From positions 21,401 to 85,400 of the forward strand of contig CACZLA010000003.1 in assembly GCA_902781895.1 (NCBI GenBank): DNA of 64,000 nucleotides. The letters are read 5' to 3'. Source of the DNA: an uncultured Lachnospiraceae bacterium. Its GTDB lineage: Bacteria; Bacillota; Clostridia; Lachnospirales; Lachnospiraceae. Below are positions 1-64,000 of this stretch, in pieces (the stretch's first letter is position 1; each line of letters starts with the position of its first letter). The notes below the pieces were generated by a model that was not told where the DNA came from, did not search any database, and saw nothing but the letters and a program-made list of their open reading frames with translations. Position numbers and translations under genes: made by a program.

Positions 1-186
1 AGAAATGTAGTCACCGGTGTTATTATGGCTCTCGGTGGCCCTATTGATATAGGCGGAATGCTGGCATTCTTTCCGCTCCATTATTATAACGGTGAAAAAG
101 GACGTAATCTTAAATGGCTTTTCTATTCGTTCTATCCTCTTCACCTGTTGCTGCTGGTGCTTATAAAGTATCTTATATTTATGTAG
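1..186 (+). CDS. TraX-like membrane protein, C-terminal part
   Basis: The reading frame is open from base 1 to a TAG at 184-186, giving 61 C-terminal residues; the start lies outside the window. The residues near the end ([14 protein letters not shown], then [12 protein letters not shown]) match the C-terminal pattern I know from TraX-family membrane proteins, which were named after F-pilin acetylation but occur widely on Firmicute chromosomes with unknown roles. The last 25 residues form a hydrophobic segment ending just before the stop. The next gene starts 15 bases downstream, so the two may share a transcript. The family call rests on a short tail only. Confidence 0.6.
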
Positions 187-201
187 TGGGAAGGTTTTCG
201 G

Positions 202-1866
202 ATGAGTATCTCGACTTACAGTTACAAAGAAATACAGGAGCTTATCAGGCAGATGCTGGGTATTTACGATCTCGTGCGTCTGGTTGATGCGAATGAGTGT
301 CGTGAACTGACCTTCACTCCGGATGGTAATATCATTCCCGCAGATTCCTGTTACAGTGTGTGGGATGCTGATCAGAGATGTGCCAACTGTTCGAGCTATA
401 AGGCATTTAAATCTCAAACCAGAGTTGAGAAGGAAGAGTATTTTGAGAATAAGAAGTATCATATTCTTTCAAATCCCATAGAGCTTATTCATGAAGACGG
501 AAGCAGGACAGAGTGTGTTATGGAATGCATAACCGTCAGTAATGAATCTGTGGTAATGGGACAGGGAGGAAATGGAGTTAAGGGAATGGACAGCCGTTCT
601 CTTCTTGATTCCCTGACCGGACTTTACAGTTGGGACGGATTTTATGAGAAAGCCAGAGATACTTTCCAGAATAGTCAGGATTCCGAGTGGGTTCTGATAA
701 TATATAACATAGTTCAGTTCAAGCTTATAAACGATCTTTTCGGAATCCCAAAGGGTGATGAGGTTCTGATGAAGGTGGCAAAGCTGTTAAAATCAAAGCT
801 TTCCGATGGTGAAATATGCGGAAGACTTCGAGGAGACCAGTTTGCCGTACTTATTCATAAGGACAATTTTGACGGACGGTTCGTTATATCTGCATCCAGA
901 GAACTGCCGGGACTTCTTCAGAGTTCACAGTATCATCTGCATATTCAGGCCGGAGTGTATTATGTTTCGGATAAAACCGCACCCATATCATCCATGTGTG
1001 ACAGGGCAAATATCGCGCTTTCCACAATAAGGGGTGAAACCAATATACATGTGGCTATATTTAATGAATCCATAATGGATAAAATGCTGCATGAGCAGTA
1101 TGTTATAAATGAATGTGAAAGAGCTATCCAGGCAGGAGAGTTCATGATGTATCTCCAGCCTCAGGTCCGGGAAGACGGACATATAGTAGGGGCAGAGGCT
1201 CTGGCAAGATGGGTAAGGTCGAACGGTGAGGTGGTTCCGCCCATGGAATTTATCGATATACTCGAACGTTCGGATCTGATAGTAAAGCTGGATACCTATA
1301 TATGGAAAATGGCTGCTAAGAAGCTGGCTGAGTGGAAGGACACGGATAAGAGTGAGCTGTACATTTCCGTGAATATATCTCCGAAGGACTTTTTCTATAT
1401 CGATGTTTATGAGTTTTTCGAAGGGCTGGTAAAGGGATATGATATAGACAAATCAAAGCTCAAGCTGGAGATAACGGAAACCATCATGATGAGAGACGCT
1501 CTGAAGCAGCTGGCTCTTGTAAATAAGCTTCATAATGAGGGCTTTGAGATAGAGATAGATGATTTCGGAAAGGGTTATTCCTCTCTGAGTCTGCTGAAGG
1601 ATATAAATGCAGATACTCTGAAGATCGATAAGGAATTCCTGAAGGAAACCGATAATGATAAGAAGAGTGAAAATATCCTGGGGTCTGTTATTGATATGTC
1701 AGACAGACTTTCTATGAAGGTTATCACTGAGGGAGTGGAGACGAAGAATCAGCTGGACAGACTGGTTAAGCTGGGGTGTCATACCTTCCAGGGATTTTAC
1801 TTTGCAAAGCCTATGCCGGTAGAAGATTTTGATGTTATATGGAAAGACAATAACGGAAGTCTTTGA
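202..1866 (+). CDS. GGDEF-EAL domain protein, probable c-di-GMP phosphodiesterase
   Basis: This 554-residue protein is predicted to be cytoplasmic; no membrane segment is seen. Residues 1-125 are an unassigned, possibly PAS-like domain with cysteines at 33, 50, 60 and 63. A GGDEF domain follows at about 130-290, with RGDQF (210-214) in place of GGDEF, so cyclase activity is unlikely. The EAL domain (about 300-550) keeps the catalytic set: EAL at 332-334, N391 in VNISP, E423 in LEITET, DDFG at 453-456, K474 and ITEGVET. From family knowledge this predicts hydrolysis of cyclic di-GMP, with the degenerate GGDEF acting as a sensor or regulatory domain (inference). GGGAAGG lies 7 bases before the ATG. 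The stop codon sits in the loop of a terminator hairpin. Confidence 0.88.
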   Translation: MSISTYSYKEIQELIRQMLGIYDLVRLVDANECRELTFTPDGNIIPADSCYSVWDADQRCANCSSYKAFKSQTRVEKEEYFENKKYHILSNPIELIHEDGSRTECVMECITVSNESVVMGQGGNGVKGMDSRSLLDSLTGLYSWDGFYEKARDTFQNSQDSEWVLIIYNIVQFKLINDLFGIPKGDEVLMKVAKLLKSKLSDGEICGRLRGDQFAVLIHKDNFDGRFVISASRELPGLLQSSQYHLHIQAGVYYVSDKTAPISSMCDRANIALSTIRGETNIHVAIFNESIMDKMLHEQYVINECERAIQAGEFMMYLQPQVREDGHIVGAEALARWVRSNGEVVPPMEFIDILERSDLIVKLDTYIWKMAAKKLAEWKDTDKSELYISVNISPKDFFYIDVYEFFEGLVKGYDIDKSKLKLEITETIMMRDALKQLALVNKLHNEGFEIEIDDFGKGYSSLSLLKDINADTLKIDKEFLKETDNDKKSENILGSVIDMSDRLSMKVITEGVETKNQLDRLVKLGCHTFQGFYFAKPMPVEDFDVIWKDNNGSL

Positions 1867-1879
1867 CTTCCGTTTTTTA
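1852..1879 (+). terminator. Rho-independent terminator
   Basis: An 8-bp perfect stem (AACGGAAG at 1852-1859, CTTCCGTT at 1867-1874) is followed by a T run. The loop contains the TGA stop of the GGDEF-EAL gene. Confidence 0.8.
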
Positions 1880-1943
1880 TATAATTTTTAAGCTTATTAA
1901 GAATTTTAAAATTTTTTATATTTTTTTTGCAACAGATAATAAA

Positions 1944-1961
1944 CTTTACGGCACTGTAAAG
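1944..1961. promoter_or_regulatory. Imperfect palindrome upstream of the sigma factor gene
   Basis: CTTTACGGCACTGTAAAG has seven of nine symmetric pairs (CTTTAC against GTAAAG) and lies 30 bases before the ECF sigma start. It could be an operator or an RNA hairpin in the leader. No clear -35/-10 pair was assigned. Confidence 0.3.
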
Positions 1962-1991
1962 ATATAAAACAAAGAAGTAAGGAGAAACGGG

Positions 1992-2564
1992 ATGGAAAAT
2001 GGTGAAAGGATTGTAGAGCTTGTCCGGCTGTCAAAGCTGGGAAATGCACATGCATTTTCAGAACTGTATGAAAGCATATACGTAGACCTGTATAAATATG
2101 CTCTTTATACCCTGGGAAATGCACAGGATGCGGAAAATGCAGTCAGCGACACGGTTCTCGATGCGTATGCGGGAATTGTAAGGCTCAGAGATGAGAAAGC
2201 ATTTCGAGGATGGATATTCAGGATCCTCAGTAACAAATGCAACCGCATTATCCGCGAATATGTTCAGAGAAGACAAAATCAGGCACAGTATCCGGTGGAA
2301 GATATGTCTCAGAGTGCATCCTACTCTGAAGGAAGCATAGAAAATGCCGAAAACAGAACCATGATACAAACTGCATTTACTGTGCTGAGCGAAGAGGAAA
2401 AACAGATAGTTTCGATGACTGTATTCGGAGGATATGACAGCCTTGAGATTGCCCAAATGATGAATCTGAACAGAAATACTGTGAGATCCAAATACAGCAG
2501 AGCCCTTACAAAAATGAAAAACTTCTTAAGTGCCGGAGGTGACATGTATGGACAACAGAGATAA
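1992..2564 (+). CDS. ECF-type RNA polymerase sigma factor
   Basis: A 190-residue sigma-70 family protein of ECF size. Region 2 lies at about 20-85 (LYKYALYTLGNAQDAENAVS, then AFRGWIFRILSNKCNRIIRE). Region 4 lies at about 125-180 (LSEEEKQIVSMTVFGGYDS, then NLNRNTVRSKYSRALTKM). It should direct RNA polymerase to a small regulon. AAGGAG precedes the ATG. The 3' end overlaps the start of the next gene by 17 bases, so the two are translationally coupled. That gene encodes a membrane-anchored protein with a cytoplasmic N-terminus, in the position usually held by an anti-sigma factor. The signal and target promoters cannot be told from the sequence. Confidence 0.88.
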   Translation: MENGERIVELVRLSKLGNAHAFSELYESIYVDLYKYALYTLGNAQDAENAVSDTVLDAYAGIVRLRDEKAFRGWIFRILSNKCNRIIREYVQRRQNQAQYPVEDMSQSASYSEGSIENAENRTMIQTAFTVLSEEEKQIVSMTVFGGYDSLEIAQMMNLNRNTVRSKYSRALTKMKNFLSAGGDMYGQQR

Positions 2565-4644
2565 TTTATTTGAACAGCAGATAAGATCAGGTGTGGAAAA
2601 TATACCTGAATCATTAAGACCTGAAAACATGGAAAGACGTCTGTCAGCTATGAGTCAGGATGAAAGATATAACAGAAGCCAGAGTACGGATATTCCCGAT
2701 GATGCAGAGTTTGAAAAGATCGCGTCAAAGAAAAAGAAGTCGGGAAAAAGAAAGGTAGTTCTTCCTATAGCGATCGCAGCATCAGTTCTGCTGGCTGCAG
2801 GAGTCGGAGCGTTCTTCCTTCTCAGGAAGAGCGGAGCAACGAAGGATACAGAGATCAAAGGCCTGGGAACTACTCCGGAACAGAATGCAGAGGAAGTTGA
2901 TTCTGACGAGAATTATAAAAAAGCATACAGACTTCTTAAGGATTACAAGAGAAATTATGTAGATGTAATGTATGATGTGGATTATGTTGAGGAAGCTGAT
3001 GCCGAATCCGAAGCCGGTGGAGAAACCTTAAAAGCAATGAATAGTGCCGGGGCAACCGAAGCTTCAAGAGAAGCTTCCACAGGTAACGAAGATTACACAG
3101 ATACAAATGTCAGAACAGAAGGCGTAAGCGAAGCAGATATAATAAAGACCGATGGAAAGTATATATATGCTTATGAAGAAGAGACCGAGCATATCATCAT
3201 TTATAGCGTTGATAATGGCGAGGTATCAAAGATCGGTACGGCAAATGTTCTCGAGGATGATTTCTACTTCGAAGATATGTATATAAACGGCGACAAGCTT
3301 ATCCTCATGGGAGTTTATGATAATAACAGATACAGCTACAGAAACAATGAAACCTGCATATCTATATATGATATCAGCGACAGAACAAATCCTAAGCTTG
3401 ATAAGAGAATAAAGCAGGATGGTTACTATAATTCCTCAAGAATGGTAGGAAGTGTACTTTATACATTTTCAAGAAAGAGCTTTGACCTTGATAAGATCAA
3501 AAAGAGAAAATACGAGAGCTATATCCCTGAGGTTGATGGCGAGGTTATGGCAAACAGCGAGCTGATAGTTCAGGAAGATTCATACACGGATACATTTATA
3601 GTAGTTTCATCAGTTGATGTAAATGAGGCAAAGGTTATTGATAAGATGGCTATCCTCGGAGGATCTGATACATTATATGTAAGCAGCGAAAACATCTACC
3701 TGGCAGACAGAACCTACAACTGGGATTCCTTCGGTTATGACGATGATACAAGACTTGTAAAGATATCCTACAGTGATGGTGATTTCAAGTATGAAGCAGA
3801 GGGAGATTTCCCCGGATATCTGAATGATGATTACAGCATCGATGAGTATGAAGGAAATGTAAGAATAGTTTCTTCTTACAGAGACAGCGACTATACACAG
3901 TATAACGGTCTGTTTATTCTGGATGAGAACCTGAAGCAGAGAAGCGTTATCAAGAAGCTGGCAGAGGGTGAGACCATCCGTTCGGCAAGATTCATGGGTA
4001 AAGCTGCATACTTTGTAACCTTCAGAAATATGGATCCTCTCTTTGCAGTAGATCTTTCGGATCCTGATAATCCGAGAGTTACAGATTACCTGAAGATCCC
4101 CGGATTTTCAGCTTACATGCATCCTTATGGAGACAATCTGCTTCTGGGAATCGGATATGATTTTACAACCGAGAATCAGCTGGGTGGTTCCATAAAGCTT
4201 TCAATGTTTGATGTCAGCGATCCATTTGATATAAAGGAGCTTGATACAAAGATTCTTTATAACTACAACAGTGCTTCGGTTTTAAATGACAGAAGAGCGT
4301 TCATGTTCAATGAAAAGGACGGAACCTTCGGATTCTCAACAGGTGCTATGTGGGTCTACTATGATGATGATGCTGAATGGTACGAAGAATACTACGGAGA
4401 CGAGTACACTGACTGGGCAGACAATGTAGACTTTGATACAGAGGGACTTTACTACGAAGTATATGACTACGATGAGAATAAAGGATTTGAGTGTAAGATG
4501 GATGAAAAACTGGAAGGACTTTACAGCTCAGTCCTGGGAACAAGAGGAATCGTTATCGGAGATTATCTCTATGTGATCCAGTCCGGAAATGGTATCAAAT
4601 CATATGACACCGAAAACTACAAACTGTATGACGAGTGCGATTAA
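2548..4644 (+). CDS. Membrane-anchored beta-propeller protein, candidate anti-sigma factor
   Basis: The start chosen is the ATG at 2548, seven bases after GGAGGT; an in-frame GTG at 2530 lacks this spacing. The product has 698 residues. A charged cytoplasmic N-terminus (1-69, with IPESLRPENMERRL) is followed by one membrane helix at about 70-92. After an acidic linker comes a large extracellular domain with repeated blades typical of the secreted beta-propeller family (for example EGVSEADIIKTDGKYIYAY, and repeated YDISD, FDVSD and VDLSD turns). The overlap with the ECF sigma gene and the topology suggest that the short cytoplasmic part holds the sigma factor and the propeller senses something outside the cell. 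That role is inference; no known anti-sigma domain was recognised. Confidence 0.78.
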   Translation: MDNRDNLFEQQIRSGVENIPESLRPENMERRLSAMSQDERYNRSQSTDIPDDAEFEKIASKKKKSGKRKVVLPIAIAASVLLAAGVGAFFLLRKSGATKDTEIKGLGTTPEQNAEEVDSDENYKKAYRLLKDYKRNYVDVMYDVDYVEEADAESEAGGETLKAMNSAGATEASREASTGNEDYTDTNVRTEGVSEADIIKTDGKYIYAYEEETEHIIIYSVDNGEVSKIGTANVLEDDFYFEDMYINGDKLILMGVYDNNRYSYRNNETCISIYDISDRTNPKLDKRIKQDGYYNSSRMVGSVLYTFSRKSFDLDKIKKRKYESYIPEVDGEVMANSELIVQEDSYTDTFIVVSSVDVNEAKVIDKMAILGGSDTLYVSSENIYLADRTYNWDSFGYDDDTRLVKISYSDGDFKYEAEGDFPGYLNDDYSIDEYEGNVRIVSSYRDSDYTQYNGLFILDENLKQRSVIKKLAEGETIRSARFMGKAAYFVTFRNMDPLFAVDLSDPDNPRVTDYLKIPGFSAYMHPYGDNLLLGIGYDFTTENQLGGSIKLSMFDVSDPFDIKELDTKILYNYNSASVLNDRRAFMFNEKDGTFGFSTGAMWVYYDDDAEWYEEYYGDEYTDWADNVDFDTEGLYYEVYDYDENKGFECKMDEKLEGLYSSVLGTRGIVIGDYLYVIQSGNGIKSYDTENYKLYDECD

Positions 4645-4741
4645 AAGGAATTGATGAAAGGAATAAAATATTGTGAAAAATTGAACAAGAAACGTGTTGG
4701 TTTTTAAGTCAATTTTCACGAAATTGCAACTCGTACTTACG

Positions 4742-4780
4742 TTACCCCCGCTACTGTGTTAATATAAGTAGTGGGGGTAA
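4742..4780. promoter_or_regulatory. Inverted repeat around the CarD gene promoter
   Basis: TTACCCCCGCTACT (4742-4755) and AGTAGTGGGGGTAA (4767-4780) are complementary over 14 bases with one G-T pair. A possible promoter, TTACGT (4737-4742) and TAATAT (4760-4765) with a 17-base spacer, places the -10 in the loop. The repeat could be an operator or the foot of a hairpin at the 5' end of the transcript. Confidence 0.5.
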
Positions 4781-4807
4781 TCCATAAAATCAGAGGTGCG
4801 TTTGGGG

Positions 4808-5308
4808 ATGTTTAATATAGGTGATTTTATTATTTACGGTAACAACGGTGTCTGCAAGATAACCAATGTAGGACCGATGAAAATGCCCGGAGTTCCCAAG
4901 GACAGACTTTATTACACAATGGTACCATGTTATATCAGAGATAGCGAAATTTTTACCCCCATCGATAATGAAAGAGTGGTAATGCGTAAGGTCATGTCCA
5001 AGGATGAGGCAGAGGATTTCATTCAGAGTATTTCCGAAATAAAAGAGCTTGAAATTATTGAAGAGAAAAAACGTGAACTTGAATACAAACAGGCAGTTCT
5101 CACCTGTGAGCCGGAGATTCTGGTAAGTCTGATCAAGACTATTCACACAAGGATGGAAGATCGTATAGCAGTGGGAAAAAAGGTTACCTCATCTGATTCG
5201 AAATACTTCCATATAGCAGAAGAAAGTTTGTGCGGAGAACTTGCTATTTCGTTGGAAATGGATAAGGATGAAGTCAGGGACTACATAAAAGAAAAGGTTG
5301 AGTTTTAG
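4808..5308 (+). CDS. CarD/CdnL-family transcription regulator
   Basis: A 166-residue protein whose first 60 residues (FNIGDFIIYGNNGVCKIT, then YYTMVP and IFTPIDN) form the Tudor-like RNA-polymerase-interaction domain of CarD/CdnL/TRCF proteins. The rest is helical, with the pattern expected of the C-terminal DNA-contacting part. Family members bind the RNA polymerase beta subunit and stabilise open complexes. The ATG at 4808 is preferred because AGAGGTG lies 9 bases before it and family members start at this point; an in-frame GTG at 4796 overlaps that site. The gene stands alone between a marked inverted repeat and a strong terminator. Confidence 0.85.
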   Translation: MFNIGDFIIYGNNGVCKITNVGPMKMPGVPKDRLYYTMVPCYIRDSEIFTPIDNERVVMRKVMSKDEAEDFIQSISEIKELEIIEEKKRELEYKQAVLTCEPEILVSLIKTIHTRMEDRIAVGKKVTSSDSKYFHIAEESLCGELAISLEMDKDEVRDYIKEKVEF

Positions 5309-5314
5309 CGAAAG

Positions 5315-5341
5315 ACCGATGGCGGATGCCATCGGTTTTTT
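5315..5341 (+). terminator. Rho-independent terminator
   Basis: A 9-bp perfect stem ACCGATGGC/GCCATCGGT with a GGAT tetraloop is followed by seven T. It ends the CarD transcript. Confidence 0.9.
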
Positions 5342-5368
5342 GCTGTTTTCGGGGATATAGTGTATACT
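5340..5368 (+). promoter_or_regulatory. Probable promoter of the rRNA methyltransferase gene
   Basis: TTGCTG (5340-5345) and TATACT (5363-5368) are separated by 17 bases. The -35 abuts the T run of the preceding terminator. Confidence 0.5.
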
Positions 5369-5375
5369 GAATACA

Positions 5376-5466
5376 TGATGTCATTCTGAGCGTGAAGAAA
5401 CGCGTGATGTCATTCTGAGCGTGAAGAAACGCTTGATGTCATTCTGAGCGAAGCGAAGAATCTGAT
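5376..5466 (+). repeat. TGTCATTCTGAGCG element, three tandem copies
   Basis: Three copies starting at 5376, 5405 and 5434 (29-bp period) begin TGATGTCATTCTGAGCG. The first two end GTGAAGAAACGC; the third ends AAGCGAAGAATCT. The last copy stops 15 bases before the start codon of the rRNA methyltransferase. Single copies of the same element occur at 12566, 15631, 33013 and 41303. Confidence 0.85.
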
Positions 5467-5481
5467 TTAGCAGGTAGAGAT

Positions 5482-7020
5482 ATGGAAAAAAATGATATTT
5501 ATGAAATAACTATAGAAGATATGTCCGATGAGGGGCTTGGAATAGGGCATGCAGATGGTATGGTTGTATTTACCAAGGACACGGTTGTGGGAGATATGGC
5601 CGAGATAAAGATAGTCAAGGTAAAGAAAAACTATGCCTTCGGACGGCTTGAGAAGCTGACGGAACCATCGCCCTTCAGAGTTGAACCTGAGTGCCCTGTG
5701 GCCAGACAGTGCGGCGGCTGCACCCTTCAGCATATCAGTTATGAGAAGGAACTTGAACTGAAGAAAAACAGAGTCATGAACTGCCTGAAAAGGATAGGCG
5801 GCATAGAGTCCCCTGAAAACTATTTTGAAGAAGCAGTCGGTATGGAAAAACCGGAACGCTATAGAAATAAGATGCAGTTCCCTGTGGGAGACAGAAGACG
5901 CGGAGGTGTAGTGGGAAAAGGAGAAAAGGACTGGAATGTATTTAGCTGCTCTACCTCTACAGTGCTGGGTTTCTATGCAGGCAGAACCCATAATATTGTT
6001 CCTCTGGAAGACTGCGGTACAGGTCATGAGGTTAACAGCTATGTGATAAGAGCCGTGTGTAAATGGGCAGATAAATATCAGGTGAGTATATATAATGAAA
6101 ATACCGGGGAAGGTCTGCTGAGACATGTGCTCACAAGAGTCGGTTTTTCTACCGGAGAGCTTATGATATGTCTCGTTGCTGCAAACAGAAAGGTTCCTGA
6201 GATGGACAAGCTTGTCATCATGGTAAAAAAGGAGCTGGACAGATATAACGAGAGTAAAGGCTTTAAGATAAATGATGAGAACAGTGGGATGTCAAATTAT
6301 AAAAGGAATCCCGAGTATATAAAACTGAAGTCTCTGGTGCTGAATATCAATTATGAAAATACAAATAGGATACTGGGCAGAAAGACCATGCTAATAAACG
6401 GATATGATTATATATCTGATTATATAGACGGTGTGAAGTTTCATATTTCCGCAGAGTCCTTCTATCAGGTAAATCCCCTTCAGACTGAAAAGCTTTATGC
6501 CAAAGCGGTGGAATATGCAGGACTTACGGGGAAAGAAAATGTCTGGGATATGTATTCGGGTATCGGAACTATTTCCCTTATCATGGCAAAGAAGGCAAAG
6601 AAGGTTTACGGAGTTGAGATAGTTCCGAAGGCCATAGATAATGCGCGGGAAAACGCCCAGATAAATGGTATAGATAACGCCGAGTTTTTCGTAGGAAAAG
6701 CAGAGGAGGTTGTTCCCAAGTGGGTTCAGGAGCAGACTGAAAAATATGAGTCTGCTGACGGTGCATCCGGCAATGCAGAGAATCTGATAGATGTAGTTGT
6801 GGTTGACCCGCCTCGAAAGGGCTGCGATGAAAAGCTGCTTGAGACCATAGCTCTGATGCAGCCGAAGAGGCTGGTGTATGTATCCTGCGATCCGGCCACC
6901 CTGTCCAGAGATATAAAGATACTTTCGGAGAAGGGATTCAAACTGATAAAATACAGTGTATATGATCAGTTCTGCCGAAGCATGCATGTGGAGACCGTTG
7001 CGCTGATCGAACGAGTCTAA
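5482..7020 (+). CDS. 23S rRNA (uracil-5-)-methyltransferase, RlmD/TrmA family
   Basis: A 512-residue SAM-dependent RNA methyltransferase. An N-terminal TRAM domain (1-60) is followed by an iron-sulfur site CPVARQCGGC (C71, C77, C80), with the fourth cysteine probably that in PLEDCGTGHEV. The Rossmann methyltransferase domain shows NVWDMYSGIGTISL and VVVDPPRKGC. The catalytic cysteine is C469 in YVSCDPATLSRD. The family forms m5U in 23S rRNA; Firmicutes often carry several paralogs, so the exact position methylated is not assigned. The gene has its own likely promoter and a leader filled by three copies of a dispersed repeat. AGGTAG is a weak ribosome site 6 bases before the ATG. Confidence 0.85.
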   Translation: MEKNDIYEITIEDMSDEGLGIGHADGMVVFTKDTVVGDMAEIKIVKVKKNYAFGRLEKLTEPSPFRVEPECPVARQCGGCTLQHISYEKELELKKNRVMNCLKRIGGIESPENYFEEAVGMEKPERYRNKMQFPVGDRRRGGVVGKGEKDWNVFSCSTSTVLGFYAGRTHNIVPLEDCGTGHEVNSYVIRAVCKWADKYQVSIYNENTGEGLLRHVLTRVGFSTGELMICLVAANRKVPEMDKLVIMVKKELDRYNESKGFKINDENSGMSNYKRNPEYIKLKSLVLNINYENTNRILGRKTMLINGYDYISDYIDGVKFHISAESFYQVNPLQTEKLYAKAVEYAGLTGKENVWDMYSGIGTISLIMAKKAKKVYGVEIVPKAIDNARENAQINGIDNAEFFVGKAEEVVPKWVQEQTEKYESADGASGNAENLIDVVVVDPPRKGCDEKLLETIALMQPKRLVYVSCDPATLSRDIKILSEKGFKLIKYSVYDQFCRSMHVETVALIERV

Positions 7021-7040
7021 ATTCAAAGGATTACGCTTTT

Positions 7041-7568
7041 TTATTTCGCGGTGACCTGTCCTTTGCGATAACGGCCGAAGAAGATACCGTCGTCAACATA
7101 TTTATCCGTCTGAGAAACCCACATCGGGAATTCTCCTGTTGCTACAGCTGTCTGTCCGTTCAGCATTCCGGTATGGAAGGACAGATGCCTGTATTGGCGG
7201 AGCACCAGTTCCATACGTGTATAGATGCAGTTTTCCGGCTTTTCATATAGCATATCATCAGTTAGTGAATCCAGATATTCCATTGTTTTCTTCTCTATTT
7301 GATCCAGGTAAGATAGGAGATCTTCGTCCGATAAAACAACACTTGTCGGATTGTCGGGATTATCCATTCCATCCTCGTGAAAGGAAGGCTCCTCATAAAC
7401 ATATGGATTGATAAACCATTTATCGGCTGAGTGAAGGGCGTGATAGGCCCATCTCCAACATGGAGCTCCGCAACAAAGTGCGTTTCTGTCATAGGTTTGT
7501 ATGGAGGTGCGGATATTTAAGAAGTTTGGTTTTACAGTGTCTTTAATGATCATACATAATTCGTTCAT
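7041..7568 (-). CDS. DinB-superfamily metal-binding protein
   Basis: A 175-residue four-helix protein. H43 and H46 (YHALHSADKWF) and H128 and H132 (RHLSFHTGMLNG) match the histidine pattern that binds a divalent metal in the DinB/YfiT fold, whose members include thiol-dependent transferases and many proteins of unknown activity. The start at 7568 is chosen because AAGGAGG lies 7 bases upstream; an in-frame ATG six codons earlier lies before that site. The gene is transcribed away from a LysR gene, with a palindrome between them, so it is a likely target of that regulator. Substrate unknown. Confidence 0.7.
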   Translation of the reverse strand: MNELCMIIKDTVKPNFLNIRTSIQTYDRNALCCGAPCWRWAYHALHSADKWFINPYVYEEPSFHEDGMDNPDNPTSVVLSDEDLLSYLDQIEKKTMEYLDSLTDDMLYEKPENCIYTRMELVLRQYRHLSFHTGMLNGQTAVATGEFPMWVSQTDKYVDDGIFFGRYRKGQVTAK

Positions 7569-7654
7569 AAGAAATCCTCCTTGCATTTGATTGATTGTGA
7601 TTGTATAATAACACCAAAAATAGTATCAGTAAAATTGAAATAAGTGAAAATATA

Positions 7655-7671
7655 GTTCAATAATATTGAAC
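7655..7671. promoter_or_regulatory. Palindromic candidate LysR operator
   Basis: GTTCAATAATATTGAAC is a perfect 17-base palindrome around a central A, and it contains the T-N11-A pattern typical of LysR sites. It lies in the 145-base gap between the divergent DinB-like and LysR genes, 43 bases before the LysR start. A further ATTGAA half-site lies at about 7634. Confidence 0.6.
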
Positions 7672-7713
7672 ATGAGGAAAGGGGATACTTTTTTCTTTGT
7701 ATGGTGAACCGGT

Positions 7714-8592
7714 ATGACAATTACGCAGTTAAGTACATTTTTAAAAATCACGGAATTGAATAGCTTTTCGGCTGCCGCCGATAGTCTGGGGTATGCACAG
7801 TCCACAGTTACAACACAGATCAAGCAGCTTGAGGATGAGTTGGGCTGCGTGTTGTTCGAACGTCTGGGAAAAACAATCTCATTAACATCGTCAGGGGAAA
7901 GGCTGATAGCATACGCTGAAAAAATGCTTCAGCTGGAACGGGAGATAAGACTTGATGTGACGGATGAAGAAAACCCTGCGGGAGTTTTGAAACTGGGTGT
8001 ATCGGAGTCGCTCTGTATAAGCCGATTCCCGCAGATCCTGATGGAATTTAATAAAAATAATCCGCGGACTGAGATCAGAATACAGTTTGTTACACATGAA
8101 AGTATCCCGGATCTTCTGCAAAAGGGAGAACTTGATATGGTTTATACACTTAACCCGCTCATTGAGGATGAGAGGATCAAGTGTCTGCACAAGAAACGGG
8201 AGCATCTGGGCTTCTATGTTTCACCCGGTCATCCTATGGCCGGTAAAACCATTAGGGAAAAAGATTTGAAGGATGTGCCTCTTCTGCTGACCGGACATAA
8301 CTGTAATTTCCGACATATGCTGGTTTCTGATCTTGAGGGAAATGGCATCTCGCCGAATATTGTACTTGAAACGAGCAGTAAAGAAGTTCTGAAACAATTT
8401 GCAAAGGGTGGATTCGGAGTAGCCTTCATACCGGAAATGGCGGCAGAAAAAGAAATAAAGGATGGTAAACTAAAGCCCCTTGCCTGGAAAGGAAAGGATT
8501 TTCCTGTTTATTCACAGCTATTGATCCATAAGGATAAACATCAGAACAAAGCAATCGGTCGTTTGGTTGATCATATCAGGCAGTTGGGATAG
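7714..8592 (+). CDS. LysR-family transcriptional regulator
   Basis: A 292-residue protein with the family's standard size and layout. A winged helix-turn-helix occupies 1-60 (LSTFLKITELNSFSAAADSL, then AQSTVTTQIKQLEDELG and LFERLGKTISLTSSGE). A substrate-binding-like effector domain runs from about 88 to 290. It should bind as a tetramer and usually controls a divergent neighbour, here the DinB-like gene. The perfect palindrome at 7655 supports this. The ribosome site (GGTGAACCGG) is weak. The effector cannot be predicted. Confidence 0.9.
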   Translation: MTITQLSTFLKITELNSFSAAADSLGYAQSTVTTQIKQLEDELGCVLFERLGKTISLTSSGERLIAYAEKMLQLEREIRLDVTDEENPAGVLKLGVSESLCISRFPQILMEFNKNNPRTEIRIQFVTHESIPDLLQKGELDMVYTLNPLIEDERIKCLHKKREHLGFYVSPGHPMAGKTIREKDLKDVPLLLTGHNCNFRHMLVSDLEGNGISPNIVLETSSKEVLKQFAKGGFGVAFIPEMAAEKEIKDGKLKPLAWKGKDFPVYSQLLIHKDKHQNKAIGRLVDHIRQLG

Positions 8593-8641
8593 ATCAGATT
8601 TTTGGTTAAACGAAAATTAAAAGAACGAAAAGGAGATTATT

Positions 8642-9244
8642 ATGGGTGTATTTTCAAAGGTTCACAGATACAGAGATGCAGGTCAGGATGCGAATGTTAA
8701 TAATGTAGCCAGATTCGGACAGCCATATAATTCGCTGTTTACTTCTACAAAGATTTTTACCCTGCATCATCATATAGATATCACTGATGCGAGTGAACGT
8801 GTAATTTATAAAGCTGACACAAAGGTTTTTACTATCCATGACACCACTGATATTACGGATTATACCGGGGCTCCGGTGGCTCATATTGAAAGGAAGATTT
8901 TTTCATTCCATGAAAGACATTACATTACAATGTCAAATGGTCTCAGTTTTCAGCTTTCAAATGAATTGTTCCATATTATCAAGGATATCACAAATATCGA
9001 GGGGCTTGGCTGGCAGATGCGTGGAAATATACTTGCCCTGAATTTTGAGATATATGATACAAACGGAAACATAGTTGCGGTTATCGGACAGAAGATGATA
9101 TCAATGCATGATAAATACTGTATAGATATATATCGCCCGGACTGCGAACAGATAGTGGTTGCAATCCTCGTTACTCTCCAGCATATGATATGTGACAGAG
9201 AAAACAGAAATTCATCCTCGTATTCATATTCGGGAAACAATTGA
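8642..9244 (+). CDS. LURP-one-related family protein
   Basis: A 200-residue protein made of repeated short beta strands (KIFTLHHHIDITDA, KVFTIHDTTDITDY, KIFSFHERHYITM), the pattern of LURP-one-related/Tubby-like proteins such as B. subtilis YxjI. The biochemical role of the family in bacteria is not known; the fold resembles phospholipid-binding Tubby domains. AAAGGAG precedes the ATG. The gene converges on the PH-domain gene with only a 10-base gap and no evident terminator, so their transcripts may overlap. Confidence 0.75.
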   Translation: MGVFSKVHRYRDAGQDANVNNVARFGQPYNSLFTSTKIFTLHHHIDITDASERVIYKADTKVFTIHDTTDITDYTGAPVAHIERKIFSFHERHYITMSNGLSFQLSNELFHIIKDITNIEGLGWQMRGNILALNFEIYDTNGNIVAVIGQKMISMHDKYCIDIYRPDCEQIVVAILVTLQHMICDRENRNSSSYSYSGNN

Positions 9245-9254
9245 TATTCATTGA

Positions 9255-9659
9255 TCAGTGATGGTAATCGTCATAATCATCAAAATCATCATCAAAATCT
9301 TGATGACCGTGATCGCTCATGTATTCACGACCGCTGATCCTCTTACGCTGACGTTCTTCCTCAACCAGCTGTGACAGCTGCTCCTTTGCTTCCTGAGAGT
9401 GCTTTATATTTTTGATAATGAAGCATCCCATGGTTTTATCGGAGCTGTCTACCTTTATGGAACCGAGTCCGAATATTCTTTGTATAAATGAACGACTGAG
9501 TGAAAGATCCAGAACTCTGTAAAGTCGTATCTCATCCTCTCTGATACTGAGCATTCCGGATTTTATGAAAAGACGCTCCTCGTCAAAGCTGTAAACTGTA
9601 AATGTCCAGGGCAGTCCGCACCAGATTCTTTTACGTTCTCTGAATAGTATTTCTCCCAT
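9255..9659 (-). CDS. Bacterial PH-domain protein
   Basis: A 134-residue protein starting at the ATG whose complement ends at 9659, with CAGGAGGT just upstream. The core (LFRERKRIWCGLPWTFTVYS, then LFIKSGMLSIREDEIRLYRV) matches the bacterial pleckstrin-homology-like domain of the DUF304/YdbT type. These proteins have no known enzymatic role and often occur near membrane-stress genes. There is no transmembrane helix. The C-terminus is a run of Asp and His (DFDDDFDDYDDYHH) that could bind metal (inference). An in-frame start 24 codons earlier lacks a ribosome site. Confidence 0.7.
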   Translation of the reverse strand: MGEILFRERKRIWCGLPWTFTVYSFDEERLFIKSGMLSIREDEIRLYRVLDLSLSRSFIQRIFGLGSIKVDSSDKTMGCFIIKNIKHSQEAKEQLSQLVEEERQRKRISGREYMSDHGHQDFDDDFDDYDDYHH

Positions 9660-9770
9660 GATAAACCTCCTGATTCGGTATGTTTTATTGCAGGATATAA
9701 AGGCTTTTAACCTCACAAAATAAGAATACATTACTTGGGTTATTCTTTCAAGAGTTTTTGCATTTGTCTT

Positions 9771-9800
9771 TTGACACTTATGTCATAAAAATGTTATAAT
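9771..9800 (+). promoter_or_regulatory. Strong promoter overlapped by a palindrome
   Basis: TTGACA (9771-9776) and TATAAT (9795-9800) with an 18-base spacer are both full consensus. TGACACTTATGTCA (9772-9785), a palindrome with a 4-base centre, overlaps the -35. The same palindrome, read on the other strand, occurs at 45057, and a one-mismatch copy at 27937. Confidence 0.8.
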
Positions 9801-9848
9801 GAAGTGTATTTTTTATAAGTAAAAATAATAAAACGGGAGGTTAAGACC

Positions 9849-10001
9849 ATGCCTGATTTAAATGATTTAAAAGGACTTGCCGACAAGGCAGGGGACGCTG
9901 TTAAAAAAGCGGGAATAAAAGAAGAAGATATTGAGAAATATAAAGATAAAGCTATAGATGTAGCTAAGGATTTATTCGATAAGAAAAAGGATAAGAAATA
10001 A
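9849..10001 (+). CDS. Small helical protein, 50 residues
   Basis: The frame begins MPDLNDLKGLADKAGDAVKK and ends in a lysine-rich tail (DKKKDKK). It is rich in Lys, Asp and Ala with heptad-like spacing, so it should form an amphipathic helix. GGGAGG lies 8 bases before the ATG and a consensus promoter lies upstream. The stop codon is immediately followed by the ATG of the zinc-ribbon membrane protein, with no gap. The composition recalls small CsbD-like or antitoxin-like helical proteins, but I do not recognise the family. The strong promoter and ribosome site make it likely to be expressed. Confidence 0.75.
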   Translation: MPDLNDLKGLADKAGDAVKKAGIKEEDIEKYKDKAIDVAKDLFDKKKDKK

Positions 10002-11684
10002 ATGGCTGTTTGTCCTAACTGTGGTGGCATGCTCAGATTTGATATAGCCGGTCAATGTATGAAATGTGATTCATGTACATCCACATTTGATCCATATGCC
10101 TTCCAGTATGGAGGCAGTGCTGAAGAAAGCACGGAATATGATGTAACGGTCTTTAAATGTCCTCAATGTGGTGGAGAGATATTCTCAACAGATCAGACCG
10201 CAGCAGGCTTTTGCAGCTACTGCGGCTCTTCGAATGTTCTGGAGTCACATCTGACAAAGGAGAAACGACCTGAGTTTATCATTCCATTTAAGAAAACAAA
10301 AGAAGACTGTAAAAACATATTCAAATCACATACGAAAAAAGCTCTGTTTGCCCCGGCCGACTTTAAGAGCGAGGGAAGGATAGATTCCTTCAGAGGTATA
10401 TATATGCCATACTGGTTATATGATATGTCTCAGAACAATCCCATCGATGTAAAAACATCAACTTCCCACAGAAGAGGAGATTATATTATTACCGACCATT
10501 ATATCTGCGGCGGTTTTCTTGACTGCTCGTATAATGGTGTTTCTTATGATGCGTCTTCGGCTTTTGCTGATGATATCAGTAATGAGATCGCTCCCTTCAA
10601 TGTTAAAGATATTACAGAGTTTTCTCCTGCATTTTTATCGGGATTTTATGCAGATCTTGCAGATGTTCCTGTCAATACCTATGAGGATGCTGCTATAGAT
10701 CTTGCTCAGGAGGGAACATATAACTATATAAAGAAGAGCAGCCCCATGAGTAAGGAGAGCTTTGACGAATCCAAGGCTGCGGTAAAGGGGCGTATCAAGA
10801 CTGAAATAAATGCTGAACGGTCTGCCATGTTTCCTGTGTGGTTCATGACCTACAGAAACAGGGACAGAGTTGCATATGCTACAGTAAACGGACAGACGGG
10901 AAGAGTGTCGTCGGACATCCCTGTCAGTGTTCCAAAATATCTGCTTTGTGCGGGAATTATAGCGGTTATATTGTTTTTTATATTTCAGATGTTTTTTACC
11001 TTGCTTCCCGGCACTGTACTGACAATCATAGGATTTGTATCACTTATCAGCGGTATCATGTACGCTTCCCAGATGAAAAGTATAGTCGCACAGGAAAATC
11101 ATGATGATGATCTGGGACTTCGGTCCAGGATGGATAAAAAGAAACAGTCCAGACTGGATGCGCAGAAGGGTGCTTATTTTGCAGATACGGATGAACCATT
11201 TGTTCTTACTGAAAGAGATATAAAGAATAGTAAGAGAAGAAGAAAAGAAGCGAAGAAGAACGAGAATAAGGGAACGTATATCGTGCTTATCGTAGCTATG
11301 ATATTTATCGGTATTCCTATATTATTCTCCGTATTCGGCGGAATTCTCACATTTGCATTTTCGGGTTCTATACTTAGTACTGTAATAGTGGGACTTTCAT
11401 TACTGGTAAATATCATACTTACTGTTACGTCGTCCCGTAATATAAAGCTTATGGATTCCAAAAAAGGAATCTCGTCACTTTTGTGGACGGTTATGGGTCT
11501 TGGTATTTCACTTGGAGTTCTTATAGTTAATCCTGTTGCGGATATTATTTACTATATAGCAGCGGTAGCGGCAATGGTGGGAATTCTTATCGCACTTATC
11601 GATATGATACTCTGCTACAACCTGCTGGCGATGAGACCACTTCCTCAGTTTGAGATGTACAAGGGAGGTGATGACCGTGCGTAG
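10002..11684 (+). CDS. Zinc-ribbon membrane protein
   Basis: A 560-residue protein. The N-terminus has two zinc-ribbon units: CPNCGG and CMKCDSC within the first 30 residues, then CPQCGGE and CSYCGSS at about 51-76. A conserved central domain contains FIIPFKKTKEDCKNIF and RGIYMPYWLYDM, followed by hydrophobic segments at about 307-350 and four or more from about 425 to the end. It belongs to a family common in Lachnospiraceae and annotated only as TFIIB-type zinc-ribbon-containing protein; function unknown. It follows the 50-aa gene without a gap, and its last 8 bases overlap the TPM gene, so the three form one translationally coupled unit. Confidence 0.65.
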   Translation: MAVCPNCGGMLRFDIAGQCMKCDSCTSTFDPYAFQYGGSAEESTEYDVTVFKCPQCGGEIFSTDQTAAGFCSYCGSSNVLESHLTKEKRPEFIIPFKKTKEDCKNIFKSHTKKALFAPADFKSEGRIDSFRGIYMPYWLYDMSQNNPIDVKTSTSHRRGDYIITDHYICGGFLDCSYNGVSYDASSAFADDISNEIAPFNVKDITEFSPAFLSGFYADLADVPVNTYEDAAIDLAQEGTYNYIKKSSPMSKESFDESKAAVKGRIKTEINAERSAMFPVWFMTYRNRDRVAYATVNGQTGRVSSDIPVSVPKYLLCAGIIAVILFFIFQMFFTLLPGTVLTIIGFVSLISGIMYASQMKSIVAQENHDDDLGLRSRMDKKKQSRLDAQKGAYFADTDEPFVLTERDIKNSKRRRKEAKKNENKGTYIVLIVAMIFIGIPILFSVFGGILTFAFSGSILSTVIVGLSLLVNIILTVTSSRNIKLMDSKKGISSLLWTVMGLGISLGVLIVNPVADIIYYIAAVAAMVGILIALIDMILCYNLLAMRPLPQFEMYKGGDDRA

Positions 11685-12510
11685 TAGTGAAAGAAAAATA
11701 AACAGGATTATCACCCGAAAACTGCTGATGGTGATACTCAGCCTGGTAATGATAGCATCTTTGCTGGCGCTTGTTCCGGCTGCCATATCCCATGCAAGTG
11801 ACAGCAGATATACCAATCCTGAGAGTGGCTATGGAGTATACATCACTGATGATGCAGATCTTCTTACGGATGGTGAGGAAGAGGAACTGCTGGAAGTAAT
11901 GAAAAAGCTTTCCGAATATGGAAATGTAGCATTTTATAGTACAGAACGCGGCTACTCCGATACTTCATCAGCTGCAAAGGATTATTACTTAAATAATATC
12001 GCAGCAAATAATGTGAGCGGAACTGTTTTCATGATTGACATGGGAAGCAGGCAGTTATATATATGCAATGCCGGTACAGACGGTTTGGGAATGAGAAGTG
12101 TTATTTCAAATGCCAGATCAAATACTATCGCAGATAATGTATATAAATATGCAAGTGATAAGAAATATTTTAAATGTGCTTATGAGGTTTACAGTCAGGA
12201 ACTGACTCTTATGGAGGGCGGAAAGATAGCTCAGCCCATGAAGCTCACAAGCAACATCTTCCTTGCGATAGTTGTAGCAATGATAATTGCTTTTATCATA
12301 GTTAAAGCGTTTTCAGTTACACTTCCTCCTTCAGAGAAGGAACTTCTGGCGGCTATAAATACCAACCAGAATATAGCAAATTATAATAAGAATTTCTCTC
12401 ATACAACAAGAACATACAGTCCGAGAAGTTCATCATCCTCCAGCTCCGGCGGCGGAGGTGGTGGCGGTGGCGGAGGCGGCGGTTTCTCCGGCGGAGGCCA
12501 CAGCTTCTAA
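11677..12510 (+). CDS. TPM-domain membrane protein (YgcG-like)
   Basis: A 277-residue protein with a GTG start 8 bases after GGGAGG; the ATG at 11671 abuts that site and is too close. Order of features: a signal/anchor helix near 10-30, a TPM domain (about 45-175, YITDDADLLTDGEEEELLEV, then GTVFMIDMGSRQLYICNAG), a second membrane helix near 195-215, and a Gly/Ser-rich tail ending GFSGGGHSF. The tail is typical of the YgcG/TPM family, some plant members of which have phosphatase activity; bacterial members are linked to membrane-protein handling. The start overlaps the upstream gene by 8 bases. Confidence 0.78.
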   Translation: MRSSERKINRIITRKLLMVILSLVMIASLLALVPAAISHASDSRYTNPESGYGVYITDDADLLTDGEEEELLEVMKKLSEYGNVAFYSTERGYSDTSSAAKDYYLNNIAANNVSGTVFMIDMGSRQLYICNAGTDGLGMRSVISNARSNTIADNVYKYASDKKYFKCAYEVYSQELTLMEGGKIAQPMKLTSNIFLAIVVAMIIAFIIVKAFSVTLPPSEKELLAAINTNQNIANYNKNFSHTTRTYSPRSSSSSSSGGGGGGGGGGGGFSGGGHSF

Positions 12511-12565
12511 ACACTGTTAAATAAAAATACATCGAATGAAAAAATACGTCGAATGAGACGAAAAA

Positions 12566-12602
12566 ATGTCATTCTGAGGCCGCAGGCCGAAGAATCTGAT
12601 TT
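12566..12602 (+). repeat. TGTCATTCTGAG element upstream of pyruvate kinase
   Basis: A divergent copy of the dispersed element: ATGTCATTCTGAG, then GGCCGCAGGCC (a small self-complementary insert), then GAAGAATCTGATTT. It ends 10 bases before the pyk ATG. Just upstream, AATACATCGAATGA and AATACGTCGAATGA repeat at a 17-base interval (12526 and 12543). Confidence 0.75.
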
Positions 12603-12612
12603 GGAGAAAAAT

Positions 12613-14037
12613 ATGAGAAAAACAAAGGTTATATGTACCATAGGACCTGCAAGTGATAATGAACAGACACTTCGTCAGCTTATAGAAGAGGGTATGGCAG
12701 TTGCCAGACTGAACTTCTCTCATGGGACCCATGAGGAGCATAAGAAGAAGTTCGACCTGATCAAAAAGGTCAGAGCTGATCTGAGACAGCCCATCGCCAT
12801 CATGCTTGATACTAAGGGACCTGAGTACAGAATAGGATGCTTTGAAGGCGGCAGTATCACACTTAACGATGGAGATACATTTATCTTTACTACTGAAGAT
12901 ATAATGGGAAATCAGCAGAAGGTTTCCGTCAGCTACAAGAATCTGATAGATAATCTCGAGATTGGAGATAAGATCCTTGTAAATAACGGTCTGGTCATCT
13001 TTGAGGTTACGGAACTGAAGGAAAAGGAAGCGGTATGCACCTGTCTTGCAGGCGGCGTTCTGTCAGATAAGAAGTCCATGAACTTCCCGAACAAGGTTCT
13101 GGATCAGCCCTTCCTCAGCGAACAGGATAAGAAGGATCTGCTTTTCGGTATCCAGAATGGAGCTGATTATATCGCGGCTTCCTTTGTTTCCACAAAGAAG
13201 GACGTTCAGGATATGCGAGAATTCCTTGATCAGAACGGTGGTAAGGATGTGGAGATCATCGCCAAGATAGAAAACCGTTCAGGTGTTGAAAATATTGAGG
13301 ATATCTGTGAGCTTTCAGATGGTATCATGATAGCCCGAGGTGATCTGGGAGTTGAAATTCCCGGTGTTGAGGTTCCTTCGGTTCAGAAGTTCCTCATATC
13401 AAAATGCCGTATGATGGGTGTCAGAGTTATCACTGCTACTGAGATGCTGGAGTCCATGATCAAGAATCCTCGACCTACCAGAGCGGAGATATCCGATGTG
13501 GCAAATGCAGTCTATGACGGAACATCTGCAGTTATGCTTTCGGGAGAAACTGCTTCGGGAAAATATCCCGTTCAGGCTCTGAAAACAATGGTTGAAACCG
13601 TTGCTTATACGGAAACTAAGATTAATTACAAAAAGCGTTTCAGAAACGCGGACTTCGAAGTAAGAAGCACTCTGGATGCTGTTTCGCATTCAGTCTGCAG
13701 TATGGCTATCGATGTGGATGCCAAGTGCATAATAGTTAATTCCCTTAGTGGTAGAACAGCGAGAATGGTCAGCCGTTTCAGATGTCCTGTAGATATAATA
13801 GGAATGACCACATCTGCAAAGGTATGGAGAAAGCTGAATCTGTCATGGGGACTTACTCCGGTAATGTGCGGAGTGTTTGACAGTATGGAAGAAATGTTCA
13901 GAAATTCCGTTCTGGAAGCAACTGCCGCCCTGGGACTTGAAAAGGGTGACAATGTTGTTATAACAGGCGGTATAGTAAACGGAACAAGCGGTAATACAAA
14001 CCTTATCAAGGTTGAAGAGATAGAACAGGCATGGTAG
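12613..14037 (+). CDS. pyk: Pyruvate kinase
   Basis: This 474-residue protein catalyses the last step of glycolysis, phosphoenolpyruvate and ADP to pyruvate and ATP. Family motifs are clear: KVICTIGPAS at the N-terminus, RLNFSHG, MLDTKGPEYRIG, the active-site lysine signature IIAKIENRSGVENI, and IMIARGDLGVEIP. The length matches the short form without the extra C-terminal PEP-utiliser-like domain. The start is the ATG preceded by TTGGAG; a frame continuing 20 codons upstream merely translates a dispersed repeat. Expected to be a K+/Mg2+-dependent tetramer. It stands alone, followed by a possible 36-codon gene. Confidence 0.96.
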   Translation: MRKTKVICTIGPASDNEQTLRQLIEEGMAVARLNFSHGTHEEHKKKFDLIKKVRADLRQPIAIMLDTKGPEYRIGCFEGGSITLNDGDTFIFTTEDIMGNQQKVSVSYKNLIDNLEIGDKILVNNGLVIFEVTELKEKEAVCTCLAGGVLSDKKSMNFPNKVLDQPFLSEQDKKDLLFGIQNGADYIAASFVSTKKDVQDMREFLDQNGGKDVEIIAKIENRSGVENIEDICELSDGIMIARGDLGVEIPGVEVPSVQKFLISKCRMMGVRVITATEMLESMIKNPRPTRAEISDVANAVYDGTSAVMLSGETASGKYPVQALKTMVETVAYTETKINYKKRFRNADFEVRSTLDAVSHSVCSMAIDVDAKCIIVNSLSGRTARMVSRFRCPVDIIGMTTSAKVWRKLNLSWGLTPVMCGVFDSMEEMFRNSVLEATAALGLEKGDNVVITGGIVNGTSGNTNLIKVEEIEQAW

Positions 14038-14084
14038 AGAACATGGAAATGGTTTGATACCTGCAAAAAAGGAGGTGACGGTTT

Positions 14085-14195
14085 ATGGAATATGATGCCA
14101 AACAGGATATAGATTATCACTTGTGTATTTATATCAAAGCAAAAATAAACTCGGATTATATCCATGACTGTCACATTTACTTATGTAAGAAGTGA
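14085..14195 (+). CDS. Possible small peptide gene, 36 residues
   Basis: AAAAAAGGAGGTGA, an almost perfect anti-Shine-Dalgarno match, lies 5 bases before an ATG that opens a 36-codon frame beginning MEYDAKQDIDYHLCIYIKAK and ending CHIYLCKK. Cysteines at 14, 29 and 34 and histidines at 12, 27 and 30 stand out. It lies in the 221-base gap between pyruvate kinase and mgtE. I do not recognise it. It may be a real microprotein or a leader peptide for mgtE. Confidence 0.45.
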   Translation: MEYDAKQDIDYHLCIYIKAKINSDYIHDCHIYLCKK

Positions 14196-14258
14196 GGCTT
14201 ATTAGTGCGGTCGGATATATCAGAGTAATAAAACACCTGAAGGAGGAAGGCTGCAGCA

Positions 14259-15611
14259 ATGGAAGAAAGTAAGCTTGAACTTGATGTGATCATGGACCTT
14301 CTCGAGCATCGTAAATTTGCTGAGCTGAGGGATCTTCTGAAAGAACAGAATCCCATAGATGTAGCTCAGATACTTGGAGAGGTTCCTGAAGAAAAACTGC
14401 TGCTTCTGTATAGAATGCTTCCGAAGGAGGATGCCGCCGAGGTATTTTCCGAGATGGAGCATGATGAACAGGAAACACTGATAAAAGCATTTAATGACCG
14501 GGAGATCCGGGACGTCATTGAAGAAATGTACGTGGATGATGCGGTTGATATGCTTGAGGAAATGCCGGCGGTTGTTGTAAATAAAATACTGAGACACGCG
14601 GATCCCGAAACGAGAAAAGAGATAAACGAGCTTCTGAAATATCCGGAGGATAGTGCGGGTTCGGTCATGACTACAGAGTACATGAGTCTGAAGAGTGACA
14701 TGACCGTGGCGGATGCATTTGAACGTATACGTCGTACTGCGGATGAGAAGGAGGATATATATACCTGTTATGTTATAAGTCCATCCAGAAAGCTGGAGGG
14801 AACGGTAACTCTGAAGGAAATGTTCCTTACATCAAAGGATACTGTTATCGGGGACTTGATGGAAACAAATCTTATTTCTGCTTATACATATGATGATCAG
14901 GAAAAGGTTGCCAAGAATATGGCGAAGTACAATCTTACAGCCATACCCATAGTTGACAGGGAAGAAAGACTTGTGGGAATAGTAACCGTCGATGATGCTA
15001 TCGATGTCATCCAGGAAGAGAACACTGAGGATATCGAAATGATGGCCGCTATCACACCTACCGATAAGCCATACATAAGCACGGGATTTTTTGAGACATA
15101 TAAAAAGCGTATACCATGGCTGCTGCTTCTGATGATATCAGCCACATTTACCGGAGCCATCATAACAAAGTATGAGAGTGCTCTCGGAAAGTATGTTATC
15201 CTGACGGCATATATACCTATGCTTATGGATACCGGCGGAAATGCAGGTTCACAGGCTTCGGTTTCCATCATACGTGGTATCTCACTTGATGAAATACAGT
15301 TCTCGGATATATTCAGGATACAGGGAAAAGAATTTCTGGTTGCTCTGCTTTGTGGCGTAACACTTGCAGTGGCAAATTTCGCAAAGCTGATCCTGATCGA
15401 TAAGGTTGCGGTTGTAATAGCAGGAGTTGTCTGCCTCACACTTGTATTTACGGTTATTGTTGCCAAGTTTGTGGGATGCTCGCTCCCTATTCTGGCGAAG
15501 CGTATCGGATTTGATCCGGCGGTAATGGCGAGTCCGTTTATCACAACCATAGTTGATGCGATATCACTTTTCATATATTTCCAGTTTGCATCACATATCC
15601 TGGGAATATAA
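14259..15611 (+). CDS. mgtE: Magnesium transporter MgtE
   Basis: A 450-residue Mg2+ channel of the inner membrane. Order: an acidic helical N domain (1-125, repeats such as DVAQILGEVPEEKLLLLYRM), a pair of CBS domains (about 135-255, including AIPIVDREERLVGIVTVDD), then five membrane helices (285-450) with MDTGGNAGSQASVS, the pore-lining signature of the family. Mg2+ bound between the N and CBS domains closes the pore in studied members. GGAGGAAGG lies upstream of the ATG. No magnesium riboswitch was recognised in the short upstream gap. Confidence 0.94.
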   Translation: MEESKLELDVIMDLLEHRKFAELRDLLKEQNPIDVAQILGEVPEEKLLLLYRMLPKEDAAEVFSEMEHDEQETLIKAFNDREIRDVIEEMYVDDAVDMLEEMPAVVVNKILRHADPETRKEINELLKYPEDSAGSVMTTEYMSLKSDMTVADAFERIRRTADEKEDIYTCYVISPSRKLEGTVTLKEMFLTSKDTVIGDLMETNLISAYTYDDQEKVAKNMAKYNLTAIPIVDREERLVGIVTVDDAIDVIQEENTEDIEMMAAITPTDKPYISTGFFETYKKRIPWLLLLMISATFTGAIITKYESALGKYVILTAYIPMLMDTGGNAGSQASVSIIRGISLDEIQFSDIFRIQGKEFLVALLCGVTLAVANFAKLILIDKVAVVIAGVVCLTLVFTVIVAKFVGCSLPILAKRIGFDPAVMASPFITTIVDAISLFIYFQFASHILGI

Positions 15612-15630
15612 CACACATCTTTTAACATTT

Positions 15631-15678
15631 ATGTCATTCTGAAAAACATGTGTCATTCTGAACGAAGTGAAGAGTCTT
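15631..15678 (+). repeat. TGTCATTCTGA element, one partial and one full copy
   Basis: ATGTCATTCTGA at 15631 and TGTCATTCTGAACGAAGTGAAGAGTCTTT from 15650 (a variant of the dispersed element). It ends 19 bases before the sugar-kinase ATG. Confidence 0.75.
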
Positions 15679-15697
15679 TTGGAAGAGGAGGTAAGGT

Positions 15698-16795
15698 ATG
15701 GGGATAGTTTTAAAGGATAGATCAGAGTGTTACTATGATGCACTCAGTCTCGGAGAGATAATGCTCCGATTTGATCCGGGGGATGGAAGGATCAAAACCA
15801 CCAGACAGTTCAAGGTCTGGGAAGGCGGCGGAGAGTATAATGTGGTTAGAGGCCTCAGAAAATGCTTCGGACTGAAAACAGGAGTTATTACTGCATTTGC
15901 AGATAATGAAGTTGGTAAGCTGCTGGAGGATTTTATTCTTCAGGGCGGTGTAGATACTTCACTGATATATTGGATGAAGACTGACGGTATAGGTCGTGTC
16001 TGCAGAAACGGACTGAACTTTACCGAAAGAGGCTTCGGTGTCAGAGGTGCTCTGGGCTGCTCTGACAGAGCTAATACAGCGATATCAAAAGCAAAGCCTG
16101 AGGACTTTGATTTTGAATATATATTCGGAAAGCTGGGAACAAGATGGCTTCATACCGGAGGTATCTATGCGGCACTTTCCGAACAGTCGGGAGAAACACT
16201 TATTGAGGCTGTTAAGACAGCCAAGAAATACGGAACGGTTATTTCCTACGACCTGAACTACAGACCGTCTATGTGGAATGATATAGGCGGACTTGAAAAG
16301 GCACAGGAAGTAAATAAAGAAATAGCTAAATACGTAGATGTAATGATTGGAAATGAAGAGGACTTTACAGCGTGTCTCGGCCTTGAGATAGAAGGAAATG
16401 ATGAGGGCCTAAAACACCTTAATGTCAGCGGTTATGAGAAGATGCAGAAGGTTGTTGCCGAGACTTATCCGAATCTGTCGGTTGTAGCAACAACTCTCAG
16501 AACTGTAAAATCTGCTTCAAAAAATGACTGGACTGCTATAGCATATTCTGACGGAAAGGTATATAATGGTTCAGAATTTAAAGATTTAGAAATATTTGAC
16601 AGAGTCGGAGGTGGCGATTCATTTGCTTCCGGTCTGGTATACGGACTGATAACCGAACAGCCCGTAGAAACAGCTTTAGAGTATGGAATTGCACACGGTG
16701 CACTTGCTATGACAACTCCCGGAGATACGACCATGGCAAGCAAAAAAGAAGTCGAAGCACTTATGGCAGGCGCAGGAGCGCGTGTTATAAGATGA
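15698..16795 (+). CDS. PfkB-family sugar kinase, likely 2-keto-3-deoxygluconate kinase
   Basis: A 365-residue ribokinase-fold enzyme. The N-terminal substrate side shows SLGEIMLRFDPG and WEGGGEYNVVRGL, a pattern seen in KDG kinases; the ATP side has RVGGGDSFASGLVYG, whose Asp (near residue 307) is the catalytic base of the family. It should phosphorylate a sugar acid or related sugar at the terminal hydroxyl. No KDG aldolase or isomerase gene adjoins it, so the substrate rests on resemblance only. GAGGAGG precedes the ATG. The next gene, a TetR regulator, begins 17 bases downstream and may be co-transcribed. Confidence 0.78.
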   Translation: MGIVLKDRSECYYDALSLGEIMLRFDPGDGRIKTTRQFKVWEGGGEYNVVRGLRKCFGLKTGVITAFADNEVGKLLEDFILQGGVDTSLIYWMKTDGIGRVCRNGLNFTERGFGVRGALGCSDRANTAISKAKPEDFDFEYIFGKLGTRWLHTGGIYAALSEQSGETLIEAVKTAKKYGTVISYDLNYRPSMWNDIGGLEKAQEVNKEIAKYVDVMIGNEEDFTACLGLEIEGNDEGLKHLNVSGYEKMQKVVAETYPNLSVVATTLRTVKSASKNDWTAIAYSDGKVYNGSEFKDLEIFDRVGGGDSFASGLVYGLITEQPVETALEYGIAHGALAMTTPGDTTMASKKEVEALMAGAGARVIR

Positions 16796-16812
16796 TGGAG
16801 GAACCTTAGATT

Positions 16813-17382
16813 ATGTCAGCCGAAACAACAAAAATGAAACTGAAGAATTCATTTTTTGAGCTTTGTGAAAATGAACCGATAGATAAAATAACCATAAAAG
16901 AGATAGCAGATAATTGTGGGGTGACGTCTCAGACGTTTTATAATCATTTTTCTGATAAATATGATCTCATTTATTGGGTATACAGAAAAAGAATAGATGC
17001 TATATTCGATGAATTTGAAAATGGGAGTATTACCTGGAAAGAACTGTTGGAAACGCTGCTGAGAAGCTATAAAAAAAATGCGGATACTGTTCTTAATGCT
17101 TTGAATAATACGCATGGAAACGATTCTTATCTGAGACTTTCGACAGATTATATGGTAGATAAATTGTCAAAAGGAATTATGGAAAGAACAGGAGTCGAGG
17201 AACTGGATTGGGAGGTGGATATGCATATCAGGGGATATGTAGCCGCTTTTATCAATATTGTCGGATATTGGCTGACATACAGGCCCGATCTGCCGGTTAA
17301 GAGTATGGCGAGGCTGGTGAACGAGGCTATGCCGCGCGAGCTAAGAGACACGTATCAACAAGATAATAATCATCCAAAGTAG
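16813..17382 (+). CDS. TetR/AcrR-family transcriptional regulator
   Basis: A 189-residue regulator with an N-terminal helix-turn-helix (about 18-55: IDKITIKEIADNCGVTSQTF, then YNHFSDKYDLIYW) and a helical ligand-binding C-terminal domain resembling the DhaS/YcfQ-like group. GGAGG lies 11 bases before the ATG. It sits between the PfkB-type kinase and a DUF3137 membrane protein with only short gaps, so it may control this small unit. The ligand is unknown. Confidence 0.83.
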   Translation: MSAETTKMKLKNSFFELCENEPIDKITIKEIADNCGVTSQTFYNHFSDKYDLIYWVYRKRIDAIFDEFENGSITWKELLETLLRSYKKNADTVLNALNNTHGNDSYLRLSTDYMVDKLSKGIMERTGVEELDWEVDMHIRGYVAAFINIVGYWLTYRPDLPVKSMARLVNEAMPRELRDTYQQDNNHPK

Positions 17383-17396
17383 TCAGAGGGATGTAT

Positions 17397-18272
17397 ATGG
17401 ATAAGAAGTTTATAAAAAAACGTGAAAAAAGCATAGGCTTTAAGAAGATAAAGACGCAGATAACAACTATAAATATGCTGACTGTATTCTTTGTCTTTGG
17501 CGGAGCATATGCCATATATCTTAATCATCATGGAGCCTGGCTGGGTTATGGTATACTTGTGGCAGCAATAGCACTTCTTATGATGGTTGGATTTATTTCT
17601 TACAGGATCAGACTTCAGGTGCTTCTTTCCAATAAGAAGGTTGATTACAGAGAATCGCTGGTAAAGCCTATGGCTGAGCTGAATTTTGAGGAAAGCTATT
17701 TCCTTAAAAAAGGAACTCTGACAGAACGGGATATTATTTCCACGAATCTGTTCTCTGATGATCCGGATTATAAATATTCGGCATGTAATGAACTGAGAGG
17801 TTCATACAAGGGAGTCAGATTTTCCTGTTCGGATATCTATGAAGACTGTGCACCGAATAACATACATCTGTATGGCCGTCTTTATGAGTTTGCCATAAAT
17901 TCACATGTTGATGGTCCCGTTGTTTTTACTTCATCATCAGCCCCGGCTCTTGAGAGTCAGAATAAAAAGCTCCATCAGGTTGTTCCGGAAAATGAAGTTG
18001 TAAAAAGAATGTTCAAGGTTTATGCTGTCGATGAAAAGGAAGTGAAAAATCTTCTTACCGAGAATATGATATATAAGCTCAGGCAGATAGTAAGTCTTCA
18101 GCTTGGAAAGATATTAAAGATAGGTTTTTATTCTGATAAGATATATGTATACTTTACAACGGATTCTTATTCCTTTGAGGATCAGTTCACGAAGAAGCAT
18201 GATGTGAAAACAGAGTTAAATAAAATACAGAATATATTTAATGTGGTTGGAAAGCTGATAGATATTCTGTAA
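17397..18272 (+). CDS. DUF3137-like membrane protein
   Basis: A 291-residue protein with two adjacent membrane helices near residues 25-70 and a soluble C-terminal part (ISTNLFSDDPDYKYSACNEL, then GSYKGVRFSCSDIYED) that resembles DUF3137 proteins, whose function is unknown. The second ATG (17397) is preferred because AGAGGG lies 7 bases before it; the ATG at 17391 almost touches that site. The gene begins 14 bases after the TetR gene and probably shares its transcript. Confidence 0.62.
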   Translation: MDKKFIKKREKSIGFKKIKTQITTINMLTVFFVFGGAYAIYLNHHGAWLGYGILVAAIALLMMVGFISYRIRLQVLLSNKKVDYRESLVKPMAELNFEESYFLKKGTLTERDIISTNLFSDDPDYKYSACNELRGSYKGVRFSCSDIYEDCAPNNIHLYGRLYEFAINSHVDGPVVFTSSSAPALESQNKKLHQVVPENEVVKRMFKVYAVDEKEVKNLLTENMIYKLRQIVSLQLGKILKIGFYSDKIYVYFTTDSYSFEDQFTKKHDVKTELNKIQNIFNVVGKLIDIL

Positions 18273-18306
18273 TGAAATAATATAGCAGTAGAAAAGAGGA
18301 AAAATC

Positions 18307-18639
18307 ATGGAAGAGTATAATGCAGGAAATGTAGACAAGGTTTACGGCGAGAGACCCCCAAAGCCGGATGAGGCAACTCTTAAGGTAGACGAAGACGGAA
18401 TAAAGGAGTATGTTACTCCGGATATGATAATAGGAGATATCATTACCTGGTATCCGGATGCAGCTCTGGTACTTATGAAATGCGGAATGCACTGTATCAC
18501 CTGCGGGGTATCACAATATGAGACTCTGGAACAGGCTTGCGGAGTTCACGGTCTTTATGTAGATGATGTGGCAAAGGTGGTAAATGACTATCTGACTCAG
18601 ACTCTCGGAAGAGAAGATGAGGGAGAAAAAGAAGAGTAG
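18307..18639 (+). CDS. DUF1858 domain protein
   Basis: A 110-residue protein. After a variable N-terminal 40 residues comes a DUF1858 domain (about 38-100): TPDMIIGDIITWYPDAALVL, MKCGMHCITCGVSQYETLEQ, then a helical end. The paired cysteines (CITC) are typical of the domain, which is related to the N-terminal part of ScdA/RIC-type iron-sulfur repair proteins; the role of single-domain forms is not settled. GAGGAAAA precedes the ATG. A terminator follows directly. Confidence 0.75.
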   Translation: MEEYNAGNVDKVYGERPPKPDEATLKVDEDGIKEYVTPDMIIGDIITWYPDAALVLMKCGMHCITCGVSQYETLEQACGVHGLYVDDVAKVVNDYLTQTLGREDEGEKEE

Positions 18640-18646
18640 AAATATC

Positions 18647-18697
18647 AAATGCTGTGTTTTTGGCGAATATATTCCAAAAATACAGCATTTTTCTTGT
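18647..18697 (+). terminator. Rho-independent terminator
   Basis: AAATGCTGT-GTTTTTGG pairs with CCAAAAAT-ACAGCATTT around an 11-base loop. A T-rich stretch follows. Confidence 0.75.
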
Positions 18698-18727
18698 TTT
18701 TTTGGAACATTGAGAGGTTGACTTTCG

Positions 18728-18757
18728 TTGACAGTATATATCTTAAAATGGTATAAT
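18728..18757 (+). promoter_or_regulatory. Promoter of ileS
   Basis: TTGACA (18728-18733) and TATAAT (18752-18757) with an 18-base spacer. The resulting leader of about 80 bases is too short for a T-box. It contains TGTTCTG, CTGTTA and TAACAGAACA, which can form two mutually exclusive short stems. Confidence 0.75.
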
Positions 18758-18842
18758 TCAAAATAGTTTGTTCTGAAAAAAGCCCTGTTAAAAGGATTTT
18801 TTTATAACAGAACAGGAATAGATACTGAAAGGATCAGAGACG

Positions 18843-21800
18843 ATGTACGACAAGGTTTCGACAAAACTTAACTTTGTAGAGAATGAAGACAAAGTTCTCA
18901 AATTCTGGAATGAGGAAAACATATTTGAGAAGAGTATCGATGAAAAGAAGGATCTCCCCACATATACTTTTTATGATGGTCCTCCTACAGCAAATGGTAA
19001 GCCCCATATAGGCCATGTGCTGACAAGAGTTATCAAAGATATGGTTCCACGTTACCAGACAATGAAGGGGCACAAGATTATCAGAAAGGCCGGATGGGAT
19101 ACTCACGGACTTCCTGTAGAGCTTGAAGTGGAAAAAGAGATAGGTATCGATGGAAAGGAACAGATCGAAGAATACGGTATAGAGCCTTTCATCGGAAAGT
19201 GTAAAGAATCTGTATGGAAATATAAGGGTATGTGGGAAGAGTTTTCCGGCAAGGTCGGCTTCTGGGCTGACATGGATGATCCTTATGTTACATATCATAA
19301 CGATTATATAGAGTCAGAGTGGTGGGCACTCAAGAAGATCTGGGATATGGGTCTCCTTTACAAGGGCTTCAAGGTTGTACCTTACTGCCCTCGCTGCGGA
19401 ACTCCCCTTTCATCTCATGAGGTTGCTCAGGGATATAAGTCAGTTAAGGAAAGATCTGCAGTAGTTCGTTTCAAGGCTAAGGTTGCCGAGGGCGAGGAGC
19501 AGTATTACTTCCTTGCATGGACAACAACTCCTTGGACACTTCCGTCTAACCTGGCACTCTGCGTTAACCCTGATGAAACATACAGCAAGGTTAAAGCCTG
19601 CGACGGATATACATATATCATGGCAGATGCTCTGCTTGATACAGTTCTCGGACCTCTTGCTGAGGAGAAGATCAAGAATGATGCAGGAGAGCATGTAAAT
19701 AAGTATGACACCTCTGCTACAGATGGAAAGGCTTATATCAAGCTTGAATCATACAAGGGAACAGATCTTGAAGGAAGAGAATATGAGCCCCTTTATGAGG
19801 CTGCAGCTGCAGGTGCAGCTAAGCAGCATAAGAAGGCACATTTCATAGTAGCTGATGACTATGTAACTATGTCAGACGGTACAGGTATCGTTCATATCGC
19901 TCCTGCTTTCGGTGAGGATGACGGACGTGTTGGACGTAAGTACGATCTGCCGTTTGTTCAGTTTGTTACTGCTGAAGGAAATATGTCCGATGAGACTCCA
20001 TTTGCCGGACTCTTTGTAAAGGATGCAGATCCGAAGGTTCTTGTGGACCTGGATACAAGAGGACTTCTTTTCTCAGCTCCTAAGTTTGAACATGATTATC
20101 CTTTCTGCTGGAGATGTGATACACCGCTTATCTACTATGCAAGAGAGTCATGGTTCATCAAGATGACAGAAGTAAGCGACCGCATGGTTGCAAACAATAA
20201 TACAGTAAACTGGATACCTGAGGGTATCGGACAGGGACGTTTCGGTGAGTGGCTGAAGAACGTTCAGGACTGGGGTCTTTCACGTGACCGTTACTGGGGA
20301 ACACCTCTTAACGTATGGGAGTGCCAGGACTGTGGTAAGCGTGATGCAGTGGGAAGTATCGCAGAGCTTCGTGAGAGAGGAAAGATGGAAGACGGAAGTG
20401 AGGTTCCGGAGGATATCGAGCTTCACAGACCATTTGTTGACGGTGTAGTTCTTACATGTCCTGACTGCGGTAAGCCGATGAGAAGAGTTCCTGAGGTTAT
20501 CGACTGCTGGTTCGACTCAGGTGCCATGCCATTTGCACAGTGGCATTATCCATTTGAGAACGAAGAGATTTTCAATGACAACTTCCCTGCTGACTTTATT
20601 TCAGAGGCAGTTGACCAGACTCGTGGATGGTTCTATTCACTGATGGCTATCTCAACACTCCTGTTTGATAAGGCTCCTTATAAGAATGTTATCGTTCTCG
20701 GTCATGTTCAGGATAAGGACGGACAGAAGATGAGTAAGTCAAAGGGTAATGCAGTGGATCCGATGGAGGCACTGAACAAGTACGGTGCTGATTCTATCAG
20801 ATGGTATTTCTACACGAATTCACAGCCATGGCTTCCGAACCGTTTCCATGAGGATGCAGTTCTTGAAGGCCAGCGTAAATTCATGGGAACACTTTGGAAC
20901 ACATATGCGTTCTATACACTTTATGCTGAGATAGATCAGTTTGATCCTACGAAGTATACACTGGATAAGGCATCACTTTCTGTTATGGATAAGTGGCTGC
21001 TTTCAAAACTGAATACAGCTGTTAAGGAGTTTGATGCAAATCTCGGAGCTTATAAGATCCCTGAAGCTGCAGCGGTTCTTACCGAGTTTGTTGATGATAT
21101 GAGTAACTGGTATGTAAGACGCTGCCGTGAGAGATATTGGGCAAAGGGCATGGAGCAGGATAAGATAAATGCTTATATGACTCTTTACACTGCTCTTGTA
21201 ACCATATGCAAGGTTGCGGCACCTATGATTCCGTTCCTTACGGAAAGTATATATCAGAACCTTGTAAGAAATGTTGATAAGGATGCTCCGATAAGTATTC
21301 ATCTCTGCAGTTATCCAGAGGCAGATGAGTCAATGATCGATGCAGAGCTGGAGAAGTCCATGGAAGAGGTTCTCGCTATCAAGACATTTGGTAGTGCTGC
21401 CCGTAACCAGGCAAATATAAAGAACCGCCAGCCTATAGCAAATATGTATGTTAAGGCAGATCAGGAGCTGAGCGAGTTTTATATTGACATTATCAAGGAT
21501 GAACTGAATATCAAGAATGTTGAGTTTAAGGATGATATGTCAGCATTCTCCTCATATACATTTAAACCGCAGCTCAGAACAGTGGGACCTAAGTATGGAA
21601 AGCTTCTCGGAGGTATCAAGCAGTACCTTTCAGATATAGAAGACGGAAATGCTGCTCATGATACTCTCATGAATGAGGGAGCACTCAGATTTGAGGTTAA
21701 CGGTGAGCCTGTAGAACTTACAGAAGAAGATCTGCTCATAGATGTGGCAGAGAGCGGTGATTATGTGACATTCGGTGACAATAAGGTTACCGTTGTTATA

Positions 21801-22076
21801 GATACAAAGCTTACACCTGAGCTTATAGAGGAAGGCTTTGTAAGAGAAACTGTTTCTAAAGTGCAGTCAATGCGTAAAAAAGCCGGCTTCGAAGTAACAG
21901 ACAGAATAACACTTTATATTGATAACAATGACAAAATAGCCGAGATAGTGACAAGAAATGATGATAAGCTGAAGGCTGCCGTACTGGCAGACCATATCAT
22001 GCTCGGTAAAATGTCAGGCTTCACTAAGGAATGGGATATCAATGGTGAGCACGTAACATTTGGCGTAGCCAAATAG
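18843..22076 (+). CDS. ileS: Isoleucyl-tRNA synthetase, long (type 2) form
   Basis: A 1077-residue class I synthetase that charges tRNA-Ile. HIGH is at 55-58 and KMSKS at 629-633. The editing domain shows TTPWTLPSN, and zinc-type cysteine pairs occur (CPRCG, CQDCGKRD, CPDCGKPM). The length exceeds that of the usual bacterial enzyme (about 900-940). The C-terminus (LRTVGPKYGKLLGGIKQYL, then PELIEEGFVRETVSKVQSMR) matches the eukaryote-like IleRS2 group, which from family knowledge tends to tolerate mupirocin. It has its own consensus promoter. GAAAGGATCAGAG is a modest ribosome site. Synthetase identity is certain; the type-2 assignment is from length and C-terminal pattern. Confidence 0.95.
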   Translation: MYDKVSTKLNFVENEDKVLKFWNEENIFEKSIDEKKDLPTYTFYDGPPTANGKPHIGHVLTRVIKDMVPRYQTMKGHKIIRKAGWDTHGLPVELEVEKEIGIDGKEQIEEYGIEPFIGKCKESVWKYKGMWEEFSGKVGFWADMDDPYVTYHNDYIESEWWALKKIWDMGLLYKGFKVVPYCPRCGTPLSSHEVAQGYKSVKERSAVVRFKAKVAEGEEQYYFLAWTTTPWTLPSNLALCVNPDETYSKVKACDGYTYIMADALLDTVLGPLAEEKIKNDAGEHVNKYDTSATDGKAYIKLESYKGTDLEGREYEPLYEAAAAGAAKQHKKAHFIVADDYVTMSDGTGIVHIAPAFGEDDGRVGRKYDLPFVQFVTAEGNMSDETPFAGLFVKDADPKVLVDLDTRGLLFSAPKFEHDYPFCWRCDTPLIYYARESWFIKMTEVSDRMVANNNTVNWIPEGIGQGRFGEWLKNVQDWGLSRDRYWGTPLNVWECQDCGKRDAVGSIAELRERGKMEDGSEVPEDIELHRPFVDGVVLTCPDCGKPMRRVPEVIDCWFDSGAMPFAQWHYPFENEEIFNDNFPADFISEAVDQTRGWFYSLMAISTLLFDKAPYKNVIVLGHVQDKDGQKMSKSKGNAVDPMEALNKYGADSIRWYFYTNSQPWLPNRFHEDAVLEGQRKFMGTLWNTYAFYTLYAEIDQFDPTKYTLDKASLSVMDKWLLSKLNTAVKEFDANLGAYKIPEAAAVLTEFVDDMSNWYVRRCRERYWAKGMEQDKINAYMTLYTALVTICKVAAPMIPFLTESIYQNLVRNVDKDAPISIHLCSYPEADESMIDAELEKSMEEVLAIKTFGSAARNQANIKNRQPIANMYVKADQELSEFYIDIIKDELNIKNVEFKDDMSAFSSYTFKPQLRTVGPKYGKLLGGIKQYLSDIEDGNAAHDTLMNEGALRFEVNGEPVELTEEDLLIDVAESGDYVTFGDNKVTVVIDTKLTPELIEEGFVRETVSKVQSMRKKAGFEVTDRITLYIDNNDKIAEIVTRNDDKLKAAVLADHIMLGKMSGFTKEWDINGEHVTFGVAK

Positions 22077-22129
22077 CTGTGAACCACAAATAACTCCGGA
22101 TTTCCGGGGCTGAGATTGGAGGACGATTC

Positions 22130-24571
22130 ATGAAGAAAATCGCGAATTTTGATAAGGAGAGTTTTAAAAAGGAAATAGCTTCACACGTAAAGCTCCTTTA
22201 TCGTAAGACTCTTGATGAGGCAACACCACAGGAGATATATCAGGCTGTCAGCTATGCTGTAAAGGATGATATTATCGACAGATGGATAGCTACTCATAAG
22301 GTTTATAAGGAAAAAAATGTAAAGAAGGTTTACTACCTGTCAATGGAGTTCCTTATGGGACGTGCACTTGGTAATAATCTTCTGAACCTTGGATATTATG
22401 ATGAAATCAAGGAAGCCCTTGACGAGATGGGACTTGATATTAACTTCATAGAGGATCAGGAAAGAGATCCTGCTCTCGGAAACGGTGGTCTCGGAAGACT
22501 TGCAGCATGTTTCCTTGATTCATTATCAACACTGGGCTACCCTGCATATGGCTGCGGTATCCGTTATCATTACGGTATGTTCAAGCAGGCTATCGTAGAT
22601 GGATATCAGCAGGAGGAGCCGGATGACTGGCTTAGAAATGGATTCCCATTTGAGATAAAGCGTAATGAGTATGCTACAGAGGTTAAGTTCGGTGGATATG
22701 TTCGAGTTGAGAACAAGAACGGACGTAATCATTTCATTCAGGAAGGCTATACATCAGTTCGTGCCGTACCTTATGATATGCCTATCGTAGGATATGGAAA
22801 CAACGTTGTTAATACTCTTCGTATGTGGGATGCTGAAGCAACTCAGGAGTTCAACCTTAACTCATTTGATAAGGGTGAGTATGAGAAGGCTGTTGAGCAG
22901 CAGAACCTCGCTAAGACAATAAGTGAAGTGCTTTATCCGAATGATAATCATTATTCAGGTAAAGAGCTTCGTCTGAAACAGCAGTATTTCTTCGTATCTG
23001 CATCACTTCAGACTGCTATAAATAAGTTTAAGGAAAACAACAAGAAGATCCAGGATCTTCCTAAGAAGGTTACATTCCAGATGAATGATACACATCCTAC
23101 TCTGACAGTTGCAGAGCTTATGCGTATCCTCATGGATGAAGAAGGACTTGAGTGGGATGAGGCATGGGATATCACAACAAAGACCTGTGCATACACAAAC
23201 CACACTATCATGGCTGAGGCACTTGAGAAGTGGCCTATCGAGCTATTCTCCAGACTTCTTCCTCGTGTATATCAGATCGTTGAGGAGATCAACCGTCGTT
23301 TCATTATCAAGATAAATGAAATGTATCCGGGAGATCAGAACAAGGTTAAGAGCATGGCAATTCTTTATGATGGTCAGGTTAAGATGGCTCACCTTGCAAT
23401 CGCAGGTTCATTCTCAGTAAATGGTGTTGCAAAGCTTCATACTGAGATTCTTAAGAAGAGAGAGCTGAAGGATTTCTATGAAATGAATCCAAAGCAGTTC
23501 AATAATAAAACAAACGGTGTAACACAGAGAAGATTCCTTGCACACGGAAATCCTCTGCTTGCACAGTGGTTAAATGAGAAAATAGGTGAGGAGTGGATCA
23601 CAGACTTCTCACAGATGAGCAAGCTTAAGACTTTTGTTGATGACAAGAAGTATCAGCAGGAGTTCATGAATATCAAGTACCAGAACAAGCTTCGTCTTGC
23701 TAAATACATCAAGGAGCATAACGGTATCGATGTTGATCCGAACTCTATCTTCGATGTACAGGTTAAGAGACTTCATGAGTATAAAAGACAGCTTCTCAAC
23801 ATCCTTCATGTTATGCACCTTTACACAGAGCTGAAGGAGAATCCGAGCTTTGATATTTATCCGAGAACATTTATCTTCGGTGCAAAGGCTGCTGCAGGAT
23901 ATAAGAGAGCAAAGCTTACAATAAAACTTATCACATCAGTTGCTGATGTTATTAATAACGATCCTACTATCAAGAACAAGATAAAGGTTGTATTTATAGA
24001 GGATTACAGAGTATCAAACGGTGAAATCATATTTGCTGCCGCTGATGTATCAGAGCAGATATCTACTGCTTCACGTGAGGCATCAGGTACAGGTAACATG
24101 AAGTTTATGATCAACGGTGCTCCGACTCTTGGAACTATGGACGGTGCCAATGTTGAGATCGTTGAAGAGGTTGGCGAGGAGAATGCATTTATCTTTGGTC
24201 TCAGCGCTGATGAAGTAATGAAGTATGAGCGTGACGGTGGTTATAATCCTTGGGATATCTATAACAATAACCAGAATGTACGTCGTGTTCTTACACAGCT
24301 TATCAATGGTACATATAATGATGATACAGAGCTTTTCAGAGATCTGTATGATTCACTTACAAAAGAGGATATTTACTTTATCCTTAAGGACTTCGATTCA
24401 TACGCTGAGGCTCAGATGAGAGTTGATGCTGCTTACAGAGATACAGACAGATGGGCACGTATGGCTATGATGAACACTGCATGTTCAGGTAAATTCTCTT
24501 CAGACAGAACTATCGAGGAGTATGTAAAGGATATCTGGAAGCTGAAGAAGGTTGAAGTCGACGTAGATTAA
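22130..24571 (+). CDS. glgP: Glycogen/starch/maltodextrin phosphorylase
   Basis: An 813-residue GT35 phosphorylase that releases glucose-1-phosphate from alpha-1,4-glucan ends using phosphate and PLP. Seen: LSMEFLMGRALGNNLLNLG near 70-90, LGNGGLGRLAACFLDS, TNHTIMAEALEKWP, and the PLP lysine K658 in ASGTGNMKFMINGAP. The length fits the family. GGAGG lies 8 bases before the ATG. Together with the debranching enzyme at 50 kb, it indicates storage or use of glycogen or starch-type glucans. The stop codon overlaps the ATG of the next small gene by one base. Confidence 0.95.
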   Translation: MKKIANFDKESFKKEIASHVKLLYRKTLDEATPQEIYQAVSYAVKDDIIDRWIATHKVYKEKNVKKVYYLSMEFLMGRALGNNLLNLGYYDEIKEALDEMGLDINFIEDQERDPALGNGGLGRLAACFLDSLSTLGYPAYGCGIRYHYGMFKQAIVDGYQQEEPDDWLRNGFPFEIKRNEYATEVKFGGYVRVENKNGRNHFIQEGYTSVRAVPYDMPIVGYGNNVVNTLRMWDAEATQEFNLNSFDKGEYEKAVEQQNLAKTISEVLYPNDNHYSGKELRLKQQYFFVSASLQTAINKFKENNKKIQDLPKKVTFQMNDTHPTLTVAELMRILMDEEGLEWDEAWDITTKTCAYTNHTIMAEALEKWPIELFSRLLPRVYQIVEEINRRFIIKINEMYPGDQNKVKSMAILYDGQVKMAHLAIAGSFSVNGVAKLHTEILKKRELKDFYEMNPKQFNNKTNGVTQRRFLAHGNPLLAQWLNEKIGEEWITDFSQMSKLKTFVDDKKYQQEFMNIKYQNKLRLAKYIKEHNGIDVDPNSIFDVQVKRLHEYKRQLLNILHVMHLYTELKENPSFDIYPRTFIFGAKAAAGYKRAKLTIKLITSVADVINNDPTIKNKIKVVFIEDYRVSNGEIIFAAADVSEQISTASREASGTGNMKFMINGAPTLGTMDGANVEIVEEVGEENAFIFGLSADEVMKYERDGGYNPWDIYNNNQNVRRVLTQLINGTYNDDTELFRDLYDSLTKEDIYFILKDFDSYAEAQMRVDAAYRDTDRWARMAMMNTACSGKFSSDRTIEEYVKDIWKLKKVEVDVD

Positions 24572-24789
24572 TGGACAGAGACAATAATAAATATGTAAGG
24601 CGCAGGTCCGATCTTGAAAAAGACATGGAGTTTGTCAGGGACAAGCTGAGGTATATTGCAGATAATGAACTTGAGATGCATGAGTCCAGAGATGAGATAG
24701 AGGAATGCATAGCCGAACTGGAGGATATACTTAAGGATATTTCCTGGTATGAGTACCAGGCCGGTCTGAAGGAGCCAGGAGATATATAG
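24571..24789 (+). CDS. Small coiled-coil protein, 72 residues
   Basis: The ATG shares a base with the phosphorylase stop (TAATG), the usual arrangement for translational reinitiation. The product is almost all charged helix (RRRSDLEKDMEFVRDKLRYI, then ESRDEIEECIAELEDILKDI), predicted to form a coiled coil. I do not recognise a family. Its last codons and stop lie in the first unit of the 22-bp tandem repeat (GATATATAG at 24781), so the repeat may have altered its C-terminus. There is no independent ribosome site. Confidence 0.55.
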   Translation: MDRDNNKYVRRRSDLEKDMEFVRDKLRYIADNELEMHESRDEIEECIAELEDILKDISWYEYQAGLKEPGDI

Positions 24790-24961
24790 GAATTATTCCG
24801 AAGATATATAGGAATGATTCCGAAGATATATAGGAATGATTCCGAAGATATATAGGAATGATTCTGAAGATATATAGGTAATGATTCCGAAGATATATAG
24901 GAATGATTCCGAAGATATATAGGAATGATTCCGAAGATATATAGGTAATGATTCCGGAAAT
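24781..24961 (+). repeat. 22-23 bp tandem repeat, eight copies
   Basis: Unit GATATATAGGAATGATTCCGAA, with GATATATAG starting at 24781, 24803, 24825, 24847, 24869, 24892, 24914 and 24936. Two copies carry an extra T (GGTAATG). It fills most of the 310-base gap between the 72-aa gene and the SCIFF gene. Each unit holds GGAATGATTCC, an 11-base palindrome. The core ATATATAGGAA recurs in the 17-bp array at 26858. Confidence 0.92.
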
Positions 24962-24988
24962 ATAACGAGTTCTGATAGATAATCATTC

Positions 24989-25017
24989 TTGCGTACATAT
25001 ATTATTTATGTTACTAT
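24989..25017 (+). promoter_or_regulatory. Probable promoter of the SCIFF gene
   Basis: TTGCGT (24989-24994) and TACTAT (25012-25017) with a 17-base spacer. The leader of about 75 bases carries a small hairpin TCCTG-AAAG-CAGGA (25043-25056) before the ribosome site AAGGAG. Confidence 0.5.
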
Positions 25018-25099
25018 GTCATAAGCGTTGTAAAGAGTATTGTCCTGAAAGCAGGATAAGATTAAACTGTTAATTAATATTTTCATAAGGAGAACAAAA

Positions 25100-25252
25100 A
25101 TGGAAAGAATTAAGACTCTTGAAACAAGAGACCTGTGTGAGAGTGCTAAGTCAGGCGGATGCGGCGAGTGCCAGACATCATGCCAGAGTGCTTGTAAGAC
25201 AAGCTGTGGAGTAGCTAATCAGAAGTGCGAGAAGGCTGATTCTGAGAAGTAA
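25100..25252 (+). CDS. scfA: SCIFF ranthipeptide precursor
   Basis: A 50-residue precursor with ribosome site AAGGAG. It starts MERIKTLETRDLCESAKSGG and contains the hallmark CGECQTSCQSACKTSC, then VANQKC. This matches the SCIFF family (six cysteines in forty-five residues), present in nearly all Clostridia. Cysteines are at 13, 21, 24, 28, 32, 36 and 43; the last six form the family set and C13 is extra. The partner radical SAM enzyme links a Cys to Thr (here probably T34) through a thioether. Unusual here is Gly-Gly at 19-20 immediately before the cysteine core, near a C39-peptidase exporter. SCIFF-type peptides have been linked to quorum sensing in clostridia. Confidence 0.95.
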   Translation: MERIKTLETRDLCESAKSGGCGECQTSCQSACKTSCGVANQKCEKADSEK

Positions 25253-25282
25253 ATAACTCTCAATAAGATTTTTGTTTATCAT

Positions 25283-25313
25283 AAGAAACGTCACCATAGG
25301 GTGGCGTTTCTTT
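25283..25313 (+). terminator. Hairpin between SCIFF and scfB, possible attenuator
   Basis: AAGAAACGTCACC pairs with GGTGGCGTTTCTT (13 bp, one G-T) around a 4-base loop, followed by only a weak T run. Its position suggests partial termination, giving more precursor than maturase mRNA. Confidence 0.6.
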
Positions 25314-25352
25314 GTAAGTAGTATAAAAACACGTTTAAAGAAAGAATTTATT

Positions 25353-26849
25353 ATGGTACATCAGTATAAATTAAATGGATATAATATAGTGCTCGATACC
25401 TGTTCGGGTTCGGTACACAACGTGGATGATGTTGCATATGATATCATCGAGATGTTTGCTGAGCGTTTGGACGAGAAGTATGGAAAAGTAACAGATGAGT
25501 CTGCTGAGAAGGAGGCTGATGACAGGATAGTTCAGGTGATCACTGAACGTTATTCTGACAGAGAGGATGTGACAGAGGAGGATGTGCGTCAGTGCATAGA
25601 GGATGTTAAAGCTCTGGTGGATATGCATAAGCTGTATACTCCGGATGAGTTCGAGCCTCTGGCAGGTGAGTTCAAGAAGAGAAGTGGGGACGTGATAAAG
25701 GCACTCTGTCTTCATGTTTCCCATACCTGTAATCTGAACTGCGAGTACTGTTTTGCTGCACAGGGAAAATATAATGGCGAGCGGGCTCTTATGAGCTTTG
25801 AGGTAGGAAAAAGAGCTATAGATTTTCTGGTAGAGAACAGTGGAAGCAGGCATAATCTTGAGGTCGATTTCTTTGGTGGTGAACCACTTATGAACTGGGA
25901 TGTCTGCAAGCAGATAGTGGCTTATGCCAGATCTATCGAGAAGGAGGCAGGAAAGAATTTCCGTTTTACACTTACCACAAACGGTATGCTGATCGATGAT
26001 GATGTGATCGATTTTTGTAATAAAGAAATGAGTAATGTTGTCCTTTCCCTGGATGGCCGTAAGGAGGTTCATGACAGAACCCGTAAGGATTATCAGGGAA
26101 GAGGAAGCTTTGACCGTATCATTCCCAAGTTTAAAAAGCTTGTGGATGCAAGGGGCGGGAAGAATTACTACATGCGCGGAACCTATACCCATCTGAATAC
26201 TGATTTTACCGAGGATATTTTTACCATGGCAGATCTTGGATTTAAGGAGCTGTCTATGGAACCGGTTGTAAGTAAGCCCGGGGATGAGCTGGCTCTGACA
26301 GCTGAGGATCTTCCGGTACTTAAGGAGCAGTATGAGATACTTGCAAAGGAGATGCTCCGTCGTGATATAGAAGGAAATGGCTTTACATTTTATCATTATA
26401 TGGTAGATCTTAAAGCAGGCCCCTGTATCTATAAGAGGATATCAGGCTGTGGCTCCGGTACGGAGTACATGGCAGTAACACCATGGGGAGACCTGTATCC
26501 CTGTCATCAGTTTGTAGGCGATGAGGGTTATAAGCTTGGCGATATCTGGAAGGGTGTTACAAATAAAGAAAGGCAGGAGGAGTTCCGTGTATGTAATGCA
26601 TATGCGAGACCTGACTGCAGAAGCTGCTGGGCCATGCATTATTGTTCAGGAGGCTGTGCAGCAAATGCTTATCATGCAACCGGCGATGTAAAAGGAATAT
26701 ATGAGTATGGCTGTGAACTCTTCCGTAAAAGGATGGAATGTGCCATCATGATTCAGGTGGCTCATGATGCACTGGGACTTGAACCTGTGAGTGGTGCGAC
26801 GGCCGGGACTGATTACAGCTGTGAGGGTTGTGAGACACCGTGTGAGTAG
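25353..26849 (+). CDS. scfB: Radical SAM thioether maturase of SCIFF peptide (ScfB)
   Basis: A 498-residue enzyme that builds thioether crosslinks in the SCIFF peptide. Residues 1-100 form the peptide-recognition part (MVHQYKLNGYNIVLDTCSGS). The radical SAM site is CNLNCEYC (C126, C130, C133), with FFGGEP at 173-178. The SPASM domain carries auxiliary cluster cysteines at about C358, C366, C384, C422, C425, C431, C435 and C454. The C-terminus adds a cysteine-rich tail (CEGCETPCE). The ATG at 25353 is chosen because homologs start at MVHQ; an upstream frame runs through the attenuator hairpin. It lies 100 bases after the precursor gene. Confidence 0.93.
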   Translation: MVHQYKLNGYNIVLDTCSGSVHNVDDVAYDIIEMFAERLDEKYGKVTDESAEKEADDRIVQVITERYSDREDVTEEDVRQCIEDVKALVDMHKLYTPDEFEPLAGEFKKRSGDVIKALCLHVSHTCNLNCEYCFAAQGKYNGERALMSFEVGKRAIDFLVENSGSRHNLEVDFFGGEPLMNWDVCKQIVAYARSIEKEAGKNFRFTLTTNGMLIDDDVIDFCNKEMSNVVLSLDGRKEVHDRTRKDYQGRGSFDRIIPKFKKLVDARGGKNYYMRGTYTHLNTDFTEDIFTMADLGFKELSMEPVVSKPGDELALTAEDLPVLKEQYEILAKEMLRRDIEGNGFTFYHYMVDLKAGPCIYKRISGCGSGTEYMAVTPWGDLYPCHQFVGDEGYKLGDIWKGVTNKERQEEFRVCNAYARPDCRSCWAMHYCSGGCAANAYHATGDVKGIYEYGCELFRKRMECAIMIQVAHDALGLEPVSGATAGTDYSCEGCETPCE

Positions 26850-26857
26850 GTGGATAG

Positions 26858-26970
26858 AATATAGAGGGATAAGAAATATAGAGGGATAAGAAATATATAG
26901 GAACAGGAAATATATAGGAACAGGAAATATATAGGAACAGGAAATATATAGGAACAAGAAATATAGAACA
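26858..26970 (+). repeat. 17-bp tandem repeat, seven copies
   Basis: AATATA recurs at 26858, 26875, 26892, 26909, 26926, 26943 and 26960, exactly every 17 bases. The first two units read AATATAGAGGGATAAGA and the later ones AATATATAGGAACAGGA. It starts 9 bases after the scfB stop. The core ATATATAGGAA is shared with the 22-bp array upstream of the SCIFF gene. Confidence 0.92.
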
Positions 26971-27023
26971 ACAAGACGGATGAAATTGAATGCGTAAGCA
27001 TTTTGTTTCATCCGTCTTGTTGT
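26968..27023. repeat. Long perfect inverted repeat
   Basis: ACAACAAGACGGATGAAA (26968-26985) pairs perfectly with TTTCATCCGTCTTGTTGT (27006-27023). An inner stem AATGC/GCATT closes the top. There is no T run, so this is a strong hairpin rather than a clear terminator. It lies between the 17-bp and 73-bp arrays. Confidence 0.85.
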
Positions 27024-27052
27024 ACATGGTGAGTGGATCATTCTCTCTCAAC

Positions 27053-27560
27053 TGCCTGATTTCAGCCTCTTCGGCAACAATTTCCATGTATTCAGCTAAA
27101 AATGTTGCTTTTACCTTCACTAAACCACCTGATTTCAGCCTTTTCGGCAACAATTTCCGCGTATTCAGCTAAAAATGTTGCTTTTGCCTTCACTAAACCA
27201 CCTGATTTCAGCCTTTCCGGCAACATTTTTCGCGTATTCAGCTAAAAATGTTGCTTTTGCCTCCACTAAACCACCTGATTTCAGCTTTTCCGGCAACAAT
27301 TTCCGCGTATTCAGCTAAAAATGTTGCTTTTGCCTTCACTCAACAGCTTATTATCAGCCTTTCCGGCAACAATTTCCGCGTATTCAGCTAAAAATGTTGC
27401 TTTTGCCTTCACTAAACCACCTGATTTCAGCCTCTTCGGCAACAATTTCCGCGTATTCAGCTAAAAATGTTGCTTTTACCTTCACTAAACCACCTGATTT
27501 CAGCCTTTCCGGCAACAATTTCCATGTATTCAGCTAAAAATGTTGCTTTTACCTTCACCA
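27053..27560. repeat. 73-bp tandem repeat, seven copies
   Basis: TTCAGCTAAAAATGTTGC recurs at 27091, 27164, 27237, 27310, 27383, 27456 and 27529, exactly every 73 bases. Units contain CCACCTGATTTCAGCC, then CGGCAACAATTTCC and the above. Each can form a hairpin (GCAACA against TGTTGC; copy 3 has an 11-bp perfect stem). The period is not a multiple of three. With the 17-bp array and the inverted repeat this accounts for most of the 822-base gap after scfB; no gene is confidently called there. Confidence 0.92.
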
Positions 27561-27600
27561 ATTGAAAACAATAAAATGAAATTGAAAACAATAAAATGAA
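27561..27600 (+). repeat. 20-bp direct repeat, two copies
   Basis: ATTGAAAACAATAAAATGAA occurs twice head-to-tail at 27561 and 27581, directly after the 73-bp array. A TATAAT at 27631-27636 may serve the next gene, but no good -35 was found. Confidence 0.85.
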
Positions 27601-27671
27601 ATAATTCTATGTAAAGTACGATTGGAATGGTATAATGGGAAAGATAAACTCAAAAGGGTTGATAGAAAAAT

Positions 27672-27896
27672 ATGAGTCTTTTTAAAAGTAAGAAACAGAT
27701 GAAAATTGATTATGATAAGACCGAGAAGCAGCCGGCAGTAAAAAGCAGTATATGTACCGGCGAAATGGTGGCGGGGTTTATTGATTTAAAAACACAGAAG
27801 TTTCATGATTATATGCTAATCAGAAATGATGCTGAACTGGAATTGTTCTGTATGAGCTGTGGCATAGATACCTCTGAATTAAAACGTATAGTGTGA
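27672..27896 (+). CDS. Small protein of unknown function, 74 residues
   Basis: The frame begins MSLFKSKKQMKIDYDKTEKQ and contains SSICTGEMVAGFIDLKTQKF, then MLIRNDAELELFCMSCGIDT. It looks like a compact folded domain with a basic N-terminus, three cysteines and no membrane segment. I recall similar short proteins in Clostridia but no established function. The ribosome site is weak (GGGTTGAT). It lies 78 bases before the NHLM-type export genes, separated by a TGACATAAGTGTTA palindrome, so linkage to export is uncertain. Confidence 0.6.
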   Translation: MSLFKSKKQMKIDYDKTEKQPAVKSSICTGEMVAGFIDLKTQKFHDYMLIRNDAELELFCMSCGIDTSELKRIV

Positions 27897-27936
27897 TTTG
27901 TTGAGTTGATGCATGCTGTATTGAAAAATAATTCCA

Positions 27937-27950
27937 TGACATAAGTGTTA
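27937..27950. promoter_or_regulatory. TGACATAAGTGTTA palindrome upstream of the export genes
   Basis: One mismatch from the perfect palindrome TGACATAAGTGTCA found at 45057 and, inverted, at 9772. It lies 25 bases before the start of the export operon. Confidence 0.4.
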
Positions 27951-27974
27951 AAGGATTAGCAAGAGGAAGTTGAT

Positions 27975-28406
27975 GTGGATAATAAAGATAAAAATAACAA
28001 TTCAATATTCAGGAAAAAAACTTTAGATAGTATTAGTTCTCCTGACCAGCTTACGAATTATCTTAAGGTTACAAATCCGGGGATATGGTTAGTATTTGCT
28101 GCGGTTATTGTTTTTCTGGTGGGACTTTTTGTATGGGCAAAGGTAGGAACTCTTGAGACAAAGGCTCCTGCAAGGATTGTTGTTGTTGATGATACGGCAC
28201 TTGTTTCCATAAACAGTACAAAGGAGTTGAAAGAAGGAATGCCCCTTCGTATAGCTTCTGAGGAATATATGATAGCATCTGTAAAGAAGGATGAATATGG
28301 AAGAACTCTGGGAATTGCCCAGGTTGATCTTCCTGACGGAAATTATGATGGAACAGTAGTGGTAGATAAGACACACCCTATAGATTTTCTGCTGGAAAGC
28401 AGGTGA
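27975..28406 (+). CDS. NHLM-type secretion protein, short membrane-fusion form
   Basis: A 143-residue protein with a GTG start 5 bases after AGAGGAAG. The N-terminus (IFRKKTLDSISSPDQLTNYL, then KVTNPGIWLVF) matches the start of NHLM bacteriocin-system secretion proteins, related to HlyD. One membrane helix lies at about 41-58 and a short extracytoplasmic beta-rich part follows. Full-length relatives have a long coiled-coil and lipoyl-like region; this copy stops after about 85 external residues, with no sign of frameshift. It begins a tight three-gene export unit with two ABC transporters (gaps of 6 and 14 bases). It probably forms part of the exporter or anchors its substrate (inference). 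Confidence 0.72.
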   Translation: MDNKDKNNNSIFRKKTLDSISSPDQLTNYLKVTNPGIWLVFAAVIVFLVGLFVWAKVGTLETKAPARIVVVDDTALVSINSTKELKEGMPLRIASEEYMIASVKKDEYGRTLGIAQVDLPDGNYDGTVVVDKTHPIDFLLESR

Positions 28407-28412
28407 CTTTAA

Positions 28413-30608
28413 GTGGCTGAGAAAAGTATCAAATCAAAAAAAGTTAAACCGACCTTAACAAAGGGCGCGGCTAAGGTTCCTGTTATTATGCAGCAGGAGG
28501 CTCTGGAGTGCGGTGCTGCTGCTCTTGCTATGGTTATGGCTTACTATGGTAAATGGGTTCCCCTTGAACAGGTCCGTGTTGACTGCGGTGTTTCAAGAGA
28601 TGGGTCCAAAGCCAAAAATATATATCTGGCAGCTGAGCATTACGGATTTAAAGTAGATGCATACAGCATGTCCCCTGAGGCCATCAAAAAAAGCGGAAAG
28701 TTTCCGTGTATCATTCACTGGAACATGAACCATTTTGTGGTGCTTGACGGGTTCAAGGGAAAACATGTTTATATCAATGATCCGGCCAGAGGATCTGTAA
28801 AAATAACATGGGAAGAGTTTGACAGAGCTTTTACGGGTGTCGCACTGATACCTGTTCCTACTGATGATTTCGTTCCGGACGGAAAACGCCGGAGCGTACT
28901 TTCCTTTGCAAAAAAACGTCTGATCGGAGCCGGGGCGGCTGTTGCATTTGTAATGCTTACTACGGCTATTTCATATCTTTTCGGTATTGTAAATTCCGTT
29001 AATACGAAGATATTTATGGACAGACTTCTGACAGGTATCAACCGTGAGTGGCTGTATCCCTTCATAGGTTTTATGATCGTGCTGGCAGTTGTCCAGCTTC
29101 TTGTTGCCTGGGCTCAGGCTATCTATTCTCTGAAGATCAGAGGAAAGATGGCTATAGTCGGAAATACCACTTATATGTGGAAGATTCTCAGAATGCCCAT
29201 GGAGTTCTTCTCTCAGCGTCTTGCAGGTGATATTCAGGCCAGAGCTGAAATGAATGCTTCCATAGCAACCACTCTGGTGAATACATTTGCGCCCCTTCTC
29301 CTTAATACCATAATGATGATCTTTTATCTGGTTCTGATGCTCCATCAGAGTGCTCTTCTGACCCTTATCGGACTAACTGCACTGATATTAAATATTATAG
29401 TGGTTAAGATCGTCACCAAGAAAAGAGTAAATATGATGCAGCTGATGCTTCGTGATTCCGGAAAGCTTGAAGCTACAACGGTCAGCGGGATCGATATGAT
29501 AGAGACCATTAAGGCCAGCGGAGCGGAAAATGGATTCTTCCGTAAATGGGCCGGTTATCAGGCATCTGTAAATACACAGAACGTTAAGCTGATAAAATCA
29601 AGTCAGATTATTGAGATACTTCCCACATTTATGAGTCAGCTTGCTAATTATGTTGTTTTAATTCTCGGTGTCTGGCTTGTAATGCAGGGCAAATTCAGTC
29701 TTGGTGCAGTAACTATGTTCCAGGGCTTTCTCGGTTCATTCATGTCTCCGGCCATGACCCTTGTGGGAGCGGGACAGACTATTCAGGAAATGCGTGCTCA
29801 GATGGAACGAGTAGAGGATGTAATGGACTATCCCGAAGATGTTAATGTTTCCCAGGACATCAGTTTTGAGGATACGGACTTTACAAAATTAAAGGGGAAT
29901 ATTGAAATAAAGAATCTTACATTTGGCTATTCCAGACTGGAAGAACCACTGCTTAAAGACTTTTCGCTGAAAATGAAAACCGGTGACAGGATAGCGCTGG
30001 TTGGAGCTTCAGGCTGTGGTAAGTCAACTATTTCCAAGCTTATATCGGGTCTGTATCAGCCATGGAGCGGAGAGATTCTGTTTGACGGAAAGGATAGAAG
30101 TGAGTATCCCCATGATGTAATGACTGCATCTCTTGCGGTTGTTGATCAGGATATTATTCTTTTTGAGGATACGATAGAGAAAAACATAAAGATGTGGGAT
30201 GATTCCATCATGGACTTTGAGATGATCCTTGCAGCAAGGGATGTCCATTTCCATGATGATATTATGAGCATGCCCGGTGGATATCAGTATAAACTGAACA
30301 GCGGAGGCAGAAATCTGTCCGGAGGTCAGAGACAGCGCCTGGAGATTGCGCGTATTCTCGCACAGGATCCGACAATCCTTATTCTGGATGAGGCAACCAG
30401 TGCTCTGGATGCAAAAACAGAATATGAGGTGGTGAATTCAATAAAGGATCGAGGCATCACATGTCTTGTTATCGCACATCGTCTGTCGACTGTGCGTGAC
30501 TGTGATGAGATAATAGTTCTCGATCATGGAAATGTAGTCGAACGTGGTACCCATGATGAGCTTATAAAGAAAAATGGGGCCTATGCCGAACTTGTATCAC
30601 AGGAGTAG
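28413..30608 (+). CDS. NHLM-type peptidase/ABC exporter with C39 domain
   Basis: A 731-residue protein. The N-terminal C39 cysteine peptidase keeps C33 (QQEALECGAAA), H107 (NMNHFVV) and D123 (INDPARG), which cleaves leader peptides after a double-glycine-type motif. Six membrane helices follow (about 165-450). The ATPase has GASGCGKST, NLSGGQRQRLEIARIL, ILILDEATSALD and AHRLST. It should cut and export a modified peptide. It starts with GTG after AGGTGA. The only peptide precursor recognised nearby is the SCIFF peptide, 3.3 kb upstream, with Gly-Gly before its core; the link is inference. The second ABC gene begins 14 bases downstream. Confidence 0.88.
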   Translation: MAEKSIKSKKVKPTLTKGAAKVPVIMQQEALECGAAALAMVMAYYGKWVPLEQVRVDCGVSRDGSKAKNIYLAAEHYGFKVDAYSMSPEAIKKSGKFPCIIHWNMNHFVVLDGFKGKHVYINDPARGSVKITWEEFDRAFTGVALIPVPTDDFVPDGKRRSVLSFAKKRLIGAGAAVAFVMLTTAISYLFGIVNSVNTKIFMDRLLTGINREWLYPFIGFMIVLAVVQLLVAWAQAIYSLKIRGKMAIVGNTTYMWKILRMPMEFFSQRLAGDIQARAEMNASIATTLVNTFAPLLLNTIMMIFYLVLMLHQSALLTLIGLTALILNIIVVKIVTKKRVNMMQLMLRDSGKLEATTVSGIDMIETIKASGAENGFFRKWAGYQASVNTQNVKLIKSSQIIEILPTFMSQLANYVVLILGVWLVMQGKFSLGAVTMFQGFLGSFMSPAMTLVGAGQTIQEMRAQMERVEDVMDYPEDVNVSQDISFEDTDFTKLKGNIEIKNLTFGYSRLEEPLLKDFSLKMKTGDRIALVGASGCGKSTISKLISGLYQPWSGEILFDGKDRSEYPHDVMTASLAVVDQDIILFEDTIEKNIKMWDDSIMDFEMILAARDVHFHDDIMSMPGGYQYKLNSGGRNLSGGQRQRLEIARILAQDPTILILDEATSALDAKTEYEVVNSIKDRGITCLVIAHRLSTVRDCDEIIVLDHGNVVERGTHDELIKKNGAYAELVSQE

Positions 30609-30622
30609 AAGGGAGTGGACTG

Positions 30623-32812
30623 ATGAGCTTATATGACGATCAGATCAAAGAGCGTAAAAAAGCTGACAGGCAGCTCCTGGAGGACTCGCTTGTTAAGGTT
30701 GCGGGAGTGGTCCTTGGAAAAGGAAGCGCCCGGCGCTTGGATGATCAGAGAATTATCACACAGAATGCCATAGATGAGATACTTAAGTACTATCATTACA
30801 AACCGATAAAGGTATCGGAAGATATAGAGGGAATAGAGGCTCAGCTGAATTATGTCATGAAGTTCTATGGTATCATGAATCGTGAGATCGAGCTGAGTGA
30901 TAAGTGGTATAAGGATTCCTATGGACCCATATTTGCCTATACCAGGGACGAGGAGCTTCCCGTGGCTCTTATTCCCGGAAGGACGGGTGGATATTACTAT
31001 AAGGATCCCAAGACAAATAATATGACAAAACTGAATAAAAATAATGCAGATATGTTTATGAGAAATGCATATTGCTTTTACAGGCCCCTTCCTCAAAAAA
31101 AGCTGGGAATAAAGGATCTTTTTGTATATTTGCATAGATGTATAAACGCATATGATATAGCATTGATAATCATATCAGGTGTTGCTCTGGCTGTTATCGG
31201 TCTTCTGATAACAAGGCTGACAAAAGCCCTGACAGGATCTGTACTTAACAGTGGAAGGACCGAGGCTCTTATCGGGCTTGCCATCTGTATGGTCTGTATA
31301 ACGGCATCAAGCAAGCTTATAGAATGTGTTAAGACACTGCTTACAAACAGGCTTACCATAAAAACCTCCCTCGGTGTACAGTCATCAATGATGATGAGGA
31401 TTCTTACACTTCCTGCCGGTTTTTTCAGGAAGTACAGTGCCGGAGAGTTAAAGAGCAGATCCATGTCGGTGAACCAGCTGTGTGATCTGCTGATGAATAT
31501 AGTTCTGTCGACGGGACTTACCTCCATCACATCACTCATATATATTTTTCAGATTACGAGGTTTGCAAAGCAACTTGCCATACCGGCTCTGCTCATATCC
31601 CTGACCACTGTGATAATATCATTTATCACAACCATTACCATGCAGCGATTAAGTAAAAAGCAGATGGAAATAAGTGCAAAGGAATCCGGAATGAGCTATC
31701 AGATGATAACCGGTGTATCCAAGATAAAGCTGTCAGGTGCCGAAACCAGATTTTTTGCAAAATGGCTTGATATATATTCGGAGGAAGCAGCCCTTGCGTA
31801 TAATCCTCCGCTTCTGATAAAGCTGAATACTGTTATTACCACGGCAATCACTCTTTTTTCAAATATAATTATTTATTATATTGCGGTGAAAAGCCATATA
31901 GATCAGTCATCATATTTTGCATTTGCTTCTGCTTATGGAATGGTGTCCGGCGCATTTTTGGCACTGACATCCACAGCTCTTTCGGCAGCTCAGATAAAGC
32001 CCATCCTTGAAATGGCCGAACCATTTCTTAATGCCGTTCCGGAAACATCGGAGGGAAGAGAAGTTATAACCCGGATTTCCGGAGGAGTGGAGATGGATCA
32101 TGTTTCATTCAGATATTCTGATGATACTCCATATATACTAAATGATATGTCGCTTAAGATCAGACCCGGAGAGTATGTGGCAATAGTAGGAAAAACCGGC
32201 TGCGGAAAATCAACACTGATGAGACTGCTCCTGGGATTTGAGACAGCCGAAAAAGGAAATATCTACTATGACAGAAAAAGTATTAATAGTATAGATCTGC
32301 CGACTCTCAGAAGTCATATAGGAACGGTAATGCAGGATTCGGGACTGTTCCAGGGAGATATATATTCAAATATAGTTATCTCTGCCCCTGAACTTTCACT
32401 TGATGATGCATGGGAGGCTGCCGAGATAGCAGGTATAGCCGATGATATCAGAGCTATGCCCATGGGAATGCATACAGTTATTTCAGAAGGTCAGGGTGGC
32501 ATATCCGGAGGACAGCGTCAAAGACTTATGATCGCCCGGGCAGTGGCACCGAAGCCAAAGCTTATTATGTTTGATGAAGCGACCTCCGCACTTGATAACA
32601 AGACACAAAAGCAGGTCAGCGACGCTCTGGACCGTATGAAGTGTACACGAATAGTGATAGCACACAGATTATCTACCATCCGTCACTGTGATCGTATACT
32701 GGTACTTGACGGTGGAAATATCATTGAAGACGGTACCTATGAAGAGCTGATCGAACTTAACGGTCGGTTTGCCGAGCTTGTTGCAAGACAACGTCTTGAT
32801 ACTGAAGAGTAA
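30623..32812 (+). CDS. NHLM-type ABC exporter, second subunit
   Basis: A 729-residue permease-ATPase of the second NHLM transporter type, which lacks the C39 peptidase. An N-terminal soluble region (1-165) precedes a six-helix membrane domain (about 170-450). The ATPase has GKTGCGKSTLMRLL, GISGGQRQRLMIARAV, LIMFDEATSALDN and AHRLST, so it is intact. In known NHLM clusters this protein pairs with the C39 transporter and the secretion protein. The order of genes here is the same. AGGGAGTGG lies upstream of the ATG. Confidence 0.85.
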   Translation: MSLYDDQIKERKKADRQLLEDSLVKVAGVVLGKGSARRLDDQRIITQNAIDEILKYYHYKPIKVSEDIEGIEAQLNYVMKFYGIMNREIELSDKWYKDSYGPIFAYTRDEELPVALIPGRTGGYYYKDPKTNNMTKLNKNNADMFMRNAYCFYRPLPQKKLGIKDLFVYLHRCINAYDIALIIISGVALAVIGLLITRLTKALTGSVLNSGRTEALIGLAICMVCITASSKLIECVKTLLTNRLTIKTSLGVQSSMMMRILTLPAGFFRKYSAGELKSRSMSVNQLCDLLMNIVLSTGLTSITSLIYIFQITRFAKQLAIPALLISLTTVIISFITTITMQRLSKKQMEISAKESGMSYQMITGVSKIKLSGAETRFFAKWLDIYSEEAALAYNPPLLIKLNTVITTAITLFSNIIIYYIAVKSHIDQSSYFAFASAYGMVSGAFLALTSTALSAAQIKPILEMAEPFLNAVPETSEGREVITRISGGVEMDHVSFRYSDDTPYILNDMSLKIRPGEYVAIVGKTGCGKSTLMRLLLGFETAEKGNIYYDRKSINSIDLPTLRSHIGTVMQDSGLFQGDIYSNIVISAPELSLDDAWEAAEIAGIADDIRAMPMGMHTVISEGQGGISGGQRQRLMIARAVAPKPKLIMFDEATSALDNKTQKQVSDALDRMKCTRIVIAHRLSTIRHCDRILVLDGGNIIEDGTYEELIELNGRFAELVARQRLDTEE

Positions 32813-32918
32813 CATATAGACATAAGTCTTGTGAGATTTCGTAAGAAACATAGAGTACATTTATAATATGGTATCATAATAATTAAGAAACAGTTAAGAA
32901 TTAAACAAGATACACTTT

Positions 32919-32980
32919 AAGACTTCCATACAGGGTTGTTGTAGTATAGACTCAACAAACGCGGTATGGAAGTCTTTCTT
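32919..32980 (+). terminator. Probable terminator of the export operon
   Basis: AAGACTTCCATAC (32919-32931) pairs with GTATGGAAGTCTT (32964-32976). The inner bases TTGTTG and CAACAA can extend the structure. The tail is TTCTTAT, a weak T run. Confidence 0.65.
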
Positions 32981-33012
32981 ATACAGGAGAGACCCGGGAT
33001 AATCAGTAAGTG

Positions 33013-33042
33013 ATGTCATTCTGAGCGAAGCTCAAGAATCGC
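33013..33042 (+). repeat. TGTCATTCTGAGCG element upstream of the Bce-type ATPase
   Basis: ATGTCATTCTGAGCGAAG followed by CTCAAGAATC; it ends 24 bases before the ATPase ATG. Confidence 0.8.
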
Positions 33043-33066
33043 ATAAAAGGAAATAAGGAGAAAAAT

Positions 33067-33885
33067 ATGGAAACAAAAGAAGTGATACTCACAGCAAAGG
33101 ATTTATCGAAAACATTTTCAAATGAGTCTGTACAGCAGCATGTACTGAAGAATCTGAATCTTGAGATATACAAAGGAGATTTCACGGTGGTCATGGGAAA
33201 CTCCGGATCGGGAAAGAGTACACTTCTGTATGCACTCAGTGGAATGGACAGACCAAGCCTCGGAACGGTTACATATAATGTTCCGGATAAAGCAGGAAAT
33301 GAAGTGGAGATATCCAAGTATTCCAACGATAAGCTGGCACTCTTCAGAAGAAATCATTGTGGATTTGTTTTCCAGCAGAATTATCTGAATGACAGTATGA
33401 GTGCACTTGATAATGTAATGGTAAGCGGACTGCTCAGAACAAAGGACAGAAAAGCACTTGCGAAAAGAGCAAAGGAGCTTCTCGGAAAGGTTGAGATAGG
33501 TGAAGGAGATTATAAGAAGTTTCCGGCACAGCTCTCCGGAGGAATGCAGCAGAGAGTTGCGGTAGTAAGGGGAGTCATCAATCAGCCGGAGGTACTCTTC
33601 GCAGACGAGCCCACAGGAGCACTTAACTCACAGAATACCATAAATGTACTGGACATACTTTCGGACTTAAATGAACAGGGACAGACTATAGTGATGGTTA
33701 CACATACAGTAAAGGCTGCGGAAAGAGCCAACAGAGTTATCTACCTCTCCGACGGAGTCATATCAGATGAAATAGATCTGGGACCATTTATCGGAGATTA
33801 CAAGGATGAATCAAATCCACGCCGGGATGAGGCGGTTGAAAGACACAGAAGACTTAAGGATTTTCTGACTGAGCAGGGTTGGTAA
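33067..33885 (+). CDS. ABC transporter ATP-binding protein, Bce/MacB type
   Basis: A 272-residue ATPase with GNSGSGKSTLLYALSG (Walker A, about 44-59), QLSGGMQQRVAVVRG (signature), VLFADEPTGALN (Walker B) and VTHTVKAAERA (H-loop). The first strands (ILTAKDLSKTFSNESVQQHV) and the following FtsX-type permease plus two-component pair match BceAB-type modules, which sense and resist peptide antibiotics acting on lipid II cycle intermediates. AAGGAG precedes the ATG. The permease gene starts 30 bases downstream. Confidence 0.86.
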   Translation: METKEVILTAKDLSKTFSNESVQQHVLKNLNLEIYKGDFTVVMGNSGSGKSTLLYALSGMDRPSLGTVTYNVPDKAGNEVEISKYSNDKLALFRRNHCGFVFQQNYLNDSMSALDNVMVSGLLRTKDRKALAKRAKELLGKVEIGEGDYKKFPAQLSGGMQQRVAVVRGVINQPEVLFADEPTGALNSQNTINVLDILSDLNEQGQTIVMVTHTVKAAERANRVIYLSDGVISDEIDLGPFIGDYKDESNPRRDEAVERHRRLKDFLTEQGW

Positions 33886-33915
33886 GATTGACTGTGAAGC
33901 GACAAGGAGAAAAAA

Positions 33916-36318
33916 ATGTATAAATTATTTTTTATCGCAAAAAACAACATGAAAAAACAAAAGGGCGACATGATCACATTTTTCATCCTCACCCTTATAT
34001 CTGCTTTCCTTATCTTCGACTGTGCTTCAGCCATTATGGGTGTGGGAAAAGTACTTGATGAGAGATTTGACAGCGTAAAGGGAGCCGATGTTATTCTGAT
34101 AAACGGTGACACGGATGAAGAGAAGGAATGTGCCGAGAAAGCATTCAGGGATAATGAAAATATCAGGGACTATGAATCAACTCCGATGATCAATTTCAGT
34201 GCTGATTATAAGAATAAGAAGGATGATGAGTATTCACAGTTCTCCATGTTTGCCCAGAGCTTTGAAGAAGAACCTGAATATATGAATCTCGGTATAGACC
34301 AGAGCACCTTAAGTAAAAATGATATCCTGATCCCGCTTTACCTGAAGGGACAGTTTCCGGAGGGAGATACATTTCAGATAAAGCTGGGTGATGATGCTTA
34401 TGACTTTAACGTTGCAGGATACGCAGAGGATCCATACTTCTGCTCCAGTGTAAATATAACGATTTATTATGTATATATGTCACAGGAAATGATAGAGCAG
34501 TTAAAAGAGGATCATCCTGATCTGGTTGGTCAGTTTAATCTCTGTAAAGGTATAGTTGATGAAAGTAAGCTGACCGGAGATCTTGGAACCACCGATATCG
34601 AGCATGATATAACAGAGGAATACAAGAAGCTGGTTGCTCCTTATATAGAGCAGAATCCGGAAGTAAACTATCTGAATTATATCGCAGTTAACTGGGATAT
34701 GATGAGAGGGGGTTCACAGTTCCTTCCTATGATCATCATGGCAGTAATCCTGCTGTTTGCAATGATAATAATGATAATCGCCATAGTGATCATATCATTC
34801 AGCATAAAGAATTTTATCCAGAGAAATATGAAGAATACCGGAATCCTGGAAGCAAGCGGATATACGGTTAAGGAACTCAGAAAAGCACTCAAGCTTCAGA
34901 TCCTTCTGATAGCATTTCTCGGTTCGGTTATAGGAATAGTGCTGGCCATGGTTACATTTAAAGGCTTCGGAAACATAGTAAGTGTTGTACTCGGACTTAC
35001 CTGGAATCAGCCGATAAACTTCGTGACCGCAGCTATAGTAGTTGCAGGTCTTCTCCTGATCATTTATCTGGTAAGCACATTTGTCAGCAGAACCTATAAG
35101 AAGATTACGGTTCTCGATGCACTCAGAGGCGGCATCGCAACACATAACTTCAAGAGAAATTGTTTCTCATTCGAGAAGACTCCATTTTCAATTCCGGTTG
35201 TACTCTCACTGAAGGATACATCAAAAAGCCTCGGAAGAAATATTGTTCTGGTACTTATAACTGCTGTACTTACTGTTTCTACTCTTGTAGGCTTCGGACT
35301 TTATGAGAACTTCGGAAAGGACTCTGACAAGCTGGTTGGTTTCATGGGCTTTGAGCTTCCGGAAATATATGTAACCGGCGACGTGGAGATAGGTGATGAA
35401 CTTAGGGAGCTGGATGGAGTAGATACAGTTCTCGGAACATACGGAATCGAACCCGTAGTAAAGTTTGGTGACGAAAAAAGCTCAATATACACTTATGTAT
35501 ATGATGACGTAAATAATGCTAAGAATACCAGAATGCTGGAAGGAAGACTTCCTTCTCATGACAATGAGATAATCATGACAGCTGCTGCAGCTGAAGATCT
35601 TGGTGCAAAGGTGGGAGATGTTGTTGAGATTGAGTTTGGTACGAAGAAAGCTGACTACATGATAGTAGGCCTGAATCAGAGAGTGGAAAGAATGGGCCGT
35701 ACCATTATCATGAATATGGATGCCGGAGAAAGAATAGTACCGACCACAAGCAAGCTTACATATAATATCTATCTTAAGAGCGGCGAAACATTTGACAGTA
35801 TGAAGCCGGTACTTGAGGATTTTGCAAAGAGCAAGGGTATCGATAAGGAAGCCTTCGGTATGTCAGATGGTGAAAAGATGATGAGTTCCACCACCGGAAC
35901 TATCTCAGATTCACTTAAGTCAATAAGTATAATCATAGCTTTTCTCACAATGCTTATCGTAATCTTCGTAGAGTCACTGGTTATCAGAGCAAAGATAATC
36001 AGAGAGTGGCGCGGCATGGGAATCAGTAAGGCACTGGGAATGACATCAGGTGGACTTATTACTCAGATAATGCTTTCAAATGCCCCTGCTATAATCATCG
36101 GAATACTTATAGGTGCTTTGGTCAGCCAGCCTCTCGGCGGAAAGGCATGTGTTGCCTGCTTCTCACTCTTCGGAATGAAATCAATGGAGTTTAATCTCCC
36201 GATAGTAATGATAACTGCTACGGGTCTCGGAATACTTGCAGTAGCACTTATCACATCAGCCCTCCTCGGAATAAAGGTAAGAAAACTTAAACCTATCGAA
36301 ATGATTACCGAAGAATAA
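33916..36318 (+). CDS. FtsX-type ABC permease, Bce-like
   Basis: An 800-residue permease. One N-terminal helix (about 13-40) is followed by a large extracytoplasmic domain (45-260), a first FtsX core of three helices (about 265-395), a second external domain (450-650) and a final three-helix FtsX core (about 665-795, GMGISKALGMTSGGLITQIM). This two-core layout is that of long macrolide/antimicrobial-peptide permeases; BceB proteins have ten helices and one large external loop, so this is Bce-like rather than a strict ortholog. It works with the preceding ATPase, and the response regulator and kinase follow after a terminator. Confidence 0.82.
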   Translation: MYKLFFIAKNNMKKQKGDMITFFILTLISAFLIFDCASAIMGVGKVLDERFDSVKGADVILINGDTDEEKECAEKAFRDNENIRDYESTPMINFSADYKNKKDDEYSQFSMFAQSFEEEPEYMNLGIDQSTLSKNDILIPLYLKGQFPEGDTFQIKLGDDAYDFNVAGYAEDPYFCSSVNITIYYVYMSQEMIEQLKEDHPDLVGQFNLCKGIVDESKLTGDLGTTDIEHDITEEYKKLVAPYIEQNPEVNYLNYIAVNWDMMRGGSQFLPMIIMAVILLFAMIIMIIAIVIISFSIKNFIQRNMKNTGILEASGYTVKELRKALKLQILLIAFLGSVIGIVLAMVTFKGFGNIVSVVLGLTWNQPINFVTAAIVVAGLLLIIYLVSTFVSRTYKKITVLDALRGGIATHNFKRNCFSFEKTPFSIPVVLSLKDTSKSLGRNIVLVLITAVLTVSTLVGFGLYENFGKDSDKLVGFMGFELPEIYVTGDVEIGDELRELDGVDTVLGTYGIEPVVKFGDEKSSIYTYVYDDVNNAKNTRMLEGRLPSHDNEIIMTAAAAEDLGAKVGDVVEIEFGTKKADYMIVGLNQRVERMGRTIIMNMDAGERIVPTTSKLTYNIYLKSGETFDSMKPVLEDFAKSKGIDKEAFGMSDGEKMMSSTTGTISDSLKSISIIIAFLTMLIVIFVESLVIRAKIIREWRGMGISKALGMTSGGLITQIMLSNAPAIIIGILIGALVSQPLGGKACVACFSLFGMKSMEFNLPIVMITATGLGILAVALITSALLGIKVRKLKPIEMITEE

Positions 36319-36342
36319 TGAGACGGTGGAAATAAGTTAGAG

Positions 36343-36383
36343 AAAATAAGTTAGTGGGGTAGTACCCACTGACTTATTTTTTT
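36343..36383 (+). terminator. Rho-independent terminator
   Basis: AAAATAAGTTAGTGGG (36343-36358) pairs with CCCACTGACTTATTTT (36365-36380), 16 bp with one G-T, loop GTAGTA, then T. It separates the transporter genes from the two-component genes. Confidence 0.9.
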
Positions 36384-36439
36384 AGTGAAAAAATCTGTAA
36401 ATTGATGTATTATAAAAGGTACGGGAAAGGAGCACTGAC

Positions 36440-37132
36440 ATGCATTATAATTGTCTTATTGTGGATGATGAAGCAGAGCTTGCAAAGATGACAACGGAAT
36501 ACTTTGAGATGTTCAATGTAAAGACAGCATATGTTGAAAGTGCAGATGCATGTTATAAATTTCTGGATGAGAATGAGGTTGACATAATACTTCTGGATAT
36601 CAATCTCGGAGATGGTTCCGGCTTTGATGTATGTAAGAAGGTAAGGGAAAGCTATAAGCTTCCGATCCTGTTTATCAGTGCCAGACAGAGTGACGATGAT
36701 GTGCTCATAGCCCTCAGTATCGGTGGTGATGATTACGTAAAAAAACCGTACAGTCTGTCGGTTCTTCTGGCCAAGGTAAAGGTGAATCTGAAGAGAATGG
36801 AGCAGATAAAGGAGCTGGCTGAAAGCTCTGCGGTACCCGCTCCTGCAGATGAGGTTATCACTCTGGATGCATCCACCATGTCAGTCATAATGAAGGGTGA
36901 GAGGATAGCTCTTAAGGCAAAGGAGTTTGCCCTGCTTGAATGTCTCTATGAACGAAAGAATACTATCGTTACGAAGGATGAGCTTTTTGAAAAGGTATGG
37001 GGAGATACATTTTACGGAGACGGAACCCTGAATGTCCATATCAGGAAGCTGAGAGAAAAACTGGAAGAGGATCCGAACAATCCCGGTATGATAAAAACCA
37101 TCTGGGGTACGGGATATATTCTTGAGGTCTGA
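36440..37132 (+). CDS. OmpR-family response regulator
   Basis: A 230-residue regulator. The receiver domain (1-120) has phospho-acceptor D53 (IILLDINLGDGSG), the acidic pair in IVDDEAE and K103 in YVKKPYS. The winged-helix DNA-binding domain (about 135-230) shows LKAKEFALLECLYERK and TLNVHIRKLREKLE. AAAGGAGC precedes the ATG. It is followed 3 bases later by its kinase and probably controls the upstream ABC transporter in response to antimicrobial peptides, as BceRS systems do (inference from neighbours). Confidence 0.9.
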   Translation: MHYNCLIVDDEAELAKMTTEYFEMFNVKTAYVESADACYKFLDENEVDIILLDINLGDGSGFDVCKKVRESYKLPILFISARQSDDDVLIALSIGGDDYVKKPYSLSVLLAKVKVNLKRMEQIKELAESSAVPAPADEVITLDASTMSVIMKGERIALKAKEFALLECLYERKNTIVTKDELFEKVWGDTFYGDGTLNVHIRKLREKLEEDPNNPGMIKTIWGTGYILEV

Positions 37133-37135
37133 CGG

Positions 37136-38401
37136 ATGAAGGTTATCAGAAATATTATTATCGCGTATACCATCGTAATGGGTATCATACTTGCAGTGCT
37201 TTTTATAAGGGTGGGAAATGTGTCCCTGGAAAGACGGGATGTTTCCTACTATAATGATCAGCTTCAGCAGATATATGACAGGTTCTCGGCAGGTTCGGCT
37301 GAGGATGATATAGAGAGGGAATTCGGATGCAGTCTTCTGCTTGAGCCCTATTCATCCACGGAGCTTTATCAGGCATATCAAAACAGTTCCCTGGTCATGG
37401 ATTTTTCTCCGGAGGGAGAGTGTATAGGCAAGATAATCTGGGCTGATAAGACGGAAGGTATTGATTCGTATAAGAAAACAATTTTAAATATGGGCATTCT
37501 TATATGGGGCACTATGCTCCTGGTGGGATATCTGTTCATATTTATCATATACAGAAAAATGATATATCCCGTAAGGGAGATGTCGGTTTATTCGTCGGAG
37601 ATAGCAAAGGGCAATCTGGACGTACAGCTTCCGATACATAAGCAGAATATGTTTGGAAACTTTGTGGAGAGCTTTGACCTGATGAGAGAGGAAATCAGGA
37701 CATCCCATGAACGTGAGATGGCGGCGGACAAGGCTAACAAGGAGCTTGTTGCCGAGCTGAGTCATGATATCAATACTCCGGTGGCGACTATTCAGGCCGC
37801 CTGCGAGGTAATGAGTATTAAGTACAAGGATAATGAGGATATTCTGGAAAAGGTCAGCGCTATATCACAAAAGGCAGATACCATAAAACAGATAATGGAC
37901 AATGTTTTCCAGGCCACGATGGAAGACCTGGATAAGCTGGAGCTTCATATAAATGATGAGAACTCGGAAGTGATAGAGGGGTACTTCCAGAGTCTTAAGA
38001 ATTATGGGAATATCATTCTCGACAATCATATCCCGGGATGTCTGGTCAGGATTGACAGACTTCGTATGGAGCAGGTTATCGATAACGTGGTGGGAAATTC
38101 CCATAAGTATGCGGGAACCGACATTCATGTAAGCTTCAGTGAGTATGACAAACTGACTCAGGCCGATAAGGATAACAGCAGATTTATAAAGATTACCATC
38201 CGGGACAGCGGCCCTGGGGTTGAAGAAAAAGATCTTCCTCTGATTTTTGAAAAGTATTACAGAGGCAGTAATGTAAAAGATAAAAAAGGTTACGGTATAG
38301 GTATGCATCTGGTGAGGATGTATATGGAAAAACAGGGTGGAGGAGTTGAGTGCTACAATGATAACGGATTTGTAGTGGAGCTTCTTGTTCGGAAGACCTG
38401 A
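37136..38401 (+). CDS. Sensor histidine kinase
   Basis: A 421-residue membrane kinase. Two helices (about 5-25 and 117-140) enclose an external segment of about 90 residues. A HAMP-like linker (141-195) leads to the phosphorylated H210 in LVAELSHDINTPVA. The ATPase part shows VDNVVGNSHKYA (N box), IRDSGPGVEEKDLP (G1), FEKYYRG (F box) and KGYGIGMHLVR (G2). The external loop is longer than in intramembrane-sensing BceS kinases (only a few residues), so it may sense a ligand itself. It is co-transcribed with the response regulator. Confidence 0.88.
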   Translation: MKVIRNIIIAYTIVMGIILAVLFIRVGNVSLERRDVSYYNDQLQQIYDRFSAGSAEDDIEREFGCSLLLEPYSSTELYQAYQNSSLVMDFSPEGECIGKIIWADKTEGIDSYKKTILNMGILIWGTMLLVGYLFIFIIYRKMIYPVREMSVYSSEIAKGNLDVQLPIHKQNMFGNFVESFDLMREEIRTSHEREMAADKANKELVAELSHDINTPVATIQAACEVMSIKYKDNEDILEKVSAISQKADTIKQIMDNVFQATMEDLDKLELHINDENSEVIEGYFQSLKNYGNIILDNHIPGCLVRIDRLRMEQVIDNVVGNSHKYAGTDIHVSFSEYDKLTQADKDNSRFIKITIRDSGPGVEEKDLPLIFEKYYRGSNVKDKKGYGIGMHLVRMYMEKQGGGVECYNDNGFVVELLVRKT

Positions 38402-38465
38402 TAAAAAACCTTCCGATGGGGAAATTTATTGTTTGGAACGATGATTCAAAAAAGAGGGGTGCGAT

Positions 38466-39863
38466 ATGGCAGATAATGAAAACTATGAACTTCATCCAAT
38501 CAAGAATTTTTTGGAGGATTATACAGGCAGAAAAAGCATAAGGCTTCATATGCCCGGACACAAGGGACAGTTTGGTTATGAGGATGATATAACCGAGATT
38601 CCCGGTGCCGATAGTCTTTATATGTCTGATGGGATCATAGCAGCGAGCGAAAAGAAGACCGCTGATATCTTTGGAGCAAGAAGAACCTGTTATGGTACAG
38701 AGGGTTCATCTCAGATAATCAAGGCTATGTGCTTTATGGCTGTAAAAAGATACTATGAGCAAAAGGGCATGCTGTCGAAGAAGCCTATTATTCTTGCTGC
38801 CAGAAATGCACATAAGTCATTTATCCATGCATCCGGTCTTCTGGAATTTGATATTAAATGGATGTATTCGGAAAACAGTGACGATCATTTCAGTATATGC
38901 AAATGTAATCTGACTCCGGAAAGAGTTGAAAGATATCTGGTGGATCTGGAGACAGAGGAAGTGCTGGACAGGGTGGCTGCAGTTTACATAACATCGCCCG
39001 ACTATCTGGGAAATCTTCTGGACATAGATGGTATTGCAGAGGTGGTACACAGACATGGTCTGCTGCTTATCTGCGATAATGCTCATGGCGCTTATCTCAG
39101 ATTCCTGAAAGAGGATCTGCATCCCTTAAGTCATGGTGCGGATATAGTAAGTGATTCTGCTCATAAGACACTTCCTATCCTTACAGGTGGTGCGTATATG
39201 CACATTTCCCATAATGCTCCTGAGGGTATAGAGCAGTCAGCGAAGAAGGCCATGCTGATGTTCGGATCCACAAGTCCGTCATATATGATACTTAAATCAT
39301 TGGATGAGCTTACGGAAAAGATAAAAGAAGAGGATTTCATTCGTGCCCAGAAATATATAGGTGAATTAAGAGAAATAGTTCCATGTCTGGAGGGGGAACC
39401 CTTCAAGATAACAATTCCGGTTTATAAGTTCGGACTGAATGGTATTGAAGTATTTGAAAGACTGAGACATGCAAATATGGAACCGGAATATGCTGACCGG
39501 GATTATGTTGTGACCATGTGGTCTCCGTATAATAAATTTCCGGTAGAGAGCATATGGTTTAAGAGAATGATAACTGAGATCATCGAGGAAACCAAGGGAA
39601 CTCTGGAGGCTGAATTTGCGGATATTGCAGTAAAGAAATTTGACTGCAGACCGAGAGTCAGATATCAGCCCTATGAGGTGCTTTATACCTCCAGTGAGAT
39701 GGTTGAGGTCAGTGACAGTATCATAGGACGTGTTGCTGCCGATCAGTTAGCCCCATGTCCTCCGGCTATATCTCCTGTGGTTATCGGAGAAGTAATAGAC
39801 GAGGATGTGGTAAATGTGTTAAAGTATTACGATGTTAAGACCATAGAGGTTTTGAAAAACTAA
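38466..39863 (+). CDS. Orn/Lys/Arg decarboxylase family, PLP-dependent
   Basis: A 465-residue fold-type I PLP enzyme of the short Gram-positive Orn/Lys/Arg decarboxylase group. PLP would bind K234 in SDSAHKTLPILTGGAYM. The N-terminal RLHMPGHKG matches the group's substrate-side signature. The C-terminal domain (about 350-465) is present (YQPYEVLYTSSEMVEVSDS). It makes a diamine from a basic amino acid; the substrate cannot be told. GAGGGGTGCG precedes the ATG. The proA gene starts 19 bases after its stop, joining basic-amino-acid or polyamine metabolism to proline synthesis. Confidence 0.82.
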   Translation: MADNENYELHPIKNFLEDYTGRKSIRLHMPGHKGQFGYEDDITEIPGADSLYMSDGIIAASEKKTADIFGARRTCYGTEGSSQIIKAMCFMAVKRYYEQKGMLSKKPIILAARNAHKSFIHASGLLEFDIKWMYSENSDDHFSICKCNLTPERVERYLVDLETEEVLDRVAAVYITSPDYLGNLLDIDGIAEVVHRHGLLLICDNAHGAYLRFLKEDLHPLSHGADIVSDSAHKTLPILTGGAYMHISHNAPEGIEQSAKKAMLMFGSTSPSYMILKSLDELTEKIKEEDFIRAQKYIGELREIVPCLEGEPFKITIPVYKFGLNGIEVFERLRHANMEPEYADRDYVVTMWSPYNKFPVESIWFKRMITEIIEETKGTLEAEFADIAVKKFDCRPRVRYQPYEVLYTSSEMVEVSDSIIGRVAADQLAPCPPAISPVVIGEVIDEDVVNVLKYYDVKTIEVLKN

Positions 39864-39882
39864 TTTATAAGAGGTTTGTATA

Positions 39883-41214
39883 ATGGTTGTCAGGGATGAA
39901 GTAAGAAAAATGAAGAGTGTTGCTCCGCTGGTTGCAGCTCTAGATAATAAGACAAGATGTAAAGCACTTATCAAGGTTGCTGAGTGTCTCGTAAAAAGAA
40001 GAGCGGAAATATTTGCTGCAAATAAGAAGGATCTTGAGGCAGCTGAGCAAAATGGAGTTGCTGATGCTGTAGTTAAACGTCTTAAGTTTAACGAGGCTAA
40101 ACTGAATGATGTTATAGCAGGAATAACACAGCTTGTTTCCCTCGGAGATCCTATCGGAAAGATAACTCTGGACAGGGAGCTGGACGATGGACTGAGACTG
40201 ACTCGTTTCACATGTCCTATAGGTGTTATAGGTGTTATATTTGAGGCCAGACCTGATGCTCTTGTTCAGATATCCTGTCTTTGTATAAGAAGCGGAAACT
40301 GTCCGGTGCTTAAGGGCGGAAAAGAGACTACCTACACAAATCGTATTTTGTTTGAAACTATATATGAAGCAGTTATTCAGGCCGGATTTCCGGAGGGGTG
40401 CATGCTTCAGGTTGAGCAGCATAATGAGATAGATGAACTGCTTACCTGCGATGGGCTGGTGGATCTTCTTATACCACGCGGTTCGAATGCATTTGTCAGA
40501 TATATTATGGACAACACCCATATTCCCGTAATGGGCCATGCTGACGGAGTATGTCATATTTATATAGACAAGAATGCGGATATTGACAAGGCGGTTAACA
40601 TAATATTGGATGCAAAGATGCAGTATACTGCTGCATGTAATGCGGTTGAGACTCTTCTTATTCAGAGAGATGAAGCATTCCTCAGTGTATTCATTCCGAA
40701 GCTTGTGAAGGCTTTATCGGAAAATGGAATCAAGCTGAGAGGTACAAAAGAGGTAACCGATCTGGTGGAAAGATCTATGGCTGAGGAAGCTGATAACACA
40801 GAGGCAAAGTCTTTGGATTATGAATCAGTGGATGAAAGCGAATTCAAGGAATATCTCGCACTTATCGTTTCAGCAAAGCTGGTGGAGAGTGTTGATGAGG
40901 CTATAGAGCATATCAATCTTCATGGATCACATCATACAGATAGTATAATTACAGAGGATAAAGAAACAGCAGACAGATTTGTACAGCTGGTTGATTCTGC
41001 CGGTGTATACGTGAACTGCTCCACAAGATTTGCAGACGGATTCCGTTACGGCTTCGGAGCAGAGGTGGGTATCAGCACCAGCAAGATCCATGCCAGAGGA
41101 CCTGTGGGACTGGAGGGACTTGTAACCTATAAGTATAAGCTTGTGGGACAGGGACAGATAGTAGGAGACTATGCATCCGGTAAGTCAGTGTTTCACTTTA
41201 AAGATCTTCAGTAA
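39883..41214 (+). CDS. proA: Glutamate-5-semialdehyde dehydrogenase (gamma-glutamyl phosphate reductase)
   Basis: A 443-residue NADPH-dependent enzyme of proline synthesis that reduces gamma-glutamyl phosphate to glutamate semialdehyde. Seen: CPIGVIGVIFEARPDALVQI near 108-127, KGGKET, PRGSNAFVRYI, the catalytic cysteine C252 (YTAACNAVETLL), and the end domain RFADGFRYGFGAEVGIST. The length is slightly above the usual 415-420 because of a small insert (EEADNTEAKSLDYESVDESE). No proB is adjacent. A terminator follows. Confidence 0.94.
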   Translation: MVVRDEVRKMKSVAPLVAALDNKTRCKALIKVAECLVKRRAEIFAANKKDLEAAEQNGVADAVVKRLKFNEAKLNDVIAGITQLVSLGDPIGKITLDRELDDGLRLTRFTCPIGVIGVIFEARPDALVQISCLCIRSGNCPVLKGGKETTYTNRILFETIYEAVIQAGFPEGCMLQVEQHNEIDELLTCDGLVDLLIPRGSNAFVRYIMDNTHIPVMGHADGVCHIYIDKNADIDKAVNIILDAKMQYTAACNAVETLLIQRDEAFLSVFIPKLVKALSENGIKLRGTKEVTDLVERSMAEEADNTEAKSLDYESVDESEFKEYLALIVSAKLVESVDEAIEHINLHGSHHTDSIITEDKETADRFVQLVDSAGVYVNCSTRFADGFRYGFGAEVGISTSKIHARGPVGLEGLVTYKYKLVGQGQIVGDYASGKSVFHFKDLQ

Positions 41215-41241
41215 ACAGTCATATAGAATAAGCTTAATGAA

Positions 41242-41274
41242 AGCCTGTTCCGGTTTCGGAACAGGCTCATTTTT
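41242..41274 (+). terminator. Rho-independent terminator
   Basis: AGCCTGTTCCG (41242-41252) pairs perfectly with CGGAACAGGCT (41257-41267), loop GTTT, then CATTTTT. Confidence 0.92.
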
Positions 41275-41302
41275 AGAGAACGTGAGACTTACAGGAATGT
41301 CG

Positions 41303-41329
41303 TTTCATTCTGAGCGAAGCGAAGAATCT
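41303..41329 (+). repeat. TCATTCTGAGCG element upstream of the HAD phosphatase
   Basis: TTTCATTCTGAGCGAAGC then GAAGAATCT. This copy matches the third copy at 5434 closely but has TT in place of TG at its start. It ends 22 bases before the phosphatase ATG. Confidence 0.8.
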
Positions 41330-41351
41330 TATAACAAAAGGAAGTGGATAA

Positions 41352-42017
41352 ATGAAAATAAATACTATCGTATGGGATATGGATGGCACAGTCCTGAACA
41401 CGCTTATTGATCTGAGAGAATCGGTCAATTATGTGCTGAGCCTTTACGGAATGCCGGAGCGCAGCATAGAGGAATACAGAAGCTTTTTCGGAAACGGTAT
41501 CAGGCACGCCCTGGAATGTGCAGTTCCCCAAGGCACATCAAAGGAGACTATAGATGAAATGCTTCCCTTATTCAAAGAACACTATGACATCCATTGTATG
41601 GATAATACCTGTCCTTATGACGGTGTATTGGATGTGATGAAGAAGCTGAAGGAAATGGGATATAAGATGGCCATCGTTTCCAACAAGATAGACTCCGCCG
41701 TTAAGGAGCTAAATGAAAGATTCTTCAGGGACAGCGTAGAAACTGCCATCGGTGAAAGGGATGGGATAAACAGAAAGCCCGCCCCGGATATGGTTGAGCA
41801 GGCGCTGGCAGAGCTGGGCAGAACAAAGGAAGAGTCTGTTTATATCGGAGATTCAGAGGTGGATCTTTTGACGGCCAGAAATTCCGGTCTGCCGTGTATT
41901 TCAGTTCTCTGGGGTTTCCGTGACAGGGATTACCTTATAGAGGAAGGGGCAGAGGTTTTTGCCGAGACACCGGAAGATATAATACAGATACTTAAAAAAC
42001 AAGTTGGAGAAGATTAG
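41352..42017 (+). CDS. HAD-family phosphatase, phosphoglycolate phosphatase-like
   Basis: A 221-residue HAD hydrolase with the four motifs: WDMDGTVLNT (nucleophile D9 and D11), AIVSNK (motif II), RKPAPDM with its lysine (motif III) and YIGDSEVDLLTARNSG (motif IV). The helical cap at 15-85 is of the type seen in Gph and PpaX. Expected activity is dephosphorylation of a small phosphoester such as 2-phosphoglycolate; the true substrate is unproven. AAAGGAAG precedes the ATG. Confidence 0.85.
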   Translation: MKINTIVWDMDGTVLNTLIDLRESVNYVLSLYGMPERSIEEYRSFFGNGIRHALECAVPQGTSKETIDEMLPLFKEHYDIHCMDNTCPYDGVLDVMKKLKEMGYKMAIVSNKIDSAVKELNERFFRDSVETAIGERDGINRKPAPDMVEQALAELGRTKEESVYIGDSEVDLLTARNSGLPCISVLWGFRDRDYLIEEGAEVFAETPEDIIQILKKQVGED

Positions 42018-42032
42018 GGATAATGCTATAAT
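42004..42032 (+). promoter_or_regulatory. Probable promoter of the MATE gene
   Basis: TTGGAG (42004-42009) and an extended -10 TGCTATAAT (TATAAT at 42027-42032) with a 17-base spacer. The -35 lies within the last codons of the HAD gene. Confidence 0.6.
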
Positions 42033-42067
42033 GCAGTAATCAAAAGAAGGAAAAATGATAAAACAAA

Positions 42068-43492
42068 ATGGAAAATGAATATTTAGAGTTAGAGAAGGAT
42101 GCGCTGCAGCTTGGCGGATTTGATCCGGAGGAGGATGAGGAGCTGGCGGCCGAAAACAAAATGGGCACGCTTCCGGTAAAAAGACTGATAGTAACAATGT
42201 CAGTTCCCATGATGATATCCATGCTGGTGCAGGCCCTGTACAATGTTGTAGACAGTATATTTGTTTCAAGAGTAAGCGAGGATGCACTCACTGCAGTTAC
42301 CCTGGCATTTCCGCTTCAGATGATGATCATTTCCGTGGGAAGCGGAACGGGAGTAGGTATCAATGCACTTCTTTCCAAGTCTCTCGGAGAGAAAAAACAG
42401 AAAAGGGCAAACCGGTCGGCGAATAACGGCCTACTGCTGACGCTTTTAAGCTTTGTTGTATTTATATTTGTCGGGTTATTTCTGGCAGGACCGTTTATAA
42501 GATCTCAGACCGATTCAGAGAATATAGCCAAAATGGGTACGGATTATCTTATGATCTGCTGTGTACTTTCCCTTGGCGTATTCTTCCAGATGACATTTGA
42601 AAGACTGCTTCAGTCAACCGGACGTACACACCTCAGTATGATCTCTCAGATAGCGGGAGCGGTGATAAATATTATATTTGATCCGATACTTATATTCGGA
42701 CTTGCAGGCTTTCCGGAGTGTGGTGTTAAGGGTGCGGCTTATGCTACAGTGCTTGGTCAGACCGTTGCTGCAATAGTGGGGGGAGTGCTGAATGTCAGAT
42801 ATAACACGGACATACAGCTTTCAATAAAAGGAATGTTCAGCCCTTCGCTGAAGATAATAAAGAAAATATATGCAGTGGGAATACCATCCATACTTATGAT
42901 GGCCATTGGTTCCGTAATGTCTTACAGCATGAACAAGATACTGGGTGTATTCTCATCTACGGCAGTTGCCGTGTTCGGAGTTTATTTCAAACTTCAGAGC
43001 TTTATCTTCATGCCTGTATTCGGACTTAATAACGGACTTATACCGGTTATTGCATATAACTACGGAGCAAGGAGCAGAGACAGGATAAAGGAAGCAATAA
43101 GCTTCGGAATGATGCTTGCTCTTTCCATAATGCTTGTGGGAACAGCAGTCTTCTGGATATTCCCGAAGGATCTTCTGGAATTCTTTGATGCCTCTAAGGA
43201 AATGCGTTCTATAGGAGAGACGGCTCTGAAGATAATAAGTCTTTCATTTCCTATAGCAGCCCTTTGTATAGCCCTTGGTTCCGCATTTCAGGCATTTGCA
43301 AAAAGTAAGTATTCACTGGCGGTTTCCATCGGAAGACAGCTTGTGGTGCTGGTTCCTGTTGCGTGGCTTCTTTCAAAAACAGGAGAGGTTGAAAATGTAT
43401 GGTGGGCATTTCCCATCGCAGAGATAATGTCACTTACGCTTTCGTTATTCTTTTATAAACGAGTAAACAGAAAGATCATAAGTCAGCTTTAG
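42068..43492 (+). CDS. MATE-family efflux transporter
   Basis: A 474-residue inner-membrane protein with twelve predicted helices. After an acidic cytoplasmic start, VKRLIVTMSVPMMISMLVQA opens the first helix. Typical MATE patterns follow: FVSRVSEDALTAVTLAFPLQ, LQSTGRTHLSMISQIAGAVI, and the second-half equivalents GVYFKLQSFIFMPVFGLNNG. It should export cationic or drug-like compounds using Na+ or H+. The ribosome site GAAGGA is rather far (about 15 bases) from this ATG; an out-of-frame ATG at 42056 opens a 7-codon frame that overlaps the start and could couple translation. Confidence 0.9.
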   Translation: MENEYLELEKDALQLGGFDPEEDEELAAENKMGTLPVKRLIVTMSVPMMISMLVQALYNVVDSIFVSRVSEDALTAVTLAFPLQMMIISVGSGTGVGINALLSKSLGEKKQKRANRSANNGLLLTLLSFVVFIFVGLFLAGPFIRSQTDSENIAKMGTDYLMICCVLSLGVFFQMTFERLLQSTGRTHLSMISQIAGAVINIIFDPILIFGLAGFPECGVKGAAYATVLGQTVAAIVGGVLNVRYNTDIQLSIKGMFSPSLKIIKKIYAVGIPSILMMAIGSVMSYSMNKILGVFSSTAVAVFGVYFKLQSFIFMPVFGLNNGLIPVIAYNYGARSRDRIKEAISFGMMLALSIMLVGTAVFWIFPKDLLEFFDASKEMRSIGETALKIISLSFPIAALCIALGSAFQAFAKSKYSLAVSIGRQLVVLVPVAWLLSKTGEVENVWWAFPIAEIMSLTLSLFFYKRVNRKIISQL

Positions 43493-43527
43493 GGTAGTGT
43501 AAACGGAATCTTTAGGAGAAAATGTTT

Positions 43528-44088
43528 ATGGGAAAAAATAATCTATGTGTTTTATTTCCGGGGGTAGGATATACAGCAGAAAGACCACTCATGTATTACG
43601 CCGGAAAGGTGCTTAAGAATAAGGGGTACGAGATTATATCACTTAAGTATGAGGGACTCCCGAAGAAAAAGGGAAATGATGTCTCAAAAATGGGTGAGAC
43701 CTTTGATATGGTAATGGAGCAGACAGGAAAACAGCTTAAGGACGTCAGGTTTGATGAGTACGACAGTGTGGTTTTTGTGGGGAAGAGTATCGGTACCATA
43801 GCTATGGTCAGATATGCTTCGCAGGCTTCTTTGGATAATCTGAAATTGGTTTACATAACTCCACTTGCTCAGACCTTTATGGATACAGTTAAGGCCCCGG
43901 CTATAGCATTTCACGGAACCTCGGATCCCTGGGTCGGAACCGATATTATTGAAGCTGAATGTGAGAGACGGGGTGTGCCTCTATATAAGTATAAAGATTC
44001 TAATCATTCTCTGGAAACCGGCGATGTAAAGACTGATATCGAGAGCGTCGGAGACGTAATGATGAAGATAGAGAATTTCATTGATTGA
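43528..44088 (+). CDS. Small alpha/beta-hydrolase-fold protein
   Basis: A 186-residue protein with a compact alpha/beta-hydrolase core: LCVLFPGVGYTAERP, nucleophile serine in FVGKSIGTIAMV, acid in FHGTSDPWVG, and histidine in SNHSLETGD. All three catalytic residues are in order. It resembles small YqiA/dienelactone-hydrolase-like proteins; substrate unknown. The second ATG (43528) is preferred since AGGAG lies 9 bases before it, against 3 bases for the ATG at 43522. A terminator follows. Confidence 0.72.
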   Translation: MGKNNLCVLFPGVGYTAERPLMYYAGKVLKNKGYEIISLKYEGLPKKKGNDVSKMGETFDMVMEQTGKQLKDVRFDEYDSVVFVGKSIGTIAMVRYASQASLDNLKLVYITPLAQTFMDTVKAPAIAFHGTSDPWVGTDIIEAECERRGVPLYKYKDSNHSLETGDVKTDIESVGDVMMKIENFID

Positions 44089-44126
44089 CCAGTGATGATA
44101 ATATCCAATAATATAATGAATGATAT

Positions 44127-44173
44127 AAAACCTCTTGTTACTTAGAATATTTCTGCTTGACAAGAGGTTTTTA
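44127..44173 (+). terminator. Rho-independent terminator
   Basis: AAAACCTCTTGT (44127-44138) pairs with ACAAGAGGTTTTT around a 21-base loop. The 3' arm overlaps the -35 of the next promoter. Confidence 0.7.
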
Positions 44174-44185
44174 TAAGACTATAAT
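44157..44185 (+). promoter_or_regulatory. Consensus promoter of the nucleotidyltransferase gene
   Basis: TTGACA (44157-44162), a 17-base spacer and TATAAT (44180-44185): full consensus. It is nested in the hairpin and T run of the preceding terminator. Confidence 0.8.
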
Positions 44186-44241
44186 GTTCACCAAATCACA
44201 AATAACACAATTACATGAACAAAAAAAGGAAGGTGAGTATT

Positions 44242-44955
44242 TTGTTTAAAGCCCAGAGAGCCATAATCATGGCTGCAGGAATAGGAAGCCGTCTCAGACC
44301 GGCAACATATGATACACCGAAGCCTATGGTGAAGGTGAACGGAGTAAGAATGATAGATACTGTGATTGATGCACTTCATGCAAATGGCATCACTGAGATA
44401 CATATTGTTACAGGATATCTGGCAGAAAAATTCTCTGAGGTAAAAAAGAAATATCCTGATGTGGATATTTTATATAATCCTTATTATGAAACCCGTAACA
44501 ACATTTCCTCAATGTTTGTTGCAAGAGAGTATCTTGAGAATTCTATCTGTGTGGACGGAGACCAGATCATTTACAACCCTGATATACTCAGTCCGTATTT
44601 TGAGTGTTCAGGTTATGCCGCAAGTGAGCTCCACGGTGAAACAGATGAGTGGGTTATGCAGACCGATGAAAACGGAATTGTAACCTCAGCTTCAGTGGGT
44701 GGTGATCACGGATGGCAGCTGTTCGGTATATCCAGGTGGAACAGTGTGGACGGAAGAATGCTGAAACACTATGTTGAGGAAGAATATCTGATCAATAAAA
44801 ATTATGATATCTGGTGGGATAACATTCCGCTTTTTATACATCCGGAGGATTTTAAACTTAAGGTTTATGAGATAGCAAAAACCGACCTTAAGGAGATTGA
44901 TAATTTTTATGAACTGATAGAAGTTTGCGGCAGAGATGTTCGTAAAGCAGGATAA
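44242..44955 (+). CDS. LicC-like nucleotidyltransferase
   Basis: A 237-residue sugar-nucleotidyltransferase-fold protein: AIIMAAGIGSRLRPATYD (nucleotide-binding loop), TPKPMVKVNG, NPYYETRNNISSMFVAREYL, VDGDQIIY (metal-binding Asp) and WWDNIPLF. The pattern is close to LicC-type choline-phosphate cytidylyltransferases, which make CDP-choline for cell-surface decoration; a related NTP-transferase is possible. A TTG start is chosen: GGAAGGTGAG lies about 5 bases before it and homologs begin just before the AAG loop. The in-frame ATG at 44215 has no ribosome site. No choline kinase is adjacent. Confidence 0.75.
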   Translation: MFKAQRAIIMAAGIGSRLRPATYDTPKPMVKVNGVRMIDTVIDALHANGITEIHIVTGYLAEKFSEVKKKYPDVDILYNPYYETRNNISSMFVAREYLENSICVDGDQIIYNPDILSPYFECSGYAASELHGETDEWVMQTDENGIVTSASVGGDHGWQLFGISRWNSVDGRMLKHYVEEEYLINKNYDIWWDNIPLFIHPEDFKLKVYEIAKTDLKEIDNFYELIEVCGRDVRKAG

Positions 44956-44994
44956 TGAAATAAAAGATAGTGTAAAAGATAATGAATAGATAAT

Positions 44995-45036
44995 AAAAAG
45001 ATGGCCAAAATGGTAATTTTGTGTCATCTTTTTTTT
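44995..45036 (+). terminator. Rho-independent terminator
   Basis: AAAAAGATG pairs with CATCTTTTT, with an inner AAAAT-GGTA-ATTTT stem, followed by a T run. Confidence 0.75.
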
Positions 45037-45056
45037 GAGGGGTTTATATGGTAAAA

Positions 45057-45070
45057 TGACATAAGTGTCA
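45057..45070. promoter_or_regulatory. TGACATAAGTGTCA palindrome upstream of pyrC
   Basis: TGACA and TGTCA arms around TAAG, starting 36 bases before the pyrC ATG. It overlaps TAAAAT (45052-45057), a possible -10. It is the same sequence as at 9772 read on the other strand. Confidence 0.5.
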
Positions 45071-45092
45071 AAGGTCAAAAAAAGGAGAGAAT

Positions 45093-46391
45093 ATGTTATA
45101 TATTAAAGGTGGAAGAGTTGTTGACCCTGTAACGGGAAAAGATGAAAAGGCGGATGTTGCCGTATATGAAAATATGATAGTCGGTGCCGGACCTGACCTT
45201 GATATGGAAGAGATTAAGGCAAGGTATGATGTGTCAGACGCAGATATAGAAACTATAGATGCCACCGGGCTTGTTGTTGCCCCTGGACTTGTGGATACAC
45301 ATGTCCATTTTCGTGATCCGGGCTTCACATATAAAGAGGATATTGAAACCGGTGCTGCTGCAGCAGCGCGGGGCGGTTTTACAACAGTTGTTTGTATGGC
45401 AAATACAAAGCCTGTTGTAGATAATGTTGAAACCCTTAAGTATATTCAGGAAAAGGGAGAGAAGACAGGTATAAATCTTCTTCAGGCAGCTACGGTCACA
45501 AAGGGCATGGAAGGAAAAGAACTGGTTGATATGGAAACCCTCGAGGCAGAAGGAGCAGCCGGTTTTACAGATGACGGACTTCCCATCATGAGTGAGGAAA
45601 TCCTGTATAATGCCATGATCAAAGCAAAGGAGCTGGATCTTCCCATCAGTCTTCATGAAGAGGATCCCCTGTTTGTGGCAGGTGCAGGTGTAAATATGGG
45701 AAAGGTATCCAAACAGCTTGGATACGGAGGCGCTTCAAGAACAGCAGAGGATGTAATGGTTGCAAGAGATGTGGCCCTGGCGGTTGAGACCGGAGCAACT
45801 CTTGTTATCCAGCATATAAGTTCAGGAAACAGTGTGGAGTTTGTCCGTGCGGGAAAGAAGCTTGGGGCGGATATACATGCAGAAGCTACACCACACCATT
45901 TTACACTTACGGAAGAAGCTGTTCTTGAGTACGGAACAAATGCAAGAATGAATCCGCCTCTCAGAGAAGAGTCTGACAGGCAGGCAATCATAGCGGGAAT
46001 AGTTGACGGCACCATAGATGTGATAGTAACGGATCATGCTCCTCATTCATCAGAGGAAAAGGACAGGCCTATAGATAAAGCACCAAGCGGTATTATCGGA
46101 CTTGAGACATCTCTGGGACTTGGTATCAAATCTCTGGTTCAACCGGGACATATATCGCTGCTGAAGCTGATGGAGCTTATGAGCAAAAATCCATCTGAGC
46201 TATACAGGCTTATACCTGGCAGCTTTGAAACAGGAGCTCCGGCGGATATAGTTATATTCGGCGAGAATGAAGAGTGGGTAGTGGACCATTTTGCTTCAAA
46301 GGCAGATAACAGTCCGTTTAAAGGCTGGACGCTTCCGGGTAAGGTTCACTATACGATATGCGGTGGCAGGATAGTATATAGCATAGATTAG
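45093..46391 (+). CDS. pyrC: Dihydroorotase
   Basis: A 432-residue zinc amidohydrolase of pyrimidine synthesis that interconverts carbamoyl-aspartate and dihydroorotate. Metal and substrate motifs of the class I enzyme are complete: H70 and H72 in VDTHVHFRDPG, ISLHEED, EATPHHFTLTEE, and VTDHAPHSSEEK. AAAGGAGAG precedes the ATG. No other pyrimidine genes lie in the window. A palindrome shared with two other loci lies at its promoter. The next gene, an ABC ATPase, starts 12 bases downstream and may be read through. Confidence 0.94.
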   Translation: MLYIKGGRVVDPVTGKDEKADVAVYENMIVGAGPDLDMEEIKARYDVSDADIETIDATGLVVAPGLVDTHVHFRDPGFTYKEDIETGAAAAARGGFTTVVCMANTKPVVDNVETLKYIQEKGEKTGINLLQAATVTKGMEGKELVDMETLEAEGAAGFTDDGLPIMSEEILYNAMIKAKELDLPISLHEEDPLFVAGAGVNMGKVSKQLGYGGASRTAEDVMVARDVALAVETGATLVIQHISSGNSVEFVRAGKKLGADIHAEATPHHFTLTEEAVLEYGTNARMNPPLREESDRQAIIAGIVDGTIDVIVTDHAPHSSEEKDRPIDKAPSGIIGLETSLGLGIKSLVQPGHISLLKLMELMSKNPSELYRLIPGSFETGAPADIVIFGENEEWVVDHFASKADNSPFKGWTLPGKVHYTICGGRIVYSID

Positions 46392-46403
46392 AAAGAAAAG
46401 CTT

Positions 46404-47102
46404 ATGTCATATATAGAGTTTAACGATGTAGATAAAGAATATCGTGGAGAGGTAAAGGTCCTTGCTGTAAGTGACTGTACCTTCAGCGTTGAAGAAGGAG
46501 AAATGGTTGCTATTCTCGGACAGAGTGGTGCGGGAAAAACAACTATCCTTAACATGCTGGGAGGTATGGATAGCCCTACGGCTGGCTCCATCATAGTTGA
46601 CGGAAAGGATATCTCCGCAATGAAAAACAGAGACCTTATCCAGTACAGGAGAAATGATATAGGATTTGTTTTTCAGTTTTATAATCTGGTAGCAAACCTG
46701 ACTGCAGTTGAAAATGTTGAACTGGCCTGCCAGCTTTGTAAGGATGCATTGGATCCGGTAGAGGTACTTATAGAAGTGGGTCTTTTAAAAAGGCTGGACA
46801 GCTTTCCGAGTCAGCTTTCCGGAGGTGAGCAGCAGAGAGTTGCCATAGCCAGGGCCATAGCAAAGAATCCTAAGATACTTTTATGTGATGAACCCACAGG
46901 AGCACTGGATTCGGATACCGGAAAAAAGATAATACAGCTGCTGGTGGATACATGTAAGACCAGAGGAGTTACAACTATAATAGTAACACACAATTCCGAT
47001 ATAGCCTCTGTCTGCGATAAGGTTATAAGGATAAAGAACGGCACGGTTGATAAGATAAAGATAAATGAGAATCCTGTTGATCCGGGTGATCTCGATTGGT
47101 AA
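46404..47102 (+). CDS. ABC transporter ATP-binding protein, MacB/LolD type
   Basis: A 232-residue ATPase: GQSGAGKTTILNMLGGMD (Walker A), FYNLVANLTAVENVELA (Q-loop region), QLSGGEQQRVAIARAI (signature), ILLCDEPTGALD (Walker B) and VTHNSDIASVCDKV (H-loop). It pairs with the large FtsX-type permease that begins 6 bases after its stop. MacB/LolD-type ATPases drive conformational change rather than classical transport. The ribosome site AGAAAG is weak, fitting translation coupled to pyrC. Confidence 0.88.
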   Translation: MSYIEFNDVDKEYRGEVKVLAVSDCTFSVEEGEMVAILGQSGAGKTTILNMLGGMDSPTAGSIIVDGKDISAMKNRDLIQYRRNDIGFVFQFYNLVANLTAVENVELACQLCKDALDPVEVLIEVGLLKRLDSFPSQLSGGEQQRVAIARAIAKNPKILLCDEPTGALDSDTGKKIIQLLVDTCKTRGVTTIIVTHNSDIASVCDKVIRIKNGTVDKIKINENPVDPGDLDW

Positions 47103-47108
47103 CAGACT

Positions 47109-49976
47109 ATGCTGGTGAAGAATACATTTAAGAAAATAAAACATTCCTTCGGAAGGTTTGTGTCACTGATAGCGATCATTCTTATCGGAGTTGGATTTTA
47201 TGCAGGTATTCGTTTATCGATACCTGCTATTCGTAATGCCCAGACAGAGTTTACCAACGAGACCATAATGATGGATATTCATATAGTTAGTACGCTGGGG
47301 CTTACGGATGAGGATGTTGAAGAACTGAAAAAGCTGGATGGTGTGGATAAAGTCACTTCCGGTTATTCCGAGTTTGCATATGACGGAAATGATGTAATCC
47401 GGGTCATATCCATAGATAATGAGATCAACAGAAGTCTGCTGAAGGACGGAACCCGTCCTGTAAAGGATGACGAGTGTCTTGCCGATAATGCTCATTATAA
47501 GGTGGGAGATGTGATAACCGTCAGGGAACCATCCGGAGATGAGGCAGAAAATTCCGTGGAAAAAGAAGTGGCAGAGAGTACTGCAGGGGATGCAGAACCT
47601 CAGACGGAGGATACCGGGGAGGATTCAGAAGAAGATGAAAACTCAGATGGCATTCTCAGGGTTCATAAGTATAAGGTGGTGGGAACAGTTGTTGATCCGA
47701 CGTACCTGGGAGATGATTATGGAAGCGCCACCATCGGTAACGGTGAACTGACGTCATATATTCTTGTTGATAAAAATGTTTTTGATATAGATTCATATAC
47801 AGATATATATATGACTATGAAAAAAACGGAGGATGACGTACCTTACTCCGACTCTTATGAAAAGAAGCTGGAAAATCTTAAATCAAAGATTGAGACCATA
47901 AGGGAGAAAAGAGAGAAGGCAAGAGAGGATGATCTGCATGAGAGAGCAGTTCAGACTGCGTATAACGAGGTTGAAAAACGAAGAGAAGAAATCCGTGAAG
48001 AAGTGCGTGCCAAAGTAGAAGAGGAGGTACGTGCCAAGGTAAAAAAAGAGCAGGATAAAACCATAGCCGGTCTTAAGGAAAAGGCCGGAAAGCTGGGAAT
48101 GAAATTTGAAGATTTTGTGGGCACACTGTCTGAGGGCCTGCGTGATTATATATCTCCTTATACTGATATTGAAATAGATTCCATGGTGGATGATCAGATG
48201 GATGAGGCTATGGCCACTGCCATGGACGAAGCAAAGGATAAGGCTGCCGCCGAGGTAGAGATACCGGAGTGTAAATGGTATGTGAATGGCAGGGATGAAG
48301 ACGTTCCGACCTACAAGACTCTTCTGGATCAGTATAATGAGGTTGAGGCTATAGCAGATATCATTCCGCTTTTCTTTATAGTTGTGGTAGTTCTTATGAC
48401 ATCAAATACCATGTCCAGGATGATTGCCGAGGAAAGAGGGGAGATGGGAACACTTACGTCTCTCGGATATTCAAATATCAGAATTATCGGCAGCTATATG
48501 ATATATGTTCTGCTGGCCACATTTATCGGAGTTTTCGGAGGATATTTCCTGGGTGAATGGCTTCTTCCGGACTTTGTATTTAAATGTTTCCCGCTATATC
48601 TTTCGGGAATAAAATATATCGTGGATCTTAAAATGATCATCGGTTCGCTGGTTGTGTCCTTTGTTGTTATGACGGGGGTTACTGTTTACAGCTGTATGAT
48701 GGAGCTGAGACATAAGCCTGCATATCTGCTGAGACCGGTTCCGCCGAAGAAGGGAAGAAAGCTTCTTTTGGAAAGGATCAAGGGCTTCTGGGGCAGACTG
48801 TCATTTTCATGGAAGATAACCATAAGAAATCTTTTCAGATATAAAAGAAGAGTAATAATGACTATCTTAGGTGTTGGTGGCTGTACATTTCTCATGCTCA
48901 TCGGATTTGCCCTCAGGGACTGTGTCAGCGGTATAGGCGATAAGCAGTTCAAGGATATTATTCATTACGATGTAATGGCTGTCATGAACGAGGGCGTAGC
49001 GGGATTTGATAAAATAGATTCCGATGGAGAGGATCTCGGAAAGCTTCTGACGGATCCCCTGATGCTGAGACAGGAGACCCTTACCATAAGTAAGGGAGAT
49101 GATTTTAACCTGGATGTTTATCTGATAGTTCCGGATGATGATAGTGATAAATTTGCGGATTATTTCACACTGAGAGCAGCAGATCCGAGAGATATAGGCT
49201 TCAGACAGGATGAGGAGCTTAAGAAGGGAACACCTCTTACACTTGATAATGACGGCGTTATCATCACTCCGAGAATTGCCGAAAGACTTCATATCGGTAT
49301 AGGTGATAAGCTGGTTCTGCAGAATAGTGATGGTGAGTCCTATAGTGTTAATATAAGTGCCATAACCGAAAACTATGTCTCAAACTATGTATATATGTCT
49401 GAAGATCTTTACAGACAGACCTTCAGGCACGGCGTGCTTTATAACACGGTTGTTGCAAAAAATGCACTGGGTGATTCAAAGAAACTGGCTGAAAAGCTTT
49501 ATGATATAGATACATTTGTAAATGTAACCACTTCCGAAAAGGTACAGAGGCAGGCGAATGAAGCCATCAAGGGACTGGACAGTGTGGTTGTACTTCTGGT
49601 GGTCATTGCGTCTCTGCTGGCATTTACGGTCATATACAATCTTATCGCAATAAGCATAAGTGAAAGGACCCGGGAGATAGCAACGCTGAAGGTTCTGGGA
49701 TTTACACCTGTAGAAACAAATAATTATATATACCGTGAAACCATCATAAGCAGTATAGCCGGTATTATTATCGGTCTTTTGATAACACCGTATATTTTGG
49801 GGATAGTTCTTGATATAATCGGAGTTGATAATCTGATATTTGTCAGGATCATAAAACCGGTCAGTTATTTCATGGCAACGGGACTTGCCCTTGTATTTAC
49901 TTTTGTAATGATGGGAGTGACGTTCCTGAAGCTCAGAAGTATAGATATGATAGAGTCACTTAAGTCAGTAGATTAA
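47109..49976 (+). CDS. Large FtsX-type ABC permease with coiled-coil insert
   Basis: A 955-residue permease. Helix 1 (about 15-35) is followed by an extracytoplasmic domain interrupted by a highly acidic stretch (about 140-180, EDTGEDSEEDENSDG) and a long charged helix (about 255-385, EKREKAREDDLHERAVQTAY, then REEVRAKVEEEVRAKVKKEQ) likely to form a coiled coil. The first FtsX core lies at about 415-535, a second external domain at 600-810 and the second core at 820-950. A similar layout is known from putative Gram-positive export permeases of unknown cargo. It is coupled to the preceding ATPase. Confidence 0.82.
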   Translation: MLVKNTFKKIKHSFGRFVSLIAIILIGVGFYAGIRLSIPAIRNAQTEFTNETIMMDIHIVSTLGLTDEDVEELKKLDGVDKVTSGYSEFAYDGNDVIRVISIDNEINRSLLKDGTRPVKDDECLADNAHYKVGDVITVREPSGDEAENSVEKEVAESTAGDAEPQTEDTGEDSEEDENSDGILRVHKYKVVGTVVDPTYLGDDYGSATIGNGELTSYILVDKNVFDIDSYTDIYMTMKKTEDDVPYSDSYEKKLENLKSKIETIREKREKAREDDLHERAVQTAYNEVEKRREEIREEVRAKVEEEVRAKVKKEQDKTIAGLKEKAGKLGMKFEDFVGTLSEGLRDYISPYTDIEIDSMVDDQMDEAMATAMDEAKDKAAAEVEIPECKWYVNGRDEDVPTYKTLLDQYNEVEAIADIIPLFFIVVVVLMTSNTMSRMIAEERGEMGTLTSLGYSNIRIIGSYMIYVLLATFIGVFGGYFLGEWLLPDFVFKCFPLYLSGIKYIVDLKMIIGSLVVSFVVMTGVTVYSCMMELRHKPAYLLRPVPPKKGRKLLLERIKGFWGRLSFSWKITIRNLFRYKRRVIMTILGVGGCTFLMLIGFALRDCVSGIGDKQFKDIIHYDVMAVMNEGVAGFDKIDSDGEDLGKLLTDPLMLRQETLTISKGDDFNLDVYLIVPDDDSDKFADYFTLRAADPRDIGFRQDEELKKGTPLTLDNDGVIITPRIAERLHIGIGDKLVLQNSDGESYSVNISAITENYVSNYVYMSEDLYRQTFRHGVLYNTVVAKNALGDSKKLAEKLYDIDTFVNVTTSEKVQRQANEAIKGLDSVVVLLVVIASLLAFTVIYNLIAISISERTREIATLKVLGFTPVETNNYIYRETIISSIAGIIIGLLITPYILGIVLDIIGVDNLIFVRIIKPVSYFMATGLALVFTFVMMGVTFLKLRSIDMIESLKSVD

Positions 49977-50004
49977 TAATTAGTAGTATTTAAGGAGGAT
50001 AGGT

Positions 50005-52131
50005 ATGATTCGTTCCGACAGCTTTCCGACACATGAGATTAACGGTATCCGTTACAGGTGCGGGCGTGTATATCCATTTGGCGCCAGCCTGCTTGCCGAT
50101 GACTCCATTAATTTTTCGGTGTACTCAAAGGATGCAACCTATTGTGAACTTGTACTGTTTCATACAGGTGAAAATGAACCTTTCGTGTGTATACCATTTC
50201 CTGATGAATTTCGTATAGGAAATGTATTCTCCATGATAGTGTATGGACTTAATTACGAAGAGCTGGAATATGGCTATCGTATGGATGGACCTTATGATCC
50301 GAAGAGGGGGCTGCTGTTTAAACGGGACAAGATACTTCTGGATCCATATGCACATCTGGTGGGAGGACGTGATGTCTGGGGTGAAGAGCCGGACAAGGAT
50401 GATCCCTTCCCCATCAGAGGACGTGTTATTCCCGTTGACTATGACTGGGAGGGAGACAAGCCTCTGGAGCTTCCTATGGAGGGTCTTGTTATATATGAAA
50501 CTCATGTCAGAGGATTTACAAAGGATCCGTCCTCCGGAATAAAGCGTAAGGGGACCTATGCCGGAATTATTGAAAAAATCCCTTATCTGCAGGAGCTTGG
50601 AGTAAACTGCGTAGAGCTGCTGCCCATATTTGAATTTAACGAGCTGGAAAATCCCTGGTCCTATAAGGGGAAGAAGCTATATAATTACTGGGGTTATTCT
50701 ACCCTGGGCTTTTATTCACCGAAGTCCGGATATGCGGCTTCCGGTCCCATGGGATTGGCTGCGGAAGAACTTAAAAATACTGTAAGGAGACTTCATAAGG
50801 CCGGAATAGAAGTTATACTAGACGTTGTATTTAATCATACAGCGGAAATGGGTCCGGACGGACCATACATTTCCTTCAGAGGAATAGATAACAGAACCTA
50901 TTATCTTCTTTCACCGGAAGGAGAATATACAAACTACAGTGGCTGCGGAAATACCATGAACTGCAATAACCCTGTGGTAAGGTCATTTATTCTGGATGCC
51001 CTTCGTTACTGGGTTACGGATTATCATATAGACGGATTCAGATTCGATCTTGCCTCCATCCTTTCAAGAGATGAAAACGGCGTGCCCATGCAGAACCCGC
51101 CGCTTCTGGAAACTCTTGCACAGGATGTTATCCTCGGAAAAGCAAAGCTTATTGCCGAGGCGTGGGATGCCGCAGGACTTTATCAGGTTGGAAGCTTCCC
51201 TTCATGGAACAGATGGGCAGAGTGGAATGGAAAGTATCGTGATACGGTCCGTAAATTCCTTAAGAGTGAAGGTGAGGTATGGCCTGAGCTTGTATACAGA
51301 CTTCAGGGTTCACCGGATCTTTACAGCACCAGAGGTGCAAATGCATCCATCAATTTCATTACCTGTCATGACGGTTTTACACTTTATGATCTTGTCAGCT
51401 ATAACGAAAAGCATAATGAGGAAAACGGAGAGGATAACCGGGACGGAAGTAATGATAATCTGAGCTGGAACTGCGGAGTTGAGGGTGAGACAGATAATCC
51501 GGAGGTAAATGCACTCAGAAAACGACAGGTAAAAAATGCCATGACCTATCTCATGATCTCCAGGGGAGTACCAATGATCCTTGCAGGAGATGAGTTCATG
51601 ACCACCAGATTCGGAAATAATAATCCTTATTGTCAGGACAGTCCTTTATCATGGCTGGACTGGGATCTGCTGGAGAAGCATAAGGATGTATTTGAATATA
51701 CTTCAAAGCTTATACAGCTGAGACACGAGCATCCGGTGCTGAGACGCAGCAATTTTGAGGTTGGGGAAAACTCCAGCGGCTATCCGGAAATGTCATTCCA
51801 CGGAACAAGACCCTGGGATATCGATCTCGGCTCACCGTCGCACTGCGTAGGAGTGCTGTATTCGGAGCCGGCTGCTGATTTTGATGTCTCGCAGGACAGC
51901 TTTATATACAGCATTTTCAATGTGTACTGGGAGGAGAAGGAGTTTGAACTTCCCACACTTCCAAATGGATTCACCTGGGAGATATATGTATATTCAGGAG
52001 AAATGGATGACGAGGCTGAGAAGGATATTAGTAACGGAACAGTCACACTTACCGAAAGAAGCAGTATGATCCTCATCGGAAGAAAACCTGAACCTAAAAA
52101 AAGAAGAAGCGTTAAAAAGACCAAAGCATAA
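50005..52131 (+). CDS. glgX: Glycogen debranching enzyme, GlgX/isoamylase type (GH13)
   Basis: A 708-residue enzyme that cleaves alpha-1,6 branches of glycogen or limit dextrin. An N-terminal CBM48-like domain (about 15-115) precedes a GH13 barrel with VIYETHVRGFT, ILDVVFNHTAE, nucleophile D348 (GFRFDLASI), acid/base E385 (IAEAWDAAG) and D456 (FITCHDGFTLYD). The C-terminal beta domain ends in a basic tail (KKRRSVKKTKA). AAGGAGG precedes the ATG. It complements the phosphorylase at 22 kb. Confidence 0.92.
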   Translation: MIRSDSFPTHEINGIRYRCGRVYPFGASLLADDSINFSVYSKDATYCELVLFHTGENEPFVCIPFPDEFRIGNVFSMIVYGLNYEELEYGYRMDGPYDPKRGLLFKRDKILLDPYAHLVGGRDVWGEEPDKDDPFPIRGRVIPVDYDWEGDKPLELPMEGLVIYETHVRGFTKDPSSGIKRKGTYAGIIEKIPYLQELGVNCVELLPIFEFNELENPWSYKGKKLYNYWGYSTLGFYSPKSGYAASGPMGLAAEELKNTVRRLHKAGIEVILDVVFNHTAEMGPDGPYISFRGIDNRTYYLLSPEGEYTNYSGCGNTMNCNNPVVRSFILDALRYWVTDYHIDGFRFDLASILSRDENGVPMQNPPLLETLAQDVILGKAKLIAEAWDAAGLYQVGSFPSWNRWAEWNGKYRDTVRKFLKSEGEVWPELVYRLQGSPDLYSTRGANASINFITCHDGFTLYDLVSYNEKHNEENGEDNRDGSNDNLSWNCGVEGETDNPEVNALRKRQVKNAMTYLMISRGVPMILAGDEFMTTRFGNNNPYCQDSPLSWLDWDLLEKHKDVFEYTSKLIQLRHEHPVLRRSNFEVGENSSGYPEMSFHGTRPWDIDLGSPSHCVGVLYSEPAADFDVSQDSFIYSIFNVYWEEKEFELPTLPNGFTWEIYVYSGEMDDEAEKDISNGTVTLTERSSMILIGRKPEPKKRRSVKKTKA

Positions 52132-52206
52132 AAAAATAAGGTAGAAAAAAGCTTGAAAAATAACGAAACTTGAAAAAACAAAAATGAAAAGGCGGGAGAT
52201 AACAGA

Positions 52207-52734
52207 GTGAACATTACGGTTTACCTCGGCTCATCCATGGGCCGCAGTGACGAATATAAGGAAAAAGCCATAGAGCTTGGAAACTGGATAGGAAGTAACG
52301 GACATACTCTCATTTACGGAGGAAGCAAGACCGGTCTTATGGGAATCCTGGCTGACAGCGTAATTAATGCCGGTGGAAAGGTTGTTGGTGTTGAACCGAG
52401 ATTTTTCGTGGAGGGAAAACTGCAGCATGAGACAATCTCAGATTTGATAGTAACCGAAACCCTGGCTGACAGAAGGCTGAAGCTGATGGAAATGGGAGAT
52501 TATTTTATAGCATTTCCCGGTGGGGCAGGAACTCTGGATGAGCTTACCGAAGTCATATGCATGATGACTGTGGATGATTTTGACAAGTCAGTTATTGTAT
52601 ATAATTACAAGGGTTATTATGACTATCTGGAGAAACAGCTTGATCTGATGGTCAGAGAAGAATTTCTCATGGAAAAGGTCAGAAACAGGGTTGTATTTAT
52701 TTCTGACATAGCTGAGCTCGAGGATATAATATAA
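52207..52734 (+). CDS. LOG-family Rossmann protein (TIGR00730 type)
   Basis: A 175-residue protein of the LONELY GUY family. ITVYLGSSMG opens the Rossmann fold, IYGGSKTGLMGILAD binds phosphate, and the signature FPGGAGTLDELTEV is present. Family enzymes hydrolyse the N-glycosidic bond of nucleotide 5'-monophosphates, releasing ribose 5-phosphate. The start is GTG, 9 bases after GGGAG. It stands alone between the debranching enzyme and the promoter of the SbcD-like gene. Confidence 0.82.
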   Translation: MNITVYLGSSMGRSDEYKEKAIELGNWIGSNGHTLIYGGSKTGLMGILADSVINAGGKVVGVEPRFFVEGKLQHETISDLIVTETLADRRLKLMEMGDYFIAFPGGAGTLDELTEVICMMTVDDFDKSVIVYNYKGYYDYLEKQLDLMVREEFLMEKVRNRVVFISDIAELEDII

Positions 52735-52759
52735 AGAAAAAATATACATATATTGGATT

Positions 52760-52788
52760 TTGACACATATTAAAAAAAAAGGTATAAT
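52760..52788 (+). promoter_or_regulatory. Consensus promoter flanked by an inverted repeat
   Basis: TTGACA (52760-52765), 17 bases, TATAAT (52783-52788): full consensus. GACACATA (52762-52769) and TATGTGTC (52793-52800) are perfectly complementary and bracket the spacer and -10, so a dimeric repressor could cover the promoter. Confidence 0.85.
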
Positions 52789-52833
52789 GGACTATGTGTC
52801 TAAAAACAAAAATATCAATGATCAGGTGACTTT

Positions 52834-53898
52834 ATGAAATTCATTCACATAGCAGATGTGCATCTCTTTGCCACTCCTGATGCGGAGTTTGAGTGGGGAG
52901 AGAAGAGAACAAAAGAAATAGAAGAAACCTTTGAGGTTATTATAGATGACTGTAATAAAAAGGAGATAGATCTGCTCATCATAGCAGGAAATCTGTTTGA
53001 CAGATCTCCCTCTGTAGAGGATCTGATATTTGTGGACGACAAGCTGATGCGTCTTGAGAAAACAAGGACAGTCATGCTTTCGGGAAATGATGACTATATC
53101 GTTCCCGGTTCCGATAGTGCAGCATATAAGTTCAGATCCCGTACCGTGGTTCTTCCTCCGGATAAAACAACAAATGCATATCTTCGTGGAATCAATACCT
53201 GTGTTACAGGCTACAGCTACGGCAAGCCGGAATATACAGAGCACATTCTCGAAGAGATAGATCCCGGAAGACAGGATGCCATAAATATCCTGGTGGGATG
53301 CGGTGGTGACAAAAAACATATGCCTTTTAAGAAGGAAAAGCTGGCAGCAAAGGGCTTTGATTATGTGGCAATGGGGTATTTCAGAAAACCTGTCCATATC
53401 CTTAAGAACAGGATGGCATATGCAGGTTCGCCTGAACCTTTGGGACCGAAGGAAACAGGTCGTCATGGATATGTTCTCGGTGAGATAAATGATGAAGGAA
53501 CAAGTATAGAGTGGTGTCCTATAGCCAGAAGAAACTATGTGGATATAAGTATTACCATGACACCGGATCTTACAGCCAGACAGGTTGTGGACAGACTTGA
53601 TGAAAGAATGATGAAGCTTGGAAATGAGAACATTTACAAGATCATTTTCAGAGGCTTTTCAAACGGAAATATGAATTTTGATCTTACAAGGATCCATGAA
53701 AGATATAATGTTTACGAGATACTCAATATGACTATTTCGAAGGAAGATGAAAAAACGCTTCGTGTTGAAAATGCAACCAACATGATGGGCAGTTTCATTA
53801 AGGAAGTAAATGACAGCTACACACTTAGTGATGGCGTAAGAAGCAAGGCTTTAAGATATGGAATGGAAGCCTTGATAATGGCAGGAGAAAATGAGTAA
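52834..53898 (+). CDS. SbcD/MRE11-like metallophosphoesterase with altered active site
   Basis: A 354-residue protein whose order of motifs matches SbcD/YhaO-type DNA exonucleases, but most metal ligands are changed. D8 and H10 of ADVH are kept. The second motif reads GNLFD (N53 where the family has GDLFD). The third reads GNDD (D86 for the His of GNHD). The fourth has C156 in VGCGGD where homologs have His, and the fifth reads GYFRKP (Y182, R184) in place of GHIHKP. Nuclease activity is therefore unlikely. The stop is followed at once by the ATG of a membrane-anchored ATPase-like partner. AGGTGA precedes the ATG. It may be a structural or sensing paralog of the repair complex (inference). 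Confidence 0.78.
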   Translation: MKFIHIADVHLFATPDAEFEWGEKRTKEIEETFEVIIDDCNKKEIDLLIIAGNLFDRSPSVEDLIFVDDKLMRLEKTRTVMLSGNDDYIVPGSDSAAYKFRSRTVVLPPDKTTNAYLRGINTCVTGYSYGKPEYTEHILEEIDPGRQDAINILVGCGGDKKHMPFKKEKLAAKGFDYVAMGYFRKPVHILKNRMAYAGSPEPLGPKETGRHGYVLGEINDEGTSIEWCPIARRNYVDISITMTPDLTARQVVDRLDERMMKLGNENIYKIIFRGFSNGNMNFDLTRIHERYNVYEILNMTISKEDEKTLRVENATNMMGSFIKEVNDSYTLSDGVRSKALRYGMEALIMAGENE

Positions 53899-55638
53899 AT
53901 GTATCTTACAAAGCTTTTGATAAGAGATTTCGGAAAATTTCATAATAAAAGCATGGATCTTGAAAAGGGTGTAAATATCGTCTATGGAAAGGAAGGAGCC
54001 GGAAAGTCTACAGTCAGAGATTTTCTTGTGGGACTTATTTACGGTATCCCCAGAAGAGAGGGTATTACTAAGGTCAGATCCAATTATGATCTTAGAAAAC
54101 CAACTGACAGAACCGGATATTCCGGTACTGCTTATGTCAGATGTGATGATAAGGCATATCTTGTGGACAGAACATTTCTTGCCGGAGCAAAAAAAGCTTC
54201 GGTTCTTGATGTACAGTCGGGAAGAGATCTGAAGCTGGAGAATTCCGATACACTCTGCGGTACTCTTTGTGAAACAGATAAGAATACCTATCTTGATACT
54301 AAATGCATTATAGAGGAGCATGCATCTGACAGTAAGGAGCATCTTCAGGAATATCTGACAAATCTTACACTTACAGGTACTGCAAATATCAATAAGGCAA
54401 AGGCTATAGAGTATCTTGAGAATGAGAAGAAAAATCATATTCCAAAGCCCCTTATCAGAAGACTGGATGAGCTGGATGAGAAGATAGCCCAGTATGATAC
54501 GGTGGATGATGAGATAGAGGCTGTTGAGAATGAGATAAAGACTCTGAATGAAGAGTTTGTTATAGAAGCAGAGCGTCGTAAGCGTGTAGCGAGACGTCTT
54601 GTTGAAAATGAAGACGGTACTGTTACATATGAAACCGATCAGACTATTGATGAGAAGATAGACCGTCTGACGGAAAGAGAAATCAGTATAGGTGCCAGTG
54701 AGAAAAAACTCCAGCAGGAGGAACAGGCAGAAAAGGAAAGAAAGAAGCAGGAGAAGAAGGATATTAAGTTTACGGACAGGATTCCGGTAATACTTGCAAC
54801 CGGTATGTTTGTCATCCTTGTTGTCGCTGCGATAGTATATATACTTGATTTTGAACAGGTTATAAGAAATCTTTTCATAATCTTTACAGCACTTTTTGTT
54901 GTTATCACAACCCTTGACGGATTTAAAGCAAAGGGTTACTTTGATTCTTCCTCCGAAAAATCGGAAACACCGGATGAAGAAGAGTTTAAACGTGTTCTTG
55001 AAGAGCTGAAGGAAGAAGCCGAAGAACAGGAAGAGATAGAATTTGATATGACCTTTGCCAAGGAATATCAGGAGAAAAAGGCTGCTCTTAAGGAGAAGGA
55101 AAATGCACTTCTTGAGAGAAGAAACGAGAGAAACAAGCTCCGTCATGAGTTTGATACAGTATTTAAAAAGAAGAGTGAGCTTGAAGATGAGATAACTGCC
55201 ATAGATTTTGCAATCAGTAAGATAAACAAGCTTTCTGAAGGCTACAGAAAGGATGCGTTTGAGCATCTTCTCGGAAATGTATCCAGATATCTCAGCAGTA
55301 TATCCGATAATCAGTTCAGCGAGCTGATGTTTGACAGTCAGGGAAGACTTATTGTAAAGACCTCCTACGGTCTTGTTCCCGTGGACAATCTGACAGATGT
55401 AGATGCAGCAAAGGCATATCTTGCTATAAGACTTAGTATTGCAAAATATATGTCAAAGGAAAATATGCCCCTTATCATCGATGGAACTTCAATGCTTGAA
55501 AGCGCATCTGAGGTAAAAGCACTTGCTGATTGTCTGAAGGATATGCAGGAGGAGCAGATAATTATTCTTACGGATGACTGGGGAATGGATTCTCTGTTCA
55601 AGTCAAAAGGAATCAATACAAATCTTATCCAGCTGTAA
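53899..55638 (+). CDS. YhaN/SbcC-like membrane-anchored ATPase homolog, degenerate
   Basis: A 579-residue partner of the SbcD-like protein, starting the base after its stop. The N-terminus has a sound Walker A (GKEGAGKST, 30-38) after FGKFHNK. Coiled-coil arms (185-290 and 355-435) flank two membrane helices (about 295-317 and 321-339), as in YhaN. The C-terminal half-site is altered: NLTDVDAAKAYLAIRL (498-511) lacks the LSxGT signature, IIDGTSML (526-533) lacks the second acidic Walker B residue, and LTDDWG (557-562) lacks the expected His/Cys-type switch. It is also shorter than usual SbcC/YhaN proteins. ATP binding may persist, while hydrolysis looks doubtful. Confidence 0.75.
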   Translation: MYLTKLLIRDFGKFHNKSMDLEKGVNIVYGKEGAGKSTVRDFLVGLIYGIPRREGITKVRSNYDLRKPTDRTGYSGTAYVRCDDKAYLVDRTFLAGAKKASVLDVQSGRDLKLENSDTLCGTLCETDKNTYLDTKCIIEEHASDSKEHLQEYLTNLTLTGTANINKAKAIEYLENEKKNHIPKPLIRRLDELDEKIAQYDTVDDEIEAVENEIKTLNEEFVIEAERRKRVARRLVENEDGTVTYETDQTIDEKIDRLTEREISIGASEKKLQQEEQAEKERKKQEKKDIKFTDRIPVILATGMFVILVVAAIVYILDFEQVIRNLFIIFTALFVVITTLDGFKAKGYFDSSSEKSETPDEEEFKRVLEELKEEAEEQEEIEFDMTFAKEYQEKKAALKEKENALLERRNERNKLRHEFDTVFKKKSELEDEITAIDFAISKINKLSEGYRKDAFEHLLGNVSRYLSSISDNQFSELMFDSQGRLIVKTSYGLVPVDNLTDVDAAKAYLAIRLSIAKYMSKENMPLIIDGTSMLESASEVKALADCLKDMQEEQIIILTDDWGMDSLFKSKGINTNLIQL

Positions 55639-55681
55639 AGTGCAGAGGATCAGAGCATTATAGATAGTTTATGGAACCAAT

Positions 55682-56575
55682 ATGAGAATAGTAGATTTTC
55701 ACACGCATACATTTCCTGATAAGATAGCAGCTCCTGCCATTAAGGCTCTTCAGGAGTCCAGCGGAAGTATAGCTCATATAGATGGAACAAACGGAGCTTT
55801 GGCGGCGTCCATGAAAAAGGCCGGAGTAAATGTATCGGTAGTTCTTCCCGTGGTTACAAATCCCGCGAAGGCTTCTCATATGAATCATTTTGCCGCAAAG
55901 GTGAATGAGTCTTTTGAAAAGACGGGTATCTTTTCCATAGGTGGAGTGCATCCTCTTTGTTCAGATCTGAGAGCAGTTCTGAAAGAAGCAAAAGAGCTGG
56001 GTCTTAAGGGTGTGAAGCTTCATCCTGATTATTACAGGATTGCCTTTAATGATATAAGGATAAAGCGAATAATTGATATAGCCTCTGAAATGGGGCTTTT
56101 TGTTATAACTCACGCAGGTATGGATATAGGTCTTTATCCACCGGTCAGCTGTACCATAGATTCCATAATGGAGGTAGTTCGGGACGTAAACCCCGAGTGT
56201 CTTATCCTTGCTCATATGGGCGGATGGATGAACTGGGAGGAAGTAACCGAGAGACTTGCTCCGTTTGTATGCGACTATACACCGGCCGGCAGTAAGGGTT
56301 TATCGGAAGGAAAAGGTATTTACCTGGATACTGCATTTTCAATAGGTGAGATAGAATGGATAAATCCCGAAGATCATAAGGATTATCATCAGATGTCTGA
56401 CGAGCAGTTCAGGATAATGGTTAAAGCCTTCGGTGCCGAAAGGATACTGTTTGCAACGGACAGCCCATGGGCAGACCAGACAGATTATGTAAACCGTATT
56501 AATGATATGGGGCTTGGCCGTGATGAACTGGAAATGATCTTTTATAAGAATGCAGAGAAAATACTTAAAATATAA
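55682..56575 (+). CDS. Amidohydrolase-family metal-dependent hydrolase (TIM barrel)
   Basis: A 297-residue amidohydrolase-2 type enzyme: DFHTHTFPDKIA (metal His pair), GVKLHPDYYRI, VITHAGMDIG, LILAHMGGWMNWEEV and the final metal Asp in LFATDSPWADQ. All metal-binding positions of the family are present. Relatives include ACMSD-like decarboxylases and various hydrolases; the substrate is unknown. The ribosome site is weak (GGAACC). It begins 43 bases after the YhaN-like gene and may belong to the same transcript. Confidence 0.8.
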   Translation: MRIVDFHTHTFPDKIAAPAIKALQESSGSIAHIDGTNGALAASMKKAGVNVSVVLPVVTNPAKASHMNHFAAKVNESFEKTGIFSIGGVHPLCSDLRAVLKEAKELGLKGVKLHPDYYRIAFNDIRIKRIIDIASEMGLFVITHAGMDIGLYPPVSCTIDSIMEVVRDVNPECLILAHMGGWMNWEEVTERLAPFVCDYTPAGSKGLSEGKGIYLDTAFSIGEIEWINPEDHKDYHQMSDEQFRIMVKAFGAERILFATDSPWADQTDYVNRINDMGLGRDELEMIFYKNAEKILKI

Positions 56576-56604
56576 TATGGATAGCTTGGAAGGTGGAAAA
56601 TAGT

Positions 56605-56787
56605 ATGTCAGGAAGTGCATCGTGCGACTATTGTTGCTATTTTACATATGATGATGAAACAGAAGAATGGGTATGTGATGTGAATATGGATGAGGATGAT
56701 TATGGGAGACTTATGTCAACTAATTTTAAGGAGTGTCCATATTTTAAAGACGGGGATGAGTATAAGGTAGTAAGACACCAGATGTAA
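56605..56787 (+). CDS. DUF6472 small cysteine protein
   Basis: A 60-residue protein: CDYCCYFTYDDETEEWVCDV, then DEDDYGRLMSTNFKECPYF and GDEYKVVRHQM. This matches the DUF6472 family as I know it from Lachnospiraceae, whose conserved cysteines suggest a metal site. Function unknown. The ATG at 56605 lies 9 bases after AGGTGG; a GTG four codons earlier overlaps that site. It stands between the amidohydrolase and the PAS-CPBP gene, with short gaps on both sides. Confidence 0.75.
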   Translation: MSGSASCDYCCYFTYDDETEEWVCDVNMDEDDYGRLMSTNFKECPYFKDGDEYKVVRHQM

Positions 56788-56817
56788 TAGTTTTCATTTG
56801 GGAAAGGGATAATCTAT

Positions 56818-57870
56818 ATGGGGAATGTTGATACCAGTTTTGCTAATCGAGTTCTTCGGGATATGAATACAGGTGTCCTTGTATTAAATAAACAGGGAAC
56901 TATTATATATACAAATAAGCCTGCCCGCAAGATGCTGGAAATCGGGAAAAATGAAACCTTGGATTATTTTTCATTATTTATGGATATTATCAAGGATGAT
57001 TCCGAAGCATCTGCTTATAATGATGGTTTTAATGAATATATATTTCAGTCGATTTATTCCAAGAGTGAAACTCATTTAGGCAGAGTAAAATTTATGTCAC
57101 CATCCGGTGTGAAGCGTAGCTTTGAAATGACTACTTCTTATTTGGAGAATGATGAAAATGAGGATGAATTTCAGATAGTCATCACCCTTTGTGATGTTTC
57201 TGCAGAAGAGGAGCTGAGGGTAAAATACAGAGATTCCTCCACTATCTTTTCCGTTTTCCTGATAGGAATATGTCTGTGGCTGACTATTTATACTCTCTGG
57301 GACGACCTCGGTGAACCCTTTAGTAAAAAGTATATAACCCACGGGGTTGAAGTGCTGGGAATAATCCTGCTCTTCGTAATCCTGAAATTTTCCAGTCTGA
57401 AGTGGAAGGATATAGGTCTTTTTTCAGGTAATCCCAAGCGGATAGCTGTTTCGTCAATCATCATGTGTGGAGTGGCGTTTACGATACTTCTCACCATAAA
57501 GCTGATATTCAGGAATAATCCCAGTATTATCAGGCAGGGACCGTTTTTTAATTTTTCGGTAATGGATTTTAACAGGTGGTTTTATATAGTTACCGCATTG
57601 GTTCAGGAGTTCCTGGCAAGAGGCTGTGTTCAGTCGAATCTGAAGAGAATTTTGGATTGTAAACATCCGTCGGCTGTTTCCATATATATGGCTTCACTCG
57701 TGTTTGCCGTACTTCATATACATCTTGGAATAGGATTTATGGTAGGGGCAGCGCTTCTGGGTGGTGTACTCGGTATAGTATATGACAAGCAGGAAACAAT
57801 ATGGGGAGTATGGATCATTCACTGGTTCACCGGAACCATGGCAGCGCTGATGGGCGTATTCTATAAATGA
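56818..57870 (+). CDS. PAS-CPBP fusion membrane protein
   Basis: A 350-residue fusion. A cytoplasmic PAS-like domain (about 8-130: LRDMNTGVLVLNKQGTIIYT, then MTTSYLEND) is followed by about eight membrane helices (142-350) with the CPBP (CAAX protease/bacteriocin-processing) core. The core motifs are QEFLARG (263-269; the family has EExxxR, so the first Glu is Gln), FAVLH with H300, and H335 in IHWFTG (the usual Asn four residues later is Gly). Two of the usual catalytic positions are therefore changed, and protease activity is doubtful. A PAS domain on this family suggests signal-responsive control. GGAAAGGG precedes the ATG. Confidence 0.75.
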   Translation: MGNVDTSFANRVLRDMNTGVLVLNKQGTIIYTNKPARKMLEIGKNETLDYFSLFMDIIKDDSEASAYNDGFNEYIFQSIYSKSETHLGRVKFMSPSGVKRSFEMTTSYLENDENEDEFQIVITLCDVSAEEELRVKYRDSSTIFSVFLIGICLWLTIYTLWDDLGEPFSKKYITHGVEVLGIILLFVILKFSSLKWKDIGLFSGNPKRIAVSSIIMCGVAFTILLTIKLIFRNNPSIIRQGPFFNFSVMDFNRWFYIVTALVQEFLARGCVQSNLKRILDCKHPSAVSIYMASLVFAVLHIHLGIGFMVGAALLGGVLGIVYDKQETIWGVWIIHWFTGTMAALMGVFYK

Positions 57871-57904
57871 TGTAATTTTAACTATACAGATATGGAGGAA
57901 AAAA

Positions 57905-58645
57905 ATGTCTGAGTTATTAAATATCAAAGATTTACATGTAAGTGTAAATGAAACAGAGATACTTCATGGTATAAACCTTGAGGTTAAGCCGGGAGAAACA
58001 CATGTTATCATGGGACCCAACGGAGCGGGAAAGTCCACACTGGGTTATGCTATCATGGGAAGCCCCAGCTACGAGATCGGTAGTGGAACCATCATGTTCA
58101 AGGGTGAGGATATCACCGGTGAGGAAACCGCTGACAGAGCAAAAGCAGGTATCTTCCTTTCATTTCAGAATCCTATAGAGGTTCCGGGAATATCTCTTTC
58201 CAACTTTATAAGAAATGCGGTTGATACAAAGACAGGAACCAGAGCAAGACTTTGGGATTTCCGTAAATCTCTGGAAAAGCAGATGGCACTTCTCTCTATG
58301 GATAAATCTTATGCAGACAGAGATCTGAATGTTGGTTTTTCCGGTGGAGAAAAGAAAAAGGCTGAGATACTTCAGATGCTTATGATGAAGCCTGATCTGG
58401 CTATCCTTGATGAGACAGATTCCGGACTTGATGTTGATGCGGTAAGAACCGTATCAGACGGAGTGAAAGCATTTCACGAGAGCGGGGATGGTGCACTGAT
58501 AATCATTACCCACAGCACCCGTATACTTGAAGCTCTTACGGTGGACTATACACATATTCTTGTGGACGGAAAGATCGTTGAGACAGGAGATGCATCACTG
58601 GTTGATGAGATCAATGCAAACGGATTTGAGAGATTTGTTAATTAA
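57905..58645 (+). CDS. sufC: Fe-S assembly ATPase SufC
   Basis: A 246-residue ABC-type ATPase of the SUF iron-sulfur assembly complex. Seen: GPNGAGKSTLGYAIMG (Walker A), FLSFQNPIEVPG (Q-loop), GFSGGEKKKAEILQM (signature), AILDETDSGLD (Walker B) and ITHSTRILE (H-loop). It binds SufB and SufD and powers scaffold rearrangement. GGAGG precedes the ATG. It opens the operon sufC-sufB-sufD-membrane protein-sufS-sufU, the usual Firmicute order apart from the extra gene. Confidence 0.96.
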   Translation: MSELLNIKDLHVSVNETEILHGINLEVKPGETHVIMGPNGAGKSTLGYAIMGSPSYEIGSGTIMFKGEDITGEETADRAKAGIFLSFQNPIEVPGISLSNFIRNAVDTKTGTRARLWDFRKSLEKQMALLSMDKSYADRDLNVGFSGGEKKKAEILQMLMMKPDLAILDETDSGLDVDAVRTVSDGVKAFHESGDGALIIITHSTRILEALTVDYTHILVDGKIVETGDASLVDEINANGFERFVN

Positions 58646-58697
58646 ATATCTATGCAGATTTACGAAGTAGCTGAATAGAAAAAAGGAATAATAAAAC

Positions 58698-60113
58698 ATG
58701 GCAGATAAAGAAAAAACATACGTTGATGACGTGGACAGAAGCCTGTATGATTTCAGGAATGTGGATGAGGATGTTTACAAGGTCGAGGAAGGACTTACTC
58801 CCGAGATCGTTAAACAGATATCCAAAGAGAAAAACGATCCCCAGTGGATGGCTGAGTTTCGTCTGAAGGCTCTTGAAGTCTATAACAACATGGAAATGAA
58901 GGAATGGGGACCTCCGATAGACGGTCTTCATATGGATAATATAGTTACATATATAAAGCCGAAGGATAATAAAATGAGCGCCGACTGGGACGAGGTTCCG
59001 GAGGAGATAAAGGATACCTTTGAAAGACTGGGTATTCCACAGGCTGAGAGAGAGTCACTGGCCGGAGTCGGAGCACAGTACGATTCTGAGCTGGTATATC
59101 ATAATGTCAGAGAAGAGGTGGCTGCTCAGGGAGTTATCTATACCGATCTTGAGTCGGCAATGCATGGTGAGTACGGAGATATGATACATGAGCATTTTAT
59201 GAAGCTCATTACTCCCCAGGATCATAAGTTTGCAGCTCTTCATGGTGCTGTTTGGTCAGGTGGATCATTCGTATACGTTCCGCCGGGAGTAAAGGTTGAG
59301 ATACCCCTTCAGTCTTATTTCAGACTGAATGCTCCGGGAGCAGGACAGTTCGAGCATACTCTTATCATAGTTGATGAAGGTGCAGACCTTCACTTTATTG
59401 AAGGATGTTCGGCACCGAAGTATAACGTGGCAAACCTTCATGCCGGAGCAGTTGAGCTTTTTGTAGGAAAGAATGCAAGACTCAGATACTCTACTATAGA
59501 GAACTGGTCAAAAAATATGTACAATCTCAACACAAAGCGTGCCACTGTAGAAGAAGGCGGAAAGATGGAGTGGGTATCAGGATCCTTTGGATCGCATACC
59601 TCATACCTGTATCCCATGACTATTCTTAAAGGTGATGACTCAAAGGTTGAGTTTACGGGAATAACATTTGCAGGAGAGGGACAGGATCTGGATACAGGTC
59701 TCAAGGTGGTTCATACCGGACAGAGAACCGTATCTACAGTGAATACAAAGTCCATCTCAAAGAGTGGTGGAATAAGCACCTTCAGAAGCGCGGTTGTTAT
59801 CGGACCGGAGGCCAAAGGGGCCAAGTCAGCAGTTGACTGTTCATCCCTTATGCTGGATGATGTTTCACGTTCGGATACAGTACCTGCAATGGATGTCAGA
59901 TGTGATGATGTTGATATCGGACATGAAGCAAAGATCGGACGTATATCCGACGAGGCGATATTCTATCTTATGAGCCGTGGTATTCCGGAGGAGGAAGCCC
60001 GCGCCATGATAGTAAGCGGATTCGCGGATAACGTATCCAAGGAGCTTCCGCTGGAGTACGCAGTAGAAATGAATAACTTAATACGACTTGAAATGAAGGG
60101 TTCTATTGGATAA
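58698..60113 (+). CDS. sufB: Fe-S assembly scaffold SufB
   Basis: A 471-residue scaffold on which the SUF system builds Fe-S clusters. The beta-helix core shows KFAALHGAVWSGGSFVYVPP, VEIPLQSYFRLN, and LHFIEGCSAPKYN; the C-terminal part has VDCSSLMLDDVSRSDTVPAM and GHEAKIGRISDEAIFYLMSR, standard for SufB. It forms the SufBC2D complex with its neighbours. AAAAGGAATAA is a modest ribosome site. Confidence 0.95.
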   Translation: MADKEKTYVDDVDRSLYDFRNVDEDVYKVEEGLTPEIVKQISKEKNDPQWMAEFRLKALEVYNNMEMKEWGPPIDGLHMDNIVTYIKPKDNKMSADWDEVPEEIKDTFERLGIPQAERESLAGVGAQYDSELVYHNVREEVAAQGVIYTDLESAMHGEYGDMIHEHFMKLITPQDHKFAALHGAVWSGGSFVYVPPGVKVEIPLQSYFRLNAPGAGQFEHTLIIVDEGADLHFIEGCSAPKYNVANLHAGAVELFVGKNARLRYSTIENWSKNMYNLNTKRATVEEGGKMEWVSGSFGSHTSYLYPMTILKGDDSKVEFTGITFAGEGQDLDTGLKVVHTGQRTVSTVNTKSISKSGGISTFRSAVVIGPEAKGAKSAVDCSSLMLDDVSRSDTVPAMDVRCDDVDIGHEAKIGRISDEAIFYLMSRGIPEEEARAMIVSGFADNVSKELPLEYAVEMNNLIRLEMKGSIG

Positions 60114-60153
60114 ATCATTAACAGGAGACGGACATAGTAAATAAGGAAATATT

Positions 60154-61221
60154 ATGAGCGAAATGATAATTAACAAACTGCCGGTCCCGACATGGACATG
60201 GTTAAAGGTAAATGAAAAGAGTGTTAAGACTCCGGTGAAGGTTGTCAGAGCAGATGAGAGTATAGAGAACATGCCTGAGAATGTAAAGGTCGGAAAGGTT
60301 GATTTTACATCTATCTGCCTTGGAGATGTGGAGCTGGGAGCAGGAGAGGAATTCAGAAAGTTCTCCCATGCCGCAAAGACAGGCGGTGTTTCATATACTG
60401 TACCTGCAGGTATTAAGGTGGAAGACCCGATCCGCGTGACATATGATTTTAACAGCATGTCGTCAGATGAAACGGAAAGCGGAAGGCTTGCTCGTACATC
60501 AGTTGTACTCGGCGAGAATGCTGAGCTGACCCTGATCATCACTTTTAAAGGCAGGGTCGGATTCGCCGCAAATGATATCCGTATCAAGGCAGCAAAAACA
60601 GCAAAGCTGAATCTTGTGGAGATATTCCAGCTGGATGAGGGCTCAAGCTTTGTTGACAGCATCGGAGGAAAATATCAGGAGAAGGGTGGTCTGAATCTCA
60701 TTCAGATAAATAACGGCAAGGGAAATGTATGTCTCAGCTGCTGTGCAGATCTGGATGGTTACAAGAGTACTCTGAATATAGATACCGGATATCTTGTTAC
60801 AGGCAGTGACAAGATGGATATAAACTATGTTGCAAGACACAGAGGTGTTCTCACAGATTCAAAGATAAATGTAAGCGGAGTTCTGCGTGATCATGCAGAT
60901 AAAACCTTCCGCGGTACCATAGATTTCATCAGAGGCTGTAAGGAAGCCACCGGTGATGAAAGAGAGGACGTTCTTCTTATGGATGAGGGGGTTCATAATA
61001 ATACTGTTCCTCTTATCCTTTGTGCTGAGGAGGATGTTGAAGGTGCACATGGTGCTTCCATAGGAAAGATATCTGATGAGATACTTCTCTATTTCCAGAG
61101 CAGGGGAATACCTGAAGCAGATGTTACTGAGCTTATGGCTAAGTCAAGGATAGATGCCGTAGCAGGTCGTATACCTGATGAGGTTACACGTAAGCAGTTA
61201 TTGGGTGAAGATTGGGCATAG
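60154..61221 (+). CDS. sufD: Fe-S assembly protein SufD
   Basis: A 355-residue SufB paralog that completes the SufBC2D scaffold and aids iron acquisition. The N-terminal region is variable (LPVPTWTWLKVNEKSVKTP). The beta-helix and conserved end (GHR-like HRGVLTDSKINVSGVL, then HGASIGKISDEILLYFQSRG) identify the family. AAGGAAAT precedes the ATG. The next gene starts 7 bases after the stop. Confidence 0.9.
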   Translation: MSEMIINKLPVPTWTWLKVNEKSVKTPVKVVRADESIENMPENVKVGKVDFTSICLGDVELGAGEEFRKFSHAAKTGGVSYTVPAGIKVEDPIRVTYDFNSMSSDETESGRLARTSVVLGENAELTLIITFKGRVGFAANDIRIKAAKTAKLNLVEIFQLDEGSSFVDSIGGKYQEKGGLNLIQINNGKGNVCLSCCADLDGYKSTLNIDTGYLVTGSDKMDINYVARHRGVLTDSKINVSGVLRDHADKTFRGTIDFIRGCKEATGDEREDVLLMDEGVHNNTVPLILCAEEDVEGAHGASIGKISDEILLYFQSRGIPEADVTELMAKSRIDAVAGRIPDEVTRKQLLGEDWA

Positions 61222-61228
61222 TTGATTT

Positions 61229-61972
61229 ATGAGATTAAAAAGTGACGAAGAACAAAATAAGAGGCTGGAAGAAGAACCGGAGCAGATAGCCGATCCGAAT
61301 AAGTATAAAGGCTGTCTCGGAACAGGCACAGCCGATATGGATAAGATAGGACAACTTCCCACATATACAGCTCCGCCCGTTATGGAAAAAGAGGGGCTTA
61401 ATGTAAACAGCAATACCAGGAGAATCATTTTCAGAATTATCGGATTGATATTTCTGGTGATTATCGGATTTACTGCCTATAAGCTGACCGTATATCTGAC
61501 AGGTGATGGTGGAGAGGATATAACAGCCGATCTGGATAAAGATGAGGAAGAGCTGGCAGCGAAGTATGATATAACCTTTAAGGATAATGACAAAAGGGTG
61601 AAGGCTATACCGAATTATTCCACAGGGAAGATGACTGTCCGTTCAGGAAAGGATCTTCATCTCATATATATAAACGGAAAAAGAGTGGGAATAAATACTG
61701 ACTCCAGAGATTACAGATTTTTCGATGTTGGAATAAATCAGCCCGCCAGAGAAGCCATGAACAACATGAGTTATGAGTATGAAATGAGTATGATCATAGG
61801 GAATGATCTGATGGGCGGTTCTTCGGATTCATATTATTATTATAATACGAAAAAAAATGACTGCTTTGTGCTTACCGTAAATGGTAATTCAAACAGAATA
61901 GTAAACATGACCTATTTTACGGATTTCAAAAAAATGACCGAGCGACTTGTAATTGATGACGATGATGAATAA
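61229..61972 (+). CDS. Unrecognised membrane protein inside the suf operon
   Basis: A 247-residue protein with a charged N-terminus (RLKSDEEQNKRLEEEPEQIA), a single membrane helix at about 66-88 (FRIIGLIFLVIIGFTAYKL) and an extracytoplasmic domain of about 155 residues ending in an acidic tail (DDDDE). No cysteine-rich or iron-binding motif is seen, and I do not recognise a family. It starts 7 bases after sufD without a clear ribosome site, so translation is probably coupled to sufD. Its place between sufD and sufS suggests co-expression with Fe-S assembly, but not a known role in it. Confidence 0.7.
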   Translation: MRLKSDEEQNKRLEEEPEQIADPNKYKGCLGTGTADMDKIGQLPTYTAPPVMEKEGLNVNSNTRRIIFRIIGLIFLVIIGFTAYKLTVYLTGDGGEDITADLDKDEEELAAKYDITFKDNDKRVKAIPNYSTGKMTVRSGKDLHLIYINGKRVGINTDSRDYRFFDVGINQPAREAMNNMSYEYEMSMIIGNDLMGGSSDSYYYYNTKKNDCFVLTVNGNSNRIVNMTYFTDFKKMTERLVIDDDDE

Positions 61973-62002
61973 TAGATATTAGATAAATAATAGAGGAATA
62001 TT

Positions 62003-63241
62003 ATGTTATTAGATGTTCAAAAAATAAGAAAAGATTTTCCGTTCTTTGATAAAACGGATCTTGCATATCTCGATAATTCCGCTACTACCCAGAGACCCCG
62101 TCAGGTAGTAGAGGCGGTTGAAGAGTATCAGTATCATCATAATTCAAATCCCTTCCGTGGACTTTATGAATTATCCATAGATGCGACAGAGAGATATGAA
62201 GCTGCAAGATCAAAGGTTGCGGGATTCATAAATGCAAAGTCGGATAAAGAAATAATCTTCACAAGAAACGCTTCGGAAAGTCTGAACCTGGTTGCATACT
62301 CTTTATCGGAAATGCTGAATACGGAAGGAAAGCTTTCTGAGGGAGATGAGATAATCACTACGGTGGTTGAGCATCACAGCAATATGCTTCCCTGGAGACT
62401 GGCGGCAAAGAGATATAATGCAACAGTGAAATATCTTGAATGCGAAGAGGATGGAAGCTTTTCTCTGGATAGGTTTAAAGAGCTTCTGACTGACAGAACC
62501 AGGATAGTTGCAATGACGGCCATGTCTAACATTTTCGGTCGCGTTATAGATATAAAAGCATTTGCAGCAGCAGCCCATGAGGTGGGAGCTTATTTCGTGG
62601 CTGACGGCTCCCAGAGTGTTCCTCACAGTAAAACGGATGTACAGGAGCTGGATGTGGATTTCCTGGCATTCTCCGGACACAAGATGCTTTCTCCTATGGG
62701 AATCGGTGTTCTCTACGGAAAAAAGGAGCTGCTTGAAAAGATGCCTCCGTTCCTTTCCGGTGGAGAGATGATAGAATATGTTACATTTGATGATATTACA
62801 TATGCAGAGCTTCCCCATAAGTTTGAGGCCGGAACTGTTAATGCCGGTGGAGCGGTAGGACTTGCGGCAGCGATAGATTACATAGAGTCGATAGGTTTAC
62901 ATAATATTGAAGAGAGGGAGCTTGAATTAACAAAACTCGCATTGGAAGGAATGAAGAAAATACCTCATGTTATTGTGCTGGGTTCTGACAAAGCAGAGGA
63001 GCATCATGGTATACTCACCTTCAAGATCGAGGGAGTTCATCCCCACGATATAGCTGCGATAATAGCTGATGCAAATGTTGCAGTTCGTGCCGGACATCAC
63101 TGCGCTGAACCGCTGCATCATTTCATAGGTATCCCATCTACTACAAGAGCCAGTCTCATGTTCTACAATACAGAGGATGAAGTAAACAGACTCCTTGATG
63201 TGATGGCAAAGATACGTCCGATGATGGGTTATCCGGACTGA
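62003..63241 (+). CDS. sufS: Cysteine desulfurase SufS
   Basis: A 412-residue PLP enzyme that takes sulfur from cysteine for Fe-S assembly. YLDNSATTQRP opens the fold; the PLP lysine is K227 (FSGHKMLSPMG), and the persulfide cysteine is C367 in AGHHCAEPL. GVHPHDIAAI and ASLMFYNTEDEV are typical of the SufS (group II) branch. Sulfur would be passed to SufU, encoded next. AGAGGAAT precedes the ATG. Confidence 0.95.
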   Translation: MLLDVQKIRKDFPFFDKTDLAYLDNSATTQRPRQVVEAVEEYQYHHNSNPFRGLYELSIDATERYEAARSKVAGFINAKSDKEIIFTRNASESLNLVAYSLSEMLNTEGKLSEGDEIITTVVEHHSNMLPWRLAAKRYNATVKYLECEEDGSFSLDRFKELLTDRTRIVAMTAMSNIFGRVIDIKAFAAAAHEVGAYFVADGSQSVPHSKTDVQELDVDFLAFSGHKMLSPMGIGVLYGKKELLEKMPPFLSGGEMIEYVTFDDITYAELPHKFEAGTVNAGGAVGLAAAIDYIESIGLHNIEERELELTKLALEGMKKIPHVIVLGSDKAEEHHGILTFKIEGVHPHDIAAIIADANVAVRAGHHCAEPLHHFIGIPSTTRASLMFYNTEDEVNRLLDVMAKIRPMMGYPD

Positions 63242-63314
63242 ATATTAGCCGCCAGATAAAAATGAACGGTAAAATTCGAATATAAAAAAGAGCAGATATA
63301 AAACGAGGAAGATT

Positions 63315-63770
63315 ATGGAAAACAGAACTTTTTACAATGAGATACTTACGGAGCATAATATCCGTCCCATGCATAAGACGAAAATGATCAATCCGCAGAA
63401 GTCCCTTCGTGGAGTGAATCCGTCCTGTGGAGATGATATAACACTTCAGTTAAATGTATCCGAAGACGGTATCATAGAGGACGGCGCCTTTTTCGGAGAC
63501 GGCTGTGCCATATCCCAGGCCAGCACCGATATGATGCTTGAGCTGATCATAGGAAAAACAGTAGAGGAATCTCTGGCCCTTAAGGATACATTTCTCAAAA
63601 TGATAAAGGATAAGGTCACTGATGAGGAGCTTGAAATGCTTGAGGAAGCAGGCTCTCTTCAGGATATATCACATATGCCATCCAGAGTTAAATGTGCTGT
63701 ACTGGGATGGCGTACGCTTGAGGAAATTCTGAAGGACGGTGAGAAGTCAGAATCAGTTACTACTGAATAA
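63315..63770 (+). CDS. sufU: Sulfur-transfer protein SufU
   Basis: A 151-residue zinc protein that accepts sulfur from SufS. The three conserved cysteines are in NPSCGDDITL, FGDGCAISQASTDMM and RVKCAVLGWRTLEE, with the zinc-binding Asp directly after the first. It is the expected end of the Firmicute suf operon. GAGGAAG precedes the ATG. No terminator was recognised before the next gene. Confidence 0.94.
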   Translation: MENRTFYNEILTEHNIRPMHKTKMINPQKSLRGVNPSCGDDITLQLNVSEDGIIEDGAFFGDGCAISQASTDMMLELIIGKTVEESLALKDTFLKMIKDKVTDEELEMLEEAGSLQDISHMPSRVKCAVLGWRTLEEILKDGEKSESVTTE

Positions 63771-63833
63771 TTATTTAAGTCTTAGTAGCTCTGTGATACG
63801 GTTTTTAATGTATGTAAATAATGGGGGTGCATT

Positions 63834-64000
63834 ATGGGAGAAAGAAAAGGCTTTTTGGACTGGATCAAGTATAAGTGGAAGGTGCTGTCGATAAGTGACG
63901 GGCATTATTTCAAGTTTATCTGGATCGCGGCTATAGTTATTTCTCTGCTGACGGTAGGCGTAAGTGCAGGAACTATCAGCGCAAAAGAGCGTAAGGAAAA
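63834..64000 (+). CDS. Membrane protein, N-terminal part
   Basis: An ATG 5 bases after GGGGGTG opens a frame that runs off the end of the window. The visible 55 residues comprise a basic cytoplasmic start (MGERKGFLDWIKYKWKVLS), one hydrophobic helix (about 28-48, FIWIAAIVISLLTVGVSAG) and the beginning of a charged region. The layout is that of a single-anchor or exported protein. No family can be named from this part. Confidence 0.6.
   Translation, partial: MGERKGFLDWIKYKWKVLSISDGHYFKFIWIAAIVISLLTVGVSAGTISAKERKE

Follow-up and report, generated by a model that had tools for sequence, protein, structure and literature searches.

Few DNA repair machines are as widespread as Mre11-Rad50, and it has long been asked how much of what this complex does depends on catalysis. 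That question is raised in a concrete form by two adjoining genes of a rumen or gut bacterium in the window (i.e., the whole stretch of 64,000 nucleotides of Lachnospiraceae DNA that was analysed), here called D and C, which resemble a nuclease and ATPase pair of this type in fold and gene order but differ from it in the loss of both catalytic residue sets. Is such a pair in decay, does it carry out a changed chemistry, or has it been turned to another use? An earlier note on this DNA had proposed the last of these, a repurposed, non-catalytic and membrane-tethered pair. Among the literature matches listed, we found no report on this pair by title or abstract, nor any title or abstract on the function of YhaN/YhaO.

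Gene layout and the former catalytic centers

D and C follow each other head to tail with zero gap (Table 1), and in 21 of 22 loci of the window's genus the spacing is likewise -1 to 2 bases (24 bases in the other, L049). Both frames are open and tightly coupled, as the earlier note had said, and the consensus promoter that it placed ahead of D is present with a perfect match. The exact TTGACA-17-TATAAT pattern occurs at 4 sites across the window vs. 0.04 expected; in relatives, promoter-like hexamers of varying quality lie 5' of D.

Table 1. Features of the D and C locus, in window coordinates.
Feature	Position	Strand	Basis or remark
Promoter-like site, sigma-70 type, TTGACA-17-TATAAT	52760..52788	+	12/12 match, upstream of D
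D, Mre11/SbcD/YhaO-like metallophosphoesterase-fold protein, active site dismantled, 354 aa	52834..53898	+	
D residues 8-10 (D-V-H), motif I, intact in window	52855..52863	+	alignment
D residue 53, Asn replaces Asp of GDxF	52990..52992	+	alignment
D residues 85-86, Asn-Asp replaces Asn-His of GNHD	53086..53091	+	Asn kept, His gone
D residue 156, Cys replaces His	53299..53301	+	alignment
D residues 182-184, Tyr-Phe-Arg replaces His-Ile-His of GHIH	53377..53385	+	alignment
C, Rad50/SbcC/YhaN-like, 579 aa: one half of the ABC head at each end, coiled coil with membrane hairpin	53899..55638	+	
Walker A, intact, C residues 30-38	53986..54012	+	motif alignment
Stalk motif m1, clade-specific, basic patch then EDG, C residues 206-241	54514..54621	+	
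Membrane hairpin within coiled coil, C residues about 297-339	54787..54915	+	
Stalk motif m2, clade-specific, C residues 355-396	54961..55086	+	
ABC signature place, C residues 497-504, LSxGT replaced by LTDVD	55387..55410	+	
Walker B and following stretch, C residues 524-535	55468..55503	+	second acid, F..YD element lost

Structure prediction gives good confidence for the fold of D and for that of the C head. D is above the Pfam cut-off for Metallophos (calcineurin-like phosphoesterase) and reaches 45.1 bits with the SbcD model TIGR00619, under that model's cut-off of 77.65 bits. Its AlphaFold model (mean pLDDT 91.9) retrieved Mre11 and SbcD structures in Foldseek (best E 4.2e-13, probability 1.00), the D family profile matched the Mre11 chains of the PDB with a best E of 3.8e-27, and the Mre11/SbcD fold with its capping domain is predicted. 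C is above the Pfam cut-offs for AAA_23 and AAA_27, and its model (mean pLDDT 79.3, the stretches under 50 lying mainly in the stalk) retrieved Rad50 heads, best 5dny with E 2.9e-12, as well as SMC heads. As in Rad50/SbcC, a coiled coil in the predicted C links an N-terminal and a C-terminal half of the ABC head.

The profile alignment sets the motifs D-x-H, GDxF, GNHD, H-G-G and GHIH of Mre11 at residues 8/10, 53, 85/86, 156 and 182/184 of the window's D, the roles of the individual residues being presumably those of Mre11 in general. At these eight sites D reads D,H,N,N,D,C,Y,R vs. the canonical D,H,D,N,H,H,H,H; five of the eight differ, and the D-x-H/GDxF/GNHD/H-G-G/GHxH set of Mre11/SbcD is absent. 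We looked by alignment for the opposite outcome, with the residues aligning elsewhere and the canonical ligands present after all, and it did not occur. Four motifs are altered, as the earlier note had it, but its reading of GNDD as the loss of a metal ligand does not stand, the ligand Asn being kept and the catalytic His lost. Its Cys for His at residue 156 is correct for the window; the change is recent, since the closest relatives, L031 and L105, carry His there, and His is retained in 22 of the 47 aligned rows that we class as degenerate (groups were defined by motif state, after the pattern had been seen). Across the same rows Asp8 is invariant (47/47), His10 is retained in 25, and Asn is the commonest letter at site 53 (35/47). 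Some degenerate D proteins may still bind metal, as suggested by the retention of Asp8 and by two rows which keep seven (L221) and six (L215) of the eight positions.

For C, our motif reading agrees with the earlier note that Walker A is intact while the signature, the second acid of Walker B and the switch are changed. Walker B reads IIDG, and the stretch that is canonically FTC(H/Q) reads LTDD. What we take to be the places of the signature, the Walker B second acid, the Q-loop, the D-loop and the switch lack the residues of Rad50/SbcC. Because Walker A is intact, ATP is perhaps still bound by the window's C, and nucleotide binding may persist in the other Walker A-positive rows (33 of the 47 degenerate rows, Walker A being unmatched in 14). 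Judging from the sequence, hydrolysis of ATP by the window's C is unlikely, given that the signature and switch are gone.

According to the earlier note, YhaN has membrane helices inside its coiled coil. The note had seen such helices in C as well, and two hydrophobic segments do begin at residues 297 and 321, with AlphaFold helices at 294-315 and 320-344. Two segments are present in all 47 degenerate rows; in 161 other C frames, truncated ones included, we counted two segments in 134, one in 19, none in 7 and three in 1. C has both the AAA_27 head and the membrane helices within the coiled coil that, on this account, characterize the YhaN type.

Distribution of the pair and phylogeny of the changes

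A C orthologue (E at most 3.9e-75) was found in 58 of 61 genomes of the genus and a D orthologue (E at most 7.9e-17) in 56; in a smaller draw from the genus, D was found in 23 of 25 genomes at E of at most 5e-97. In two of the five genomes with no D match (G463 and G465), C lies right at the beginning of a contig. Neither gene was found in G020 (95% complete), G024 (97%) or G466 (80%), where these searches returned weak matches or none, so the pair can be dispensed with. The canonical D set occurs in none of the 40 genus genomes with all eight sites read, and Asp53 is likewise found in 0/40. An orthologous clade with such substitutions, for which the earlier note had suggested looking, does exist, and the D changes are more than chance, because they are genus-wide and track the tree. 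An assembly artefact was considered and ruled out by recurrence across independent assemblies, including the single-contig genomes G002, G005 and G489. A hint of a headless fusion in the genus (frames of about 604 aa in G012 and G458) was also set aside, as these frames start differently and have no D domain there. The named loci place the clade among Lachnospiraceae that are for the most part uncultured; by title, some come from the gut of deer.

In the wider family, 93 of 132 aligned D rows, collected by similarity to the query, are canonical. A family control consisted of 40 further pairs from a list limited to the strongest matches, a non-random sample; D is canonical in 38 of these 40, and each of the 39 with a C frame has Walker A and a signature that contains G[T/A]. 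Six rows outside the clade (L087, L120, L157, L175, L266 and L278) have one to four D changes, and in these Walker A and the signature of C are present. The sister genus, with a D orthologue (E at most 7.1e-113) in 35 of 37 genomes, holds both states: of 17 D sequences read, five are canonical (L210-L214) and twelve degenerate (L207, L215-L225). Clade genomes with canonical residues include G104, G477 and G488.

We built a pair tree from 59 D+C rows with the catalytic columns removed, comprising 6 outgroup rows and 53 clade rows picked from 76 clade C frames, the remainder of which included duplicates and truncated frames. The degenerate rows fall into two lineages. Lineage A holds 14 rows from the sister genus and near kin, with the canonical L210-L214 at its base; lineage B holds 33, including the window, of which 31 belong to its own genus or near kin and two (L205 and L206) to other genera, and the canonical L204 is its sister. 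The state of D and the state of the C signature agree in 59/59 rows (L118, with GA for GT, was scored as having the signature), and each changes twice on the tree. The signature is lost in 47/47 degenerate rows, and the state of Walker A changes at least six times. Forcing the 47 degenerate rows into one group costs 123 log-likelihood units on a quick tree (AU p 0.000186), and a careful method with 52 rows, the seven long rows being dropped, returned the same topology with support of 100/100 for the degenerate branch of B and 94/97 for that of A. A tree of D only, with 78 rows, agrees and rejects one origin weakly (p 0.0325), and an independent-pairs test offered 2 pairs, too few for significance. 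Long-branch attraction would join the degenerate rows, so this bias runs against the two-loss result. There seem, then, to have been at least two independent losses, the nuclease and ATPase signatures going together each time.

The gene neighborhood gives a further lead. Of 42 genus loci, 36 have sufC or sufB downstream in the same orientation; two of the remaining loci (L038 and L235) end at a contig edge, and L036, L037, L239 and L249 have other neighbors. For lineage A and the canonical clade members, the available stretches have no suf gene downstream. The suf neighborhood is a clue to the function of the pair as a lead only, and since the link is absent from those stretches we do not build upon it. 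Among 93 other loci, 38 have upstream of D a gene which, judged by its sequence, is asparaginyl-tRNA-synthetase-like. Elsewhere in the window's own genome, contig C7 encodes a second SbcD, above the SbcD model cut-off, beside a 920-aa neighbor of SbcC length; with this putative second pair present, the general functions of SbcCD need not be absent.

Selection, constraint and the stalk

Omega was estimated by a counting method at 0.010-0.136 for D in 25 degenerate pairs and at 0.014-0.169 for C in the 21 with finite values (dS was saturated in four), values which are rough, with many dS above 1.5. In four pairs used as a canonical comparison, D gave 0.077 and 0.082 where finite. By these estimates, both genes are under strong purifying selection, and the dN/dS comparison proposed in the earlier note bears out its view that this is not simple decay.

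We then took the D sites with conservation of 95% or more across 139 canonical rows and compared how often they are kept in the 47 degenerate rows. The mean is 35% for the eight catalytic sites vs. 89% for the 37 others (Mann-Whitney p 0.0003), and 28 of those 37 are kept in at least 90% of the rows. The same comparison for C, with sites at least 85% conserved, gives 36% vs. 63% (p 0.008). Since the catalytic D sites are far less kept than the others, the active site appears to be specifically relaxed while the fold is held. A homologous fold, lost catalytic residues and purifying selection, the marks of a pseudoenzyme, are found here together.

The distribution of constraint within C also differs between states. 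In pairs at 45-75% identity, which share rows and are not independent, the canonical family shows identities of 65% and 64% in the head halves and of 42% in the stalk region (526 pairs), whereas lineage B gives 56% and 40% for the head halves and 58% for the stalk region (269 pairs), and lineage A 57%, 44% and 62% (9 pairs). Within the 60-75% band, the canonical clade members (11 pairs) have values of 0.87 for the C-terminal head, 0.37/0.51 for the stalk arms and 0.67 for the hairpin; the corresponding values are 0.59, 0.67/0.73 and 0.66 in lineage B (54 pairs), and 0.59, 0.57/0.77 and 0.77 in lineage A (3 pairs). As measured by identity, constraint has moved in both degenerate lineages from the C-terminal ATPase head to the coiled-coil arms. 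The hairpin shows no clear rise in this band, so the shift concerns the coiled coil rather than the hairpin.

Two clade-specific motifs, m1 and m2, flank the membrane hairpin in sequence, one on each side. Profiles trained on lineage B alone recover 14/14 lineage A rows, those trained on lineage A recover 33/33 lineage B rows, and both sets recover 6/6 canonical clade members; outside the clade, at most one of 128 C frames (some truncated, some duplicates) was matched. With strict text patterns m1 was found in 75 and m2 in 67 of the 76 clade frames, and neither in any of the 128 C frames outside. Because both motifs are already present in the canonical clade members, they are older than the catalytic losses on this tree, which is the order expected if a stalk role made the enzymes dispensable. 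Loss on at least two occasions and clade-specific stalk motifs that predate it are, on the sequences compared here, what our analysis adds to the earlier note.

Interpretation and comparison with known systems

We favor, with a probability of roughly 0.65, the reading that D and C are a membrane-anchored scaffold derived from an active ancestor of Mre11-Rad50 type, in which a stalk role came first and both enzymes were then lost at least twice. The ancestor in this Lachnospiraceae group would have been an active YhaO/YhaN-like nuclease-ATPase already carrying m1 and m2 in its stalk, and with them a role that depended on the stalk and on the cap formed by D while requiring no cleavage of DNA and no hydrolysis of ATP. 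Both catalytic centers would then have been lost jointly in at least two lineages, one of them the window's genus. In the resulting membrane-anchored complex, C, anchored by its hairpin, would hold the pseudonuclease D on the inner side of the membrane and dock a partner through its stalk, the stalk motifs being cytosolic, while D would cap the degenerate heads of C. What the sequences show is the pair itself, the pattern of loss, the greater age of the stalk motifs, selection and the shift of constraint to the stalk; the loss of activity, the formation of a complex, its topology and its scaffold role are what we infer. The clade, purifying selection, the predicted folds and the kept stalk helices support the earlier note's proposal of a repurposed pair. 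For the more general statement, that a bifunctional membrane ancestor of Mre11-Rad50 type gained a stalk module and shed both enzymes in parallel, leaving a scaffold with a pseudo-Mre11 cap, we would put the chances at about even.

Relaxed decay, with the pair on its way out and its changes the product of drift, is extremely improbable. The former catalytic sites do wander freely (on the tree, site 85 changes its letter at least 23 times and site 86 at least 19), and 3 of the 61 genus genomes are without the pair in these searches, but the omega ranges of both genes, the retention of the non-catalytic D sites and the consensus promoter ahead of D all speak against it. So does the state of the frames: there is no internal stop among the listed genus C matches with E of at most 3.9e-75, and in the 25-genome draw TAA occurs in two D matches only (L017 and L018), at the very end. 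We also regard as unlikely a changed enzyme, one that performs phosphoester chemistry with other ligands or another metal and is still gated by ATP binding. Invariant Asp8, the frequent Asn53 and the Walker A kept in 33 rows are consistent with it, and pseudoenzymes whose catalytic residues have migrated are reported (PMC10211241). Nevertheless, eleven different letters occur at site 85 and twelve at site 86, some degenerate rows have lost Walker A and all have lost the signature, and conservation has departed from the C-terminal head.

The second SbcD and its SbcC-length neighbor on contig C7 could suggest that D and C regulate the genome's own SbcCD, as a heteromer or decoy, but the two have been maintained side by side and have distinctive stalk features, and we give this idea a slim chance. 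An anti-phage defence module resembling Lamassu is very unlikely. C matches the PADLOC LmuB model (E 9e-10) and has Lamassu chains among its Foldseek matches, but the Rad50 and SMC heads match it too, and PADLOC returned no match for D. Moreover, defence genes are usually patchy in spread, whereas C is present nearly throughout the genus, mostly beside suf genes.

If the membrane-anchored scaffold reading is true, a non-catalytic Mre11-Rad50 complex would be a stable, selected end state with canonical sisters alive for comparison. Nature has apparently run this separation-of-function experiment at least twice, and the surviving canonical clade members would make the non-catalytic role directly testable, with the two stalk motifs as the part that may carry it.

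Compared with bacterial SbcCD and Mre11-Rad50, the pair shares the Mre11 fold of D, the Rad50-type head halves of C and the order D then C, and differs in the lost catalytic sets, in the membrane hairpin within the stalk of C and in a D that falls short of the SbcD model. The AAA_27 head of C, above its Pfam cut-off, is a likeness to YhaO/YhaN. A short YhaN-like pair of like size with canonical residues is widespread in Lachnospiraceae, whereas the window's lineage has dismantled catalytic residues and two extra stalk motifs. A parallel is offered by the fungal Dis3L2/Ssd1 pseudonucleases, in which the active site is reported to have been lost repeatedly in independent lineages, and the authors propose an older non-nuclease function behind the losses (PMC8097288). 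By analogy, we propose that a stalk role in a bifunctional ancestor may have made the enzymes dispensable here. In contrast to Dis3L2/Ssd1, which in that account is a single RNase protein, the present case is bacterial and would be one in which a nuclease and its ABC ATPase subunit were lost jointly.

Headless fusion proteins in the sister genus

In the related sister genus, which holds both canonical and degenerate forms of D (the Mre11/SbcD-like protein), a D-type domain is fused to a coiled coil, a membrane hairpin and a second coiled coil, with no ATPase head. The four examined fusions are 535-606 aa long, and, as judged from frame length, 19/37 genomes carry one. The catalytic His of GNHD (site 86) is absent in all four and the preceding Asn (site 85) in three, and the remaining six active-site positions are retained. 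The fusion stalk bears weak similarity to that of C, the Rad50/YhaN-like partner (hhalign probability 72). The fusion is a single-chain, headless form of the D-C pair layout.

Partial active-site changes in the family

Outside the clade of the window, scattered family D proteins (L087, L120, L157, L175, L266 and L278) carry one to four active-site changes, and their partner C proteins have both Walker A and the signature. These loci possibly represent early stages of the same process of catalytic loss.

Other features of the window

Perfect TTGACA-(16-18)-TATAAT sites number 4 in the 64-kb window, versus 0.04 expected.

The stretch 25272-32812 encodes a radical SAM/SPASM protein and, after it, a pair of large ABC exporters; a C39 peptidase domain is present in the first of these. 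This arrangement looks like a peptide natural-product cluster.

Downstream of the D-C pair (55682-63770) lie an amidohydrolase-family gene, a PAS plus Rce1-like gene, and then suf-type genes, named from their sequences as sufC, sufB, sufD, sufS and sufU-like. The pair is suf-linked at 36/42 loci of the window's own genus.

Coordinates of fusion frames and window features
Feature	Position	Source
Headless D-stalk fusion frame	L226:925-2721	sister genus
Headless D-stalk fusion frame	L227:5747-7354	sister genus
Headless D-stalk fusion frame	L228:5505-7325	sister genus
Headless D-stalk fusion frame	L229:6561-8372	sister genus
PAS plus Rce1-like (CAAX-protease) gene	56818-57870	window
Perfect promoter-like sites	9771, 18728, 44157, 52760	window
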